From NCBI GenBank assembly GCA_012840385.1, contig DULK01000013.1:1-49305 (forward strand): DNA of 49,305 nucleotides, written 5' to 3'. Shown here one piece after another: positions 1-49,305 of the stretch. The DNA comes from Syntrophomonadaceae bacterium. Its GTDB lineage: Bacteria > Bacillota > DSM-12270 > Thermacetogeniales > Thermacetogeniaceae. Below the pieces are notes generated by a model. That model made no database searches. It was not told where the DNA came from and saw only the letters and a program-made list of their open reading frames with translations. Numbering within the stretch: the first letter of the stretch is position 1; each line of letters opens with the position of its first letter. The translations under genes were made by a program, and so were the position numbers.

Positions 1-552
1 AAACTTGACTGGCGGGAGTACATCCATAGTGATAATCCGGTAGCAGCGGCGCTGTTAAGCAAAATGGGCTTCAGGCCGGAAGAAAGGGTCCGTGTAAAGC
101 TGGAATTCCTGCGCATGCTGGCCCGGAGGAAAGTGGACCCGGCGCGGATGGAGCTGCTGGCCGCTTTTTTCGAGGCCTACCTGAAGCTGAACCGCGAGGA
201 AGAAGAACGACTTTACCGGAAATTGGGTAAAATGGACAAAAAGGAGGTTGATGCCATTATGCAAATAACCACCAGCTGGCATGAAAAAGGCCGGGCGGAA
301 GGTCGCGCGGAAGGCCTTGCGGAGGGCCGGGCGGAGGGCCGTGCGGAAGGTAAGATTAAGGCCAAGCAGGAGGTCATATGCAGGTACCTGGCTCGCAGGT
401 TTGGAGCGGATTCTGCCGCCATACAGGAAAAGGTGCCGCAGCTGACCGACATGGATGCGCTGGATCGGGTGCTGGACGAACTGTTTGCCGCCGGCTCCCT
501 GGAAGAAGCCCGGAACATCATCTGGGAGGAATTGAGCAGGTTCGTTCAGTAA
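1..552 (+). CDS. Rpn-family / PD-(D/E)XK transposase-like nuclease, C-terminal part (5' end outside window)
   Basis: The reading frame is open from base 1 to the TAA at 550-552 and encodes 183 residues, so the gene starts left of the window; an internal ATG at 64 is not needed as a start. The visible part is the helical C-terminal half of Rpn/YhgA-like recombination-promoting nucleases. It includes an acidic/basic helical segment and a repeated Ala-Glu-Gly-Arg stretch (residues about 97-117) that is typical of the linker in these proteins. The nuclease core would lie upstream and cannot be judged. These proteins are commonly multi-copy and mobile-element associated. Family call is from the characteristic AEGRAEG repeat and following helical tail. 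Confidence 0.72.
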   Translation, partial: KLDWREYIHSDNPVAAALLSKMGFRPEERVRVKLEFLRMLARRKVDPARMELLAAFFEAYLKLNREEEERLYRKLGKMDKKEVDAIMQITTSWHEKGRAEGRAEGLAEGRAEGRAEGKIKAKQEVICRYLARRFGADSAAIQEKVPQLTDMDALDRVLDELFAAGSLEEARNIIWEELSRFVQ

Positions 553-553
553 A

Positions 554-585
554 AGGCAAACAAAGGGACGGTTCTCATGTTTGGG
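554..585. repeat. REP-like repeat copy after rpn stop
   Basis: Contains the core GGGACGGTTCTC seen in the REP-like family of this window, starting two bases after the stop codon of the preceding gene. The flanking arms are degenerate (caaa/tttg instead of gacaag/cttgtc). The rest of the gap up to the vapB promoter at 877 shows no gene I can support. Confidence 0.55.
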
Positions 586-876
586 CCTCAGGCAAGTGCA
601 AGCGGCGAAACACGAAGTCGAAAAATCAAGCGGCAGACCTGTTGGTGTCCTGCATCGGATGGAAAAACCGGAGCGGAACAAAATCCTGCCATGAGGGTTC
701 CATAATCGGTTTTTTTCAAACCCAGAACCGTCTCCCTGATTGCTCCCGGGAGCGAAGCGGAGGAGCTTGAAGTGGAAGGTTGAAGAAGGCAGCCGGGGAG
801 GGCATGAAAAATGGCGGGCCTCCCCACCTGGTTGTTTTTGACGGACTGTCTGTTAGACTCTTTTTTTCGGTAGCCA

Positions 877-905
877 TTGCCATAACCACTTACTGGGTTT
901 ATAAT
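877..905 (+). promoter_or_regulatory. Sigma-A type promoter of vapBC module 1
   Basis: TTGCCA (877-882), 17-base spacer, TATAAT (900-905), followed by GGAGG at 928-932 and ATG at 939. Spacing is ideal for a housekeeping promoter. Confidence 0.7.
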
Positions 906-938
906 AGCTTGAAGATAGAACTACTTGGAGGGTATGAA

Positions 939-1196
939 ATGGAACAGGTTATAGTGAGAGTTTCCAGTAAGCGGCAAATAACCTTGCCTGCCGCAATTTA
1001 TAAAAAGCTCGGCATCCAGCCGGGACAAAAACTGTTATTAGAAGTTCAAGGGGACAAAATTATTCTTTCGCCGAAAACTACAAGTTATACGGAACTGCTG
1101 GCCGGTTCATTGAAGAACATCTACGGCCGAACTCCAGAAGAGGTCAATGCTTATATCAGGAAGGAACGCGAAACATGGGACAGGACGCTTTCTTAA
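939..1196 (+). CDS. vapB: AbrB/MazE-type antitoxin (VapB), module 1
   Basis: 85-residue protein with a SpoVT/AbrB swapped-hairpin DNA-binding fold: residues 5-45 carry VSSKRQITLPAAIYKKLGI followed by PGQKLLLEVQGDKIIL. The C-terminal 35 residues would bind the toxin. Start chosen at ATG 939 because GGAGG lies 6 bases upstream; the frame is open further 5' but lacks a ribosome site. It overlaps the downstream PIN toxin by 22 bases, so the pair is translationally coupled. VapB neutralises VapC and usually represses its own operon. Confidence 0.85.
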   Translation: MEQVIVRVSSKRQITLPAAIYKKLGIQPGQKLLLEVQGDKIILSPKTTSYTELLAGSLKNIYGRTPEEVNAYIRKERETWDRTLS

Positions 1197-1636
1197 ACAA
1201 AATTGCCCATGTCAAACGCTTATTACTCGACACCAATGCAATAATCTATTTTTTGCAAGGTATTAGCCCTTACGACACCATTTTAAATCCTTTATTCCGT
1301 CTTTTTGAAGAAGGAAGGCTGCAAGCCGTCATTTCTGTGATTACTGAAGCCGAACTCCTGGTTGGGCCACTTAAAAAGAATAACAAAGAAGCCTTAGCAA
1401 GGGTAAGGCTTCTGCTCAATGAGTTTCCGGGCCTGGAAGTAATCCCCGTTTCGCGTCAGATTGGCCAGATGGCCGCTTCTATCAGAGTTGAAACTAATTT
1501 GCCTCTGCCCGATGCGCTCATCATTGCTACGGCTAAGTCAGTTGGCTGCGATGCAATTGTTGGAAACGATCAATCCTGGTCTAGAATTGATATGCCGGAG
1601 GTACTCCTTCTCGATGATTATGTTAATGTGCTGTAG
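1175..1636 (+). CDS. vapC: PIN-domain ribonuclease toxin (VapC), module 1
   Basis: 153 residues with the PIN signature: first acidic residue in LLLDTNAIIYF (about residue 18), a mid-domain Glu in TEAELLVGP, and the C-terminal acidic pair in LPDALIIATA and VGNDQSW. PIN toxins are Mg-dependent RNases that cleave tRNA or rRNA when freed from VapB. Start overlaps the antitoxin gene. All expected acidic residues are present, so it looks functional. Confidence 0.85.
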   Translation: MGQDAFLNKIAHVKRLLLDTNAIIYFLQGISPYDTILNPLFRLFEEGRLQAVISVITEAELLVGPLKKNNKEALARVRLLLNEFPGLEVIPVSRQIGQMAASIRVETNLPLPDALIIATAKSVGCDAIVGNDQSWSRIDMPEVLLLDDYVNVL

Positions 1637-2002
1637 GGGAGAAGTTTTTAAGCCATAGGACTTCAGGTATAGGACTCGGGTTGCTATAAAAAATTTTCGG
1701 GAAAAGGGCGGGTAGGAGATCCACCAGAGGGGCGCCCACCCGTCATTCATTTGCTTGTGGAGAGGGCCTGTTCTGAGGCAGGCCTTGGTGCCGAATAATC
1801 TGCCTAAGGATTTACCTGATGAAGTGGCTAGCCAGGAGCCTCGTTAATGCTGTCCTTCTTCGGCTGGCAGTATTATAGCTGAGACCTGTCAGGTATGTAT
1901 GGTCACGATGTTTACTGGTCAAACTTTAGGATTAAAGCCAAAGATAATTCAGGAAGCTAAAACGATGGCCTCTACCTGGACTGACATCCATGGGCTGTAA
2001 CG
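1637..2002. other. Intergenic, no supported gene
   Basis: No coding region stands out. Bases 1966-1993 (acctggactgacatcc core) recur at 22112-22136, next to fragments of old genes, which suggests this stretch is rearranged debris. Confidence 0.4.
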
Positions 2003-2250
2003 TTTCATGGTTAAAAGAGGAATATATTATTGAAGGCCATAAAGCTGTGCCGGGAGATGGCGAAAGCGGCTATTGCACTTCGCCAGCGCAAGAACTATGG
2101 CTATGCTGCGGGGCTGCTGTGCCGTGTCAGGAACCTTTATGATCGACTGGGTGAACAGGCTGACTGGAAAAACTACATCACCGCCCTGAAGAATAAATAT
2201 GCCCGTTTCTCCGCTCTGCGTGAGGAATTAAAAAGCCGGTATATAGGGGA
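2003..2250 (+). pseudogene. SWIM-protein gene remnant: N-terminus joined to C-terminus
   Basis: Bases 2003-2029 encode SWLKEEYI, matching SWLTEEYI at the start of the SWIM gene at 8104. They run directly into 2030-2232, which matches the last about 200 bases of that same locus (9616-9816), with roughly 85-90% identity by eye. About 1.5 kb of middle is missing, including the zinc finger. What remains is a fragment with no expected function. The same ends-only architecture is seen for the epimerase remnant at 13021. Confidence 0.8.
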
Positions 2251-2252
2251 TT

Positions 2253-2831
2253 TTATTTTATCCTCGCCAGTGCCCGGTTGACCTCGTTGATGTAAAAATA
2301 CTCCGGGTCAAACTTTCTGCCGCCGGTATCCTTTTCTGCCCAGAGCAGATAATTGTTGTATTCCGGGTGTTTGGGGTTTCGTATAACGCCCAGGAACTCC
2401 TGGTACCCACCAACGCCGCCGACATCCTCCGGCGGCCTGTGGCGGGCACCGGCAATACACAGGGGATAGTGCCGTCCTTCTTTGGCCTCTAGTGTTTTTT
2501 CCAGAACGACCTCGTGCTGCCACTTGTCTCCGAAATCATAGGTATAAGTGCATCTTTTACGCTCTACGAGCAACTCGTCGATTTTTGTTCTTTTGGCGTT
2601 AAGCTCTTTTTTGCCGCCGTATAATTCTCCCGGGGCATAATCAGGGTCGGGGATATGAACAACCACATCACCCAGGTCAAAATTAAAAAGGTGATAATCC
2701 TGCCAGCCGAAAGAGGCCTGAATGATTTTGTGCAGTTTATAGAAGGTGATGTTTTGCGGCACCAAAATCCGCCTCCAGATGGGCGGTTCGATTTCCAGTA
2801 AAGTTATTTTTAGCTGATACACATTACTCAC
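2253..2831 (-). CDS. Plasmid pRiA4b ORF-3 family protein
   Basis: About 192 residues. It matches the pRiA4b_ORF3 domain: an N-terminal LKITLLEIEPPIWRRILVP block, then a conserved LHKIIQASFGWQDYHLF segment, YTYDFGDKWQHEVVLE in the middle, and the CIAGARHRPPEDVGG plus GYQEFL motif near residue 140. The biochemical role of this family is not established. Start placed at GTG 2831 (TTG 2834 is an alternative), because GGAGGT ends 4-7 bases upstream; the longest frame starts inside that ribosome site. It stands alone among gene remnants. Confidence 0.85.
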   Translation of the reverse strand: MSNVYQLKITLLEIEPPIWRRILVPQNITFYKLHKIIQASFGWQDYHLFNFDLGDVVVHIPDPDYAPGELYGGKKELNAKRTKIDELLVERKRCTYTYDFGDKWQHEVVLEKTLEAKEGRHYPLCIAGARHRPPEDVGGVGGYQEFLGVIRNPKHPEYNNYLLWAEKDTGGRKFDPEYFYINEVNRALARIK

Positions 2832-2904
2832 CAAGTCAACCTCCAATCTGTCTGCTTATTCCGGCAGCGCTTTAGTTATCATGCCGGCTTAACACACAGA
2901 GCGC

Positions 2905-2985
2905 ATCCGCCGGTTTCATTTTCCTCACCTCCCGTGGGCTAGTTAAGCACAGAGTAAAGGAAAAAAGTTCCCGTCTGTATGGGGG
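2905..2985 (-). pseudogene. Remnant of the 5' end and leader of a DIP1984-type gene
   Basis: The segment with cattttcctcacctcccgt and the following gaaaaaagttcccgt matches 23950-24022, the start and upstream region of the intact DIP1984 gene. No open coding sequence continues from it, so only the start region survives here. The stretch 2986-3186 shows nothing else I can support, apart from a 20-base match to 10565-10584. Confidence 0.55.
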
Positions 2986-3186
2986 CTTTCCGGCCATAAC
3001 ACGTTAGAGCAGTTTTATTTTGTTGCGATTTCCACCGCCGGTGCAGCTCTGGGATTTCCTGCCTGAATTGTACCATTTCCTCAAACAGACGGCAAGATAC
3101 GCCCTCAAAGGCTGTCACCTCCGGGGGCCAAGCCGCTGTTGGCAGGTAGCCGGGGCTATGTGCTGCTATGCAAACACCGGCTCCAA

Positions 3187-3217
3187 AGCCGGCAAAAATT
3201 ATCTTCGCCACGATCCC
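3187..3217 (+). repeat. Direct repeat, left copy flanking the RecQ/DprA module
   Basis: AGCCGGCAAA-A/G-ATTATCTTC... matches 6780-6810 at about 27 of 31 positions in the same orientation. The two copies bracket the RecQ-PRTase/DprA pair. Confidence 0.5.
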
Positions 3218-3414
3218 AACTTGCCGGAGCTGATTAATTGGGGGAATTTCCTTTGCGCCGGCGAGATGGACGGCGATTAAGTAAAAAAATTTTCCTGATC
3301 CCGGCAGGAAACGAACGTTTATTCGGGGAATTAATATATGTTTTATAAAATTTAAGGAGCAGTAAGAATAAAAATGGGGTAGATAAACAACAGGCTAAAC
3401 AATTATTAAAGAAA

Positions 3415-5454
3415 ATGCTTGGGCCGGAAGCTGATTTTCGAGATGGCCAATGGGAAGCAATTGAGACCATTGTTTGCAAGAAAAAGAAAACGCTGGTTGT
3501 TCAGCGCACAGGTTGGGGGAAAAGTATCGTTTACTTCCTCGCCACCAAAATGCTCAGAGATCAAGGAGCAGGCCCCACTGTCCTGATCAGTCCTTTATTG
3601 TCGCTTATGCGCAATCAGATTGAGATGGCTGCTAAAATTGGCATTCGGGCTGAATCGATCAATAGCACAAATGAAGAAGAATGGACGGATGTCGAGGAGA
3701 AACTCAAAAAGGGTGCCTGTGACGTACTCCTTGTTTCGCCGGAGCGACTGGCCAATCCCCGCTTTTTATCCGATACATTGCCCTCGATAAAGGGCGGCAT
3801 CGGGTTGTTTGTGGTTGACGAAGCGCATTGTATTTCCGATTGGGGCCACGATTTCCGTCCTGATTACCGGCGGATTGTCCGGATTGTTAAAAACCTGCCG
3901 CCAAATGTCCCGGTTCTCGCCACAACGGCAACGGCAAACGAACGCGTTGTAAAGGATATCCGGGATCAGCTTGGCCCGGATCTCACGATCTTGAGGGGTC
4001 CCCTGGCACGGGCTTCTTTACGGCTGCAAAATATTCAGTTAAACGACCAGGCGGAAAGATTGGCCTGGCTTGTGGAAAATCTTCCGAAGTTACCCGGTTC
4101 CGGGATTATATATTGCCTGACAATAGCCGATTGCAAAAGAGTGGCCGAATGGTTGCGCACGCAAGAAATAGAGGCGTGGGAATATCATAGTAAACTTACC
4201 AGTGAAGAGAGGGAGGCGCGGGAACAAAAGCTTTTACAGAATCAAATCAAGGCGCTGGTCGCAACTGTGGCCCTTGGGATGGGTTTCGACAAGCCGGATC
4301 TGGGTTTCGTTATCCATTATCAGCGGCCGGGGTCGTTGGTTTCTTATTATCAACAGGTAGGCCGGGCGGGGCGCGCTATGGACAACGCTTTCGCCGTTCT
4401 CTTAAACGGGCGGGAGGACGATGAAATCCAGGATTACTTTATTAGAACAGCTTTTCCTGGTCCGGAGGAAATGTTTAGGGTGCTGGAGGTTATCGAACAA
4501 TCAGACCAGGGGTTGACAATACCGACTATGTTATCTCATTTAAATATTTCTAAGGGGAGAATTGAAAAGTGTTTGAAGTTGCTGGAGGTGGAAGGAGCGG
4601 TTGCCCGGAATGGCGGCATTTATTTCCGGACCGCAAACCCCTGGGTTCTGGATACAAAAAGAGCAGAAAAGGTTACTGGGCTTCGTTATCAGGAGCTAAA
4701 GACAATAAAAGAATTTGTGGTTACAAAAGAATGTTTGATGGAGTTTATTGCTCGTGAATTAGACGATCCGTATGCTGGCCCTTGCGGCAAATGCGCAAAT
4801 TGCCAATCCCCGTTCTTTACGACTAGCTTAAATCAAGAACTGGTATCAAAGGCAGTTGAATTTCTACGCCGTGATTACCAGATAATTGAACCAAGGAAAC
4901 AATGGCCGCCTGGCGGTATTGGAAGATGGCGAGGGCGTATTCCGGATAATCTACGAAATGAGGAGGGCCGGTGTTTGTGCATTTATGGTGATGCCGGCTG
5001 GGGTCGGCAGGTTGGGGTTGATAAATACCAGAATAACCGGTTTGGCGACGAACTTGTGTCTGCGGCTGTAGATTTGATCAAAAACCGGTGGCAGCCGCAG
5101 CCGCCTCCAGCCTGGGTTACCGCTGTCCCTTCTCTGCGGCGGCCGGAGCTGGTCCGAGATTTTGCCCGAAGGTTGGCCGAAGGGCTCGGTCTCCCGTTTT
5201 ATCCGGTCCTGGTTAAGGTTAAGGATACGCCTGAACAAAAGAACATGCAGAACAGCACTCAACAAGCCCGCAATGTGGCGGACGCTTTTCAAGTAAAAGG
5301 TTCCTGTCTGGGTGGAGCCGTTTTGCTGGTAGACGATCTGGTGGATTCCCGCTGGACCCTGACGGTCTGCGGGGCTCTTCTCCGGGAAGCGGGCAGCGGC
5401 CCCGTTCATCCGTTTGTGCTGGCGACTGCAGCTGGAGGAGGTGACCTCGAATGA
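3415..5454 (+). CDS. RecQ-type helicase fused to a phosphoribosyltransferase domain (PsyrT/RqlH-like)
   Basis: 679 residues. Residues 8-340 form a superfamily 2 RecQ core: FRDGQWEAI (motif 0), RTGWGKS Walker A at 31-37, DEAH at 135-138, TATA near 170 and QVGRAGR at 314-320. A RecQ zinc site follows (C440, C457, C460, C463). Residues about 545-670 are a ComF-like phosphoribosyltransferase fold with VLLVDDLVDSRWT (636-648) as the PRPP loop, replacing the HRDC domain of housekeeping RecQ. This fusion paired with a DprA-like gene matches PsyrTA/RqlHI, known as a toxin-antitoxin or anti-phage type module. Stop overlaps the next start (ATGA). ATG 3415 is the only start in frame, but AAGGAG at 3354-3359 and ATG 3374 suggest the original start was lost by a one-base shift, costing about 15 residues. 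Confidence 0.85.
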   Translation: MLGPEADFRDGQWEAIETIVCKKKKTLVVQRTGWGKSIVYFLATKMLRDQGAGPTVLISPLLSLMRNQIEMAAKIGIRAESINSTNEEEWTDVEEKLKKGACDVLLVSPERLANPRFLSDTLPSIKGGIGLFVVDEAHCISDWGHDFRPDYRRIVRIVKNLPPNVPVLATTATANERVVKDIRDQLGPDLTILRGPLARASLRLQNIQLNDQAERLAWLVENLPKLPGSGIIYCLTIADCKRVAEWLRTQEIEAWEYHSKLTSEEREAREQKLLQNQIKALVATVALGMGFDKPDLGFVIHYQRPGSLVSYYQQVGRAGRAMDNAFAVLLNGREDDEIQDYFIRTAFPGPEEMFRVLEVIEQSDQGLTIPTMLSHLNISKGRIEKCLKLLEVEGAVARNGGIYFRTANPWVLDTKRAEKVTGLRYQELKTIKEFVVTKECLMEFIARELDDPYAGPCGKCANCQSPFFTTSLNQELVSKAVEFLRRDYQIIEPRKQWPPGGIGRWRGRIPDNLRNEEGRCLCIYGDAGWGRQVGVDKYQNNRFGDELVSAAVDLIKNRWQPQPPPAWVTAVPSLRRPELVRDFARRLAEGLGLPFYPVLVKVKDTPEQKNMQNSTQQARNVADAFQVKGSCLGGAVLLVDDLVDSRWTLTVCGALLREAGSGPVHPFVLATAAGGGDLE

Positions 5455-6755
5455 ATATTTCCCCTGACAGCCAGGCGATAATCTTGTTGTGTTCCAGTTT
5501 GGCCGTTTCAAGGAAGGGTGAGAAAGACGAAGATGAAAAGACTCCTTTTACATTACCGGAATGGAATGTAATTGCCAGGAAATTATCCAGTTCGGTACTG
5601 AAGTCTCCGGGAGCGTTTTTCCAGGCAGATCCTGAACAATGGCAGAAATACTTGGGTCTTTCGAAAAAAGAAGTCAATCGCATCGCAAAACTTTTATCGC
5701 GGACCGGCCAACTGGCTATAGAGTTGGAAAGACTGGAGAGTCTGGGAATCTGGGTGGTAACCAGGGCAGATCCTTTTTATCCTTCCCGTTTAAAAACTCT
5801 GCTAAAACAGCGCGCCCCGCTGGTCCTTTTCGGGGCGGGGGAGCCGGGCCTTTTAGAGCTTGAGGGAGTGGCCGTTGTCGGCGCGCGCGATGTTGATGCG
5901 GAGGGAGCCGACTTCACGAATCGCCTGGCGCAAAGATGCGCAGAGGAAGGACTCATCGTTGTTTCCGGCGGGGCGCGCGGAGTGGATCAGATCGGCCAGG
6001 ATTCGGCTCTTGCTGCCGGAGGTAAGGCGGTAACCGTTCTGGCGGACAGCCTGGAAGCGCGGCTTCGCCAGAGGAAAGTGAGGGAAGCCGTCTTATCCGG
6101 GTGTCTTGTATTATTATCCCCATATCATCCCGGCGCTCGTTTTACTGTTGGTTCCGCTATGTGCCGGAACAAGTACATTTACGCCTTATCAAGATATGCC
6201 GTAGTTGTTTCTGCTTCCTTCAACAAAGGCGGTACCTGGGCAGGGGCGGTAGAAAATCTCAGGCATAAATGGGTACCTCTTTTCGTACGGGACGGTGAAA
6301 ACACGCCCGAAGGCAACCAGCGTTTAATTGAGAAAGGCGGAATTCCTCTGAAGCCCCAGATGCTGGACGATAAAGGCGGGCTGCGCGCCACGCTGGAATT
6401 TTACAGCGCAAAAGCCTTTGGATACACCCGGCCGGATGCAGGTGAGGCCGTGGTAGGCGAATCTTTAGAGAAAAAAGATCCGGTTGCCAGAAGAAAGGAT
6501 CCGGGTCTCCAGCCGGCTAATGAGCACGATTTGTTCGCTATTGTCTGGCCATACATAGAGAAAGAATTGGATACACCTAAGACTGAGCAGGAACTGGCGG
6601 ATAAGCTGAAAGTTCGCCGTAGGCAAATGCAGGACTGGCTCAAGAAGGCGCAGGAACTGGGTAAAGTGCACAAAATGACCAGGCCGGTAAGGTACGCCCG
6701 CTCTTTGCACTTAAAGAAAATTAGCCAGCCCTCGCTGTTTGAGGACATTAAATGA
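5451..6755 (+). CDS. DprA-like Rossmann nucleotide-binding protein (PsyrA/RqlI-like partner)
   Basis: 434 residues. The middle third (about 125-330) is a DprA/Smf Rossmann-like domain: LFGAGEPGLL, VAVVGARDVDAEG, then IVVSGGARGVDQIGQDSAL and a SASFNKGGTWAGAVENL block near the ligand pocket. A C-terminal winged helix (about 375-420, TEQELADKLKVRRRQMQDWL) is present. The N-terminal 120 residues resemble the DprA helical region. In PsyrTA/RqlHI-type pairs the DprA-like protein is the antitoxin or partner of the RecQ-PRTase. ATGA overlap with the upstream gene supports co-translation. It could also be a lone competence DprA, but its length and the partner argue against that. Confidence 0.82.
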   Translation: MNISPDSQAIILLCSSLAVSRKGEKDEDEKTPFTLPEWNVIARKLSSSVLKSPGAFFQADPEQWQKYLGLSKKEVNRIAKLLSRTGQLAIELERLESLGIWVVTRADPFYPSRLKTLLKQRAPLVLFGAGEPGLLELEGVAVVGARDVDAEGADFTNRLAQRCAEEGLIVVSGGARGVDQIGQDSALAAGGKAVTVLADSLEARLRQRKVREAVLSGCLVLLSPYHPGARFTVGSAMCRNKYIYALSRYAVVVSASFNKGGTWAGAVENLRHKWVPLFVRDGENTPEGNQRLIEKGGIPLKPQMLDDKGGLRATLEFYSAKAFGYTRPDAGEAVVGESLEKKDPVARRKDPGLQPANEHDLFAIVWPYIEKELDTPKTEQELADKLKVRRRQMQDWLKKAQELGKVHKMTRPVRYARSLHLKKISQPSLFEDIK

Positions 6756-6779
6756 TTGGCCGAGGGTTTTCCTCCGGCA

Positions 6780-6810
6780 AGCCGGCAAAGATTATCTTCA
6801 TCACGAACCC
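6780..6810 (+). repeat. Direct repeat, right copy flanking the RecQ/DprA module
   Basis: Second copy of the 31-base repeat at 3187-3217, starting 24 bases after the dprA-like stop codon. Confidence 0.5.
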
Positions 6811-6845
6811 CATTCGGAAGGAAAGCAATTTATGTTTTCCCTGTG

Positions 6846-6974
6846 GTTACAGCGAAAGAAGTAATCGGGTTGCGGAACGCATAGGGTTTGTTTTTGACCG
6901 GCAAAAGGGGAGCCATGCGGTCTACTACCGACCGCCGCGTTACTCTGTTTGTTTTCCCGGACAGCATAATTTAG
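6846..6974 (+). pseudogene. hicA: HicA-type toxin remnant, frameshifted
   Basis: Three successive frames give VTAKEVIGL, then ERIGFVFDRQKGSHAVYYRPP, then RVTLFVFPDSII and a stop. Joined, this is a YcfA/HicA mRNA-interferase with its catalytic GSH kept. Two frame changes, no start with a ribosome site and no hicB nearby mark it as dead. Confidence 0.65.
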
Positions 6975-7002
6975 TTTTTATCACCATCTCGGAGAAAAAT
7001 TG

Positions 7003-7033
7003 TTGTCGTTGACGACGTAAATGACATTATAAT
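7003..7033 (+). promoter_or_regulatory. Candidate promoter/operator of TA module 2
   Basis: TATAAT at 7028-7033. The best -35 is TTGTCG (7003-7008, 19-base spacer); TTGACG at 7009 is too close. The imperfect spacing overlaps the inverted repeat GTCGT-TG-ACGAC (7005-7016), which could be an autoregulatory site. Confidence 0.4.
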
Positions 7034-7066
7034 ACAATAGCAACAAAGCTCAGGATGGTGGTGAGT

Positions 7067-7381
7067 ATGGAAAAGAAATGGATGACGGTTCAAGAAGCAG
7101 CAGACCACCTGGGGGTGGCGCGGGCCACCGTCTATAAGTGGGCAAAACAGGGCCGTTTCCCCATTTACAAATTGGGAGAAAGAGCAGCCCGGATCCGCAT
7201 TGAAGACCTGAAAAAGTTCTTGATGCAGGCCAGGCCGCTTTACGAGAACAGGCCTTCCGACAGAGCCACCAGAGAGAAAATCCTGAAAAAGACGAAGGGA
7301 GCCTGGGCGGATAACCCTGTAATTGACCAGGCACTGGCCGAGATAAACCGGGGTTGGAATGAATGGGTAGAGAGATCATAA
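7067..7381 (+). CDS. Excisionase/MerR-type HTH antitoxin of TA module 2
   Basis: 104 residues. N-terminal helix-turn-helix of the excisionase (DNA-binding domain, excisionase family) type at residues 4-50: MTVQEAADHLGVARATVYKWAKQ then GRFPIYKLGERAARIRIEDL. The C-terminal half is helical and charged and probably wraps the PIN toxin encoded next. Start at ATG 7067 is preferred over ATG 7055 because GGTGGTGAG precedes it. Overlap of 19 bases with the toxin gene. Likely represses its own promoter. Confidence 0.82.
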   Translation: MEKKWMTVQEAADHLGVARATVYKWAKQGRFPIYKLGERAARIRIEDLKKFLMQARPLYENRPSDRATREKILKKTKGAWADNPVIDQALAEINRGWNEWVERS

Positions 7382-7755
7382 TTGACACCTCGACTATCAT
7401 TGCTCATTTCCGGGCGAAGGGTAAAAAGAAGACCGCCTTCGAGCAGGCTGTTGAGGATTATGAAAAGGTCTACATCTCGGCAATCACAGCGTGGGAAATC
7501 GAATACGGCGCTCTCCGGGCCGGACGCTCCTCGGACCTGGCGGATATCCTGACGATTGTAGAAGTATTGCCGTTTGGCCTCGGAGAAGCACAGGCCGCAG
7601 CAAAAATATACAAGGAACTAAAAGACCGCAACCAGGAAATAGGGATCCGGGATACCTTCATCGCGGGAACCTGCATACAGAACAACCTTCCTCTGCTAAC
7701 AACAAACCTGGAACATTTCAGGCGCATCGACGGGTTAAAAGTTCTGGGGGCCTAG
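7363..7755 (+). CDS. vapC: PIN-domain toxin (VapC), module 2
   Basis: 130 residues with PIN residues in IIIDTSTIIAHF (D near residue 8), AITAWEIEYGALRAG (E), GIRDTFIAGTCI (D) and LLTTNLEHFRRI (terminal acidic site modified to TTNLEHF, as is common in this branch). It overlaps its HTH antitoxin, consistent with coupled expression. Predicted Mg-dependent RNase that slows translation when released. Confidence 0.86.
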   Translation: MGREIIIDTSTIIAHFRAKGKKKTAFEQAVEDYEKVYISAITAWEIEYGALRAGRSSDLADILTIVEVLPFGLGEAQAAAKIYKELKDRNQEIGIRDTFIAGTCIQNNLPLLTTNLEHFRRIDGLKVLGA

Positions 7756-7764
7756 CACAAACAC

Positions 7765-7870
7765 AAACAGGGGGACGGTTCAACTGTTTGCCTCCCTCAG
7801 GCGGCCTGCAGGGCCGAGTCGAGGCTTCCAAAAAATTGGGACGGTTCAACTGTTTGCCCCCCTCAGGCCT
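7765..7870. repeat. Variant REP-like repeats in tandem
   Basis: Two copies of GGGACGGTTCAACTGTTTGCC (7776 and 7841) each followed by a cccctcaggc stretch, starting about 10 bases after the vapC stop. The core GGGACGGTTC is shared with the main REP family, but the arms differ (caaac/gtttg). From 7871 to 8103 I see no gene; 8020-8085 shares pieces with 10349-10385 and 12910-12955. Confidence 0.6.
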
Positions 7871-8103
7871 TGTTCGGTCTATGCCCTCCAAAATGAAGCC
7901 ATAATTGTTAGTGCAGATGTAGGGTGGACCGGTAATTGTAGAGAAAATGGAGAAGATAAAGAGGCAGATCATGAAAACCCCTTCGGCGAACTGCTGAGAA
8001 CTGCTGGGGAGTTTGGCTTTCTCGCCGGCTTTGACGGGAATAAAGAGCAAGGTATGCTTGACGTTGTTTGAGGATAAAACGGGGGCAGGAGAAAGGCGGG
8101 TTT

Positions 8104-9624
8104 ATGGACGGCAGCAATCTCTCATGGTTAACGGAGGAATATATTCGTCAAATGGCGGACGGGCAAAGTTTTGAGCGCGGGATGAATTACTACGCCGGCG
8201 GAAACATTCGCCATCCCATCCGGCAGGGGATGGAACTGAGCGGTGAGTGTTATGGGTCACAGCCGAAGCCGTACAGGGTCAGGGTTGTTTTGAATAATAA
8301 CGGCATCCGGGAGGCATCCTGTACCTGTCCCCGGGGAGGGTTTTGCAAACATATCGTCGCCCTCTTGCTGACCTATGTTCATGAACCGGATTCTTTTAAG
8401 GTTTTAGCGTCACTGGACGCCATGCTTGCCCGGCTCAGCAGGGAAGAACTCATTTCGCTGATCGGCGATATGCTTCAGCGGGAGCCGTCTTTGTCGGCTG
8501 TAGTCGATTTGGCTGTGGCTACGGCCGGTGGGCAGTCTCCGGATATGGCGGCATTGAACCGAGAAGTGAAGAGGGCGTTGAGCCTGGATGACCCCTTTGA
8601 AATAGAGATGGCCCTGCGGAACATCTTGCGAACGGCTGAGCGCCTGGCCCGGAAAGAAGACTGGCCGGGGGCAGGTGCGGCCTACCAAACGGTGCTTGAC
8701 GCTCTGACAGAGATTTATGGCAATGAGTTGTTGAGCATGGACGATGATGGAGCCATCGCCGCCATTGCCGGCGAATGTGTGGAGGGATTGAGCGAGTGCC
8801 TTAATCGAGGTGATTGCGACCGCAACACGCGGCAGGCCTGGTTGATGTCACTGATGGAGGCCGAACTGGCTGATATAGAAATGGGTGGTATCGATTTTGC
8901 CGGTGATGCCCTGGATACCATATTTGAGCATGCCGGCGAGCAGGATTGGGAGCTGCTTCGGGAATGCGTATGTGAACATATCCCGAAAAGCGGCGAATGG
9001 GGGCGGGAGAGGCTGGTAGGAATACTGGTAGCCTGGGAGGAAAAGAACGGCCGCTATGAGCAGGCCAGGCGGTTAATTCAGGAAATGGGAACCGTGGAAC
9101 AGCGAGCTTTTCTTATGGTCAGAGATGGCGAACCTGGAAGAGCGGTAGCCCTGGCGAAGCAGCACATGAGGGATAAACCGGGGATTGTCATGCGTCTGGC
9201 CGGTGCGCTGGCAGACGCCGGAGCCGGGGAACACGCCGTGGCACTGTTAACCGAACTGGCGGGTTCGCAGGATTCCCATCCCGGTTACCTGGAATGGCTG
9301 GCGAACTACCACAGCAGGAATGGAGAATTGGATGAGGCATTAAAATGGCAGCGCCGGCTTTTTGAGCAGTACCCTACGCTTGCGTCATTTAGGAAATTAC
9401 GCCAGGTTTGCGAAAAGCTTGGAATTTGGCCGCAGGTGCGCAACGAGATATTGAAAGTGCTGGAGCGCAAAAAGCAGGCAGGCATTCTGATTGAGATAGC
9501 CCTGGACGAGGGGGATGTGGCGCGGGCGCTGGAACTGTTGCCCGGGATTCCTCCGGGGGGCTGGCACGACTATCGAGGTAAAGTAGCCAGGGCCGCCAAA
9601 AAAAGCATCCCCGGGAGGCCATAA
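8104..9624 (+). CDS. SWIM zinc-finger protein, main frame (frameshifted near the C-terminus)
   Basis: 506 residues in this frame. An N-terminal SWIM zinc finger is visible at about residues 65-80 (CTCPRGGFCKH, the CxCxnCxH pattern), a fold that binds DNA or protein partners. The rest is helical and TPR-like, with repeated aromatic/Ala patterns (AYQTVLDAL, GEHAVALLTELA, DEALKWQRRLFEQYP). Start at ATG 8104 follows GGAGAAAGG. The frame ends in IPGRP-stop just after a run of seven A (9598-9604); one base back, the protein continues to 9830. Bacterial SWIM proteins of this build have no settled role. An ends-only copy lies at 2003. Confidence 0.78.
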   Translation: MDGSNLSWLTEEYIRQMADGQSFERGMNYYAGGNIRHPIRQGMELSGECYGSQPKPYRVRVVLNNNGIREASCTCPRGGFCKHIVALLLTYVHEPDSFKVLASLDAMLARLSREELISLIGDMLQREPSLSAVVDLAVATAGGQSPDMAALNREVKRALSLDDPFEIEMALRNILRTAERLARKEDWPGAGAAYQTVLDALTEIYGNELLSMDDDGAIAAIAGECVEGLSECLNRGDCDRNTRQAWLMSLMEAELADIEMGGIDFAGDALDTIFEHAGEQDWELLRECVCEHIPKSGEWGRERLVGILVAWEEKNGRYEQARRLIQEMGTVEQRAFLMVRDGEPGRAVALAKQHMRDKPGIVMRLAGALADAGAGEHAVALLTELAGSQDSHPGYLEWLANYHSRNGELDEALKWQRRLFEQYPTLASFRKLRQVCEKLGIWPQVRNEILKVLERKKQAGILIEIALDEGDVARALELLPGIPPGGWHDYRGKVARAAKKSIPGRP

Positions 9625-9830
9625 AGCTGTACCTGGAAATGGCGGAAGCGGCTATTGCACTTCGCCAGCGCAAGCACTACAGCTATGCTGCGGGGCTGCT
9701 GAGCCGCGTCAAGAACCTCTATAATCGCCTGGGTGAACAGGCTGACTGGAAAAACTACATCACCGCCCTGAAGGATAAATATGCCCGTTTCCCCGCTCTG
9801 CATGAGGAATTAAGAAAAGCCGGCTTATAA
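9605..9830 (+). pseudogene. C-terminal continuation of the SWIM protein in the -1 frame
   Basis: Reading AAG CAT CCC CGG GAG GCC from the A-run gives KHPREAIKLYLEMAEAAIAL and continues to the TAA at 9828-9830. This is the TPR-like tail expected for the family, and the fragment at 2030 shares it. Either a one-base deletion in the A-run or slippage during expression joins it to the upstream frame. Confidence 0.75.
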
Positions 9831-9860
9831 GAGGGGACAGGGATGCGTTTCTCTTTGTCC

Positions 9861-9980
9861 CCTTTCCCACCCTCACCGTGATTTTGCTGCCGGCACACGG
9901 TTATACGCACTACCCGCTACCCGTTGTCCTCGCTAGCAATACCCCTTGCACCTTCACCGGTATTGCAATTGGTGTCCACG
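9861..9980 (+). repeat. Dispersed 120-base repeat, copy A
   Basis: Matches 23260-23380 in the same orientation at roughly 88-90% by eye (shared core includes gccggcacacggttatacgc). Copy A runs into the truncated vapC at 9917-10009. No open frame is conserved well enough to call a gene. Confidence 0.7.
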
Positions 9981-10009
9981 AACTGCAGCCTGCTGTTTTT
10001 ACCGGGCAT
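9917..10009 (-). pseudogene. Truncated VapC toxin fragment
   Basis: ATG at 10009 overlaps the antitoxin stop by 11 bases, as in normal vapBC pairs. The first codons read MPGKNSRLQFVDTN, the PIN start with its first catalytic Asp, then the frame enters the dispersed repeat and stops after 30 residues. Nearly all of the toxin is missing. Confidence 0.72.
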
Positions 10010-10247
10010 GGAGTTCCTCCCTGCCCCCGGTTATGCATCCCCTTGTGGCCATGTTAAACCCCTCCAGCATGGCGAGATGGCGCTCCCGAGCCCGACGGTA
10101 CTCATCTTCTTTGGCTGTAAGATCCGTGAGCAACTGGGTTAGCAGGCCGGAAAGAGAGGTTCCCCGCTCGATGGCGAGGTGCTTTGCACGGCGCAGCACC
10201 TCCTTGGGAATAGAAAGAGTGACGTTTTGGTAATCGATCCGCCTCAC
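9999..10247 (-). CDS. Orphan ribbon-helix-helix antitoxin (VapB-like)
   Basis: About 83 residues. The N-terminus YQNVTLSIPKEVLRRAKHLA with IERGTSLSGLLTQLL is a ribbon-helix-helix, and the C-terminus ends GGREELHAR as in VapB proteins that precede PIN toxins. The start is uncertain: GGAGGTGAGG lies exactly where a ribosome site should be, but the codon after it is ATC; GTG 10247 overlaps that site. The start codon may have been lost. The toxin downstream is truncated, so this is either dead or a free antitoxin. Confidence 0.6.
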   Translation of the reverse strand: MRRIDYQNVTLSIPKEVLRRAKHLAIERGTSLSGLLTQLLTDLTAKEDEYRRARERHLAMLEGFNMATRGCITGGREELHAR

Positions 10248-10592
10248 CTCCACATAAAAAAGTGTATCACTTAAATACGTGAATATTAAGCCGGTTTCCT
10301 TGCCGGTTTCTTTTTCCCCTGGTAGAATGATACCAGGCAGAGGTGCCGGTTCTCGCCGGCTTTGACGGGGGGAAAGCAAGGTACTGCTTCACCAGGTGCT
10401 TGAAGATAGAACGACTAGGTCGCTGGCCGTTGACATGGATGGCGTTCATACCCTTGAGCAATTTGTTCTTGGGAACCTTCATTTCTTGTCAAAAACAGAA
10501 TCGATTAACTGTCGGGGGAAAAGCGCAGGAAAGTCGGTTCTTTAATTGTCTTGTTCTATTCTGTTGCGATTTCCACCGCCGGTAAGCCGCTG
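10248..10592. other. Intergenic with repeat fragments
   Basis: Holds a segment (10349-10385, ctcgccggctttgacggg) shared with 8022-8040, a short gcttgaagatagaac match to 907-921, and 10565-10584 shared with 3020-3040. A 71-codon minus-strand frame starting at 10482 looks partly coding but I do not recognise it. Confidence 0.4.
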
Positions 10593-10620
10593 TTGACAGT
10601 TCGCCAGGGCATGTTATAAT
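10593..10620 (+). promoter_or_regulatory. Sigma-A promoter of vapBC module 3
   Basis: TTGACA (10593-10598), 16-base spacer, TATAAT (10615-10620). A near-consensus promoter directly in front of the operator and the antitoxin gene. Confidence 0.82.
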
Positions 10621-10624
10621 TCAG

Positions 10625-10640
10625 GTAAGATATGTCTTAC
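10625..10640. promoter_or_regulatory. Inverted-repeat operator of vapBC module 3
   Basis: GTAAGA-TATG-TCTTAC, perfect 6-base arms, five bases downstream of the -10 box and so over the transcription start. A nearly identical site sits in the same place at 22836-22850. Fits autorepression by VapB. Confidence 0.72.
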
Positions 10641-10657
10641 TATAGGGGTGAAACCGG

Positions 10658-10921
10658 ATGGTGACGACCGTAACTGTATCCAGCAAGGGGCAGATAGTTT
10701 TGCCTGCATTTATCAGGGAAAAGGTGCCTGTTAAACAGGGGGATGTGCTGCTGGTAAACCTGGTGGGGGATAAGATCGTCATCGAGCCTTTAATCAAGCC
10801 TGAGCGGAAAGACTGGGAAAGAATCCTCAAGGAAACAGCAGGTACATGGAAGGATATTTCTCCGGATTATGTGGATGAACTGAGGGCGATGTCTGCAACC
10901 AGATTGGATGAGAATCAATGA
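10658..10921 (+). CDS. vapB: AbrB/MazE-type antitoxin (VapB), module 3
   Basis: 87 residues. AbrB fold at 4-47: VTVSSKGQIVLPAFIREKV, then KQGDVLLVNLVGDKIVIEPL. The C-terminal tail (DWERILKETAGTWKDI...YVDELRA) is the likely VapC-binding arm. Its stop overlaps the toxin start by four bases (ATGA). The strong promoter and palindromic operator in front make autoregulation likely. Confidence 0.88.
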   Translation: MVTTVTVSSKGQIVLPAFIREKVPVKQGDVLLVNLVGDKIVIEPLIKPERKDWERILKETAGTWKDISPDYVDELRAMSATRLDENQ

Positions 10922-11307
10922 AGACCTTGATTGATACAAATATCTGTATCGATCATTTGCGGGGCTACCGGCCGGCTACTGAATACTTATTGAAATTACA
11001 AAATATGGAGAGATGGATCAGTGCCATAACGGTTATGGAGCTTTATGCCGCTCCCCGTATCAGTGCTGAACAGGAGGAGCGGATGGCAGGCTTTATCGCC
11101 GCTTTCAACGGTATTATCGATATTGACCAAAACATAGCCAGAACTGCGGGAGAACTCATTGCTAAATACAGGAAGGATTATGGCCTGAATCCTGTTGATG
11201 CTCTCATTGCCGCAACGGCTCTTTTTTTGGATGCCGTCCTCATCACACGCAACAAAAAACATTTTGATTTCATCCGGGGCATAATCGTTCAGTGCCCCTA
11301 TCAGTGA
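10918..11307 (+). CDS. vapC: PIN-domain toxin (VapC), module 3
   Basis: 129 residues; PIN motif residues in TLIDTNICIDHLRG (D near residue 5), ITVMELYAAPR (E), NPVDALIAATAL (D) and LITRNKKHFDFI at the end. Ends with IIVQCPYQ; a stray copy of that last stretch lies at 13345-13371. Co-transcribed with its antitoxin. All catalytic positions appear intact. Confidence 0.88.
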   Translation: MKTLIDTNICIDHLRGYRPATEYLLKLQNMERWISAITVMELYAAPRISAEQEERMAGFIAAFNGIIDIDQNIARTAGELIAKYRKDYGLNPVDALIAATALFLDAVLITRNKKHFDFIRGIIVQCPYQ

Positions 11308-11529
11308 GAGCCTGCACCTGGCCTTGTAAAGAAGGGCTGGAAAAGCGAATTGCTTGGTTGGACACAGAAAAAGGAAAAACCTGCCAGTTCCCACGTCCCG
11401 AGCAGGACCTTACGGAGGAAGCTGTCAAGGACCAGAGACATGATCCTCCTGAAGCCGTTTTTCTTGCCGGGTTACTTTCAGGCTGGTAGAATGGCCGGAA
11501 AACATTCAAATTTGAATTGAGGTGCAAGC

Positions 11530-12888
11530 ATGAAAATCTTTGAAGTAGAGAGGAACGACTTTTGCCCCTGCGGCAGCGGGCGCAAGTTTAAAAAATGCTG
11601 CCAGGAGAGGGTGGAGGATGCTGTTCGCCGCATCGGCCGGGTGATCGGCCTGGGAGACTGCACGGCCGAGGGGCGGGAGATTGTTGAAACCCTCGGATTT
11701 ATGTACGGGATGCGGGTTGAGGAAGAGGGCCGCATGCCCGACCCGGAGTTCCTTGGAAGGCTGTTGCAGGACGCCTGGGATGAGGAAGAGCGGCTGCGCG
11801 ACCGCGGGGATGAGGTCGGTATAAAAGGCCTTTTGAAACGGTTTCAGGAGCTTCTGGGCGAGAAGCCGTATTTGAGGCATCTCAGGGTTCCGGTCTGGCA
11901 GTTCGATTTTGATGAGGACTTTGACATTATGGAATACCTCAACAGAACGTTGGGATATCGGCTTGCCAGAAGGTCGGTGGAGTTGATCCGCCTGTCGCTT
12001 CTTTACGATGACTGCAGCGAAGACGAGCTCAAACTGTTGCTCACGGGGCTGAGCTGGCTGGTGACGGACGAGCAGCGAGAACTGTTCTGGTGGTCTGTTC
12101 TTTCCAGGACGCGGGATGATCTGATGGCGGCGGCCGGGGAGATGAGTGAAATCTCTGGAAAGTACCGGGACAAGGATCAGGCCGGCTTTTACGCCGGGGT
12201 AGCAGCCCTTTTTGATAAATATCCGGTATACAAGAAAATGCTGTCGGAAAGCCTGACGGAAGAGATTGAGCCTGCAGTAACCGCCGTTATGCAGGGAAAA
12301 ATAAAGCTGGATGTTCCCCTCTACTCCGTACTGGGTGGGATTTACGCAACAATCTCCGGCCTTGTAGAAAGTTTAGAAGATCTGCTTTCACGCCGCAGGG
12401 TACCCCCTGTGCTGCTGCCGCTTCTCGAGGAGGCGCTCCTGGACGCCGGTGGGTACGAATTTTTCCTTCCGGAGGTCGTCAATTCTCTCAGTGAGAGGAT
12501 GGACGAGGTCCAGGACGGCGACTTGAAAGAATCTCTTGGCAAACTGATGCTTTACCTTTCTTTTATGTATGACGACAACAGGTATGCGCTGCTCGAATAC
12601 CTTTATCTGAGGCATGCCTGCATATTCCTGGTCGGGCTGCCTCTGGTTCTGCAGGAGGCAGGGGTGGAGTTTAAAGACGTCAAAGATCTGTGCGACGAGA
12701 ACCTGGTTGAAAAGTACGCCGCTTACCTGGAGTCCCGGAATCTGGTGGAAGAAGCCGGATATGTGCGGGATGTCTACCGGTCCTTTGGTGCACAGGCGAG
12801 GGAAAAGGCGGCAGACGGTCAGAAAGATCTGGTTAGCATCGCCCGGTCGCTAGTGGAAGAAGAGACACGGACAAGTCACAGTATATAA
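11530..12888 (+). CDS. SEC-C zinc-motif protein of unknown role
   Basis: 452 residues. Only the N-terminus is recognisable: FCPCGSGRKFKKCCQ (residues 11-26), the SecA-C-terminal-like zinc motif CxCx8CC found in SecA and many hypothetical proteins. The remaining 420 residues are acidic, helical and without a domain I know. No signal peptide, no membrane segments. GAGGTG precedes ATG 11530. It is monocistronic: 220 bases separate it from vapC upstream and the next sequence is an epimerase remnant. Confidence 0.7.
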   Translation: MKIFEVERNDFCPCGSGRKFKKCCQERVEDAVRRIGRVIGLGDCTAEGREIVETLGFMYGMRVEEEGRMPDPEFLGRLLQDAWDEEERLRDRGDEVGIKGLLKRFQELLGEKPYLRHLRVPVWQFDFDEDFDIMEYLNRTLGYRLARRSVELIRLSLLYDDCSEDELKLLLTGLSWLVTDEQRELFWWSVLSRTRDDLMAAAGEMSEISGKYRDKDQAGFYAGVAALFDKYPVYKKMLSESLTEEIEPAVTAVMQGKIKLDVPLYSVLGGIYATISGLVESLEDLLSRRRVPPVLLPLLEEALLDAGGYEFFLPEVVNSLSERMDEVQDGDLKESLGKLMLYLSFMYDDNRYALLEYLYLRHACIFLVGLPLVLQEAGVEFKDVKDLCDENLVEKYAAYLESRNLVEEAGYVRDVYRSFGAQAREKAADGQKDLVSIARSLVEEETRTSHSI

Positions 12889-12909
12889 AGCAACTTTCCC
12901 GTTGAAGAA

Positions 12910-12955
12910 AAGCAAGATATTGCTTAACGTTGTTTGAGGATAAAACGGAGGCGGC
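12910..12955 (+). repeat. Leader fragment shared with the SWIM gene
   Basis: AACGTTGTTTGAGGATAAAACGG and neighbours match 8047-8082, just upstream of the SWIM gene. No SWIM coding sequence follows here. Confidence 0.5.
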
Positions 12956-13020
12956 CCACGGGAGAGCATCGTCGGCGTTGCTGGCGAAAGGCGAATTCTG
13001 GAAGGAAGGAGACAGTTCCA

Positions 13021-13334
13021 GTGAAGATACTTAGATACTTTTAACAGGGGGAGCCGGGTTTATCAGCTCCAATATTGTTGACGCCCTTGTTGACGAGGGG
13101 CACCACGTTGTGGTGGTGGACAACCTGAGCAGCGGGAAAAGGGAGAACCTGAACCCGGCTGCCAGGTTTTACGAGCTTGATATCTGCGATCCCATGCTGG
13201 AGGAGGTTTTCCGGCAGGAGAAGATCTACCTTGAAGCCGATAAAGCCGCACGGGAGCTGAACTGGGACTCGCAGGTGGATCTCCGGGAAGGCCTGCGCCG
13301 CACTGTGGAATACCTGGCCAATGATAAGAGATGA
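13021..13334 (+). pseudogene. Epimerase (galE-like) remnant with internal deletion
   Basis: Matches the ends of the intact epimerase at 20726-21691. Bases 13021-13212 correspond to codons 1-65, and 13213-13334 to the last 40 codons; about 650 bases between are gone. The first codons carry an extra stretch that brings a stop (GTG AAG ATA CTT AGA TAC TTT TAA), so the Rossmann GGxGFIG start is out of frame. The catalytic YxxxK region is within the deleted part. Clearly non-functional. Confidence 0.85.
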
Positions 13335-13344
13335 AGAGTTAGGT

Positions 13345-13371
13345 ATGATCGTTCAGTGCCCGTACCAGTGA
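13345..13371 (+). pseudogene. 3' tip of a vapC gene
   Basis: Encodes MIVQCPYQ-stop, matching the last codons of vapC module 3 (11284-11307) with a few changes. Only this tail is left, directly after the epimerase remnant. Confidence 0.6.
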
Positions 13372-13434
13372 GTCAGGTGAGTCGTGCCGGTTTAAGATCA
13401 TACCGCTGTTGCCCGGAGAGTAGCCGGGCAACGT

Positions 13435-15867
13435 TCAGGTCCCCCTCCGCACTTTCAGGTTCTCACCCAGCGAGTTGAAGCGGGAAATCCACGCACGGGC
13501 GTCCTCTTCCCCCTTTTCGGCCTGCCTCCGGAATTCCGGGTAAACCTCTTGCAGCAGCCTGTAATAGCTGTTTTGCACCTTCCACAGGTCCACCTCGAAA
13601 GGGACGGCGCAGGCAAGGCCGGTTGCCTTCTCTAAATTTTCGAGCAGGGAAAGGTCTTCCGGCCGGGTGCGCAGCCGCTCCGCCATTCTTTCAACGGTCT
13701 GCCGGAGGGCGTACCCGAGGTCTTCTTTGACGAACGGGATATCGAGGTTTCTGGCTTCGTTGAGGAGGGCGGTGATCTGCTCGAGGTCGAACTCCTTTTC
13801 TGAAAGGGCGCGGCGCAGGCCTGTGTTAAGGACGAACTCGGCGGCACAGTTGAGGGCGCGCGGCCGGGGAATGTCCAGTTCTTTGAGGAAGCGCATCAGG
13901 GAGACATGGTTGTCGTAAATCCGCCTGTAATCCGCCTCCACCTCTGCCAGCGTGGAGTCGAGGATCGTGTCGAGGATCCTGCGCTGCCGGTCCCGGAAGA
14001 GCTGCCTGAGGGAGTAGATCCTTCCGCTGAGATACCGGTCCAGCAGCCGGATTACCCCGGGGAGGTCCCCTCTCTCAAAACTTTCGGAAATTTCCCGCAC
14101 CATCTCCTTGTAGTCCTCCTTCCCCCGGTAAACCCGAACCCCGCCGCTCACATTGATGGTGCCGAAATAAACCACTCCGTAGTCCAGCACCATCGATTCC
14201 CGGGTGATCTCCGAGGTAATCCGCGCCCGCCCGCACATGAGCTTGGCCTTGCCTGTTTCCAGCCTCCGGTGGTCCTGCCGGTCGACGGTGTAGCAGTAGA
14301 TGCGAGACTGCTCATCGTATGATTCAAAGAGGGAACTGATGGCGTAATGGGCTCCGACCTTTGGAAGATTCACCATGGCGGGCTTCACAAACTTTTCGTA
14401 GATATGGGCGCCGTTGCGGTGCTCGGGGATATTGCTCCGGGCCTGTTCCAGGATCTCGAGGAAGCGGGGCTCGAGGGAACAGCCGAACACCTCCTGGCCC
14501 AGCTGGATGACGCGGGCGGCGTAGCGGAGCACCTGGATATTCTCGATCCCCGAGATGTCGTCGAAGAACCAGCCGCAGCTTGTAAACATCAGCATGGCGT
14601 GGCGCTGCATTTCCATAAGCTTGAGGGCCGTGACCTGCTCTACCGGGTCGAGCGCCCTCGCTGCGTGCTTCTCCAAAAACTTCCGGAGGTTTTCCGCCGA
14701 GCGGTCGAGCACGACGGATATATAGTCGTCCCGTGCCGCCCAGGGGTCCTTTAGATAGCGGCGCCCCTCCTCCTCGTACCGGGAGGCGATGGTGTTGCGG
14801 AGCCAGTTTAAGGCGTTGCGCAGGGGGGCGCGCCAGGCCTGGCTCCACCCCGGGTGCATACCGGAATTGCAGCCGCAGTTGTTCCGCCACCGCTCGACGC
14901 CGTGGGCGCAGCTCCAGGAGGTGTTTTCAGCAATCTCGACTTCATGGCTGGGCGGATGCATTTCCAGGTACTCGGAGTAGTTGGTGATCCGCGCCAGCTT
15001 GTTGGACTCGATGTAGTCCAGGGCATAGGCGAGCGCCATGTCCCCGTACCGGTGGTGGTGGCCGTAGGTTTCTCCGTCGGTGGCGATGTGGACGAGTTGC
15101 GCCCAGGTGCGCGACTCCACGAAGCCGCCTAGCAGCCGGTGGGCGAAGTACTCTCCGTTGTTGAGGAGATCCTCGAAGGCCACGGCGCGGGCGATGGGGG
15201 CATCGTAGAAAAAGATGTTGATGATGCGGTCCTGGTTTTTCAGGCGGAGCCGGTAGGGCATGGAGGGGTCGATTCCCCCCGGGCCGACCTCCTGCCAGCC
15301 GCTGCTGCCGATCTTCCGCACCCGCCGGGCCTGGTGCGGGGCGAGGATGGTGAAGCGGATCCCCTGCTCTGCCATGATCTCGAGGGTTTCCAGGTCCACG
15401 GCGGTTTCCGGCAGCCACATGCCCTCCGGCTTCCGGCCGAAGCGGTGCTCAAAGTCCCTGATCCCCCAGATTACCTGGGTGTACTTGTCGCGCCGGTTTG
15501 CCAGCGGCATGATCATGTGGTTGTAGGCCTGGGCGAGGGCGGAGCCGTGCCCGGAAAAGTTCTGCATGCTCTCCCGGTCGGAGTCGATGACCGCCCGGTA
15601 GACCTCCGGCGCCTGTGCCTCCATCCAGTGGAGCAGGGTGGGGCCGAAATTGAAGCTGATCCTGGCATAGTTGTTGACGATTTTCCTGATCTGGCCCCTC
15701 TCGTTCAGGATGCGGGAGGCGGCATTCGGAGCGTAGCACTCGGAGGTGATCCGTTCGTTCCAGTCGTGGTAAGGATAGGCCTGATCCTGAAGCTCGACGG
15801 CCTCAAGCCAGGGATTTTCGCGAGGCGGCTGGTAAAAGTGGCCGTGAATGCAGATATAGCGGGTCAT
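13435..15867 (-). CDS. Glycoside hydrolase family 57-like protein with DUF3536
   Basis: 810 residues. The N-terminus MTRYICIHGHFYQPPRENPWL is the HGxxQP start of GH57, followed by LPETAVDLETLEIMAEQGI (about residue 155) and the ATDGETYGHHHRYGDMAL block (about 265). The C-terminal half fits DUF3536. GH57 enzymes act on alpha-glucans (amylase, branching or transferase); which reaction this one performs cannot be told. Start at 15867 is chosen because AGGAGGAAGGAG lies just upstream; the frame extends 19 codons further but without such a site. Alone on the minus strand with no glycogen genes beside it. Cytoplasmic (no signal peptide). Confidence 0.85.
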   Translation of the reverse strand: MTRYICIHGHFYQPPRENPWLEAVELQDQAYPYHDWNERITSECYAPNAASRILNERGQIRKIVNNYARISFNFGPTLLHWMEAQAPEVYRAVIDSDRESMQNFSGHGSALAQAYNHMIMPLANRRDKYTQVIWGIRDFEHRFGRKPEGMWLPETAVDLETLEIMAEQGIRFTILAPHQARRVRKIGSSGWQEVGPGGIDPSMPYRLRLKNQDRIINIFFYDAPIARAVAFEDLLNNGEYFAHRLLGGFVESRTWAQLVHIATDGETYGHHHRYGDMALAYALDYIESNKLARITNYSEYLEMHPPSHEVEIAENTSWSCAHGVERWRNNCGCNSGMHPGWSQAWRAPLRNALNWLRNTIASRYEEEGRRYLKDPWAARDDYISVVLDRSAENLRKFLEKHAARALDPVEQVTALKLMEMQRHAMLMFTSCGWFFDDISGIENIQVLRYAARVIQLGQEVFGCSLEPRFLEILEQARSNIPEHRNGAHIYEKFVKPAMVNLPKVGAHYAISSLFESYDEQSRIYCYTVDRQDHRRLETGKAKLMCGRARITSEITRESMVLDYGVVYFGTINVSGGVRVYRGKEDYKEMVREISESFERGDLPGVIRLLDRYLSGRIYSLRQLFRDRQRRILDTILDSTLAEVEADYRRIYDNHVSLMRFLKELDIPRPRALNCAAEFVLNTGLRRALSEKEFDLEQITALLNEARNLDIPFVKEDLGYALRQTVERMAERLRTRPEDLSLLENLEKATGLACAVPFEVDLWKVQNSYYRLLQEVYPEFRRQAEKGEEDARAWISRFNSLGENLKVRRGT

Positions 15868-16080
15868 TTGCCGTAACTCCTTCCTCCTGCCGGCGTATTC
15901 GCCCCGGGATTTATTATCTACCATTTCGCCGCATTATATGAAGCAAAAAGGGGCCGCCATCCCCCTACGTCCTGGCGCTATCCACCGTCCACTATGAAGT
16001 AAAAGGGGTGGCGCCGCACCGGATGCGGCAGCAACCCCGCTTGAAGCTGTAAAAATCACTTCTCGGCCTTCCATAGCTTG

Positions 16081-16176
16081 CCCGGCACTCACTCCGCCTT
16101 CGTAAGTCGAAGAAGAACAATAACGGAATTATTGGATAAGGACCGGTTATGCAACAGGGTTTCGGTGAGTGCCGGG
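16081..16176. repeat. Perfect 12-base inverted repeat enclosing 72 bases
   Basis: CCCGGCACTCAC at 16081-16092 and GTGAGTGCCGGG at 16165-16176. No frame inside. Could be a miniature element's ends or a long hairpin. The surrounding gap 15868-16217 has no gene I can support. Confidence 0.6.
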
Positions 16177-16217
16177 TCGCGGCGCCGGCAAGGAAAAACG
16201 CTCTTTTCGATTCTTAT

Positions 16218-16280
16218 AGACAAGAGAACCGTCCCCTTGTCTGGAGAACCGTCCCCTTGTCTTTCTTGTCTTGCTTGTCT
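16218..16280. repeat. REP-like repeats directly after iorB
   Basis: AGACAAG-AGAACCGTCCC-CTTGTCT forms a 7-base stem; a second partial unit follows. The block touches the iorB stop codon on the minus strand. Confidence 0.8.
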
Positions 16281-16868
16281 TTACAGCAGGCGCATCCCGG
16301 CCTCCAGGGCGATCAGGTTCACCTCCCGGTACTGCGGCCGCACCGCCCCAGCCACAACCTCCTTCCAGTCGACGAGGCCGTCGAGCCCGGCCAGCCGCAG
16401 CATGGCACCAAGCAGCACCACGTTCATCACCCGGGGATTCCCAAGCCTTTCCGCCTCCCGGTCGGCATCGATTAAATAGAGGGAGACGGGGAAAGAGGCC
16501 AGCCGCTCCTCGATGTCCCGGGGGTAGGGAACCGCCCCGGTGAGGACGGGGAGTGAGGGGATCTCCCTCATGTTTGCCAGGAGGGTGCCGCTCCTCTTCA
16601 GGAAGTGCACGTAGCGCAGGGCTTCCAGCTTCTCCAGGGTCACCAGGATGTCGATCGCCCCCGGGCCCGCCAGCGGGGAGTAAACCCGTTCCCCGAAGCA
16701 GACCTGGGTGACCACGCTTCCACCGCGCTGGGCCATCCCGTGCACCTCCGTGCTCTTGACATCCAGCCCCGCCCGGAGCAGGCCTTCCGCCAGCACCCGG
16801 GAGGCGAGGAGGATCCCCTGGCCGCCGACCCCGGCGAACATCACCCGTTTCGTCCCTTCTGCCATCAT
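16281..16868 (-). CDS. iorB: Indolepyruvate:ferredoxin oxidoreductase, beta subunit
   Basis: 195 residues of the pyruvate-ferredoxin-oxidoreductase gamma type: VMFAGVGGQGILLASRVLAEGLL at the start, VHGMAQRGGSVVTQVCFGERVYSP near 45-65, and the C-terminal NVVLLGAMLRLAGL. With IorA it oxidatively decarboxylates aryl-pyruvates (indolepyruvate, phenylpyruvate, 4-hydroxyphenylpyruvate) to aryl-acetyl-CoA, reducing ferredoxin. Start overlaps the iorA stop by four bases, the usual arrangement. Confidence 0.92.
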   Translation of the reverse strand: MMAEGTKRVMFAGVGGQGILLASRVLAEGLLRAGLDVKSTEVHGMAQRGGSVVTQVCFGERVYSPLAGPGAIDILVTLEKLEALRYVHFLKRSGTLLANMREIPSLPVLTGAVPYPRDIEERLASFPVSLYLIDADREAERLGNPRVMNVVLLGAMLRLAGLDGLVDWKEVVAGAVRPQYREVNLIALEAGMRLL

Positions 16869-18646
16869 GACGTCACCCCTTTCTCCTGCACCCGCACCGC
16901 CTGGTGCCGGCAGACCTGCTCACAGAGCCCGCACCCGGCGCAGGCAAGCGGGTCGACAGCCGGGTATCCCTCCCCGTCCAGGGAAAGGGCCGGGCACCCC
17001 AGGCGGAGGCAGTTCTTGCATTTCGTGCAGTTGTCCCTTGCGACCTCCCGGGCGGGGCCGCGGCGCGACTCCTTGAGGAGGCGGCAGGGCGCCTTGACGA
17101 CGATGGCCACCCGGTCGCGGGATGTTTTCGCCTCCCGGATGGCATTCCTGATCCCCTCCAGGTCGTAGGCGTTGACCACCAGCACCCGGTCGAACCCCAC
17201 CGCCCGGAAGATGCGCTCCGGGTCCTGCATGACCGTCGGCTCCCCGTCCAGAGTCCGCCCCGTTCCCGGGTTCTCCTGGTGGCCGGTCATGGCCGTGCTC
17301 CTGTTGTCGAGCACCACGGGGACGATGGGGCGCCTGTTGAATACGGCGTCAACCGCCCCGGTGATCCCCGAGTGGTAGAAGGTGGAATCTCCCAGCACCC
17401 CGAAGACCTTCTCCCCTTCCGGGAGGTTGGTGCCGATCCCCAGGGCGATGGAAAAGCCTCCCCCCATGCAGGCGGAAACGTCGATCCCGTCGAGCGGCGG
17501 CATGGCACCCAGGGTGTAGCATCCGATATCGCCCACCACCATGATCTTTTCCCGCCTGGCCAGGTAGAAGAAGGCCCGGTGCGGGCACCCGGCGCACAGC
17601 ATGGGCGGCCGGGCGGGGATGCCGGCCACCGGCTCTGGGGTCGCCGGCTCCAGTTGCTCCAGGGGCTCCAGGCCCGCCCCGGCCAGAGATGTGGCTACCG
17701 CCTGCGGGTTCAGCTCGAAGAAGGGGGAGATGTACTTCTTACCCTCGCAGGCAACCCCCAGGGCCCGGACATGGGTCTCCAGGTAGGGGTCGAGCTCCTC
17801 CACCACGTATACCCGCCGTACCTTTGCCGCAAACTCCCGGATGAGTTCCCCGTCCACCGGGTAGACAAGGCCCAGCTTGAGGACGGAGTACCTGTCCCCG
17901 AAGGCTTCCTTGACATAGTTGTAAGAGGCGCCGGAGGTGATGATCCCCACCTCGCTGCCGGTGATCTCCATCGTGTTTACCGCCCGTGCATCCGGGTCGG
18001 CGAGCAGCCTCTTCAGGTTTTCCTCCAGCACCACGCGGCGAGCCCTGGCGTGGGCCGGCAGGACGACGTACTTCGGCACATTGCGCTCATAGCTGCGGCT
18101 CCGCCGGCGGTACTCCGCCGCCGGGTCGATCTCCACCACGCCGCGGGAGTGGCTCACCCGGGTCACCAGGCGCAAAAGAAAAGGAACGTCGTGGCGCTCG
18201 CTCAACTCGAATGCCAGCCTGGTGAAGTCCCGGCACTCCCGGCTGTCCGACGGCTCCAGCATCGGGACCTTGGCATGGAGGGCGTACCACCTGTTGTCCT
18301 GTTCGTTCTGTGAGCTGTGCATGCCCGGGTCATCGGCCACGGCGATGACCAGCCCTCCGTTGACGCCCATGTAGGCGGTGGTGAACAGGGGATCGGCCGC
18401 CACGTTCAGCCCGACGTGCTTCATGGTCACCAGGCTGCGCAGACCCGTTACGCACGCCCCGTAGGCCTGTTCCAGAGCGACCTTCTCATTAACCGCCCAG
18501 GCGACCATGGGGCCCTCCATCTTCGCCAGGGCCTCCACGATCTCGGTGCTCGGTGTGCCCGGGTACCCGATCCCCATGCCGACCCCGGCCTCCCAGGCGC
18601 CCCTGGCGACACCCTCATTCCCGGACAAAATCATCTTATGCTGCAA
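16865..18646 (-). CDS. iorA: Indolepyruvate:ferredoxin oxidoreductase, alpha subunit
   Basis: 593 residues. N-terminal pyrimidine-binding domain (GNEGVARGAWEAGVGMGIGYPGTPSTEI), a central linker, then the TPP domain with VGDIGCYTLG and LGDSTFYHSGITGAV (about 370-425). It ends in a ferredoxin domain with two clusters, CTKCKNCLRLGC (with a following cysteine-poor stretch) and CAGCGLCEQVC (about 535-580). Takes electrons from 2-oxoacid cleavage to ferredoxin. Start is TTG 18646, favoured because AAGGAGGGG lies about ten bases upstream; ATG 18634 is an alternative but too far. Forms iorAB with the next gene and probably works with paaK upstream. Confidence 0.93.
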   Translation of the reverse strand: MQHKMILSGNEGVARGAWEAGVGMGIGYPGTPSTEIVEALAKMEGPMVAWAVNEKVALEQAYGACVTGLRSLVTMKHVGLNVAADPLFTTAYMGVNGGLVIAVADDPGMHSSQNEQDNRWYALHAKVPMLEPSDSRECRDFTRLAFELSERHDVPFLLRLVTRVSHSRGVVEIDPAAEYRRRSRSYERNVPKYVVLPAHARARRVVLEENLKRLLADPDARAVNTMEITGSEVGIITSGASYNYVKEAFGDRYSVLKLGLVYPVDGELIREFAAKVRRVYVVEELDPYLETHVRALGVACEGKKYISPFFELNPQAVATSLAGAGLEPLEQLEPATPEPVAGIPARPPMLCAGCPHRAFFYLARREKIMVVGDIGCYTLGAMPPLDGIDVSACMGGGFSIALGIGTNLPEGEKVFGVLGDSTFYHSGITGAVDAVFNRRPIVPVVLDNRSTAMTGHQENPGTGRTLDGEPTVMQDPERIFRAVGFDRVLVVNAYDLEGIRNAIREAKTSRDRVAIVVKAPCRLLKESRRGPAREVARDNCTKCKNCLRLGCPALSLDGEGYPAVDPLACAGCGLCEQVCRHQAVRVQEKGVTS

Positions 18647-18776
18647 TTTCCCGTTTCCCCTCCTTCAGTCATCTCCAGATAATCATTCCCCATGCAATTC
18701 GCCATCCCCGGCGGGGAATCCTTTTTTCGCCCGCCGGAAAGTGCCCGCGCCGTTGGGCGGCTGCGGCGAGTCTAGG

Positions 18777-18810
18777 CAAGCGCAAGGAAAAGCCGGATCA
18801 TGTTTTCAGG
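18777..18810. repeat. 34-base repeat shared with the window's right end
   Basis: Matches 49091-49124 at 30 of 34 positions. At 49091 it lies in the structured RNA candidate, so this may be a fragment of the same kind of element. Confidence 0.5.
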
Positions 18811-18864
18811 TGAGGGGGATTTTTTTCGGCACATCGGTTCGGCGAAGATGGCGGGGAAGAGAAA

Positions 18865-18895
18865 ACCCGGGCCTGGCGCCCGGGTCGCTTTTTTA
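18865..18895 (-). terminator. Bidirectional intrinsic terminator after paaK
   Basis: ACCCGGGC (18865-18872) and GCCCGGGT (18878-18885) with a five-base loop. A T-run follows on the plus strand (18889-18895) and TTTTCTCTT on the minus strand. It begins 8 bases past the paaK stop, so paaK and iorAB are at least partly separate units. Confidence 0.8.
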
Positions 18896-20173
18896 TACGT
18901 TCCGCTGATCGAAGATCCGTCTGGTTTTCTTTTCGCTGCGGGGGAGGCTGCCGTGCGGGACGACTTCCACATCGGCCTGGATCCCGATGATGCGCTTGAT
19001 GTTCTGCCGGCAGGCTCCGGCGGTCTGGCCGGCGTCGGCCCCCGGCTCTCCCTCCACCCGGATCAGGATCCGGTCCTTCCCGTCCTGCCTGGTAAGGATC
19101 ACCTGGTACTCGCTGCCGGCACCCGGCGTGAGCCTCAGAGCGGCGTCGATCTGCCCAGGGAAAACCAGCACGCCCTTCACCTTGAAGGATTCGTCGCTGC
19201 GCCCCAGGATCCGGTCGATCATCGGATAGGGGCTGCCGCAGGGACAGGCCTCCGGGAGAAGGCGGGTAATGTCCCGGGTGCGGTAGCGGAGCAGCGGCAT
19301 CCCTTCCTTGGTGAGGGTGGTGATGACCAGTTCGCCCTTTTCCCCTGCCGGCAGCACTTTTCCGGTGTCCGGGTCGATGACTTCGAAGTACAGGTAGTCG
19401 CTCCAGTAGTGGATGCCGCAGTGGCGCGGGCAGTCGATCCCGATCCCGGGGCCGTAGATCTCGGTCAGGCCGTAGATATCAAAGGTGTCGATGTGCAGCA
19501 GGGAGGAGATGCGCTGCCGCATCTTTTCCCCCCACCGCTCGGAGCCGAAGACCCCGAGGCGCAGGGAGACCCGGTCCTGCAGGCCGCGCCGGGCGATCTC
19601 CTCGGCCAGCAGCAGCCCGTAGGAGGCGGTGGCGATGAAGACTGTGGCCTTGAGGTCGAGCATCATCTCCAACTGCTTTTCGGTGTTGCCCGGGCCCATG
19701 GGGATGGCCATCGCCCCGATCCTCTCCGTTCCTGCCTGGAACCCGATCCCCGCCGTCCAGAGGCCGTAACCGGGGGTGATCTGGACGCGGTCGCGGTTCG
19801 TCACCCCGGCGAAGCGCAGGCAGCGCGCCATCATCTCGGCAAATGCGTCCACATCGTTCCTGGTGTAGGGTATGATGATGGGTTTCCCTGTGGTCCCCGA
19901 GGAGGAGTGGATGCGAACGATCTCTTCTTCCCCTGCCGCCCGCATGTACTCGATGGGGTGGGCCCGCAGTTCCTCCTTGGTGGTGAAGGGAAGGTGGGCA
20001 AAGTCATCCGGGGTCCGGATGTCCTCCGGCCTGATCCCCGCAGCGTCCAGCTTGTCGCGGTAGAACCTGCTGCGGCTGTAAAGACGCCGCAGCAGGCTCT
20101 GCAGGGCCGGAAACTGGGATCGAGAGACTTGATCGAAATCCATTAATGCATATTCAGGCATGCTCTTAGCCAT
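18893..20173 (-). CDS. paaK: Phenylacetate-CoA ligase
   Basis: 426 residues, usual length of PaaK. Adenylate-forming core with the phosphate loop SSSGTTGKPIIIPYT (about residues 90-105), a FVPxx-like HIDTFDIYGLTEIYGPGIG segment (about 225-245) and the C-terminal AMP-binding_C_2 lobe (RILGRSDESFKVKGVLVFP). Reaction: arylacetate + ATP + CoA to arylacetyl-CoA + AMP + PPi, cytoplasmic. With iorAB it fits aryl-amino-acid breakdown. Start ATG 20173 has no good ribosome site close by (ATG 20161 neither); the strong GGGAGAGGAGGTG at 20220-20232 is 47 bases away, with a hairpin between. A 190-base leader with an intrinsic terminator precedes it. Confidence 0.9.
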   Translation of the reverse strand: MAKSMPEYALMDFDQVSRSQFPALQSLLRRLYSRSRFYRDKLDAAGIRPEDIRTPDDFAHLPFTTKEELRAHPIEYMRAAGEEEIVRIHSSSGTTGKPIIIPYTRNDVDAFAEMMARCLRFAGVTNRDRVQITPGYGLWTAGIGFQAGTERIGAMAIPMGPGNTEKQLEMMLDLKATVFIATASYGLLLAEEIARRGLQDRVSLRLGVFGSERWGEKMRQRISSLLHIDTFDIYGLTEIYGPGIGIDCPRHCGIHYWSDYLYFEVIDPDTGKVLPAGEKGELVITTLTKEGMPLLRYRTRDITRLLPEACPCGSPYPMIDRILGRSDESFKVKGVLVFPGQIDAALRLTPGAGSEYQVILTRQDGKDRILIRVEGEPGADAGQTAGACRQNIKRIIGIQADVEVVPHGSLPRSEKKTRRIFDQRNV

Positions 20174-20184
20174 CTGCTAAAGAG

Positions 20185-20216
20185 GCCCGGCCCCGGTGCC
20201 GAACCGGGTGCCGGGC
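20185..20216 (-). promoter_or_regulatory. Strong hairpin between ribosome site and paaK start
   Basis: GCCCGGC-A-CCCGGT / ACCGGG-GCCGGGC with a five-base loop (minus strand). It separates GGGAGAGGAGGTG (20220-20232) from ATG 20173. Folding would bring the ribosome site close to the start codon, or block translation. Confidence 0.55.
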
Positions 20217-20254
20217 AGGCACCTCCTCTCCCGGATAGAAACGGATAAAAAACA

Positions 20255-20277
20255 AACCAGGCCTCCAAAGCCTGGTT
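20255..20277 (-). terminator. Intrinsic terminator inside the paaK leader
   Basis: Minus strand AACCAGGC-TTTGGAG-GCCTGGTT followed by TGTTTTTT. It lies about 90-110 bases after the predicted transcription start and before paaK, as expected of an attenuator. A six-base stretch AAAGCC (20297-20302) can pair with GGCTTT (20267-20272), which would compete with the terminator stem. Confidence 0.72.
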
Positions 20278-20304
20278 GATTCCTCAACAACACCTCGGCT
20301 TTGC

Positions 20305-20349
20305 TCAGCTCACCATTGAGTAAACCCTTTTCTCTTCTATGCTCGTCAT
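20305..20349 (-). promoter_or_regulatory. Possible leader peptide ORF in the paaK leader
   Basis: ATG to TGA encoding MTSIEEKRVYSMVS, with a weak GGAAAG upstream. Its stop is two codons before the AAAGCC segment that could act as anti-terminator. Only one Tyr codon and no Trp or Phe, so a classic aromatic-amino-acid attenuator is not obvious. Confidence 0.3.
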
Positions 20350-20371
20350 ATTTTACTTTCCGGTTTGTTTC

Positions 20372-20401
20372 TTTATATCACATGGAAAACGGCGGTGTCA
20401 A
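20372..20401 (-). promoter_or_regulatory. Sigma-A promoter for paaK
   Basis: Minus strand TTGACA (20396-20401), 18-base spacer, TATAAA (20372-20377). Predicted start near 20365, giving a leader of about 190 bases. Confidence 0.72.
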
Positions 20402-20463
20402 GGCTTTCATTGGGTAAGATTTTTTCATGAGTTGACACGGGCTTTTCCACAGGTTGTTGCTTC

Positions 20464-20573
20464 TTATCCTGCTTCTGCCGGAGGGGGAGGAGGTGCGCCG
20501 TGATCAAGTTGCCATCTTAGGCAGACACCCCTGAAATCCTGCTTCTGCCGGACGGTGAGGCGGAGGTGCGCCT
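20464..20573 (+). repeat. 72-base-period direct repeat upstream of the epimerase
   Basis: atcctgcttctgccgga followed by a G-rich ggaggtgcgcc stretch occurs at 20464-20498 and 20536-20573. The TATAAT at 20592-20597 (extended -10, TGGTATAAT) lies just downstream and could drive the epimerase. Confidence 0.55.
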
Positions 20574-20725
20574 CCGCCTGCAAATTTATGGTATAATAGC
20601 GAAGGGTGTTCCGGGCTCCTGTGGTGGGCAGGATGTCGATGAGAAAAAGGGGCTGCCCGGCACCGGGTCCCACCGGAGTAAGCGTGGATCATGAAGCCTG
20701 AGATTGACAGTGAGGGGGAAGTTCA

Positions 20726-21691
20726 GTGCGCATCCTTGTTACCGGGGGAGCCGGTTTTATCGGCTCCAACATTGTTGATGCTCTTGTGGACGAGGGGCAT
20801 GAGGTTGTGGTGGTCGACAACCTGAGCAGCGGGAAGCGGGAGAACCTGAACCCGGCGGTGAAGTTTTACGAAATGGACGTCTGCGATCCGGCGCTGGAGG
20901 AGGTTTTCCGGGAGGGAAAGTTCGATTACGTGAACCACCACGCCGCCCAGATCGACGTGCGGCATTCGGTGGCGGACCCGGTCGACGACGCCAGGACCAA
21001 CATCCTGGGGCTGCTCAATATCCTGGAGAACTGCCGGAAATACGGGGTCGGGGGAGTTATCTTCGCCTCCTCCGGGGGCGTGGTTTACGGGGAGCCGTCC
21101 AGACTGCCGGCCACCGAGAAGTTCCCGAAGGGGCCGCAGTCCCCTTACGGCGTCAGCAAGCTCGCCTCCGAATTCTACCTGGCCTACTACGCCCAGGTGA
21201 TGAACCTTCCCTGCATTGCCCTGCGCTACGCCAATGTCTACGGCCCCAGGCAGGACCCGCACGGGGAGGCCGGGGTTGTGGCCATCTTTGGCCTAAAGAT
21301 GCTCAAAGGAGAGACGCCGGTCATCTACGGTGACGGGGAGCAGGTCCGGGACTACGTCTACGTGGGAGACGTGGTGCGGGCGAACCTGCTGGCCCTGAAG
21401 CACCTGCAGGAGGGGGGAATCTCTTGCGGGACGGGCGGCTGCGCCATCAACGATTTCGCCTACAACATCGGCACCGGGGAGGGAACCTCCGTCAACCGGC
21501 TGTTTGAATTGTTAAAGGAGATCACCGGCTTTGCCGGGGAGCCGGAGTACGGCCCGGAGCGCAAGGGGGAGTTGCGGAAGATCTACCTTGATGCCGGTAA
21601 GGCGAAGGCGGAGCTGGGCTGGGAGCCGCAGGTGGAGCTCCGGGAGGGCCTGCGCCGCACCGTGGAATACCTGGCCGGCAAACAAGGGTGA
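20726..21691 (+). CDS. NAD-dependent sugar-nucleotide epimerase (GalE-like)
   Basis: 321 residues of extended short-chain dehydrogenase type. Rossmann start ILVTGGAGFIGSNIVDAL (residues 3-20), D-cap DNLSSGKRENL, catalytic Ser in SSGGVVYGEP (about 120) and YGVSKLASEF with the Tyr/Lys pair (about 146-150). Converts a UDP- or dTDP-sugar, most likely UDP-glucose/UDP-galactose; exact substrate not decidable. Start GTG 20726 follows AGGGGG. Alone on the plus strand; a REP block follows its stop at once, and a deleted copy exists at 13021. Confidence 0.88.
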   Translation: MRILVTGGAGFIGSNIVDALVDEGHEVVVVDNLSSGKRENLNPAVKFYEMDVCDPALEEVFREGKFDYVNHHAAQIDVRHSVADPVDDARTNILGLLNILENCRKYGVGGVIFASSGGVVYGEPSRLPATEKFPKGPQSPYGVSKLASEFYLAYYAQVMNLPCIALRYANVYGPRQDPHGEAGVVAIFGLKMLKGETPVIYGDGEQVRDYVYVGDVVRANLLALKHLQEGGISCGTGGCAINDFAYNIGTGEGTSVNRLFELLKEITGFAGEPEYGPERKGELRKIYLDAGKAKAELGWEPQVELREGLRRTVEYLAGKQG

Positions 21692-21706
21692 GACATGGGC
21701 AGACAT

Positions 21707-21771
21707 AGACAAGGGGACGGTTCTTTTGTCTTGATCCTGCATTTTTCATAGGCAAAAGAACCGTCCTTTTT
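21707..21771. repeat. REP-like repeats after the epimerase
   Basis: AGACAAGGGGACGGTTCTTTTGTCT (21707-21731) and a reversed unit AAAAGAACCGTCC (21755-21767). The same pair with the same spacer occurs at 29412-29475 next to the intact transposase. Confidence 0.8.
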
Positions 21772-21778
21772 CAATTTT

Positions 21779-21989
21779 CAGCTATCTCCTCAGGATTTTA
21801 TTCACCTTATCCTTGTTTATACCGGTAATAAGCAGTAATCTTTCTGATCGGCGGGTTGGTCTTTGCTCTAAAATCCTTTACCAAGCTATCCGGAGGCTGC
21901 ATTTTAACTTTATTACTTTCAATTCCCCGTTCTCTAAACATCTTTTTGAAAAGCTCGCTTGCTGCTTCTTCACCCATACCGCCTTTCAT
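21779..21989 (-). pseudogene. REP-associated transposase remnant (C-terminus only)
   Basis: Matches the last 60-70 codons of the transposase at 29487 (EEAASELFKKMFRERGIESNKVKMQPPDSLVKDF and the HTH tail), with several changes, including a stop inside the HTH. The HUH domain is absent. Flanked on the left by the same REP arrangement as the intact gene. Confidence 0.82.
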
Positions 21990-22046
21990 CCCCGCCCTTA
22001 CGGGACTTCCCGGCGGGGTAGTTAAACCAGGATTGTATAATGGGCG

Positions 22047-22111
22047 GCGGCCTCGGCCAGATCTTTTGCGATCTGGTGCCGGAGCTTGAGCATATCCCGC
22101 CGTGCGATAGC
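22047..22111 (-). pseudogene. Internal fragment of a DIP1984-type gene
   Basis: GCGGCCTCGGCCAGATC and the next 45 bases match 23661-23729 within the intact DIP1984 gene. Nothing of the rest remains. Confidence 0.65.
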
Positions 22112-22113
22112 CT

Positions 22114-22557
22114 TTACCTGGACTGACATCCTGGGGCTGCCGGATTTAACGGAAAAGGATTCGTCCCGTAAGGAATGAAGCCATACTGGGAAAAATGCTG
22201 GTCGAAAGCAAGGACTGCACTTATACCCAGCCTTTCCATGACCGCGAAGGTTGTGGCATCAGTATAAGAAAAGGTTTTGTCAACATAGGTCAGGATGATC
22301 TCTTGAGCACGCTGTTCATCCTCTTCTGTCACCCGTTCGACAGGCCAACATAATCCTTTTAGCCAGTTGCGGGCTATTTCCGGCCCTAACCTGTTGGAGA
22401 GCAGGGCATGACACTCGGCCACAATGAAGTTGGTTATTACCACCGCCAACTGTTTTGTGCTTATCTCTTGAAAAATGCTCACCGCTTTTTGGTGAAGGCT
22501 GTCTGATCTATCCAGGAGTGCATAAATGGCGCTGGTATCTACCATTATTTTTTCCAC
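22114..22557 (-). CDS. vapC: PIN-domain toxin (VapC), module 4
   Basis: 147 residues. PIN residues: IMVDTSAIYALLD (D near 7), NFIVAECHALLSNR (E), FSYTDATTFAVMERL (D) and VLAFDQHFSQYGF (D). This DxxTFAVM/FDQHF form is the YPO3369-like VapC subgroup, as in module 5. Overlaps its antitoxin by 13 bases. Predicted site-specific RNase. Confidence 0.88.
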   Translation of the reverse strand: MEKIMVDTSAIYALLDRSDSLHQKAVSIFQEISTKQLAVVITNFIVAECHALLSNRLGPEIARNWLKGLCWPVERVTEEDEQRAQEIILTYVDKTFSYTDATTFAVMERLGISAVLAFDQHFSQYGFIPYGTNPFPLNPAAPGCQSR

Positions 22558-22817
22558 CGGTTGATTTCTCCTTCGGCGAGGTAACGGTCATGATTCACGG
22601 AAACATCCTCCAGTCCGCTTGCCCCTGCACCAACCAGCTGCCATATAGGGTCCTCTGCGCTCAGTGGACGGACGGGCTCGATCTTTTTTAAGCGAATTTC
22701 ATTATTTTCAAGATATACTTTTAGGTAGTCACCTTCACGGATATTTAACTTTTTTCTTATTGCCACAGGGATCGTCAGCTGGCCCTTTGCAGTTACCCGC
22801 ATAACCTCATAACCCAT
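22545..22817 (-). CDS. vapB: AbrB/MazE-type antitoxin (VapB), module 4
   Basis: 90 residues: MRVTAKGQLTIPVAIRKKLNIREGDYLKVYLENNEIRL is a full AbrB hairpin domain; the C-terminal EDVSVNHDRYLAEGE tail is the VapC-binding type seen with this PIN subgroup. Start ATG 22817 follows AAGGTGG; the frame is open 22 codons upstream, through the operator, without a ribosome site. Promoter and operator are at 22836-22883. Confidence 0.87.
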   Translation of the reverse strand: MGYEVMRVTAKGQLTIPVAIRKKLNIREGDYLKVYLENNEIRLKKIEPVRPLSAEDPIWQLVGAGASGLEDVSVNHDRYLAEGEINRWKK

Positions 22818-22835
22818 GAACAGCACCACCTTACT

Positions 22836-22850
22836 GTAAGATATTCTTAC
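22836..22850. promoter_or_regulatory. Inverted-repeat operator of vapBC module 4
   Basis: GTAAGA-TAT-TCTTAC, perfect 6-base arms, just downstream of the -10 box (22855-22860 on the minus strand). Same arms and position as the operator at 10625-10640. Confidence 0.72.
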
Positions 22851-22854
22851 CAAG

Positions 22855-22883
22855 AGTATACCAGTGGTAATACCGTAAATCAA
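22855..22883 (-). promoter_or_regulatory. Promoter of vapBC module 4
   Basis: Minus strand TTGATT (22878-22883), 17-base spacer, TATACT (22855-22860). Confidence 0.7.
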
Positions 22884-22908
22884 GGCTTACTGCCGGCGAA
22901 GATCTATC

Positions 22909-23226
22909 ATGACCCTGACAGGAACGGGTTTTAATCGATTAGTTGCCGGCCTCTCCGACCCGTCAGCGGTATTGAAGCTTGATGAAATCGCCGCTTTACA
23001 GGATCAATGCCTGGGCAGCATTGCTTCGGCAAATCGCTTACGGGGACGGAGACACCGGCGGTGTGCAGCGTCAACTCTTTATCGTCAGTCACCATGAGGG
23101 ATTAACCCACCGGTTAATGGATTTCCTTATCCCGCCACAGGGTAAAAAAATGCACGTTTTAAATTTTGTCAACTGGAATCCCGACAGTGGGCCGGAAATT
23201 GAACAATACCAGGTGGAACCCGTCAA
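22909..23226 (+). pseudogene. Unrecognised gene remnant with a frameshift
   Basis: One frame reads RLVAGLSDPSAVLKLDEI and on to about 23035; the next reads YGDGDTGGVQRQLFIV through EIEQYQVEPVK to about 23226. Both stretches look like real protein sequence and join at the frame change near 23038, so this is a broken gene. No start codon with a ribosome site. I do not recognise the family. Confidence 0.5.
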
Positions 23227-23259
23227 ATCATCCCGGACAGGCCGGGAAAGCCGTATTCC

Positions 23260-23380
23260 CCTTTCCCACCCTCGCCGTGATTTTGCTGCCGGCACACGGT
23301 TATACGCACTACCCGCTGCCCGTTGCCCTTGTAAGCAATACCCCTTGCACCTTCACCGGCATTGCACCTGGGGTTCCACG
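23260..23380 (+). repeat. Dispersed 120-base repeat, copy B
   Basis: Second copy of the repeat at 9861-9980. Here it follows the unrecognised remnant. Function unknown; 23381-23492 holds nothing I can support. Confidence 0.7.
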
Positions 23381-23492
23381 CCCAAGTACCGTTGACGGAG
23401 CGCGCCTCGCGGCGCGTTACGGCCGGATATCGCACCTCCGGCGGGGAGATGCCCTCAGCAGCAAAACCTCCGGCTACACCTGATTGATGTTT

Positions 23493-23960
23493 CTACTCCT
23501 CGATCAGATCGATTGTCCAGTTTGCGGCCTGGATGGCCGCGTCCAGCTCACGGTAGGCCTTGGCCAGGGCGTCGGCTTCCCTTCTCCACCGGGCGATGTC
23601 GATGGTGGGCTGGAACTTCACCTCGGAGCGGGTGAGCCGCCACCCGCCGCGCTCCGGGACTGCGGCCTCGGCCAGATCTTTTGCGACCTGGTGGCGGAGC
23701 TTCAGCATGTCCCGCCGGGCGATGGCCTCCATGATTGAACTTCCGTCCGGGAGTTTGGCGCGAGCGTTCGTCCGGTTGATGTCGATCACCAGCTTCTCCA
23801 GTCGCCCGGCCAGCTTATTGATTTCGGCAACCAGGTCCTCCGGCTTTTCTGCCGGCTCGTCCCCCTCCTGCACCCGGGCGTCATTGATCGCCCGTTCTTT
23901 CAGTGCGCTGATCTGATCCTTCAGACTCTTGCGCTCCAGGAGCGCTTCCGCCAGCTTCAT
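23493..23960 (-). CDS. DIP1984 family protein
   Basis: 155 residues, almost entirely helical. MKLAEALLERKSLKDQISALKERA at the N-terminus and the DINRTNARAKLPDG and ALARRD-like segment in the middle match the DIP1984 (septicolysin-like) family, whose role is unknown. Start ATG 23960 follows GGGAGGTGAGG; a GTG nine bases upstream is inside that ribosome site. Fragments of other copies lie at 2905-2985 and 22047-22111, so the gene was once repeated here. Confidence 0.85.
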   Translation of the reverse strand: MKLAEALLERKSLKDQISALKERAINDARVQEGDEPAEKPEDLVAEINKLAGRLEKLVIDINRTNARAKLPDGSSIMEAIARRDMLKLRHQVAKDLAEAAVPERGGWRLTRSEVKFQPTIDIARWRREADALAKAYRELDAAIQAANWTIDLIEE

Positions 23961-24205
23961 TTTCCTCACCTCCCGTCGGCCAGTAAGTTAGACACAGAAA
24001 AAAGGGAAAAAGTTCCCGTATGTCTTCAAAATTACATCATGGGTGGGGCTATTCGGTGGAATTTTTTCTTGCAGATATAGTTGCCAGTGAATATAATTGA
24101 TAATAACAAGGACATCGCAGTGAACTTAATCCGGCATCAGCATATTACCATCCATCCGGGGTAAGCCTAAAATTGAGTACATTTTCCCATCAAGGAGGCT
24201 GTTAC

Positions 24206-25972
24206 ATGGGCAGAAAGGTGTGTATTGTGGGCGGTGTTGCCGGGGGTGCCAGCTGCGCCACCAGGCTGCGGCGGCTGGATGAGAGGGCGGAGATCCTCCT
24301 CTTCGAGAGGGGGGATTACGTCTCCTTTGCCAACTGCGGCCTTCCCTACCACATCGGAGGGGTAATCCCCAAACGGGAGGCCCTGCTGGTGGCCACCCCC
24401 GCGCTTCTAAAGCGGCGCTTCCGCATCGACCTCCGCATCGGGCACGAGGTGGTGCGGATCGACCGCGACCGGAAAGAGATCGAGGTGAAGGATCTCACCT
24501 CCGGCCGGACCTACCGGGAGAGGTACGACGCCCTGGTGCTGTCGCCGGGGGCGGAGCCGGTTAAACCCGCTTTTCCGGGTGCCGACCTTCCTGGAGTTTT
24601 CACCTTGAGGACGATCCCCGACATGGATGCCATCAGCCACTGGATCGATGAAAGAAAGGCGCGGCAGGCCGTGGTGATCGGCGGCGGCTACATCGGCCTG
24701 GAAACGGCGGAAAACCTGCGGCGCCGCGGCCTGGAGGTCTCCGTCGTGGAGCAGATGAACCAGGTCATGGCCACCCTCGACTACGAGATGGCCGCCCTGG
24801 TGCAGGCCCACCTGCGGGAAAAGGGCGTCGGGCTTTACCTGGGCGAGCAGGTGCGGTCGATCGGGCAGAAAGAGGGCGGGCTGGTGGTGCAGACGGCCGG
24901 GCGGGAGCTGCCGGCGGATCTGGTGCTGGTGGCGGTGGGGGTGCGCCCCGAGACAAAACTCGCCTCCGAAGCCGGGCTGGAACTGGGGCCCACCGGCGGG
25001 ATCAGAGTCGACGAATACCTGCGCACCTCCGATCCCGACATCTATGCCGTCGGCGACGCCATCGAGGTGACCCACTTCGTCAGCGGGACGCCGGTGGTGG
25101 TTCCCCTGGCAGGACCCGCCAACCGCCAGGGGCGCCTGGTGGCGGACAACATCTGCGGGCGGGGGATCGCCTACCGGAATACCCAGGGGACTTCGGTGTT
25201 CAAGGTCTTTGACCTGACCGCCGGGTCCACAGGCCTGAACGAGCGCGTCCTGGCCCGGCATGGGCGGCCGTTTCGGAGGGTGGTCGTCCACCCCTTTTCC
25301 CACGCCACCTACTACCCCGGTGCGGCGCAGATGAGCATCAAGCTGCTCTTCGACCCGGCGGACGGCAAGATCCTGGGGGCGCAGGCCGTCGGACAGGAGG
25401 GTGTCGACAAGCGGATTGATGTGCTGGCGACGGCCCTCCGGGCGGGGATGACGGTGTTCGACCTGGAGCACCTGGAGCTGGCCTACGCCCCGCCCTATTC
25501 CTCGGCCAAGGACCCCGTGAACATTGCGGGTTTCGCAGCCTCAAACATCCTGAGAGGGGATGTGGAGGTGGCTGCCTGGGATGAGGTACCGCCCCTGCAG
25601 CAGGAGGGCGCTTTAGTGCTCGATGTCCGCACTGCGGCCGAGGTGGGACAGGGGATGATTCCGGGGGCCGTGCACATCCCCCTGGACGACCTGAGGGAGC
25701 GGCTGGGGGAGATGCCCCGGGACCGCAAGATCGTGGTTTACTGCGGGGTCGGGCTGAGGTCCTACATCGCCTGCCGGATCCTGAAGGTGGCGGGGTTCGC
25801 CGAAGTCTACAACCTGAGCGGCGGGTGGAGGACCTGGCGGGCGGCCACCGCTAATTCACAGGAAGCGGCTCCGGGGACTCCGGTCACCGTGCAGCGGCCG
25901 GGGGCGGACAACATCAGGCTGGAATCCGGGGAGAGCCCGGCGGGGGCCGGGTCGAAGGGATGCTGCTGCTAG
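24206..25972 (+). CDS. CoA-disulfide reductase / persulfide reductase with rhodanese domain
   Basis: 588 residues. FAD-binding Rossmann at the start (VCIVGGVAGGASCATRLRR), catalytic Cys44 in SFANCGLPYHIGG, NAD-binding VVIGGGYIGLETAENLRRRG (about 155-175), the FAD site YAVGDAIEV (about 280), and a dimerisation domain to about 455. A rhodanese domain follows (about 460-555) with its active-site Cys in VVYCGVGLRSY. This is the Npsr/CoADR-RHD build, which reduces CoA disulfides, CoA persulfide or polysulfide with NAD(P)H. Unusual: the protein ends GSKGCCC, three cysteines at the very C-terminus. Start at 24206 because AGGAGG precedes; the frame is open 11 codons further. Confidence 0.9.
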   Translation: MGRKVCIVGGVAGGASCATRLRRLDERAEILLFERGDYVSFANCGLPYHIGGVIPKREALLVATPALLKRRFRIDLRIGHEVVRIDRDRKEIEVKDLTSGRTYRERYDALVLSPGAEPVKPAFPGADLPGVFTLRTIPDMDAISHWIDERKARQAVVIGGGYIGLETAENLRRRGLEVSVVEQMNQVMATLDYEMAALVQAHLREKGVGLYLGEQVRSIGQKEGGLVVQTAGRELPADLVLVAVGVRPETKLASEAGLELGPTGGIRVDEYLRTSDPDIYAVGDAIEVTHFVSGTPVVVPLAGPANRQGRLVADNICGRGIAYRNTQGTSVFKVFDLTAGSTGLNERVLARHGRPFRRVVVHPFSHATYYPGAAQMSIKLLFDPADGKILGAQAVGQEGVDKRIDVLATALRAGMTVFDLEHLELAYAPPYSSAKDPVNIAGFAASNILRGDVEVAAWDEVPPLQQEGALVLDVRTAAEVGQGMIPGAVHIPLDDLRERLGEMPRDRKIVVYCGVGLRSYIACRILKVAGFAEVYNLSGGWRTWRAATANSQEAAPGTPVTVQRPGADNIRLESGESPAGAGSKGCCC

Positions 25973-26153
25973 CTTTGCCCTTGCTGCAAGCCGGACTTAT
26001 GCTATCCGAATCTTTTTAGATTTCTTTTGAGGGTCCCCCCGGCCGCAGATATAGATAGAGGGGGATTGACTGTCCGGACCCGGTCTTATATGGGTTTCCC
26101 CCGTATAAACGGTGGTGGTCCTGGGGACGGGAGGCGTCGTAGGCGAAAAAATT

Positions 26154-26181
26154 CCGCCGTTGCACCCGTAAAAAACGGCGG
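26154..26181 (+). terminator. Likely intrinsic terminator
   Basis: CCGCCGTT (26154-26161) and AACGGCGG (26174-26181), perfect 8-base arms, followed by TTGTCTTGTCGTTTT. It would end transcription before the next gene; the rest of 25973-26312 is featureless. Confidence 0.55.
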
Positions 26182-26312
26182 TTGTCTTGTCGTTTTACCG
26201 GTATTGCCGGGATTATGAGGATCTGATTGATCCGGCCGGATAACAGGCCGGCTGCCGTTAATGAGATTGTGAGGCGGGGGAGTAGACGTTAGAGACCTGG
26301 AGGAGGGAAACC

Positions 26313-29300
26313 ATGGCTGTTACCCAGAGTGAAGTTAATGCAAGCGAGGTTCAGAGCGTTGCCGGAGGTAAAGGGGACTGGCAGGTGGAGCTGGCCGCAA
26401 GGTTCGGCCCCCGGGTGGCCTTCGGCAGGATCGAGAGGCTGCTCTATTCCCACGACGTTGGGGCGCTGCCGGGCATGGTCAAGAAGCTCTTCAACGCCGT
26501 ACCGGACGCGGTGGTGCAGCCCGAGACGGTTGACGACCTGGTGTTTCTGACCGAGTTGGCCAGGCGCCACCGCATCCCGCTGGTGCCCAGAGGCAGCGGC
26601 ACCGGAGGGTACGGGGGGAGCGTTCCCTCCCGGGGCGGGATCACCGTTGAGTTCAACCGGATGAACCGCATCCTGGGGGTCGACCCGGAGCGGCAGACCG
26701 TCACCGTGGAGCCCGGTGTCATCATCAAGGAACTGGACGACTACCTGCGCAGGCACCACGGCCTGGCCCTGCGGGCCGTTCCCACCAGCGCTCCGGGAGC
26801 AACCCTGGGGGGCTGGGTGGCGTCTGGGGGCGCCGGCATCGGCAGCAACACCGGCGGCTACGTGGGCGAGAGTGTGGTGGCGGTGGAGATGATCGACCCC
26901 ACCGGTGCCAAAAGAGCATTGTCGGGGGAGGAACTCGGACGGGTTGTCGGGCTGGAGGGGATCACCGGGTTTATCACCGGCATCACCGTCAGGCTGTGGC
27001 CCGCGGAGGAGGAAGTCCCCTTCCTGGTGGGCTTCAGGCGGATGTCCGACCTGTTGGACGCCCTCGAGGCGGTGATCGGCGGCGGGCCTCCCGTCTGGCA
27101 CATCAGCTTCGGAAGCGGCCGCTTCCACCGGTTGAACGAAGAGGCGGCGGGTGAACGCCCCGGCCTGAAGGGCCCCGCCCTGCTCCTGGTGCCCCGGAAA
27201 TCCCAGGCGGGTGCCCTGGCCGGCTGGCTGACAGAGAATGTTGCCTCCTTCGGCGGGGAGATCCTGCCGGAGAAACAGGCCCGGCGTGTCTGGGACGACC
27301 GCTACTACCCGATGCGGCTGAAGCGCCTGGGGCCGTCCCTGATCCCGAGCGAGAGCACCATTCCCCTGGCAAACCTGAAGGAAGCTTTGGAAGAGTTCAC
27401 GAGGACCTTCGGGGAGATCGCCCTGGAGGCGACCCTGATCAACGGCAGGGAGGCCGCCATCCTGAGCTTCGCCCTCGGTGACGAGCGGGTTCCCCTTGCT
27501 TACGCACTGGACTTTACAAAGTCTCTGCACGCCATGGACATCGCCATGAAGCACGGGGGCTCCCCCTACGCCCTGGGGCTGTTCTTCACCGATCTTGCCC
27601 CGAAGCGGTTCGGGGAGAAGCGCCTGGCCGAGCTGCAGGCTTATAAAAAGGAGATCGACCCGGAGGGGATCTTCAACCCCGACAAGGCCATCCACTGCGG
27701 GATCAAGGCTCTGACCGCCGCCATGGCGGCCGCCCGTTTGTCCCGTCCCCTTGCCGGGGCGGCACGGGCGGTGATGCCGGAGATCAGGAAGGGGGAGCGG
27801 CCGCTGCCGGAGCGCCTGGCACAAGACGCCTTCATCTGCACCCGGTGCGGCTACTGCCGGACGGTCTGCACCCTCTATTCCGGCCGGGGCTGGGAAAGCG
27901 CCAGCCCGCGGGGCAAGTTCTACTTCCTCCGGGAGTACGCTCTGGGGAACGTGGACTTCGACCAGGATGAGGTGGACACTTTCCTGATGTGCACCACCTG
28001 CAAGCGCTGCAACGACGTCTGCCAGGTGAAGATCCCCATCCAGGAGGACTTCGACAAGATGCGGGGCTTCCTGGTAATGGAGAAGGACTTCGCCACCTAC
28101 CCGGCCTTCTACCTGATGAAAGCCGCCTGGCGCTCCCAGAACAACATCTGGGCAGCATTGAAGGAGAACCGGACCGACTGGGTGCCGGTTGATGTCACCT
28201 ACAGTGACTCCGGGGAACTGGCCTACTGGGCGGGCTGCACCGCCTCCTTCATCATTCCGGACATCGCCCAGAACGCCATGCACATCTTCAAAGAGGCGGG
28301 CGTGGACATCGCCTACATGGGCAGGGACGAGGGGTGCTGCGGCGCTCCCATGTTCATGTCCGGCCGGTGGGACGCCTATGCCGACGTGGTCAGGAGAAAC
28401 GTGGAGCAGATCAACAAGCGGGGGATCAAGACCCTGGTCGCCTCCTGCCCGGGCTGCTGGGTGAACCTGAACCATTACTACCGGGAGTGGGCGAAAAAGC
28501 TCGGCCTGGAGTACAACGTGGAGGTCCGGCACATCTCCGAGGTGATCACGGAGTACATCAGGGAGGGGCGGCTGAAGTTCAAAAAGCCTCTCAACCACAA
28601 GGCCACCTGGCACGACCCCTGCCACATCGGGCGCCACGGCGGTATCTACGACCCGCCCCGGGAGGTGCTGCAGGCGATCCCCGGCCTGGAGTATGTGGAG
28701 ATGGAGCACAGCCGGGAGAACGGCTTCTGCTGCGGCAGCGTCTTGACCAGGATCAAGGAGCCCACACCGACCTCGGATGCCATCGGTGCGCTCCGCCTGA
28801 AGGAGGCCAGGGAGGCCGGCACGGACATGATCTACACCACCTGTCCCTGCTGCGAGTTCCAGCTGCGGGTGGCGGGGAACAGCATCGGCTCCCCGGTGCA
28901 GGTACGGGACTTCACCAATGCCGTGGCGGAGGCGCTGGGTTACGAGACCACGGACTCCAACCGGAACGTCAGGGAGATTTGGACGGTGTTTGACAAGGTC
29001 CTGAAGCAGATGTGCGTGGAAGGGATGGCCGGGATGATGCGGGACCTGATGCCGGAGATGATGGACGGGATGCCGGAATTGATGAAAAAGCCCATGGGTG
29101 CCATGAAGGCGCTGCCGGAAGGGGTTAAGGATGCCATGCTGGCAGTGATGAAGCCGATGATCCTGAAGCTGATGCCGAAAATGATGGATCAGATCATGCC
29201 GAAGGTGCTCCCGGATATCCTGAGGTACATGGAGGAGAAGATCCCGGAGATGCCGCCGTCGATGAAAAAGCTGCTGCCGGAGCTGCTGCCGGCGGTGATG

Positions 29301-29375
29301 GCGGAGATGATGCCGAAAATGCTGCCCCACGTACTGCCCCTGGTGGTGGACGACATGATGAAGGCCATGCGCTAG
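26313..29375 (+). CDS. FAD-linked oxidase (GlcD type) fused to a GlpC/HdrD-like Fe-S domain, with Met-rich tail
   Basis: 1020 residues. FAD_binding_4 domain (about 65-205, with LVPRGSGTGGYGGS and APGATLGGWVASGGAGIGSNTGG), FAD-oxidase C domain ending in PEGIFNPDKAIH (about 450). Two 4Fe-4S motifs follow, CTRCGYCRTVC and CTTCKRCNDVC (about 508-575), and two cysteine-rich CCG domains (about 640-720 and 765-855, e.g. GCCGAP and FCCGSV). This is a D-lactate/glycolate-dehydrogenase-like enzyme joined to an electron-transfer unit; substrate unknown. Residues 900-1020 are unlike the family: about 28 Met and 16 Pro in 121 residues with repeats of the kind MPEMM, MPKMM. Start ATG follows GGAGGAGGG. Confidence 0.88.
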   Translation: MAVTQSEVNASEVQSVAGGKGDWQVELAARFGPRVAFGRIERLLYSHDVGALPGMVKKLFNAVPDAVVQPETVDDLVFLTELARRHRIPLVPRGSGTGGYGGSVPSRGGITVEFNRMNRILGVDPERQTVTVEPGVIIKELDDYLRRHHGLALRAVPTSAPGATLGGWVASGGAGIGSNTGGYVGESVVAVEMIDPTGAKRALSGEELGRVVGLEGITGFITGITVRLWPAEEEVPFLVGFRRMSDLLDALEAVIGGGPPVWHISFGSGRFHRLNEEAAGERPGLKGPALLLVPRKSQAGALAGWLTENVASFGGEILPEKQARRVWDDRYYPMRLKRLGPSLIPSESTIPLANLKEALEEFTRTFGEIALEATLINGREAAILSFALGDERVPLAYALDFTKSLHAMDIAMKHGGSPYALGLFFTDLAPKRFGEKRLAELQAYKKEIDPEGIFNPDKAIHCGIKALTAAMAAARLSRPLAGAARAVMPEIRKGERPLPERLAQDAFICTRCGYCRTVCTLYSGRGWESASPRGKFYFLREYALGNVDFDQDEVDTFLMCTTCKRCNDVCQVKIPIQEDFDKMRGFLVMEKDFATYPAFYLMKAAWRSQNNIWAALKENRTDWVPVDVTYSDSGELAYWAGCTASFIIPDIAQNAMHIFKEAGVDIAYMGRDEGCCGAPMFMSGRWDAYADVVRRNVEQINKRGIKTLVASCPGCWVNLNHYYREWAKKLGLEYNVEVRHISEVITEYIREGRLKFKKPLNHKATWHDPCHIGRHGGIYDPPREVLQAIPGLEYVEMEHSRENGFCCGSVLTRIKEPTPTSDAIGALRLKEAREAGTDMIYTTCPCCEFQLRVAGNSIGSPVQVRDFTNAVAEALGYETTDSNRNVREIWTVFDKVLKQMCVEGMAGMMRDLMPEMMDGMPELMKKPMGAMKALPEGVKDAMLAVMKPMILKLMPKMMDQIMPKVLPDILRYMEEKIPEMPPSMKKLLPELLPAVMAEMMPKMLPHVLPLVVDDMMKAMR

Positions 29376-29382
29376 ACAAGCT

Positions 29383-29475
29383 AGACAAGGGGACGGTTCT
29401 CTTGTCTGCAAAGACAAGGGGACGGTTCTTATGTCTTGATCCTCCATTTTTCATAGGCAAAAGAACCGTCCCTTT
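29383..29475. repeat. REP-like repeat cluster beside the transposase
   Basis: Two forward units (29383-29407, 29412-29437), each AGACAAGGGGACGGTTCT plus a TTGTCT arm, and one reverse unit AAAAGAACCGTCCC (29459-29472). They start 8 bases after the preceding stop and run up to the 3' end of the transposase gene. Confidence 0.85.
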
Positions 29476-29486
29476 TCAATTTTCAA

Positions 29487-30269
29487 CTATCTCTTCAGGA
29501 TTTTATTTACCTTATCCTTGTTGATACCGGTAATAGCAGCGATCTTCCTGATCGGCAGGTTGGTCTTTGATCTAAACTCTTTTATCAGGTTATCCGGAAG
29601 CTGCATCTTCACTTTATTACTTTCGATCCCATGCTCTCTAAGCATCTTTTCGAAAAGCTCGCTTGCTGCTTCTTCATCCATAACCTCTTCTTCTTCCATC
29701 AAGTCAAGAAATGATTCAGCCGAATCTTCATTCATATATTCTTCAAATTTCTTCACTGCGGCTTTTCTATCTTCCGAAAAAAGACCTAAAACCACATCGA
29801 TATCCAGCATTTTCGCAAAGTAATTATTCTCATCAAGGTAGCAATTGTAGCTGCTCCATCTGTAATCAGATGGTTTCTCAACTATGCCTGCCTTCACCGG
29901 ATTTTGATGGATGTATCTAACTAACGACAGTATGTAACTCTCCTGATCTACTACCTCACTCCTAAACCTGTCCTGAAATAGGTGGCCAACTCTTTTGTAC
30001 TTCTTGTTGAAATGATGGACGTAGCTGACGGTGATCCGTTTCATTACTCGGGATACGTCTTCGATTCCTTCACTTAACATTAAATGGATATGGTTATTCA
30101 TCAGGCAAAAGGCGTGCAAGAAAAATCTATTCCCCTGTTTCTTTTCATACATTGTCTCAAGGAAGCGTAGTTTATCTGCATCACTGTAAAAAATGTCCTT
30201 TTTCTCGTTTCCACGAAGCATGATATGATAATACCCGCTGTTGCTTCTAATTCTTTGCTTTCTCGGCAT
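29487..30269 (-). mobile_element. REP-associated tyrosine transposase (RAYT / Y1 Tnp)
   Basis: 260 residues. Y1 (HUH) transposase domain at 1-165: YYHIMLRGNEKKDIFY, then AFCLMNNHIHLMLS with the HUH pair, catalytic Tyr candidates in SYVHHFNKKYKR, and GHLFQDRFRS, VRYIHQNPVKAG. The C-terminal extension has an acidic stretch and a HTH (LPIRKIAAITGINKDKVNKIL). It lacks IS200/IS605 partner genes and is flanked by REP-like repeats, as RAYTs are. RAYTs nick and move REP hairpins as single strands. It looks intact; ribosome site is weak (GGGTGA). Confidence 0.88.
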
Positions 30270-30312
30270 ATTTTATCACCCGGGAATATCGCATCATAAC
30301 ATGAAAGCGGAT

Positions 30313-30349
30313 AAGACAGAAGAACCGTCCCCTTGTCTGTCCTTGTCTG
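30313..30349. repeat. REP-like repeat, right side of the transposase
   Basis: AAGACAGAAGAACCGTCCCC plus CTTGTCT repeats. It ends at the stop codon of the Uma2 gene (minus strand). Confidence 0.8.
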
Positions 30350-30913
30350 TTAAAATAATTTTTCAATGTCAATGGCGAGTTCCGGGAAGAGCGGGGAAGT
30401 AATTTTGCCTGCATCTTCGTATTCGGCTGCTTTCACCAGTTTGTTTGCTTCATTGCGCCGGTAGATCTCGACGATGCCCAGTTCCGGGTCGGCCAGCCAG
30501 TACTCGATGACATCAAAACGCTCGTAGAGGGCCTTCTTTGTTTTCTTGTCCAGGCGGCGGGAGGATTCGGAGATCACTTCGACCACCAGGTCGGGCGCGC
30601 CCTGGATGTTTTTTTCGGTGAGGCGGTCGATCCGCTCGTTGCTGATGAAGATCAGGTCTGGTTCCACCACGTCGTGGGGGGACAGGACCACATCAAGGGG
30701 TGCAAAGAAGACCTCCCCCAGTTTCTTTTCAGATACGTAATCATCAAGTATACGAAACAGTTTTCTTAAAAACCTTTGATGCGCGATGCTTGGTGATGGC
30801 GTCACGAAGTGCTCCCCTCCAATCAACTCGTGCCGCCGCCCGTCGTCGGGAAAGAGCAGGAAGTCCTCGTAGGTCAGCCCGCCGGCAGCCGCCTCCATCC
30901 TCGCCATTTCCAT
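30350..30913 (-). CDS. Uma2 family (DUF820) PD-(D/E)XK endonuclease
   Basis: 187 residues. TYEDFLLFPDDGRRHELIGGE near the start, VVEPDLIFISNERID (about 90) and GAPDLVVEVISESSRRLDKKTKKALYERFDVIEYWLADP (about 110-150) give the PD-ExK core with its D-x(n)-ExI signature. The biological role of Uma2 proteins is unknown; they are numerous in cyanobacteria and anaerobic Firmicutes. Start ATG 30913 is chosen because AAGGAGGTG ends 6 bases before it; the frame extends nine codons upstream. Confidence 0.88.
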   Translation of the reverse strand: MEMARMEAAAGGLTYEDFLLFPDDGRRHELIGGEHFVTPSPSIAHQRFLRKLFRILDDYVSEKKLGEVFFAPLDVVLSPHDVVEPDLIFISNERIDRLTEKNIQGAPDLVVEVISESSRRLDKKTKKALYERFDVIEYWLADPELGIVEIYRRNEANKLVKAAEYEDAGKITSPLFPELAIDIEKLF

Positions 30914-31045
30914 GCGCTGCACCTCCTTCAGGGATACCATCCCTATGGTAACATTTTAACATAGCAAAAATTTGCCAGCAAGTATGGTAGGGCCTGCCTG
31001 TTCGTGTACCATAGCCGTTGCCCCGCCTATCCTGGGCTGGTTTTT

Positions 31046-31729
31046 CTATCCATGCCTGATTGTACAGTCAGGGCGTTTCCGGGTGGAGGAACTCCAAACC
31101 ACTTCTCCCCTTTCCAGACGCACCACCCGGTCCCCCAGGGCGAATGCCTCCTCCAGGTCGTGGGTGACCAGAATGAAGGGGATGCCCCAGCGCCGCTGGA
31201 GGGTCTTTAGCTCCCCCCGCAGCTTGAGCCTGGTTTCGTAATCCAGGGCGGAGAGAGGCTCGTCCAGGAGCAGGAGTTCCGGGCCGGCCAGGAGCGCCCG
31301 GGCCAGGGCGGTACGCTGCCGCTCGCCACCGGAGATCTGGCCGGGGTAGCGCCGGGCGAGGTGGCTGATCTGCAGCATTTCCAGCATCTCCTGTACCTCC
31401 AGACCGTTCCGCCGGTTTTTCATCCCGTAGGCGGCGTTCTGCTCCACGGTCAGGTGGGGGAACAGGGCGTAGTCCTGGAAGACGTACCCCACCCGCCGGA
31501 GCCGGGGAGGGATGTTGACCCGGCCGGTGCTGGAGTAGAGCACCCGGCCCTTCAACACGATTTCCCCCTCTTCCGGTCGCTGCAGCCCCGCCAGGCACTG
31601 CAGGAGGGTGGTCTTTCCCGCTCCGGAGGGCCCCACCACTACCAGGAACTCGTTCAGGACCCGGAGGTTCACCCGGAGTCGGAAGGAGGGGAGCTCCTTT
31701 TCAATGTTTAACATCAGGAGATTTTCCAT
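31046..31729 (-). CDS. modC: Molybdate ABC transporter, ATP-binding protein
   Basis: 227 residues. Walker A GPSGAGKTTLL (about 33-43), signature SGGERQR (about 131), Walker B LLLLDEPLSALD (about 150) and switch His in LVTHDLEEAF. Lacks the C-terminal MOP domain of long ModC proteins. Third gene of a modABC set on the minus strand; powers molybdate (or tungstate) import. Confidence 0.88.
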   Translation of the reverse strand: MENLLMLNIEKELPSFRLRVNLRVLNEFLVVVGPSGAGKTTLLQCLAGLQRPEEGEIVLKGRVLYSSTGRVNIPPRLRRVGYVFQDYALFPHLTVEQNAAYGMKNRRNGLEVQEMLEMLQISHLARRYPGQISGGERQRTALARALLAGPELLLLDEPLSALDYETRLKLRGELKTLQRRWGIPFILVTHDLEEAFALGDRVVRLERGEVVWSSSTRKRPDCTIRHG

Positions 31730-31847
31730 GGTCGGTCACCCAATCCCATCATTCAGAATAGATATCAGGCGTTGAAAATCCGGTAATATAAGCCGGACTG
31801 GAGAACAGCCCGGGAGTAAACGGAACTTAATTACCCCGTCAGCGATT

Positions 31848-32564
31848 TTATGGGGATTGCTCAGCTCTGGGGCGGTTCCCCTCTGTTGTCCAGCGTTTCA
31901 ACCGGCACCTGCTCAACAGGTTGACCCCCAGGATAAAAGCGAAGCTGAGGAGGGTCATAATCCCCACCAGGACCAGGGCGGTGCGGTTTTCACCGGACTC
32001 GGTGGCGGCGTAGATGGCCAGGGGCACCGTCTGGGTGCGTCCGGGAATGTTGCCGGCGATCATCAGGGTCGCCCCGAATTCCCCCAGGGCGCGGGCGAAG
32101 GCCATCACCGTCCCTGCCACCAGCCCCGGCCAGGCCAGGGGTAGGCTGATGGTCCAGAAGACCCGCCATTCCCCGGCCCCCAGGGTGCGGGCGGCGTTTT
32201 CCAGGTTCCGGTCCACCGACTGGAAGGACGCCCGGACAGTCTGGTAGAGGAGGGGGAAGGCCACCACCGTGGAGGCAACCACCGCCCCCCACCAGTTGAA
32301 GATCACCGATACTCCCCATAACTTTTCCAGCAGCAGGCCTAGGGGGCCGTGCTTGCCGAAGAGGAAGAGGAGACCGAACCCCACCACCGTGGGCGGCAGC
32401 ACCAGGGGGAGGGTGAGGACGGCCTCCGCCACCTCCTTGCCGGGAAAGTCCCGGCCGGCCATGAGCCGGGCCACGGGGACCCCGGCGATGAAGGCCAGCA
32501 CCACTGCCAGCACGGCCACCCGGAGGGATAAAAGTGCCGGCATCAGGATTTTTTCATCAACCAT
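31848..32564 (-). CDS. modB: Molybdate ABC transporter, permease
   Basis: 238 residues, about five membrane spans, with the ABC-permease loop ARALGEFGATLMIAGNIPGRTQTVPLAIY (about 160-190) characteristic of ModB. N-terminus has an unusual lack of a clear ribosome site at ATG 32564. Lies 60 bases after modA and 118 bases before modC. Confidence 0.9.
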   Translation of the reverse strand: MVDEKILMPALLSLRVAVLAVVLAFIAGVPVARLMAGRDFPGKEVAEAVLTLPLVLPPTVVGFGLLFLFGKHGPLGLLLEKLWGVSVIFNWWGAVVASTVVAFPLLYQTVRASFQSVDRNLENAARTLGAGEWRVFWTISLPLAWPGLVAGTVMAFARALGEFGATLMIAGNIPGRTQTVPLAIYAATESGENRTALVLVGIMTLLSFAFILGVNLLSRCRLKRWTTEGNRPRAEQSP

Positions 32565-32624
32565 GGTTTAACTGCCACCCCCGGCTGCGGAAACCGTCCG
32601 TGAGGACGGCGGATACCGGCGTCC

Positions 32625-33440
32625 TCAATGTTTTCCCGGCTTAAAGCCGTACTCCTCGAAGACCCGCATCCCCTCCGGTGAGGCCAGGTAGTTTAAGAAC
32701 TTCCTGGCCGCCTCCTTCTGGCGGGCGTTCTTCAGCACCGCCGCCGGGTAGACGATGGGCTTGTGCAGGTTGTCCGGCACTGTCAGGGCAACCCGGATGT
32801 TTTTGCCCACCAGGGCATCGGAGCGGTAGACAAAGCCGGCATCCACATTCCCGGTTTCCACATAGGTGAGCACCTGGCGCACGTTGTTGCCCATGACCAG
32901 CTTGGGCTGCAACCTGTCCCACAGCTTCAGGTTGACCAGGGTTTCCTGGCTGTACTTGCCGGCCGGCACGGTATCCGGAAGGCCGAGGGCGATCTTTTTC
33001 ACCGCCGGTCCGGCCAGATCACTGAAATCCCTGATTTCAGGGCCGTTTTTGGGAGTTATCAGTACCAGTTCGTTGCCCAGCAGGGTAATCCTGCTGGCGT
33101 TATCGATCAGCCCTTTGGCGGCCAGCTGGTCCATCTGGCTGGCTCCGGCGGAAATGAACAGATCGGCCGGGGCTCCCTGCTCGATCTGTTTCTGCAGGGT
33201 GCCGGAGGAGCCCAGGTTGCAGGTCAGCTTCACCTCCGGGTGTTTCCTGGCGTAATCCTTTTTGATTTGCTCCAGTGCGTCCTTCAGGCTGATGGCCGCT
33301 GAGACGCTAACTTCTATCTGCTTCTGTGGCACCCCGGTGCTCGGCTTGCCGCTCTGGGGGCCGCATCCCGCGGCCGGCAATACCATCAGCAGCGCCAACA
33401 GCGCTCCTGCAGCAAGCTTTTTCAAAAAATGACCTTTCAT
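32625..33440 (-). CDS. modA: Molybdate ABC transporter, substrate-binding lipoprotein
   Basis: 271 residues. Signal peptide with a lipobox (KKLAAGALLALLMVLPAAGC), so the mature protein is anchored outside the membrane. The body has ModA features: VSAAISLKDALEQI, then TCNLGSSGTLQKQIEQGAPADLFISA (oxyanion-binding Ser residues) and GNVDAGFVYRSDAL. Binds molybdate or tungstate; which is not decidable. Start ATG 33440 is preferred to GTG 33449, as AAAGGAG sits about ten bases before it. Confidence 0.92.
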   Translation of the reverse strand: MKGHFLKKLAAGALLALLMVLPAAGCGPQSGKPSTGVPQKQIEVSVSAAISLKDALEQIKKDYARKHPEVKLTCNLGSSGTLQKQIEQGAPADLFISAGASQMDQLAAKGLIDNASRITLLGNELVLITPKNGPEIRDFSDLAGPAVKKIALGLPDTVPAGKYSQETLVNLKLWDRLQPKLVMGNNVRQVLTYVETGNVDAGFVYRSDALVGKNIRVALTVPDNLHKPIVYPAAVLKNARQKEAARKFLNYLASPEGMRVFEEYGFKPGKH

Positions 33441-33636
33441 AAAGTTCACGCTCCTTTGTTATTTAAGTTATCATACTACCCCATGGGAAACGACAGAGAA
33501 ACCGGTCCTTCCCCCCTTTCCCCTGATGCGCCGGCAGTGTTCGACCCCATTGATCTCCATTAATCTCTGTTGGCATAATTCTGCTCTGAACCGGCCAGAG
33601 AGGTGCGGGGACCGGAGGTACCGTCCTTCCGTCCGC

Positions 33637-34172
33637 TCATGTGGACCGGGAGTGGGCGAGCAGGTCCCTGGCCTCCTGGTCGGTGAGGTTGTAGTGGTAG
33701 AATTTGGCGTAATACTGTCAGGATCCCCAGGGGGCTCTCGGCCGAGGCCAGCCCCCTGGCCAGGTCATCCACCAGCAGGAGATAGGCGCTCCCGATCAGG
33801 ATGGATACGGGGAGCAGCTCCCGGTAGTTGGGTCCCACGATCACTCGCGCCAGGTGGGGGACGATCAGCCCCACCCAGCCGATCATTCCGCTGACCGAGA
33901 CGGGGGCGGCGGTCATCAGGGTGGCACAGAGGATCACCACGATCCGCAGCCGGCCGGTATCCAGCCCCAGGGTACGGGCCTCCTCCTCCCCCAGGGAGAG
34001 GACGTTGAGCCGCCAGCGGAGCAGGTGGAGGGGGATGAGCCCGACCACCACGGGTGCCACCACACCCAGGACATCCCGGGGGGAGATGGCCGCCAGGCTC
34101 CCCATCTGCCAGAAGGTGATGGCCGGCCGCTTTTCATAGGGGTCGGCCAGATACTTGATTAAGGATGTCCCG
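33637..34172 (-). pseudogene. FecCD-type permease remnant joined to a FecB-type tail
   Basis: From 34172 to 33715 the frame reads SLIKYLADPYEKRPAITFW, through LRWRLNVLSLGEEEARTLGLD, to GWVGLIVPHLARVIVGPNYR and LADDLAR-like sequence: the C-terminal half of a BtuC/FecCD permease. It breaks at GILT, where the next frame gives YYAKFYHYNLTDQEARDLL and a stop at 33637, the typical end of a FecB/BtuF substrate-binding protein. Two dead genes of an iron/cobalamin-type ABC importer fused by deletion. The upstream 34173-34706 holds nothing recognisable. Confidence 0.75.
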
Positions 34173-34706
34173 GAGGTGAAGAGGGTTCCGAGGCAGCCGG
34201 TTGCTGTCCGAACTTGTCCCCGGAATTGACCCCCTCCGCTGCAGAATGCGTTTTGGATGTATTGGCTGGCTCGCCTCGGTTGGAGGGAACGGAGAAGTGG
34301 ATGAGGGAATGTTCGGGGAACTGCAAATGAGCAACGGAAACCGTTTCCTTGATTCATGGCGAGGGCAAAATAAAAGACCAGCCGCACTGTCGGGGCAAGA
34401 GCTGCTCCTGCGACAGCAGTGCCGTACTGGTCAGAGAAAAACATGCTGCATTGTCCTTCACTCCTTTCCAAACGGGAGGCGCAGCCGTTTCCAGCTACAC
34501 CCTGGCGGCCGGCCGCCATGCCCGCCGGTTTAGGCGGCCCGGCTCGGAGTGTCTGAATGAGTCACAGGGGATGGCCCCTTGACTCGTTTAACTTCCATCC
34601 CTTGTCAACGTTACCCGCTGCCACCCCCGCCTGGTGCCCGCCTTCCGGCTCTACCAGCCGGGCGGCTGACGGGGGGAGGAAGCTGGGGAACAACATCTCC
34701 TCCACC

Positions 34707-34741
34707 AAACATAAACAAACGCAGACAAACATAAACCAACG
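34707..34741 (+). promoter_or_regulatory. Direct-repeat operator candidate upstream of the HTH-PBP regulator
   Basis: AAACATAAACAAACG (34707-34721) and AAACATAAACCAACG (34727-34741), spaced exactly 20 bases, two DNA turns. AT-rich promoter sequence with TATAAT-like boxes follows up to the start at 34820. Confidence 0.6.
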
Positions 34742-34819
34742 TAACCATTATTAGATGTTATTATAATATCTGATATAATAAAAATCAATCATAAAATACA
34801 CGTAAACGGGGTAACGAAA

Positions 34820-35791
34820 ATGCCGGGTGATATTTCCTATACCCCCAGAGAGGTGGCCGAGCTCCTCAAGATCTCCCGCTACACCGTCTACGAACTGATC
34901 AAGCGGGGAGAACTGAAAGCTTACCGGGTGGGGCGCAAGGTGCGGGTGGAGGCCTCCGACCTGGAGGCCTTTAAACGGAGGGCGCGGGAGGATTCCCCAG
35001 GGGTACAGCCTGCTCCCGGAGTGGCGCCACCAACCGGCGGGGGACCGGCCGCCGCGGGTGCACCCTCTCCCCTGGTCCGGTCCCATGAGCCGGTAATCAT
35101 CTGCGGCCAGGATGCCGTCCTGGACATTCTGGAAAGGCACCTGGAGAGGGTGCTCCCCGGGTGCAGCTGCCTGCGCAACCACAGCGGGAGCAGTAACGGC
35201 CTGCTCGCCCTCTATCACCGCAGGGCGAATGTGGCCACCTGCCACCTCTGGGACGGTGACACGGACGAATACAATATTCCTTACATCAGGCGCATTCTCC
35301 CCGGCCAGCCGGTTGCCGTCTACAACCTGGTTTACCGCACCGCAGGGTTTTACGTGGCCGGGGGGAACCCCCTGGGGATCACCGGCTGGACCGACCTGGT
35401 CAAACCCGGTGTCCGGTTTGTCAACCGGGAACCCGGTTCCGGGAGCCGGGTCTTGCTGGATGAAAAGCTGCGCAGGCTGGGCCTCGACCGGCACCTGGTG
35501 CGGGGCTACGACCGGGTGGAAACGACCCATCTGGCGGTGGCCAGTTGTGTCGCCCGTGGAGAGGCCGATGTGGGACTCGGTGCCGAGGCGGTGGCCGGGC
35601 AGGTGAAGGGGATCGACTTTATCCCCCTGCAGAAGGAGCGCTACGACCTGGTGATCCGCCGGGAGGACCTGACTAAGCCCTTCGCCCGGGCGATTCTGTC
35701 CATCCTCCATTCCCCGGATTTCCGCAGGGAGGTGGAGGGGATGGGTACCTACGACATTTCCCGGATGGGCGACCTCATGGCAGAACTCTAG
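34820..35791 (+). CDS. HTH regulator with periplasmic-binding-protein-like sensor domain
   Basis: 323 residues. Excisionase/MerR-like HTH at about 6-52 (YTPREVAELLKISRYTVYELIKRG, then AYRVGRKVRVEASDLEAF), a Pro/Ala-rich linker (60-90), and a PBP-like domain (95-320; NHSGSSNGLLALYHRRANVATCHLWD, RFVNREPGSGSRVLLDE, GEADVGLGAEA). Such proteins pair DNA binding with a ModA-like ligand domain and commonly control molybdate/tungstate genes. The modABC operon lies on the other strand 1.4 kb away, so it may regulate that. Ribosome site is weak (GGGGT). Confidence 0.85.
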   Translation: MPGDISYTPREVAELLKISRYTVYELIKRGELKAYRVGRKVRVEASDLEAFKRRAREDSPGVQPAPGVAPPTGGGPAAAGAPSPLVRSHEPVIICGQDAVLDILERHLERVLPGCSCLRNHSGSSNGLLALYHRRANVATCHLWDGDTDEYNIPYIRRILPGQPVAVYNLVYRTAGFYVAGGNPLGITGWTDLVKPGVRFVNREPGSGSRVLLDEKLRRLGLDRHLVRGYDRVETTHLAVASCVARGEADVGLGAEAVAGQVKGIDFIPLQKERYDLVIRREDLTKPFARAILSILHSPDFRREVEGMGTYDISRMGDLMAEL

Positions 35792-35894
35792 TGCATTCTA
35801 ACACAGCAAAAATCGCCAGCAAACAACTGATAAATAGTGGTTTCAAATCCGGGCACGCTCCGGCATCAATTTCCTTCCAAAGGAACATTGTTCA

Positions 35895-35945
35895 AGACAA
35901 AATCAAGACAAAAGCAAGACAAAAGAACCGTCCCCTTGTCTGTCT
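35895..35945. repeat. REP-like repeat
   Basis: AAGACAAAAGCAAGACAAAAGAACCGTCCCCTTGTCTG type sequence, within 110 bases of the regulator's stop. No gene in 35792-36026. Confidence 0.8.
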
Positions 35946-36026
35946 GGGCCGGATGTTCTTCTCTTCGTTGAAAACCGGGACGATAATCGAATAGGTTGCT
36001 TCCGGCACGGCACTCCCCCCTTCCGG

Positions 36027-36389
36027 CTAGATGTTGTTCCTGAATATCAGAAGGACCCCGATCAGGATCAGGACGGCTCCGACAAGCTTGGGGGCGTTGA
36101 ACTTTTCGGCGAGCATGAAGTAGGAGACGGCCAGCACTCCAACGTAGGAGAGGCCGGTGATGATCGGAAAGATGTAGCTGAGGTTGAACCTCTTCAGCAG
36201 GTACAGCCAGGTGAGGAAGCTCAGGGCATAGAGGGTGATGCCGATGACAGCCCTGAGGTCGAGCTGCGAGCCGATGGTGAAGAAGGGGGCGTCCTTGGCG
36301 ACGTTCACTGAGGTGTTGTTCAGCCCCTGTTTCATGAAGAGCAGCCCGAAGATGCTGCAGGCCAGGTAAAAGATAACCGCTATCCACAT
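36027..36389 (-). CDS. Small EamA/SMR-type membrane protein
   Basis: 120 residues, four predicted membrane helices (about 2-20, 47-66, 72-92, 97-117). It resembles half-size EamA/SMR transporters: ALSFLTWLYLLKRFNLSYIFPIITGLSYVGVLAVSYFML and the last helix GAVLILIGVLLIF. It lacks the fully conserved Glu14 of EmrE, so drug efflux is not certain; polyamine, lipid-carrier or metabolite export are alternatives. GAGGCGG precedes ATG 36389. Confidence 0.8.
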   Translation of the reverse strand: MWIAVIFYLACSIFGLLFMKQGLNNTSVNVAKDAPFFTIGSQLDLRAVIGITLYALSFLTWLYLLKRFNLSYIFPIITGLSYVGVLAVSYFMLAEKFNAPKLVGAVLILIGVLLIFRNNI

Positions 36390-36489
36390 GCTGTTTTCCG
36401 CCTCATTTCAATACGGCAGAATGGCCGGCTTTATGCCTCAACCCATTATAACCTAAAGTGCAGCATTATAAAACCGCCCGGGTGCCCTG

Positions 36490-36921
36490 TCAGGTGAGCG
36501 GCTCGCATGTGAAGGCTCTCCTGCGATCCGGGCCGTAGCGGTAAACCAGAAAGTGTCTGTCAAAAGTAAACACCCTGTCAATGTGCAGCCTTTCCATTAC
36601 TGCGAAAGTGGTGCAGTCCGTAAAGCTGAAACTCTGGTCGGTAAAAGTGTTGAGTATCCGCCAGGCTGCCTCCAGATCGCTCTGGTCAAGGGTTAATATC
36701 GGAATGCCCGCATCCCGCAGGGTCTGCCAGAAGGTAACAGCAGCGGGACGGCCCAACCGTGCGGATAAAAGCGTCCACGTTTCGACAAGTATGGCATCGG
36801 TCGTATACAACTCCACTTTTCCGGCCGTTTTTTCGTAATACTTTTTTGCCTTTGCGTGGTTTCTATCGGATTTATCGCAAACGGCATACCAGGCTCCTGT
36901 GTCAACCATTATGCTCATCAT
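36490..36921 (-). CDS. vapC: PIN-domain toxin (VapC), module 5
   Basis: 143 residues. PIN residues in IMVDTGAWYAVCD, LVETWTLLSAR, FSFTDCTTFAVMERL and VFTFDRHFLVYRYG. Similar in build to module 4 toxin. Overlaps the antitoxin by 20 bases. Predicted RNase. Confidence 0.88.
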   Translation of the reverse strand: MMSIMVDTGAWYAVCDKSDRNHAKAKKYYEKTAGKVELYTTDAILVETWTLLSARLGRPAAVTFWQTLRDAGIPILTLDQSDLEAAWRILNTFTDQSFSFTDCTTFAVMERLHIDRVFTFDRHFLVYRYGPDRRRAFTCEPLT

Positions 36922-37159
36922 CCAACGCCTCCGTCAGGTAATCGTCGTGCCGTTCGGAAACGTCCGTTTTTCCGCTGGTTCCAATTCCGACTATCCGCAG
37001 GTATGTCTCCCGGGAAACCTCTTTTGTGATGTTTCGCTGTGCCAGGTGTTTCTCTACTATCCGCCTGATCAGTTCCGCCAGGGAGATGCCTTGCCTTCCT
37101 GCTTCTTCCAGCAACGCCCGGTGCTGCTCGGGCCTCAGGTAAATTTGAGTTCTCTGCAT
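36902..37159 (-). CDS. vapB: Ribbon-helix-helix antitoxin (VapB/CopG type), module 5
   Basis: 85 residues. N-terminal RHH: MQRTQIYLRPEQHRALLEEA, GISLAELIRRIVEKHLA. The C-terminus (GKTDVSERHDDYLTEALDDEH) is the toxin-binding tail with the HDDYL motif typical of this VapB-PIN pair. GAGAGGTG precedes ATG 37159. Confidence 0.88.
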   Translation of the reverse strand: MQRTQIYLRPEQHRALLEEAGRQGISLAELIRRIVEKHLAQRNITKEVSRETYLRIVGIGTSGKTDVSERHDDYLTEALDDEHNG

Positions 37160-37178
37160 TTGGTATCACCTCTCCCAG

Positions 37179-37208
37179 CATTATAATGTTGGTGTTAATG
37201 TGGCGCAA
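37179..37208 (-). promoter_or_regulatory. Promoter and palindrome of vapBC module 5
   Basis: Minus strand TTGCGC (37203-37208), 17-base spacer, TATAAT (37180-37185). The -10 lies within the perfect palindrome CATTATAATG (37179-37188), a possible VapB site. Confidence 0.6.
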
Positions 37209-37316
37209 GGGGTAAGCCCGATTCCGGGCGGCTTCCGTCCTTCCGGCAACGGGTATTGCCAGAATGCTGCGCCTGCTATACACTCAAACAGGGGGGTTCT
37301 ATATTTCTATAATATG

Positions 37317-37376
37317 AAGACAAAAGGAAGACAAGAGAAAGACAAGAGAACCGTCCCCTTGTCTGTCCTTGTCTGC
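37317..37376. repeat. REP-like repeat upstream of the histidine phosphatase
   Basis: AAGACAAGAGAAAGACAAGAGAACCGTCCCC and CTTGTCTG repeats, ending about 5 bases before the AGGAGGTG ribosome site. The only REP copy placed 5' of a gene. Confidence 0.8.
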
Positions 37377-37392
37377 CTTAGGAGGTGTTGCC

Positions 37393-38028
37393 GTGAGACT
37401 GTTCCTGGTACGGCACGGGGAAACGAAGTGGAACCGGGAGGAGGTTTTCCGGGGTCAGATTGACGTGGAACTGAACGAGCGGGGGAGGGAGCAGGCCCGG
37501 CTGACGGCGCAGGCCCTTGCCGGGCTGAAGCTTGCAGCGATTTATGCCAGCCCCCTCTCCAGGGCGCAGGAGACGGCGCGCATCATCGCGGAGCCGCACG
37601 GCCTGCCGGTCGGCATCCTTGAGGGTCTGAACGACCTGGATTACGGGAACTGGCAGGGGCTCAGCCATCAGGAGGTCAGGGAGCGCTACCCGGAGCTCTA
37701 CCGGGAGTGGGCCTCCCGGCCGCATACCGTCCGCTTTGAGGGTGGAGAGGGCCTGGACGACGCCCGCCGGCGCGCCGTGGCCGCCCTGGAGGAGATCGCC
37801 GGCCGCCACAGGGGACAGAACGTGGTGGCGGTCAGCCACCGGGTCATCAACAAGGTCCTGCTGCTGGCCTTCCTCGGCCTGGACAACTCCCACTTCTGGG
37901 AGATCAAGCAGGACACCTGCGCCGTCAACGTGATCGAGTTCCATCCCGACCGCTACGTCATCTGCCGCATCAACGACACCTGCCACATCAATCCCATCCA
38001 CAAGGGAATGGAAACGCTGGATTTTTGA
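37393..38028 (+). CDS. Histidine phosphatase family protein (phosphoglycerate-mutase-like)
   Basis: 211 residues. LFLVRHGETKWN at the start (phosphohistidine in RHG), ASPLSRAQETARI (second catalytic Arg), and VVAVSHRVINKVLL (second His). May act as CobC-type alpha-ribazole phosphatase, GpmB-like enzyme or a general acid phosphatase. Start GTG 37393 follows AGGAGGTG; the frame extends eight codons upstream into the ribosome site. The last codons (HINPIHKGMETLDF) also recur as a remnant at 48185-48232. Confidence 0.85.
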   Translation: MRLFLVRHGETKWNREEVFRGQIDVELNERGREQARLTAQALAGLKLAAIYASPLSRAQETARIIAEPHGLPVGILEGLNDLDYGNWQGLSHQEVRERYPELYREWASRPHTVRFEGGEGLDDARRRAVAALEEIAGRHRGQNVVAVSHRVINKVLLLAFLGLDNSHFWEIKQDTCAVNVIEFHPDRYVICRINDTCHINPIHKGMETLDF

Positions 38029-38156
38029 CCGGTGGTGAAGGGAGTCAAACCCGCTGCGTGCCTCAAGGCCGGGGCTGATTTCGGCCAGGACTGCGCGGGG
38101 CTGTTTCCGCCGGGACTGCAATTTAATACGCGTCTTAAACGGTAAGCTGGATGATT

Positions 38157-39038
38157 TTAAGGAGCGCCGGCAGGATAACGCCGCTGCTCACTGGTTGTGC
38201 TCATGATGAAGCCGGCGATGTTTTGGGGAAGCAGCCCCTTGTTCACGTCATTCTGAAAATCCCCGGGTGAAAGGTTGTAAGTTTCTACAATTCTTTCTGC
38301 GAGTTGAAGTATTTTAATAAGTGTTTGCAGATGCTGGGGGACATCCGGAACATCCGGGAAGTCGTGGTGGTGCCTTACCAGCAGCGCCACCTTTTCCAAA
38401 TAACCGCCGGCGGAGATCATTTCGGCTCCTGTCTCCCAGTGCGGCCTTCCGGAAGCCTCGCCGATTTTTCCCAGATCGTGGAGGATGGCTGCCTGTTGCA
38501 GCAGGAAGAGGCCGTCTCCCGACACATCGAAAAAACCTGCCAGTGCCGTGGAGATTTCCCTTACCCTTTCGCCGTGTCCGCCGATCTGCCGGTGTTGTTC
38601 CATTACGTCATTGAGGTGCTGAAGTGTTGTGAAACGGTGCTGCAGGCAACTGTGCGCCGAAAGGTTGCCTGTCACCAGCAGCAGTTCCTGCAGGTCAACG
38701 GGTTTGCTGAAGAAGGCGTCGGCACCGGCCTCAAATGCCCTTATGCGGTTTTGCTTGTCGGCAAATGCACTGACGATGATGACAGGAACGGGCATGCCGG
38801 TTCTTTGTTTGACATGCTCCGTCACCACGAAACCGTTTTCCTCCGGCAGCCTCAGATCGAGGATTACCAGGTCGAAGATGCCGTCATCGATGCGGCGTAT
38901 GGCATCGATCCCGTTGTTTTCGCAGACAATGACGGCACCCTTGGCGTGCAGAAAGTCTGCCAGCAGCCGTGAGCTGTTCCGGTCATCATCGACAATAAGA
39001 ATCTTTCTACCGTCAAGCGGCCTGACATGGTCGGGCAT
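38157..39038 (-). CDS. Response regulator with HD-GYP-like domain
   Basis: 293 residues. REC domain at 10-130: ILIVDDDRNSSRLLADFL, phospho-Asp in DLVILDLRLPEENG, and the conserved Lys in DAFFSKPVD. A C-terminal HD region (150-270) keeps AAILHDLGKIGEASGRPHWETGAEMI and VRHHHDFPDVPD. The GYP motif of active c-di-GMP phosphodiesterases is absent, so activity is uncertain. Last gene of a four-gene minus-strand signalling set, 12 bases after the next regulator. Confidence 0.85.
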   Translation of the reverse strand: MPDHVRPLDGRKILIVDDDRNSSRLLADFLHAKGAVIVCENNGIDAIRRIDDGIFDLVILDLRLPEENGFVVTEHVKQRTGMPVPVIIVSAFADKQNRIRAFEAGADAFFSKPVDLQELLLVTGNLSAHSCLQHRFTTLQHLNDVMEQHRQIGGHGERVREISTALAGFFDVSGDGLFLLQQAAILHDLGKIGEASGRPHWETGAEMISAGGYLEKVALLVRHHHDFPDVPDVPQHLQTLIKILQLAERIVETYNLSPGDFQNDVNKGLLPQNIAGFIMSTTSEQRRYPAGAP

Positions 39039-39050
39039 GGTCTAACCCCC

Positions 39051-39443
39051 TTAATTATCCTGATGACCTAGGTTATCCGCGATTTGTCTGGGAAAAAGTC
39101 TCGTGTTGACCGGCTTTACGATAAAGTCATCGCATCCTGCTGCCCGGGCGTTTTCCTCATCCTTTTTTGTTGCGTAGGCGGAAAGGGCGACGATCGGGAT
39201 ATGGGAGAGGAGCGGATTTCCCTTGATTTTGCGGGCAATATCCAGGCCGTTTGCTTCTTTCAGCGAGATATCTATGAGAATGAGATCCGGCCTTGAGTTT
39301 TCGATCTGGGTGACCGCCTCCTGGGGATTTGACGTGTGGAGCACTTGCATACCATGTGCCACCAACAGGTCGCGCGCCAGGCGCAGGTGAAATTCGTTGT
39401 CCTCGATGATAAAAATAAGCGGCTTGCTTTTCCTGCTATGCAT
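39051..39443 (-). CDS. Single-domain response regulator
   Basis: 130 residues, REC only: LIFIIEDNEFHLRLARDLL (acidic pair), phospho-Asp in PDLILIDISLKEANG, Thr/Ser in IVALSAYATKKDE and Lys in DDFIVKPVN. A stand-alone receiver that likely relays phosphate from the kinase. Start ATG 39443 with AGGAAGCAGGA; the longer frame begins inside the kinase gene. Two bases separate it from the kinase stop. Confidence 0.87.
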   Translation of the reverse strand: MHSRKSKPLIFIIEDNEFHLRLARDLLVAHGMQVLHTSNPQEAVTQIENSRPDLILIDISLKEANGLDIARKIKGNPLLSHIPIVALSAYATKKDEENARAAGCDDFIVKPVNTRLFPRQIADNLGHQDN

Positions 39444-39445
39444 CG

Positions 39446-41515
39446 TTATCCTGCTTCCTTTCGTTTTTCGTACGGCTCCCGGAGCAAAGGCAGGAAGAAG
39501 GTGATTTTGGTTCCTGCCCCGTAAGTGCTCTCCATTTCGATTCTTCCGTGGTGGAGCTCCACCAGCTTTTTCGACAGGGGGAGCCCCAGTCCGACCCCTT
39601 CGAAGCGGCGCCTGTAGGGGTCCTCGCACTGGTAAAATTCGTTAAAGACGTTTTTCTGGTGCTCTTCTTTGATCCCGATTCCGGTGTCGCTGACGGCAAC
39701 GCCGATCTCGTCACCCTGCTGAAAGGCCTCGACCGTTATCAAGCCACCCTCCGGTGTGAACTTGATGGAGTTCGACAGGAGATTGGAGAGCACCTGCTTG
39801 ATGCGGCTGGGGTCGAGGTAAATGCGGGGAAGCCCTCCCGCTGTTTTTGTGATCAGGCTGAGCCCTTTTTCTTCTGCCTGCGGCCTCATGATGGTGACAA
39901 CGGATTTGATCAGGTCTTCCATGGCCACTTCTTCCTTGTACAGAGTGATTTTATCGCTTTCGATGCAGGAGATGTCCAGGATGTCGCTGATGATCTGGAG
40001 GAGGTGTCTGGCGCTGTTCAAAACAATGGCGATGTAGTCCTTCTGCGTCGGGTTTAGCTCCCCGTACAACTCGTCGTGGAGCATTTCCGAAAAACCGATG
40101 ATGGAGTGCAGGGGTGTGCGGAGTTCGTGGCTCATGTTCGCCAGGAACTGCGTCTTGAGGTGGTTCAGGGTCTTAAGCTCCCGGACGGCCCTCTCGAGGT
40201 CTTGTGTCCTTTCCTCCACCCGCTTCTCCAGCCGGGTGTTGGCTTCCTGCAGTTCCTCGGTGAGGAGATGCAGCTTGATCCTGTCCTGCTCCAGTTCTTC
40301 CATGTAGGCATCGTTCTCTTTGCATTTTTCAAAGAGGGTAATGGTCATGTTTTTGAAACAGTTCTGGAGATGGTCGATCTCTTTGATATTGGATGCCTCA
40401 CAGTTTATCAGGTGGTTGACATGCCCCTCTGTGATCCACTCATTGTCGGAGATCTCGTCGGCAAGCCGGCTCAGGCTGGCTATCGGCCTGGACAGCCTCC
40501 TTGATATGAATGATGCCGCCGTCAGGGAGATACTGAAGCAGACCAGCAAGGCGATGAGCATGGTGATAAAGGTGTCCCGCTTGAGGGTGGTCACCCCGTT
40601 GGGCGGGATGCCCACGCTCAGGGCACCGATTACCCTGCCGCCGGAGGTGGAGATCGGTTCGGTGGTGACCAGGTGTACCTCGTTGTGCTCGATCTGGGAC
40701 GTCCCTACGTAGCGCTTTCCGCTTTTAATCGCCTTCACCAGTTCGTCGGGCTGCTTCATTCCGACGAAATCGGTCTTGTGTGTTCCCCTGATATTGGCTG
40801 CAACTCGCACCCCCTCGACACCGATGGAAAGGAAGGAACCCGGCACGTGGCTCGTATAGGCCTGGGCGATGGAGGTGTCGTTGTTCAGGATCCGCCCTGC
40901 TATCAGGCAGCCGACCGTCACACCCGATTCGTCCCTGACGGGCGCACCTGCCAGCTGCACGAGCACATAGGGAAGATAACCGGCCTTATGCGTTCCGTCG
41001 TCCCTGACTTTCACCAGGGACTTCCGCACCAGATTTTGAGGAAAAGCCGCCATTTCGGACAGGGAAAAGACATCCGATCTCGCCAGGGCGGCACCGTTTT
41101 TCATGACATCCCGGGCGAGCACCTGCAAAGGTGCAGGCAGGTGTTCCCGGTCTGCAAGGTTTGTGGCCAGAACCTCACCGTTTCTGTCGACGATCAGCCA
41201 GAAATCGTGGCCGCTTTCGGCCTGCATGGCCTGCACGGTATCAGACCTTTTGCCCGGGGAATGGAAAAAGGATCTCGTATCCTTCATGGCGGCAAGCGTC
41301 GTCAGAAAGGTTTTTTCCTGTTCGAAAAAGCGGTTGTATTCCTCCCAGGCAATGGTCATCGAGCGGTTGAGCAGGTTCTGGGTGCTGGACTGGATGCGCC
41401 TGAAGAGGACGCTTATGGCAAATACCATGAACAGGCACATGGCGATCAACAAGACATTCATAAATGAAGAGAGAAGCACCCTCTGCAGTGAAGTCTGGGT
41501 TTTAGTTCTGAACAA
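39446..41515 (-). CDS. Membrane sensor histidine kinase with dCACHE-like sensor
   Basis: 689 residues. One N-terminal membrane helix (about 15-36), an extracytoplasmic sensor of about 270 residues (dCACHE type; GHDFWLIVDRNGEVLATN and SFLSIGVEGVRVAANIRGTHKTDFVG), a second helix (about 310-332), HAMP, a coiled coil, HisKA with MSHELRTPLHSIIGF and a HATPase domain (DTGIGIKEEHQ, GVGLGLPLS). Start TTG 41515 overlaps the regulator's end by 14 bases and follows GAGGGA. Signal unknown; its position suggests sensing an aromatic acid or product for the divergent operon. Confidence 0.9.
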   Translation of the reverse strand: MFRTKTQTSLQRVLLSSFMNVLLIAMCLFMVFAISVLFRRIQSSTQNLLNRSMTIAWEEYNRFFEQEKTFLTTLAAMKDTRSFFHSPGKRSDTVQAMQAESGHDFWLIVDRNGEVLATNLADREHLPAPLQVLARDVMKNGAALARSDVFSLSEMAAFPQNLVRKSLVKVRDDGTHKAGYLPYVLVQLAGAPVRDESGVTVGCLIAGRILNNDTSIAQAYTSHVPGSFLSIGVEGVRVAANIRGTHKTDFVGMKQPDELVKAIKSGKRYVGTSQIEHNEVHLVTTEPISTSGGRVIGALSVGIPPNGVTTLKRDTFITMLIALLVCFSISLTAASFISRRLSRPIASLSRLADEISDNEWITEGHVNHLINCEASNIKEIDHLQNCFKNMTITLFEKCKENDAYMEELEQDRIKLHLLTEELQEANTRLEKRVEERTQDLERAVRELKTLNHLKTQFLANMSHELRTPLHSIIGFSEMLHDELYGELNPTQKDYIAIVLNSARHLLQIISDILDISCIESDKITLYKEEVAMEDLIKSVVTIMRPQAEEKGLSLITKTAGGLPRIYLDPSRIKQVLSNLLSNSIKFTPEGGLITVEAFQQGDEIGVAVSDTGIGIKEEHQKNVFNEFYQCEDPYRRRFEGVGLGLPLSKKLVELHHGRIEMESTYGAGTKITFFLPLLREPYEKRKEAG

Positions 41516-42167
41516 TTTGATCCCTCTTTACAAGGCCGTTTTCTACAGCGAACAGGGCTGCATCGGTTCTGTTTGACAGCCGCAGTTTTTGCAGGATTCG
41601 AGATACGTGCGCCTTTACGGTGTTCGGGCTGATGTACAGCCTGGAAGCGATCATCTTGTTGGAGAATCCCGATCCGAGCAGGTAAAGGATCTTGATTTCC
41701 TGAGGCGTCAGGAGCCGCAGGGTGTCAGGTATCAGGGTATCTTTTCCCGTTTGCTTTTCCTTCACCTTGTCCGGGGATGCCGCATTCAAGGGGAGCCTGT
41801 AAACGGCAGAAATCAACGGCAGTTCCCGGTTGATCCTCTCCAGGTCCGTCGTTCTCCCGCCGATCAGAAAGACATCCCCCTCTGCCGTTTTGATGGAGGT
41901 TTTCAGGCCAAAAACGTATAAGCCGTGGGAACACTGCTGGATCACGGCACCATCCCGGTTACGGGCTTTTCTGGTCAGTTGTCTGATTTCGGAGAAACAG
42001 GTTAACTGGTGGCTTTCGTTGATGCAGGTGAGCGGCAGCCGTGAAGGTATGGTGATTTCTTCCCCCCGGCTGTCCACCAGGACGAGGCAGAGGCCGCTTC
42101 TGTCGGCCAGCAGGTCCTGGATTTGCTGCAGTCGCGCCAGGAGATCGGAAGACAGCCCATCGTTCAT
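41502..42167 (-). CDS. PocR-sensor / LuxR-type transcriptional regulator
   Basis: 221 residues. The N-terminal part resembles PocR domains: GLCLVLVDSRGEEIT, TCINESHQLTCFSEIR, then VIQQCSHGLYVFGLKTSI. That domain binds small ligands in PocR of propanediol regulation. The C-terminal 65 residues are a LuxR HTH: LTPQEIKILYLLGSGFSNKMIASRLYISPNTVKAHVSRILQKL. Immediately upstream of the kinase and divergent from hpdB by 400 bases, so a likely activator of that operon. GGTGGGGG precedes ATG. Confidence 0.83.
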   Translation of the reverse strand: MNDGLSSDLLARLQQIQDLLADRSGLCLVLVDSRGEEITIPSRLPLTCINESHQLTCFSEIRQLTRKARNRDGAVIQQCSHGLYVFGLKTSIKTAEGDVFLIGGRTTDLERINRELPLISAVYRLPLNAASPDKVKEKQTGKDTLIPDTLRLLTPQEIKILYLLGSGFSNKMIASRLYISPNTVKAHVSRILQKLRLSNRTDAALFAVENGLVKRDQIVQN

Positions 42168-42565
42168 GTTTCCCCCACCTTTTCTCCCAAAAATTCGCGC
42201 TATTTACGCTCTGTTTACAACCTTAATTATATACTCCTTGTACATTCTCCTCCCGGATTTTTCTGTGATTTTGCTGGAGGCGGGGGTTATTTTTTCCCAT
42301 TTTTAATACTTTTGGGTTAATTCTTTTTCCATATTTAGCTATCGGGCTAATACATCCGGCGCAGGCACCGTGAGGCATTACCCCTTTTTGTGTCGACCGG
42401 GTGATGGGCTGTGGAATCAGGAGGCGGTACGCTTAAGACAGCACAGGTGAGGGGAGGGGCAACCGGACCCGGTAGAAATGGAGGAATGGGGGTGAAAGGC
42501 GCGGAGCAGTTCCTGTAGGGTGTTATTGGTTTCTGGGATTTTAGCAAGTAAGGAGGTTATGGTGA
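42168..42565. other. Divergent regulatory region between the regulator and hpdB
   Basis: 398 bases with an AT-rich half next to the regulator and a GC-rich half next to hpdB, ending in AAGGAGGTTATGGTGA. I found no convincing -35/-10 or palindrome. Promoters of both transcripts must lie here. Confidence 0.45.
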
Positions 42566-45277
42566 ATGCCGAAGAAGATCGCTGATATTTTGAAGGAAAA
42601 GGGTATTCCGATCAATTTTCAGTATGGTGGAACAGCACCGGAAGAACTGGTTGAACGTGAAGTGAAAAAGGAGCCGGATCCCCGGCCGAAAAAGCTGTTG
42701 AACCTTTACTTTGATACTCTCTCCTCGGCGACGGTTGAATTTCCTTACTGGTATACCCGGAAGTGGAAGGAACTCGAGGGGGACATTCCTGTCATAAGGC
42801 GTGCCACCGCCATGAAGTACGCCTTCTCCCACCTGACGCCGACCATCTTCCCCGGTGAAAAACTGGTGATGGGCAAGGCCCGCTACTACAGGGGATCCTT
42901 CCCGATGCCCTGGGAGTCTGAGGGTTACTTCCTGGCCAAGGAGGACGAGCTCTACCAGGCCGCTCTTAAGAAAGGTAGCGCCAGCGCCGATGAGGTAAGC
43001 AAGTTTGGAAGCGGCGGCGGCAATGTGACCAAGAGCTTCGGAAGCGTTGTCTCCATTGCCGGTAAATTCGGAATCCGGGAGGAAGAGGTTCCTGCTCTGA
43101 TCCGGCTCTCCCGCGAGTGGGTGGGGAAATCAGTTGACGACCTGCGCAGCAAGTACGAGCAGATGATGCCGGATTATGACTTCAAAGAAAAGATCATGCG
43201 CAGCGTCATCTGCATGTTCGAGTCCGGTTTCACCCTGCCGCTCGGCCGTGAGGTGATCAACTACTACTATCCGTTGCAGTACGGCTTTGACGGCCTGATC
43301 GAGATGGCGAAGGAGCGCAAGGCGGAGGTTGCCGGAAACGCCGGCGGCGACGGTGTTATCGGGATGGACCGCCTGTACTTCTACGAGGCGGTTATCCTGG
43401 TGCTGGAAGGCATCCAGACCTGGATTCTCAACTACGCCAAAGAAGCCCGCAGGCTGGCAGCGGAGGAAACCGATCCGACACAGAAGGCGGAGTACGAAGA
43501 GATCGCCGAATGCCTAGAGTGGATTGCCCACAAGCAGCCGCGCACCTTCCGGGAGGCCCTGCAGCTGATCTACACGATTCACATTGCCGTACTTAACGAA
43601 GACGCCATTTCCGGCATGTCTCCGGGACGCGTGGGACAGATCCTGTGGCCCTGGTTCGAACAGGACATTGAGGCAGGCCGCACCACCGAGGAAGAAGTCA
43701 TCGAACTCCTTGAACTGCACCGGGTCAAGATGACCTGCATCGACTGCTTTGCCTCCGCCGGTGTGGTGGGCGGCGTTCTTTCGGGCAATACCTTTAACAA
43801 CCTGTGCCTGGGAGGGCTCACCAGGGACGGGAGGCCCGCCACGAACAGGCTGGAGTTCTTGATTCTGGAAGCAGGAATCAGGTGTGCCTGCCCGCAGCCG
43901 ACGCTGTCGGTATTGTATGACGAAAAGCTGCCGGAGGACTTCCTCCTCAAAGCCATTGAATGCGTTAAGACCGGTACCGGTTATCCCGCCTGGATGAACA
44001 ACCGGAACGCCATCGAGTTTCTGCTCTGGCAGTACGGGAGGGAAGGAATGACCCTGGAAGAGGCCCGGGCGTTCTCCATCGGCGGCTGTCTGGAAACATC
44101 CCCTGGTGCCTGGCATGAACTCACTTTGAACGGAAAAACCTACGAGATTCCGGGAGGTGCCGGGCAGCCGACATCGGTCGGTGTTCATTTCCTGGCAAAT
44201 CCGAAGATTCTTGAGTGCGTGCTCTTCAACGGCCGTGACAACAGAACAGGGGAGCAGGTTTACCCCGCCCACAACAGGAAACTGGAGACCTACGAAGAAC
44301 TGTGGGAAGTCTACAAGCAGTATTACGAGATGACGGTGGACGTGCTCTGCCGTGCCAATAACATCCAGCATGACATCTGGCGCAAAAACAACATGTCGAT
44401 CTTCCACTCCTTGCTGAAGCCTGACTGCCTGACGAAGGGACATCACATCGGCAACTTGGGCATCCGCTACAACGGAACATTCAACGTGGAGAGCTGCGGA
44501 ACGGTCAACCTCATCAACTCACTCGCCGCATTGAAGAAGCTGGTTTACGACGAAAAGAAATATACCCTCGACCAGATACGCGAGGCGATCCTGGCCAACT
44601 TCGGATTCAAGACTGCGGAAGAGGTAGGAAACTACTCACTGGTCACGCAGGAGAAGAAGGAAGGCGGCGAGGTCTGGGACGACATCCACACCGACTGCCT
44701 GCTGGCGCCGAAGCATGGAAACGCGGATCCCTATGTGGACGCCATTCTCAAGGAATACGAAGACTGGTTCTGCGATATGTGCACCAAATACGAATCGCTT
44801 TACGCAAAACCGCTTTACGCCTGCCAGATCTCCGTTTCAACCCACGGCCCGCAGGGGGCGGTCACCCTGGCAACGCCGGACGGACGCCTTGCCGGAACCA
44901 CCTACGCCGACGCCTCCATGTCGCCTTATCCGGGCACGGACAGGAACGGCCCATATGCCATCTTTACATCTGCAACCTGCTGGGATCAGACCAAGTCGCA
45001 GAACTCGCAGCTTAACATCAAGGTTCACCCAAGCGCCATCAAAGGGATGGAGGGTGCCCGCAAGCTGCTCGAGATGACAAGAGCGTATATGAGAGCCGGC
45101 GGATTCCATATCCAGTACAACGTTGTCGACTCCAAGGTGCTGCGCGATGCCCAGGAGCATCCTGAGAACTACAGGGAACTGATGGTGCGTGTCGCCGGAT
45201 TTACACAGTACTGGGTCGAACTGGGCAAGCACATCCAGGACGAGGTCATTGCCAGGACGGAATACGAGGCTGTTTAA
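42566..45277 (+). CDS. hpdB: 4-hydroxyphenylacetate decarboxylase-type glycyl radical enzyme, large subunit
   Basis: 903 residues, the usual HpdB length. Cys508-x-Glu510 in GGCLETSPG is the decarboxylase CxE pair, Gly878 in RVAGFTQYW is the radical glycine. Compared with numbering I recall for Clostridium HPAD (C503, E505, H536, E637, G873), all map at a constant offset of 5: C508, E510, H541, E642 (NVESCG), G878; S349 and F410 also fit. It decarboxylates 4-hydroxyphenylacetate to p-cresol (or phenylacetate or indoleacetate in relatives) by a thiyl radical, oxygen-sensitive, in the cytoplasm. AAGGAGGTT precedes it. hpdC follows after 27 bases; hpdA is at 47140. Confidence 0.9.
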
Positions 45278-45304
45278 CAGCAGCTGTTTAAAGGAGGGAC
45301 ACCC

Positions 45305-45574
45305 ATGAACGGCAAAGAGCTGAAACACCATGACTGCAGGAATTTCATACCGGTTGATGTTGCCAAGGGTATTTGCAATGTCCACAAGCAAATGGTCCTG
45401 ATCGACACACCTGTATGCGAAAAATTCAGGACACTTCCCAAGTGCAAAAACTGCGCTCATTTCACAGCCGATCCCGGCCAGGATACGATGGGAACCTGTG
45501 AAGCAGAGAAGACCAAGCCCTGGACCTTTGCTGATCTGATCACCGTAACCTGCGAGAATTACAGCGCAAAATAG
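45305..45574 (+). CDS. hpdC: Arylacetate decarboxylase small subunit (HpdC-like)
   Basis: 89 residues with two 4Fe-4S sites. Ligand candidates are His8, Cys11, Cys24, Cys38 for one and Cys47, Cys50, Cys65, Cys83 for the other, the same one-His-seven-Cys set as HpdC. In HPAD this subunit is needed for stable activity of the glycyl radical enzyme; it marks the decarboxylase subfamily and separates it from other glycyl radical enzymes. AAAGGAGGG precedes ATG. Lies between hpdB and the transporter. Confidence 0.88.
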   Translation: MNGKELKHHDCRNFIPVDVAKGICNVHKQMVLIDTPVCEKFRTLPKCKNCAHFTADPGQDTMGTCEAEKTKPWTFADLITVTCENYSAK

Positions 45575-45584
45575 CTTGAGTCAT

Positions 45585-45608
45585 CCCCCGCGGCGGCCGC
45601 CGCGGGGG
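45585..45608. promoter_or_regulatory. Perfect 24-base GC palindrome after hpdC
   Basis: Twelve-base arms CCCCCGCGGCGG/CCGCCGCGGGGG with no loop, 10 bases after the hpdC stop, no T-run. Would form a very stable mRNA hairpin, perhaps protecting hpdBC message or partly stopping transcription before the transporter. Confidence 0.7.
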
Positions 45609-45695
45609 AACCCAAAAGCAGTTATTCAATTGTTAATTTCGTTTGCAAAGTTCGTTTTACCAATGCCAGAACGACCAAAGGAGGTTGGCGCAAAG

Positions 45696-46994
45696 ATGGA
45701 GGATAATGCAAAGGCGAAACAGACGGGTTATTGCGTAGTGGCCGCTGCCTGGCTTGCCGTCTTTTGCCTCTTCGGTTACAGGTCTACCTTTTCCGTCATG
45801 CTGGGACCGATGCGGGACAGCATGCACTGGAGCGTCGGCCAGACCTCTCTCGGCTACTCTCTGATGATGACTCTGTACGCCATCACCGCTTTCTTCAGCG
45901 GGATGATTATCGACCGCTACGGGACGAAGCCGGCTTACTTCCTGGGAGCAATTTTCGGCGCCCTCGGTTTTTATTTAACAAGCCTTGTGCACAGCTACGC
46001 CGCCTATCTGGCCTCATATGCGATATTTGCCGGGATCGGCACGGGTATGCTGTGGGTTTCCTCGACGGTGTCGGTCAGGAAGTGGTATGTGGGTAAGGCG
46101 TACGCCACCATGTGGGGACTGGCGTTTATGGGGGCTCCCATGGCGCAGGTTCTCCTCAGCCTCGGAGTAAAAAGGATTCTCCTGACCACCGACTGGAGAG
46201 TCGCCATGCAGGGCCTGGCCGTGGTGGTCCTCATCGCTTTGATCATTGCCGCCCTGGTAGCCAAGAAGAATCCGGAGGCATATGGTTTCAAGCCTTTCGG
46301 CCTGCAGACCGGAGGCGGCGCTCCTGTCAAGGAGGAGCATATCTGGAGCCTCGGTGAGGCCTTCGGAAAGTACGCCATCTGGGGTGCCATCCTGGCTTTC
46401 CTGACGAGCATGGTGGCCGAATTCCTCATCTGGACCCAGGTGATCATGTACTGGGTGAAGGATGTCAAGCTTTCGCTCGGTACCGCCACCAACCTGTATG
46501 TTGCCATTGGTATCGCCGGGATATTTACAATGCCCTTGCTGGGATGGATATCGGACAAGGTTGTGGAAGCAGTTAAGAATGAAACAATGGGGCGGAAGAT
46601 CATGCTCGTCTTTGCCCCGGCCGTGGGCGTGCTGGCGTGTATTCTGCTGATACTCACCAAGCAGTCCCTGGTATTCGGTGCTCTGGCCTGCATTCTGTTT
46701 GCAATCTACTGGGCGATCGAGCCGGGTGGAGTGGCCGGTTATGCGGGTTCGGTCTACGGGAGAGTTTCCCTGGGCAAGATCTGGGGGCTGGCCACCCTGA
46801 TCGTCATGGGGATCGGGCCTGCCTTTGGAAGCTTCATGGGCGGCTATCTCTTCGACAAGTCGGGTACTTACAACAACTCGATCATCTTTGCTCTTTGCGC
46901 ATTTGCAGCATCTGCCATTTTCGCCCTGACACTGCCCCTGGCTGCTGAGGCGAAGAGGGAAATGGTCAGGAAAGATGCCGAAACCGCAGCTTAA
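45696..46994 (+). CDS. MFS transporter (OFA-like) inside the hpd operon
   Basis: 432 residues, twelve predicted membrane helices. N-terminal GYCVVAAAWLAVFCLFGYRSTFSVM, the MFS motif A variant MIIDRYGTKPAYFLGAI (about 70-85), a central cytoplasmic loop near 205-225 and a second half starting about residue 230. Similar in build to oxalate/formate antiporter-like carriers. Its place suggests arylacetate uptake or product export; direction and substrate are inference. Start ATG 45696 with AAAGGAGG; the open frame begins 40 codons earlier, across the palindrome. Confidence 0.86.
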   Translation: MEDNAKAKQTGYCVVAAAWLAVFCLFGYRSTFSVMLGPMRDSMHWSVGQTSLGYSLMMTLYAITAFFSGMIIDRYGTKPAYFLGAIFGALGFYLTSLVHSYAAYLASYAIFAGIGTGMLWVSSTVSVRKWYVGKAYATMWGLAFMGAPMAQVLLSLGVKRILLTTDWRVAMQGLAVVVLIALIIAALVAKKNPEAYGFKPFGLQTGGGAPVKEEHIWSLGEAFGKYAIWGAILAFLTSMVAEFLIWTQVIMYWVKDVKLSLGTATNLYVAIGIAGIFTMPLLGWISDKVVEAVKNETMGRKIMLVFAPAVGVLACILLILTKQSLVFGALACILFAIYWAIEPGGVAGYAGSVYGRVSLGKIWGLATLIVMGIGPAFGSFMGGYLFDKSGTYNNSIIFALCAFAASAIFALTLPLAAEAKREMVRKDAETAA

Positions 46995-47022
46995 AGACGG
47001 TTTCAGACCAGTCCGGTGGAGG

Positions 47023-47060
47023 GGGAAGCGGCGTGTTGCTTTGAGATGCGCCGCCTTCCC
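47023..47060 (+). terminator. Hairpin between transporter and hpdA
   Basis: GGGAAG-CGGCG (47023-47033) and CGCCG-CCTTCCC (47049-47060) with one bulge, followed by TTTG only. A weak terminator or processing site that would lower hpdA expression. Confidence 0.5.
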
Positions 47061-47139
47061 TTTGAACCTGTGAAATAGAAATAGATGGTTCCGGTTAAGT
47101 CAAAGCCTTTTCAACCAACAAGAAGGAGTGGAGTGAGAA

Positions 47140-48093
47140 ATGGTAGAAGAAAGAAAGGGACTGGTCTTCGATATCCAGGGATATTCCGTGCACGATGGGC
47201 CCGGCTGCCGGAGCCTGGTGTTCTTGAGCGGCTGCCCGTTGAGCTGCGACTGGTGCGCAAATCCGGAAGGGCAGGAACTCAAGCAGAGAGTCCTTTACAG
47301 GGTGTCGAAGTGTAAATACCATGAGCGCAACTGCAGGCGCTGCATCAGCGCCTGCCCGTACGAGGCGATAGCGGAGTCCGGGGACGCCGAACAGCCGGTT
47401 AACATAGACAGAAACATTTGCAGGGACTGCAAAACGTATGAGTGCACCAAGGCATGCATTTACGAGGCGCTGAACCTGTCCGGGAAATGGATGACCGTAG
47501 ATGAACTGATGGCAGTGATAGAAAGGGACAGGAAATTCTGGGGCGATGGTGGAGGGGTTACTTTCACCGGTGGCGAGCCTTTATTGCAGAAGGATTTCCT
47601 CCTTGAGGCGCTGAAACGCTGTAAGGCGTCATTTATTCACACCTCGATAGAAACCTCCGGGTTCGCCAGCACAGAGACCTTTATGGAAGTGATTAACCTG
47701 CTGGATTTCGCCTTTGTGGACCTCAAGCACATGGACCCGGATAAGCATATGGAACATACCGGTGTCAGGAATGAACTGATTCTGAGCAATATCAAAACCC
47801 TGGCTGCCTCCGACTGGCCGGGACTGCTGGTGATCAGAATCCCGGTTATTGAGGGATTCAACGATTCAGATGAGAACATCAGAGCTACGGCGGAATTTCT
47901 GAAAGGGTGCGACCTGGAAATCGTCAACATTTTACCCTTTCACAGGTTGGGGGACTCCAAGTACAAGCAACTCGGCATGAAATATAAATACTCTGAATCC
48001 GAAGGGACGCCTGAAGACGTTTTGCTGCATATCCAGGAGATCTTCCTAAAATATGATATAGCGTGCTTTATCGGTTCAAACACCCCATTCTAA
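47140..48093 (+). CDS. hpdA: Glycyl radical enzyme activating enzyme for HpdB
   Basis: 317 residues of the radical SAM type. GCPLSCDWC (about residues 29-36) gives the Cx3Cx2C cluster for SAM. A ferredoxin-like insert has CRRCISACPYEA and CRDCKTYECTKACIYEA, two more 4Fe-4S sites, as in HpdA. TFTGGEPLLQ and VDLKHMDPDKHMEHTG are conserved in activases. It uses SAM to take a hydrogen from Gly878 of HpdB. AAGGAG precedes ATG, terminator follows. Confidence 0.92.
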   Translation: MVEERKGLVFDIQGYSVHDGPGCRSLVFLSGCPLSCDWCANPEGQELKQRVLYRVSKCKYHERNCRRCISACPYEAIAESGDAEQPVNIDRNICRDCKTYECTKACIYEALNLSGKWMTVDELMAVIERDRKFWGDGGGVTFTGGEPLLQKDFLLEALKRCKASFIHTSIETSGFASTETFMEVINLLDFAFVDLKHMDPDKHMEHTGVRNELILSNIKTLAASDWPGLLVIRIPVIEGFNDSDENIRATAEFLKGCDLEIVNILPFHRLGDSKYKQLGMKYKYSESEGTPEDVLLHIQEIFLKYDIACFIGSNTPF

Positions 48094-48108
48094 CTCTGAC
48101 GCCCCCTG

Positions 48109-48156
48109 AAGCCGCCTTTAGACCCCCCTTAAAAAATAAGGCGGCTTCCTTTTTTT
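48109..48156 (+). terminator. Intrinsic terminator of the hpd operon
   Basis: AAGCCGCCTT (48109-48118) and AAGGCGGCTT (48138-48147) then CCTTTTTTT. Sixteen bases after the hpdA stop. Confidence 0.88.
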
Positions 48157-48184
48157 ATCGCACAGCATGACGGTATGATGAGCA

Positions 48185-48232
48185 TGTCACATCAATCCCA
48201 TTAGCAAGGGAATGGAAGCGCAAGATTTTTAA
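48185..48232 (+). pseudogene. 3' tip of a histidine-phosphatase gene
   Basis: CACATCAATCCCAT and AAGGGAATGGAA plus GATTTTT match 37981-38026, the last codons of the phosphatase at 37393. Only this tail is left. Confidence 0.6.
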
Positions 48233-48337
48233 TGAAACATTTCCAGATACCCTTAAAATCCCGGGGCTGCGGGATTAACAAGGGAATATTCCGGGGAAAA
48301 TAAACCGTGTTCGGGTTTGTTTTCCCCATTAATATGC

Positions 48338-48376
48338 TATAATAATCAAAGAAAGTCAAAGTCAAGGATAGTCAAA
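48338..48376 (+). promoter_or_regulatory. ctsR promoter with CtsR box
   Basis: Extended -10 TGCTATAAT (48335-48343). Downstream AGTCAAG-GAT-AGTCAAA (48360-48376) fits the CtsR heptad repeat RGTCAAA-NAN-RGTCAAA with one mismatch, and a further AGTCAAA lies at 48354-48360. Fits autorepression of a class III stress operon. Confidence 0.82.
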
Positions 48377-48402
48377 TCCCATTGTTGATCCGGGGTGGTT
48401 TC

Positions 48403-48858
48403 ATGGAGTTCAGGTCTCTTGTTGCCGCGATAGAAGCCTACCTCAAACAACTCCTCAGAGAAAGCCCTGAGGGATGGATCGAAGTCCGGAGAAAGGAGAT
48501 CGCCGAGCGCTTCGACTGCGTGCCCTCCCAGGTGACCTATGTGATCAATACCCGTTTCAACCCGAAACACGGCTACCTGGTGGAGAGCCGCCGGGGCGGC
48601 AGCGGTTACATCAGGATCTGGAAACTGGGTGTCGCCCCGGGACCGGCGCCGGGAAAGGATGTGTCCGGCGATTGCTTAGGAGGAGATTTCCAAAGGTGGC
48701 TCTATACCCTGGCCCAAAGGGGTATCCTGACGGAGCGGGAGTTCTTCCTGCTGAACACCGCCTTCCGAATGCTCGAAGAAAACGTGCCGAACGAGAGGCG
48801 GGATGCCTGCAAGCTGCAGCTGCTCAGGGAGATCCTGGCAGCGGGGGATTTCTTGTGA
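48403..48858 (+). CDS. ctsR: CtsR, repressor of class III stress genes
   Basis: 151 residues. LVAAIEAYLKQLL, then EIAERFDCVPSQVTYVINTRF (winged HTH) and YLVESRRGGSGYIRI (wing with the RGGG-type tip) are CtsR hallmarks; the C-terminal helical half is the arginine-kinase/ClpC-sensing domain. CtsR represses clp and mcs genes and is removed under heat or thiol stress. Start ATG 48403; the frame is open seven codons upstream. mcsA, usually next, is absent here: the gene is followed at once by structured, apparently non-coding DNA. Confidence 0.9.
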   Translation: MEFRSLVAAIEAYLKQLLRESPEGWIEVRRKEIAERFDCVPSQVTYVINTRFNPKHGYLVESRRGGSGYIRIWKLGVAPGPAPGKDVSGDCLGGDFQRWLYTLAQRGILTEREFFLLNTAFRMLEENVPNERRDACKLQLLREILAAGDFL

Positions 48859-49305
48859 GACGCTCTTGCCGCCCAAGCAGCACCATCAAAAGGATGAAAG
48901 TAGTGGTTTATCCTTGCAGGCGCAGCGACCTTACGGAGGTTGTTATCTCGCCCTTAGCGAGGAGCAGCTAACGGCAGCCGAAGCGAAACAGGAATTTGAT
49001 AGGCGACTATTCGCCATGGACGGCGTCATAGGAGCCGGTCGTCTGCCGTCTGCGACAAGTCTTAGGGCGAGTTAAACCGGAGTCCGGGAGCAAGCGCAAG
49101 GATAAACCGGAACATATTTTCAGGGCAGACCATCACGCCGCCTCCGGCGGCACCAGCAGAGCATGAAAATATCCGACAGGTCTACCGGCGAGCGACCTAT
49201 GGAAGGCCGGGTAACAGGACAGGCGAAGCGAGGATGACAGGTCGGGATGCGAGTACAGACACCTCTTTATCTGCGATAGAATGGATTTGCAGCGAGGCCA
49301 AACGC
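48859..49305 (+). ncRNA. Highly structured non-coding segment, possible group II intron 5' part
   Basis: Many short hairpins: CTCGC-CCTTA-GCGAG, GGCGA-CTAT-TCGCC, GACGGC...GCCGTC, CCGGC...GCCGG, and ATATTTTCA/TGAAAATAT (49114-49122, 49164-49172). The stretch GACCTATGGAAGG...GCGAAGCGAGGATG resembles domain I of bacterial group II introns. No RNA 5' consensus or maturase visible, since the window ends. One alternative is a 91-codon plus-strand frame ending at 49075; I do not recognise it. Confidence 0.4.

What the first reader, a model, noticed from the sequence alone, without database searches (positions are those of the whole stretch)
3415..6755. RecQ-phosphoribosyltransferase plus DprA pair resembling PsyrTA/RqlHI in a Firmicute
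Seen: a RecQ helicase core with zinc site but no HRDC, a PRPP-loop domain (VLLVDDLVD) at the C-terminus, and an ATGA-coupled DprA-like gene with a winged helix. Known: PsyrTA/RqlHI-type modules pair a RecQ-PRTase with a DprA-like partner and act as toxin-antitoxin or phage-defence units. Inference: this is such a module in an accessory stretch full of VapBC pairs, and not DNA-repair housekeeping. The PRTase substrate is unknown.
Basis: partly seen in the sequence, partly recalled or inferred. Interest (0 to 1): 0.7.

Follow-up and report, generated by a model that had tools for sequence, protein, structure and literature searches.

The report
PsyrTA (RqlHI) toxin-antitoxin defence module
This is a recognisable, ordinary member of a known bacterial gene pair (PsyrTA, also called RqlHI), a DNA helicase fused to a nucleotide-type enzyme plus a DprA-like partner that restrains it, probably a self-poisoning defence device; the only odd detail is that its toxin gene seems to have lost the frame of its normal start codon.

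Summary
P0001 (3415-5454 +) matches the PADLOC PsyrT model over its full length (975.8 bits) and P0002 (5451-6755 +) the PsyrA model over its full length (408 bits); both fall below the cut-offs for housekeeping RecQ and DprA. The genome's ordinary DprA and ComFC lie on other contigs. A genome-collection scan gave 80 homologues, 49-62% identical over nearly the whole query, and 72 have psyrA directly downstream. The helicase and PRPP-loop residues whose mutation was studied in E. coli RqlH are present. The block 605-6999 is absent from a same-genus genome, replaced by about 85 bp, so it is accessory. One correction: the conserved N-terminal helix lies upstream of ATG 3415, and the expected start, ATG 3374, is one base out of frame. 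The toxin gene is therefore either lesioned or mis-assembled. Toxicity and phage defence are inferred from relatives, and one native-host test of an E. coli PsyrTA found no protection. This is a new member of a known kind.

The parts
3415..5454 (+). psyrT (rqlH): RecQ-like helicase fused to a phosphoribosyltransferase domain, 679 aa as annotated from ATG 3415
   Evidence: PADLOC PsyrT 975.8 bits, residues 2-673 vs 16-685/689; 80 full-length homologues
3379..3414 (+). in-frame stretch encoding the conserved N-terminal helix (VDKQQAKQLLKK), upstream of the annotated start and without an in-frame start codon
   Evidence: aligned with the N-terminus of homologues, L at -2 kept in at least 93%; family HMM match begins at 3385; 74 of 78 homologues start 18-40 residues before F8, the window does not
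3374..3376 (+). ATG at the expected start position but one base out of frame with psyrT (ATG GGG TAG); AAGGAG at 3354-3359 upstream
   Evidence: sequence, frame check; inference that this was the start
3442..3957 (+). helicase domain 1 (DEAD), Walker A GKS with K36 and DEAH with D135
   Evidence: Pfam PF00270; K36 and D135 align with E. coli K49 and D148
4084..4377 (+). helicase domain 2 (Helicase_C)
   Evidence: Pfam PF00271
4732..4803 (+). four-cysteine zinc site C440, C457, C460, C463
   Evidence: kept in 60-65 of 80 rows; RecQ_Zn_bind matched by 24 of 48 members
4963..5430 (+). phosphoribosyltransferase domain (about residues 517-672)
   Evidence: PF00156 weak at 583-670, 24 of 48 members match; AlphaFold pLDDT 90-98 over most of it
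5320..5364 (+). PRPP loop (LLVDDLVDSRWTLT region) with D640, D641, D644, S645, W647, T648
   Evidence: D640 in 80/80, D641 79/80, D644 76/80, S645 79/80; counterpart of the DIVD motif mutated in RqlH (PMC4670107)
5451..5454 (+). ATGA overlap of psyrT stop and psyrA start
   Evidence: sequence; the same ATGA/GTGA overlap in 29 of 72 homologous pairs
5451..6755 (+). psyrA (rqlI): DprA-like antitoxin, 434 aa
   Evidence: PADLOC PsyrA 408 bits, residues 1-416 vs 1-395/398
5733..6338 (+). DprA Rossmann-type domain of PsyrA
   Evidence: Pfam PF02481 126 bits; Foldseek to DprA 3uqz and ShosA 8zva
6531..6701 (+). C-terminal winged helix of PsyrA (residues 361-417)
   Evidence: AlphaFold model, pLDDT 88-98
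605..6999 (.). accessory block holding psyrTA, absent from the same-genus genome G001 where about 85 bp stand in its place

Best explanation
This is a PsyrTA/RqlHI module. PsyrT is a RecQ-like helicase (3'-5' translocase by analogy with characterised RqlH) whose C-terminal PRTase domain is the poison; PsyrA, a DprA-like protein made from the same transcript, binds the PRTase domain and holds it in check. The likely mode of action is this: on phage infection or replication stress, exposed ssDNA or a phage factor engages the helicase and/or draws PsyrA away; the PRTase then consumes PRPP or alters nucleotides, damages DNA metabolism and stops growth, so that the infection aborts. Shown here: family membership, domain make-up, intact catalytic residues, conserved gene pairing, accessory placement. 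Inferred from relatives: binding, toxicity, trigger, substrate and defence. In this genome the toxin may be translated poorly or not at all, because its expected start codon is one base out of frame.
For: Full-length PsyrT and PsyrA model matches. All 48 aligned members also match the PsyrT model. 72 of 80 homologues, from many bacterial phyla, have psyrA directly downstream, 29 of them overlapping by ATGA/GTGA. The residues tested in RqlH are kept: K36, D135 and the DxxD PRPP loop (PMC4670107). In RqlHI the PRTase domain is needed for toxicity, RqlI relieves it, and the interaction needs the PRTase domain. PsyrA folds like DprA and ShosA. The block is missing from G001, psyrA occurs in only 2 of 20 class members searched, and fragments at 93-96% identity persist in another genus. 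The E. coli relative sits inside a type I restriction operon, and neighbours of other relatives match Hma, BREX, restriction, Septu and DRT proteins.
Against: No toxicity or defence was measured. An E. coli PsyrTA gave no detectable protection in its native host, though its expression slowed growth (PMC12409345). The 2015 survey found rqlH without rqlI in nearly all Gram-positives, so PsyrT may have roles apart from the pair. The PRTase match in this protein is below Pfam's cut-off. The toxin's expected start is out of frame. The neighbour scan had no matched control.
Confidence: 0.8

Rival explanations
1. A PsyrTA module that is decaying: the toxin gene has lost its start frame and only psyrA, or nothing, is still working.
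For: No in-frame start at the conserved position, ATG 3374 one base off, only ATG 3415 inside the conserved helix; psyrTA is visibly in ruins in G015; the neighbouring SWIM gene also carries a one-base deletion.
Against: The remaining 679 codons are open and all catalytic residues are conserved, so any lesion is recent; both shifts lie at homopolymer runs, which also suits a sequencing or assembly error.
Confidence: 0.35
2. DNA-repair or competence housekeeping: a RecQ variant and a competence DprA that happen to be neighbours.
For: Homology to RecQ (TIGR01389 307 bits) and DprA; the genome has no other RecQ.
Against: Both fall well under the housekeeping cut-offs. Canonical DprA and ComFC lie elsewhere. 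Same-genus genomes lack both RecQ and PsyrTA, so neither is needed. The pairing is kept across phyla.
Confidence: 0.04
3. A ShosTA system rather than PsyrTA.
For: PsyrA shares the DprA-like fold with ShosA and weakly matches ShosA models.
Against: PsyrA model 408 bits against 93 for ShosA; here the PRTase is fused to a RecQ helicase, whereas the ShosTA-type partner is described as a PRTase.
Confidence: 0.01

Closest known systems
RqlHI of extraintestinal E. coli (PMC4670107)
   Same: RecQ-PRTase followed by a DprA-like gene; same helicase and PRPP-loop residues; close or overlapping genes, rqlH first
   Different: about 50% identical PsyrT/RqlH (E. coli plasmid copy); the E. coli pair examined here sits between hsdS and hsdR, this one among PIN toxin pairs; start frame here disturbed
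PsyrTA of Pseudomonas syringae (validated TA family of Sberro et al. 2013, cited in PMC8790059)
   Same: best full-length model match for both proteins
   Different: host phylum; toxicity of this copy untested
ShosTA / P2-hotspot PRTase-DprA (PMC9122126; mechanism summarised in PMC12593503)
   Same: PRTase toxin with DprA-like antitoxin; PsyrA folds like ShosA 8zva
   Different: the ShosTA-type partner is described as a PRTase, without the RecQ helicase fused here; ShosA model scores far lower than PsyrA
ComFA/ComFC/DprA competence proteins
   Same: helicase, PRTase and DprA themes; own-genome ComFC has a related PRPP loop VLLVDDVYTTGAT and matches the PsyrT model's C-terminus
   Different: separate genes on other contigs; the loop here is VDDLVDSRWT; a RecQ-type helicase
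Orphan RqlH of actinobacteria (Mycobacterium smegmatis type)
   Same: RecQ-PRTase architecture
   Different: no rqlI partner there; L056 and L065 here are like that

Membership tests
PsyrTA / RqlHI | RecQ-like helicase core fused to a C-terminal PRTase domain | tested here: met
PsyrTA / RqlHI | DprA-like partner gene directly downstream | tested here: met
   72 of 80 homologues
PsyrTA / RqlHI | Conserved Walker A Lys, DEAH Asp and PRPP-loop DxxD shown to matter in RqlH | tested here: met

PsyrTA / RqlHI | Activity of this copy (not a family-defining feature): intact toxin frame from the conserved N-terminus | tested here: inconclusive
   no in-frame start at the conserved site; ATG 3374 is one base out of frame; lesion and assembly error cannot be told apart. 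This lowers the claim that this copy makes an active toxin, not the family assignment
PsyrTA / RqlHI | Toxicity of PsyrT relieved by PsyrA; physical binding | not testable with these tools
   known for RqlHI, not for this copy
PsyrTA / RqlHI | Anti-phage activity | not testable with these tools
   listed in PADLOC; one E. coli native-host test saw none
Canonical RecQ | Score over the RecQ equivalog cut-off; HRDC present | tested here: not met
   307.5 vs 640.2 bits; no HRDC match
Canonical DprA (competence) | Score over the DprA equivalog cut-off; housekeeping position | tested here: not met
   98.8 vs 191.15 bits; canonical copy at G000:C18
ShosTA | Best match to ShosA, stand-alone PRTase | tested here: not met
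   93 vs 408 bits; PRTase fused to a helicase
Dpd system (DpdF) | DpdF helicase with the other dpd genes | tested here: not met
   DpdF equivalog 157.9 vs 550 bits; no dpd cluster among the flanking genes scanned

The most novel reading that the evidence does not exclude
The out-of-frame start (ATG GGG then the conserved frame) is real and regulatory: production of full toxin needs slippage on the G run or internal initiation at 3415, giving a translational brake on PsyrT.
Probability: 0.05. Interest if true: 0.4.

Novelty: new member of a known kind. Interest (0 to 1): 0.22.

Why it matters
It places an already listed defence-type toxin-antitoxin pair in a Spo0A-bearing Firmicute lineage, with clear evidence that it is accessory, and adds a broad alignment in which the PRTase loop and the conserved Q608/N613/Q617/N620 motif stand out as targets for working out the unknown substrate. 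It changes no general picture.

Tried and rejected
Housekeeping RecQ plus competence DprA: rejected on scores, synteny and the presence of canonical DprA and ComFC elsewhere. ShosTA and Dpd assignments: rejected on scores. Carriage on phages: no phage record covers 80% of PsyrT; five IMG/VR contigs hold relatives, two near full length; 11 plasmid records cover at least 80%. Foldseek of the whole PsyrT model returned only RecQ-family helicases among the listed hits, so it gave no independent PRTase match. The PDB sequence search with the PRTase part gave only weak PRPP-synthetase hits (E 0.03 and above). Promoter and terminator scan: promoter-like sites no more than in shuffles, terminator-like sites about as in shuffles. 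G009:C379 first looked like the other half of a PsyrT but scores as canonical RecQ.

Full report
Observation. Two overlapping ORFs stand at 3415-5454 (+, 679 aa, P0001) and 5451-6755 (+, 434 aa, P0002), sharing ATGA. P0001 holds DEAD and Helicase_C domains and a weak C-terminal PRTase match; P0002 holds a DprA domain. The host carries Spo0A, as expected of a Firmicute.

Family. PADLOC's PsyrT model matches P0001 at 975.8 bits over residues 2-673, and PsyrA matches P0002 at 408 bits over residues 1-416; ShosA models reach only 93 bits. RecQ and DprA equivalog models fall short of their cut-offs: 307.5 against 640.2 and 98.8 against 191.15. A scan of genome contigs with P0001 kept the best 80 loci, 49-62% identical over nearly the whole query, from many bacterial phyla and one haloarchaeon. 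In 72 of them psyrA follows directly; of the 8 without it several end near the contig edge, and two (L056, L065) are actinobacterial, in line with the 2015 report that Gram-positive rqlH often stands alone (PMC4670107). The pairs in Bacillus (L034), Clostridium (L048) and two further Bacillota MAGs (L049, L075) show that the pairing in Firmicutes is not unique; in the tree the window joins these Bacillota (support 92, not a strongly supported node) within a set rich in Chloroflexota. PsyrTA has also been detected by PADLOC in the Bacillus cereus group (PMC11811056).

Anatomy. K36 and D135 align with E. coli K49 and D148, the helicase residues studied in RqlH; the PRPP loop D640-D641-x-x-D644-S645-x-W647-T648 is nearly invariant, as are Q608, N613, Q617 and N620. 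Four cysteines (440, 457, 460, 463) form the zinc site in most members. No HRDC match is seen in 48 members. AlphaFold models: PsyrT mean pLDDT 91.8 with RecQ-type helicase matches in the PDB; PsyrA mean pLDDT 90.3 with an N-terminal helical region, the DprA fold and a C-terminal winged helix, nearest in the PDB to DprA (3uqz, 3maj) and ShosA (8zva). The genome's own ComFC (loop VLLVDDVYTTGAT) and canonical DprA lie on contigs C104 and C18.

Start codon. In homologues a helix of about 14 residues precedes the point where the window ORF begins. The window encodes that helix in frame (VDKQQAKQLLKK, 3379-3414), and the PsyrT model match starts at 3385. But no in-frame ATG, GTG or TTG exists there. 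Of 78 homologues, 74 have one 18-40 residues before the invariant F8; three of the four exceptions are cut short at the 5' end. The window has only ATG 3415, seven residues before F8. ATG 3374, behind AAGGAG 3354-3359, is at the expected distance but reads ATG GGG TAG, one base off. A second one-base deletion sits beside an A run at about 9598 in the neighbouring SWIM gene, relative to G001 and G006. Assembly error and a real recent lesion are both possible; reads would decide.

Context. PIN-domain toxin genes with antitoxin-like partners lie at 780-1636, 7055-7755 and 10658-11307. In the same-genus genome G001, window 1-604 and 7000-7802 are neighbours on one contig with about 85 bp between them, so 605-6999 is missing there. 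Among 20 members of the class, only this genome and G009, where a divergent PsyrT is cut by the contig edge, hold PsyrA. G015, of another genus, keeps fragments of psyrT and psyrA at 93-96% identity with a large internal deletion, between other small genes that resemble toxin-antitoxin pairs (that resemblance is read by eye, not scanned). The same-genus genomes also lack canonical RecQ, so PsyrT is no stand-in for an essential RecQ. In E. coli strain 2/0 the homologous pair lies between hsdS and hsdR of a type I restriction operon, and 117 neighbours sampled from other relatives include strong matches to Hma, BREX, type I methylase, Septu and DRT models (no matched control was run).

Mechanism. 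For RqlHI it is published that RqlH alone is genotoxic, that this needs the PRTase domain and its PRPP-pocket residues, that RqlI relieves it, and that the interaction needs the PRTase part (PMC4670107). A 2025 review states that ShosT is a phosphoribosyltransferase and pyrophosphatase that disturbs purine metabolism, with ShosA binding DNA and T7 Gp0.7 as trigger (PMC12593503). By analogy, PsyrT's helicase part would sense or load on ssDNA and its PRTase would poison nucleotide or DNA metabolism when PsyrA is drawn away. I found no paper that names the trigger or the substrate for PsyrTA. A native-host study of an E. coli PsyrTA saw no anti-phage effect and a growth defect on expression (PMC12409345), so the defence role is not settled.

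Verdict. Observation confirmed, interpretation supported, novelty low. The family assignment is near certain (about 0.97 in my estimate); toxin-antitoxin action about 0.8 for the family and lower for this copy because of the start-frame problem; phage defence about 0.6.

Noticed in passing
window 8068-9624 (+): SWIM zinc-finger gene has a one-base deletion near 9598 relative to G001 and G006, shortening it to 518 aa against 589 aa in G001.
   Followed up: partly
window 2030-2281 (+): Stray duplicate of the 3' end of the SWIM gene: G001's copy of that gene end also matches window 2034-2249 at 90%.
   Followed up: no
window 557-694 and 737-864: Short sequences that recur many times in genomes of this family (G000:C78, G011:C15, G006:C25), dispersed repeats of unknown kind; no Rfam match there.
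   Followed up: no
window 64-552 (+): DUF4351-like gene (sub-threshold match), present in several copies in this genome and relatives at 87-96% identity.
   Followed up: no
window 10002-10379 (-): DUF6364 protein, possibly a lone antitoxin without an evident partner.
   Followed up: no
L109 (G001:C24) 10173-16593: At the spot matching window 7802-8009, G001 carries instead a 6.4-kb insert with a sortase, a SpaA-like surface protein and a leucine-rich-repeat protein: a cargo hotspot.
   Followed up: partly
window 34445-34561 (-): Molybdenum/tungsten cofactor riboswitch, 82.5 bits.
   Followed up: no
window 26289-29447 (-) and 26313-29375 (+): Two long overlapping open frames on opposite strands; by eye the + frame (1020 aa) looks like an FAD-linked oxidase and the - frame (no Pfam match) looks like a shadow frame.
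   Followed up: partly
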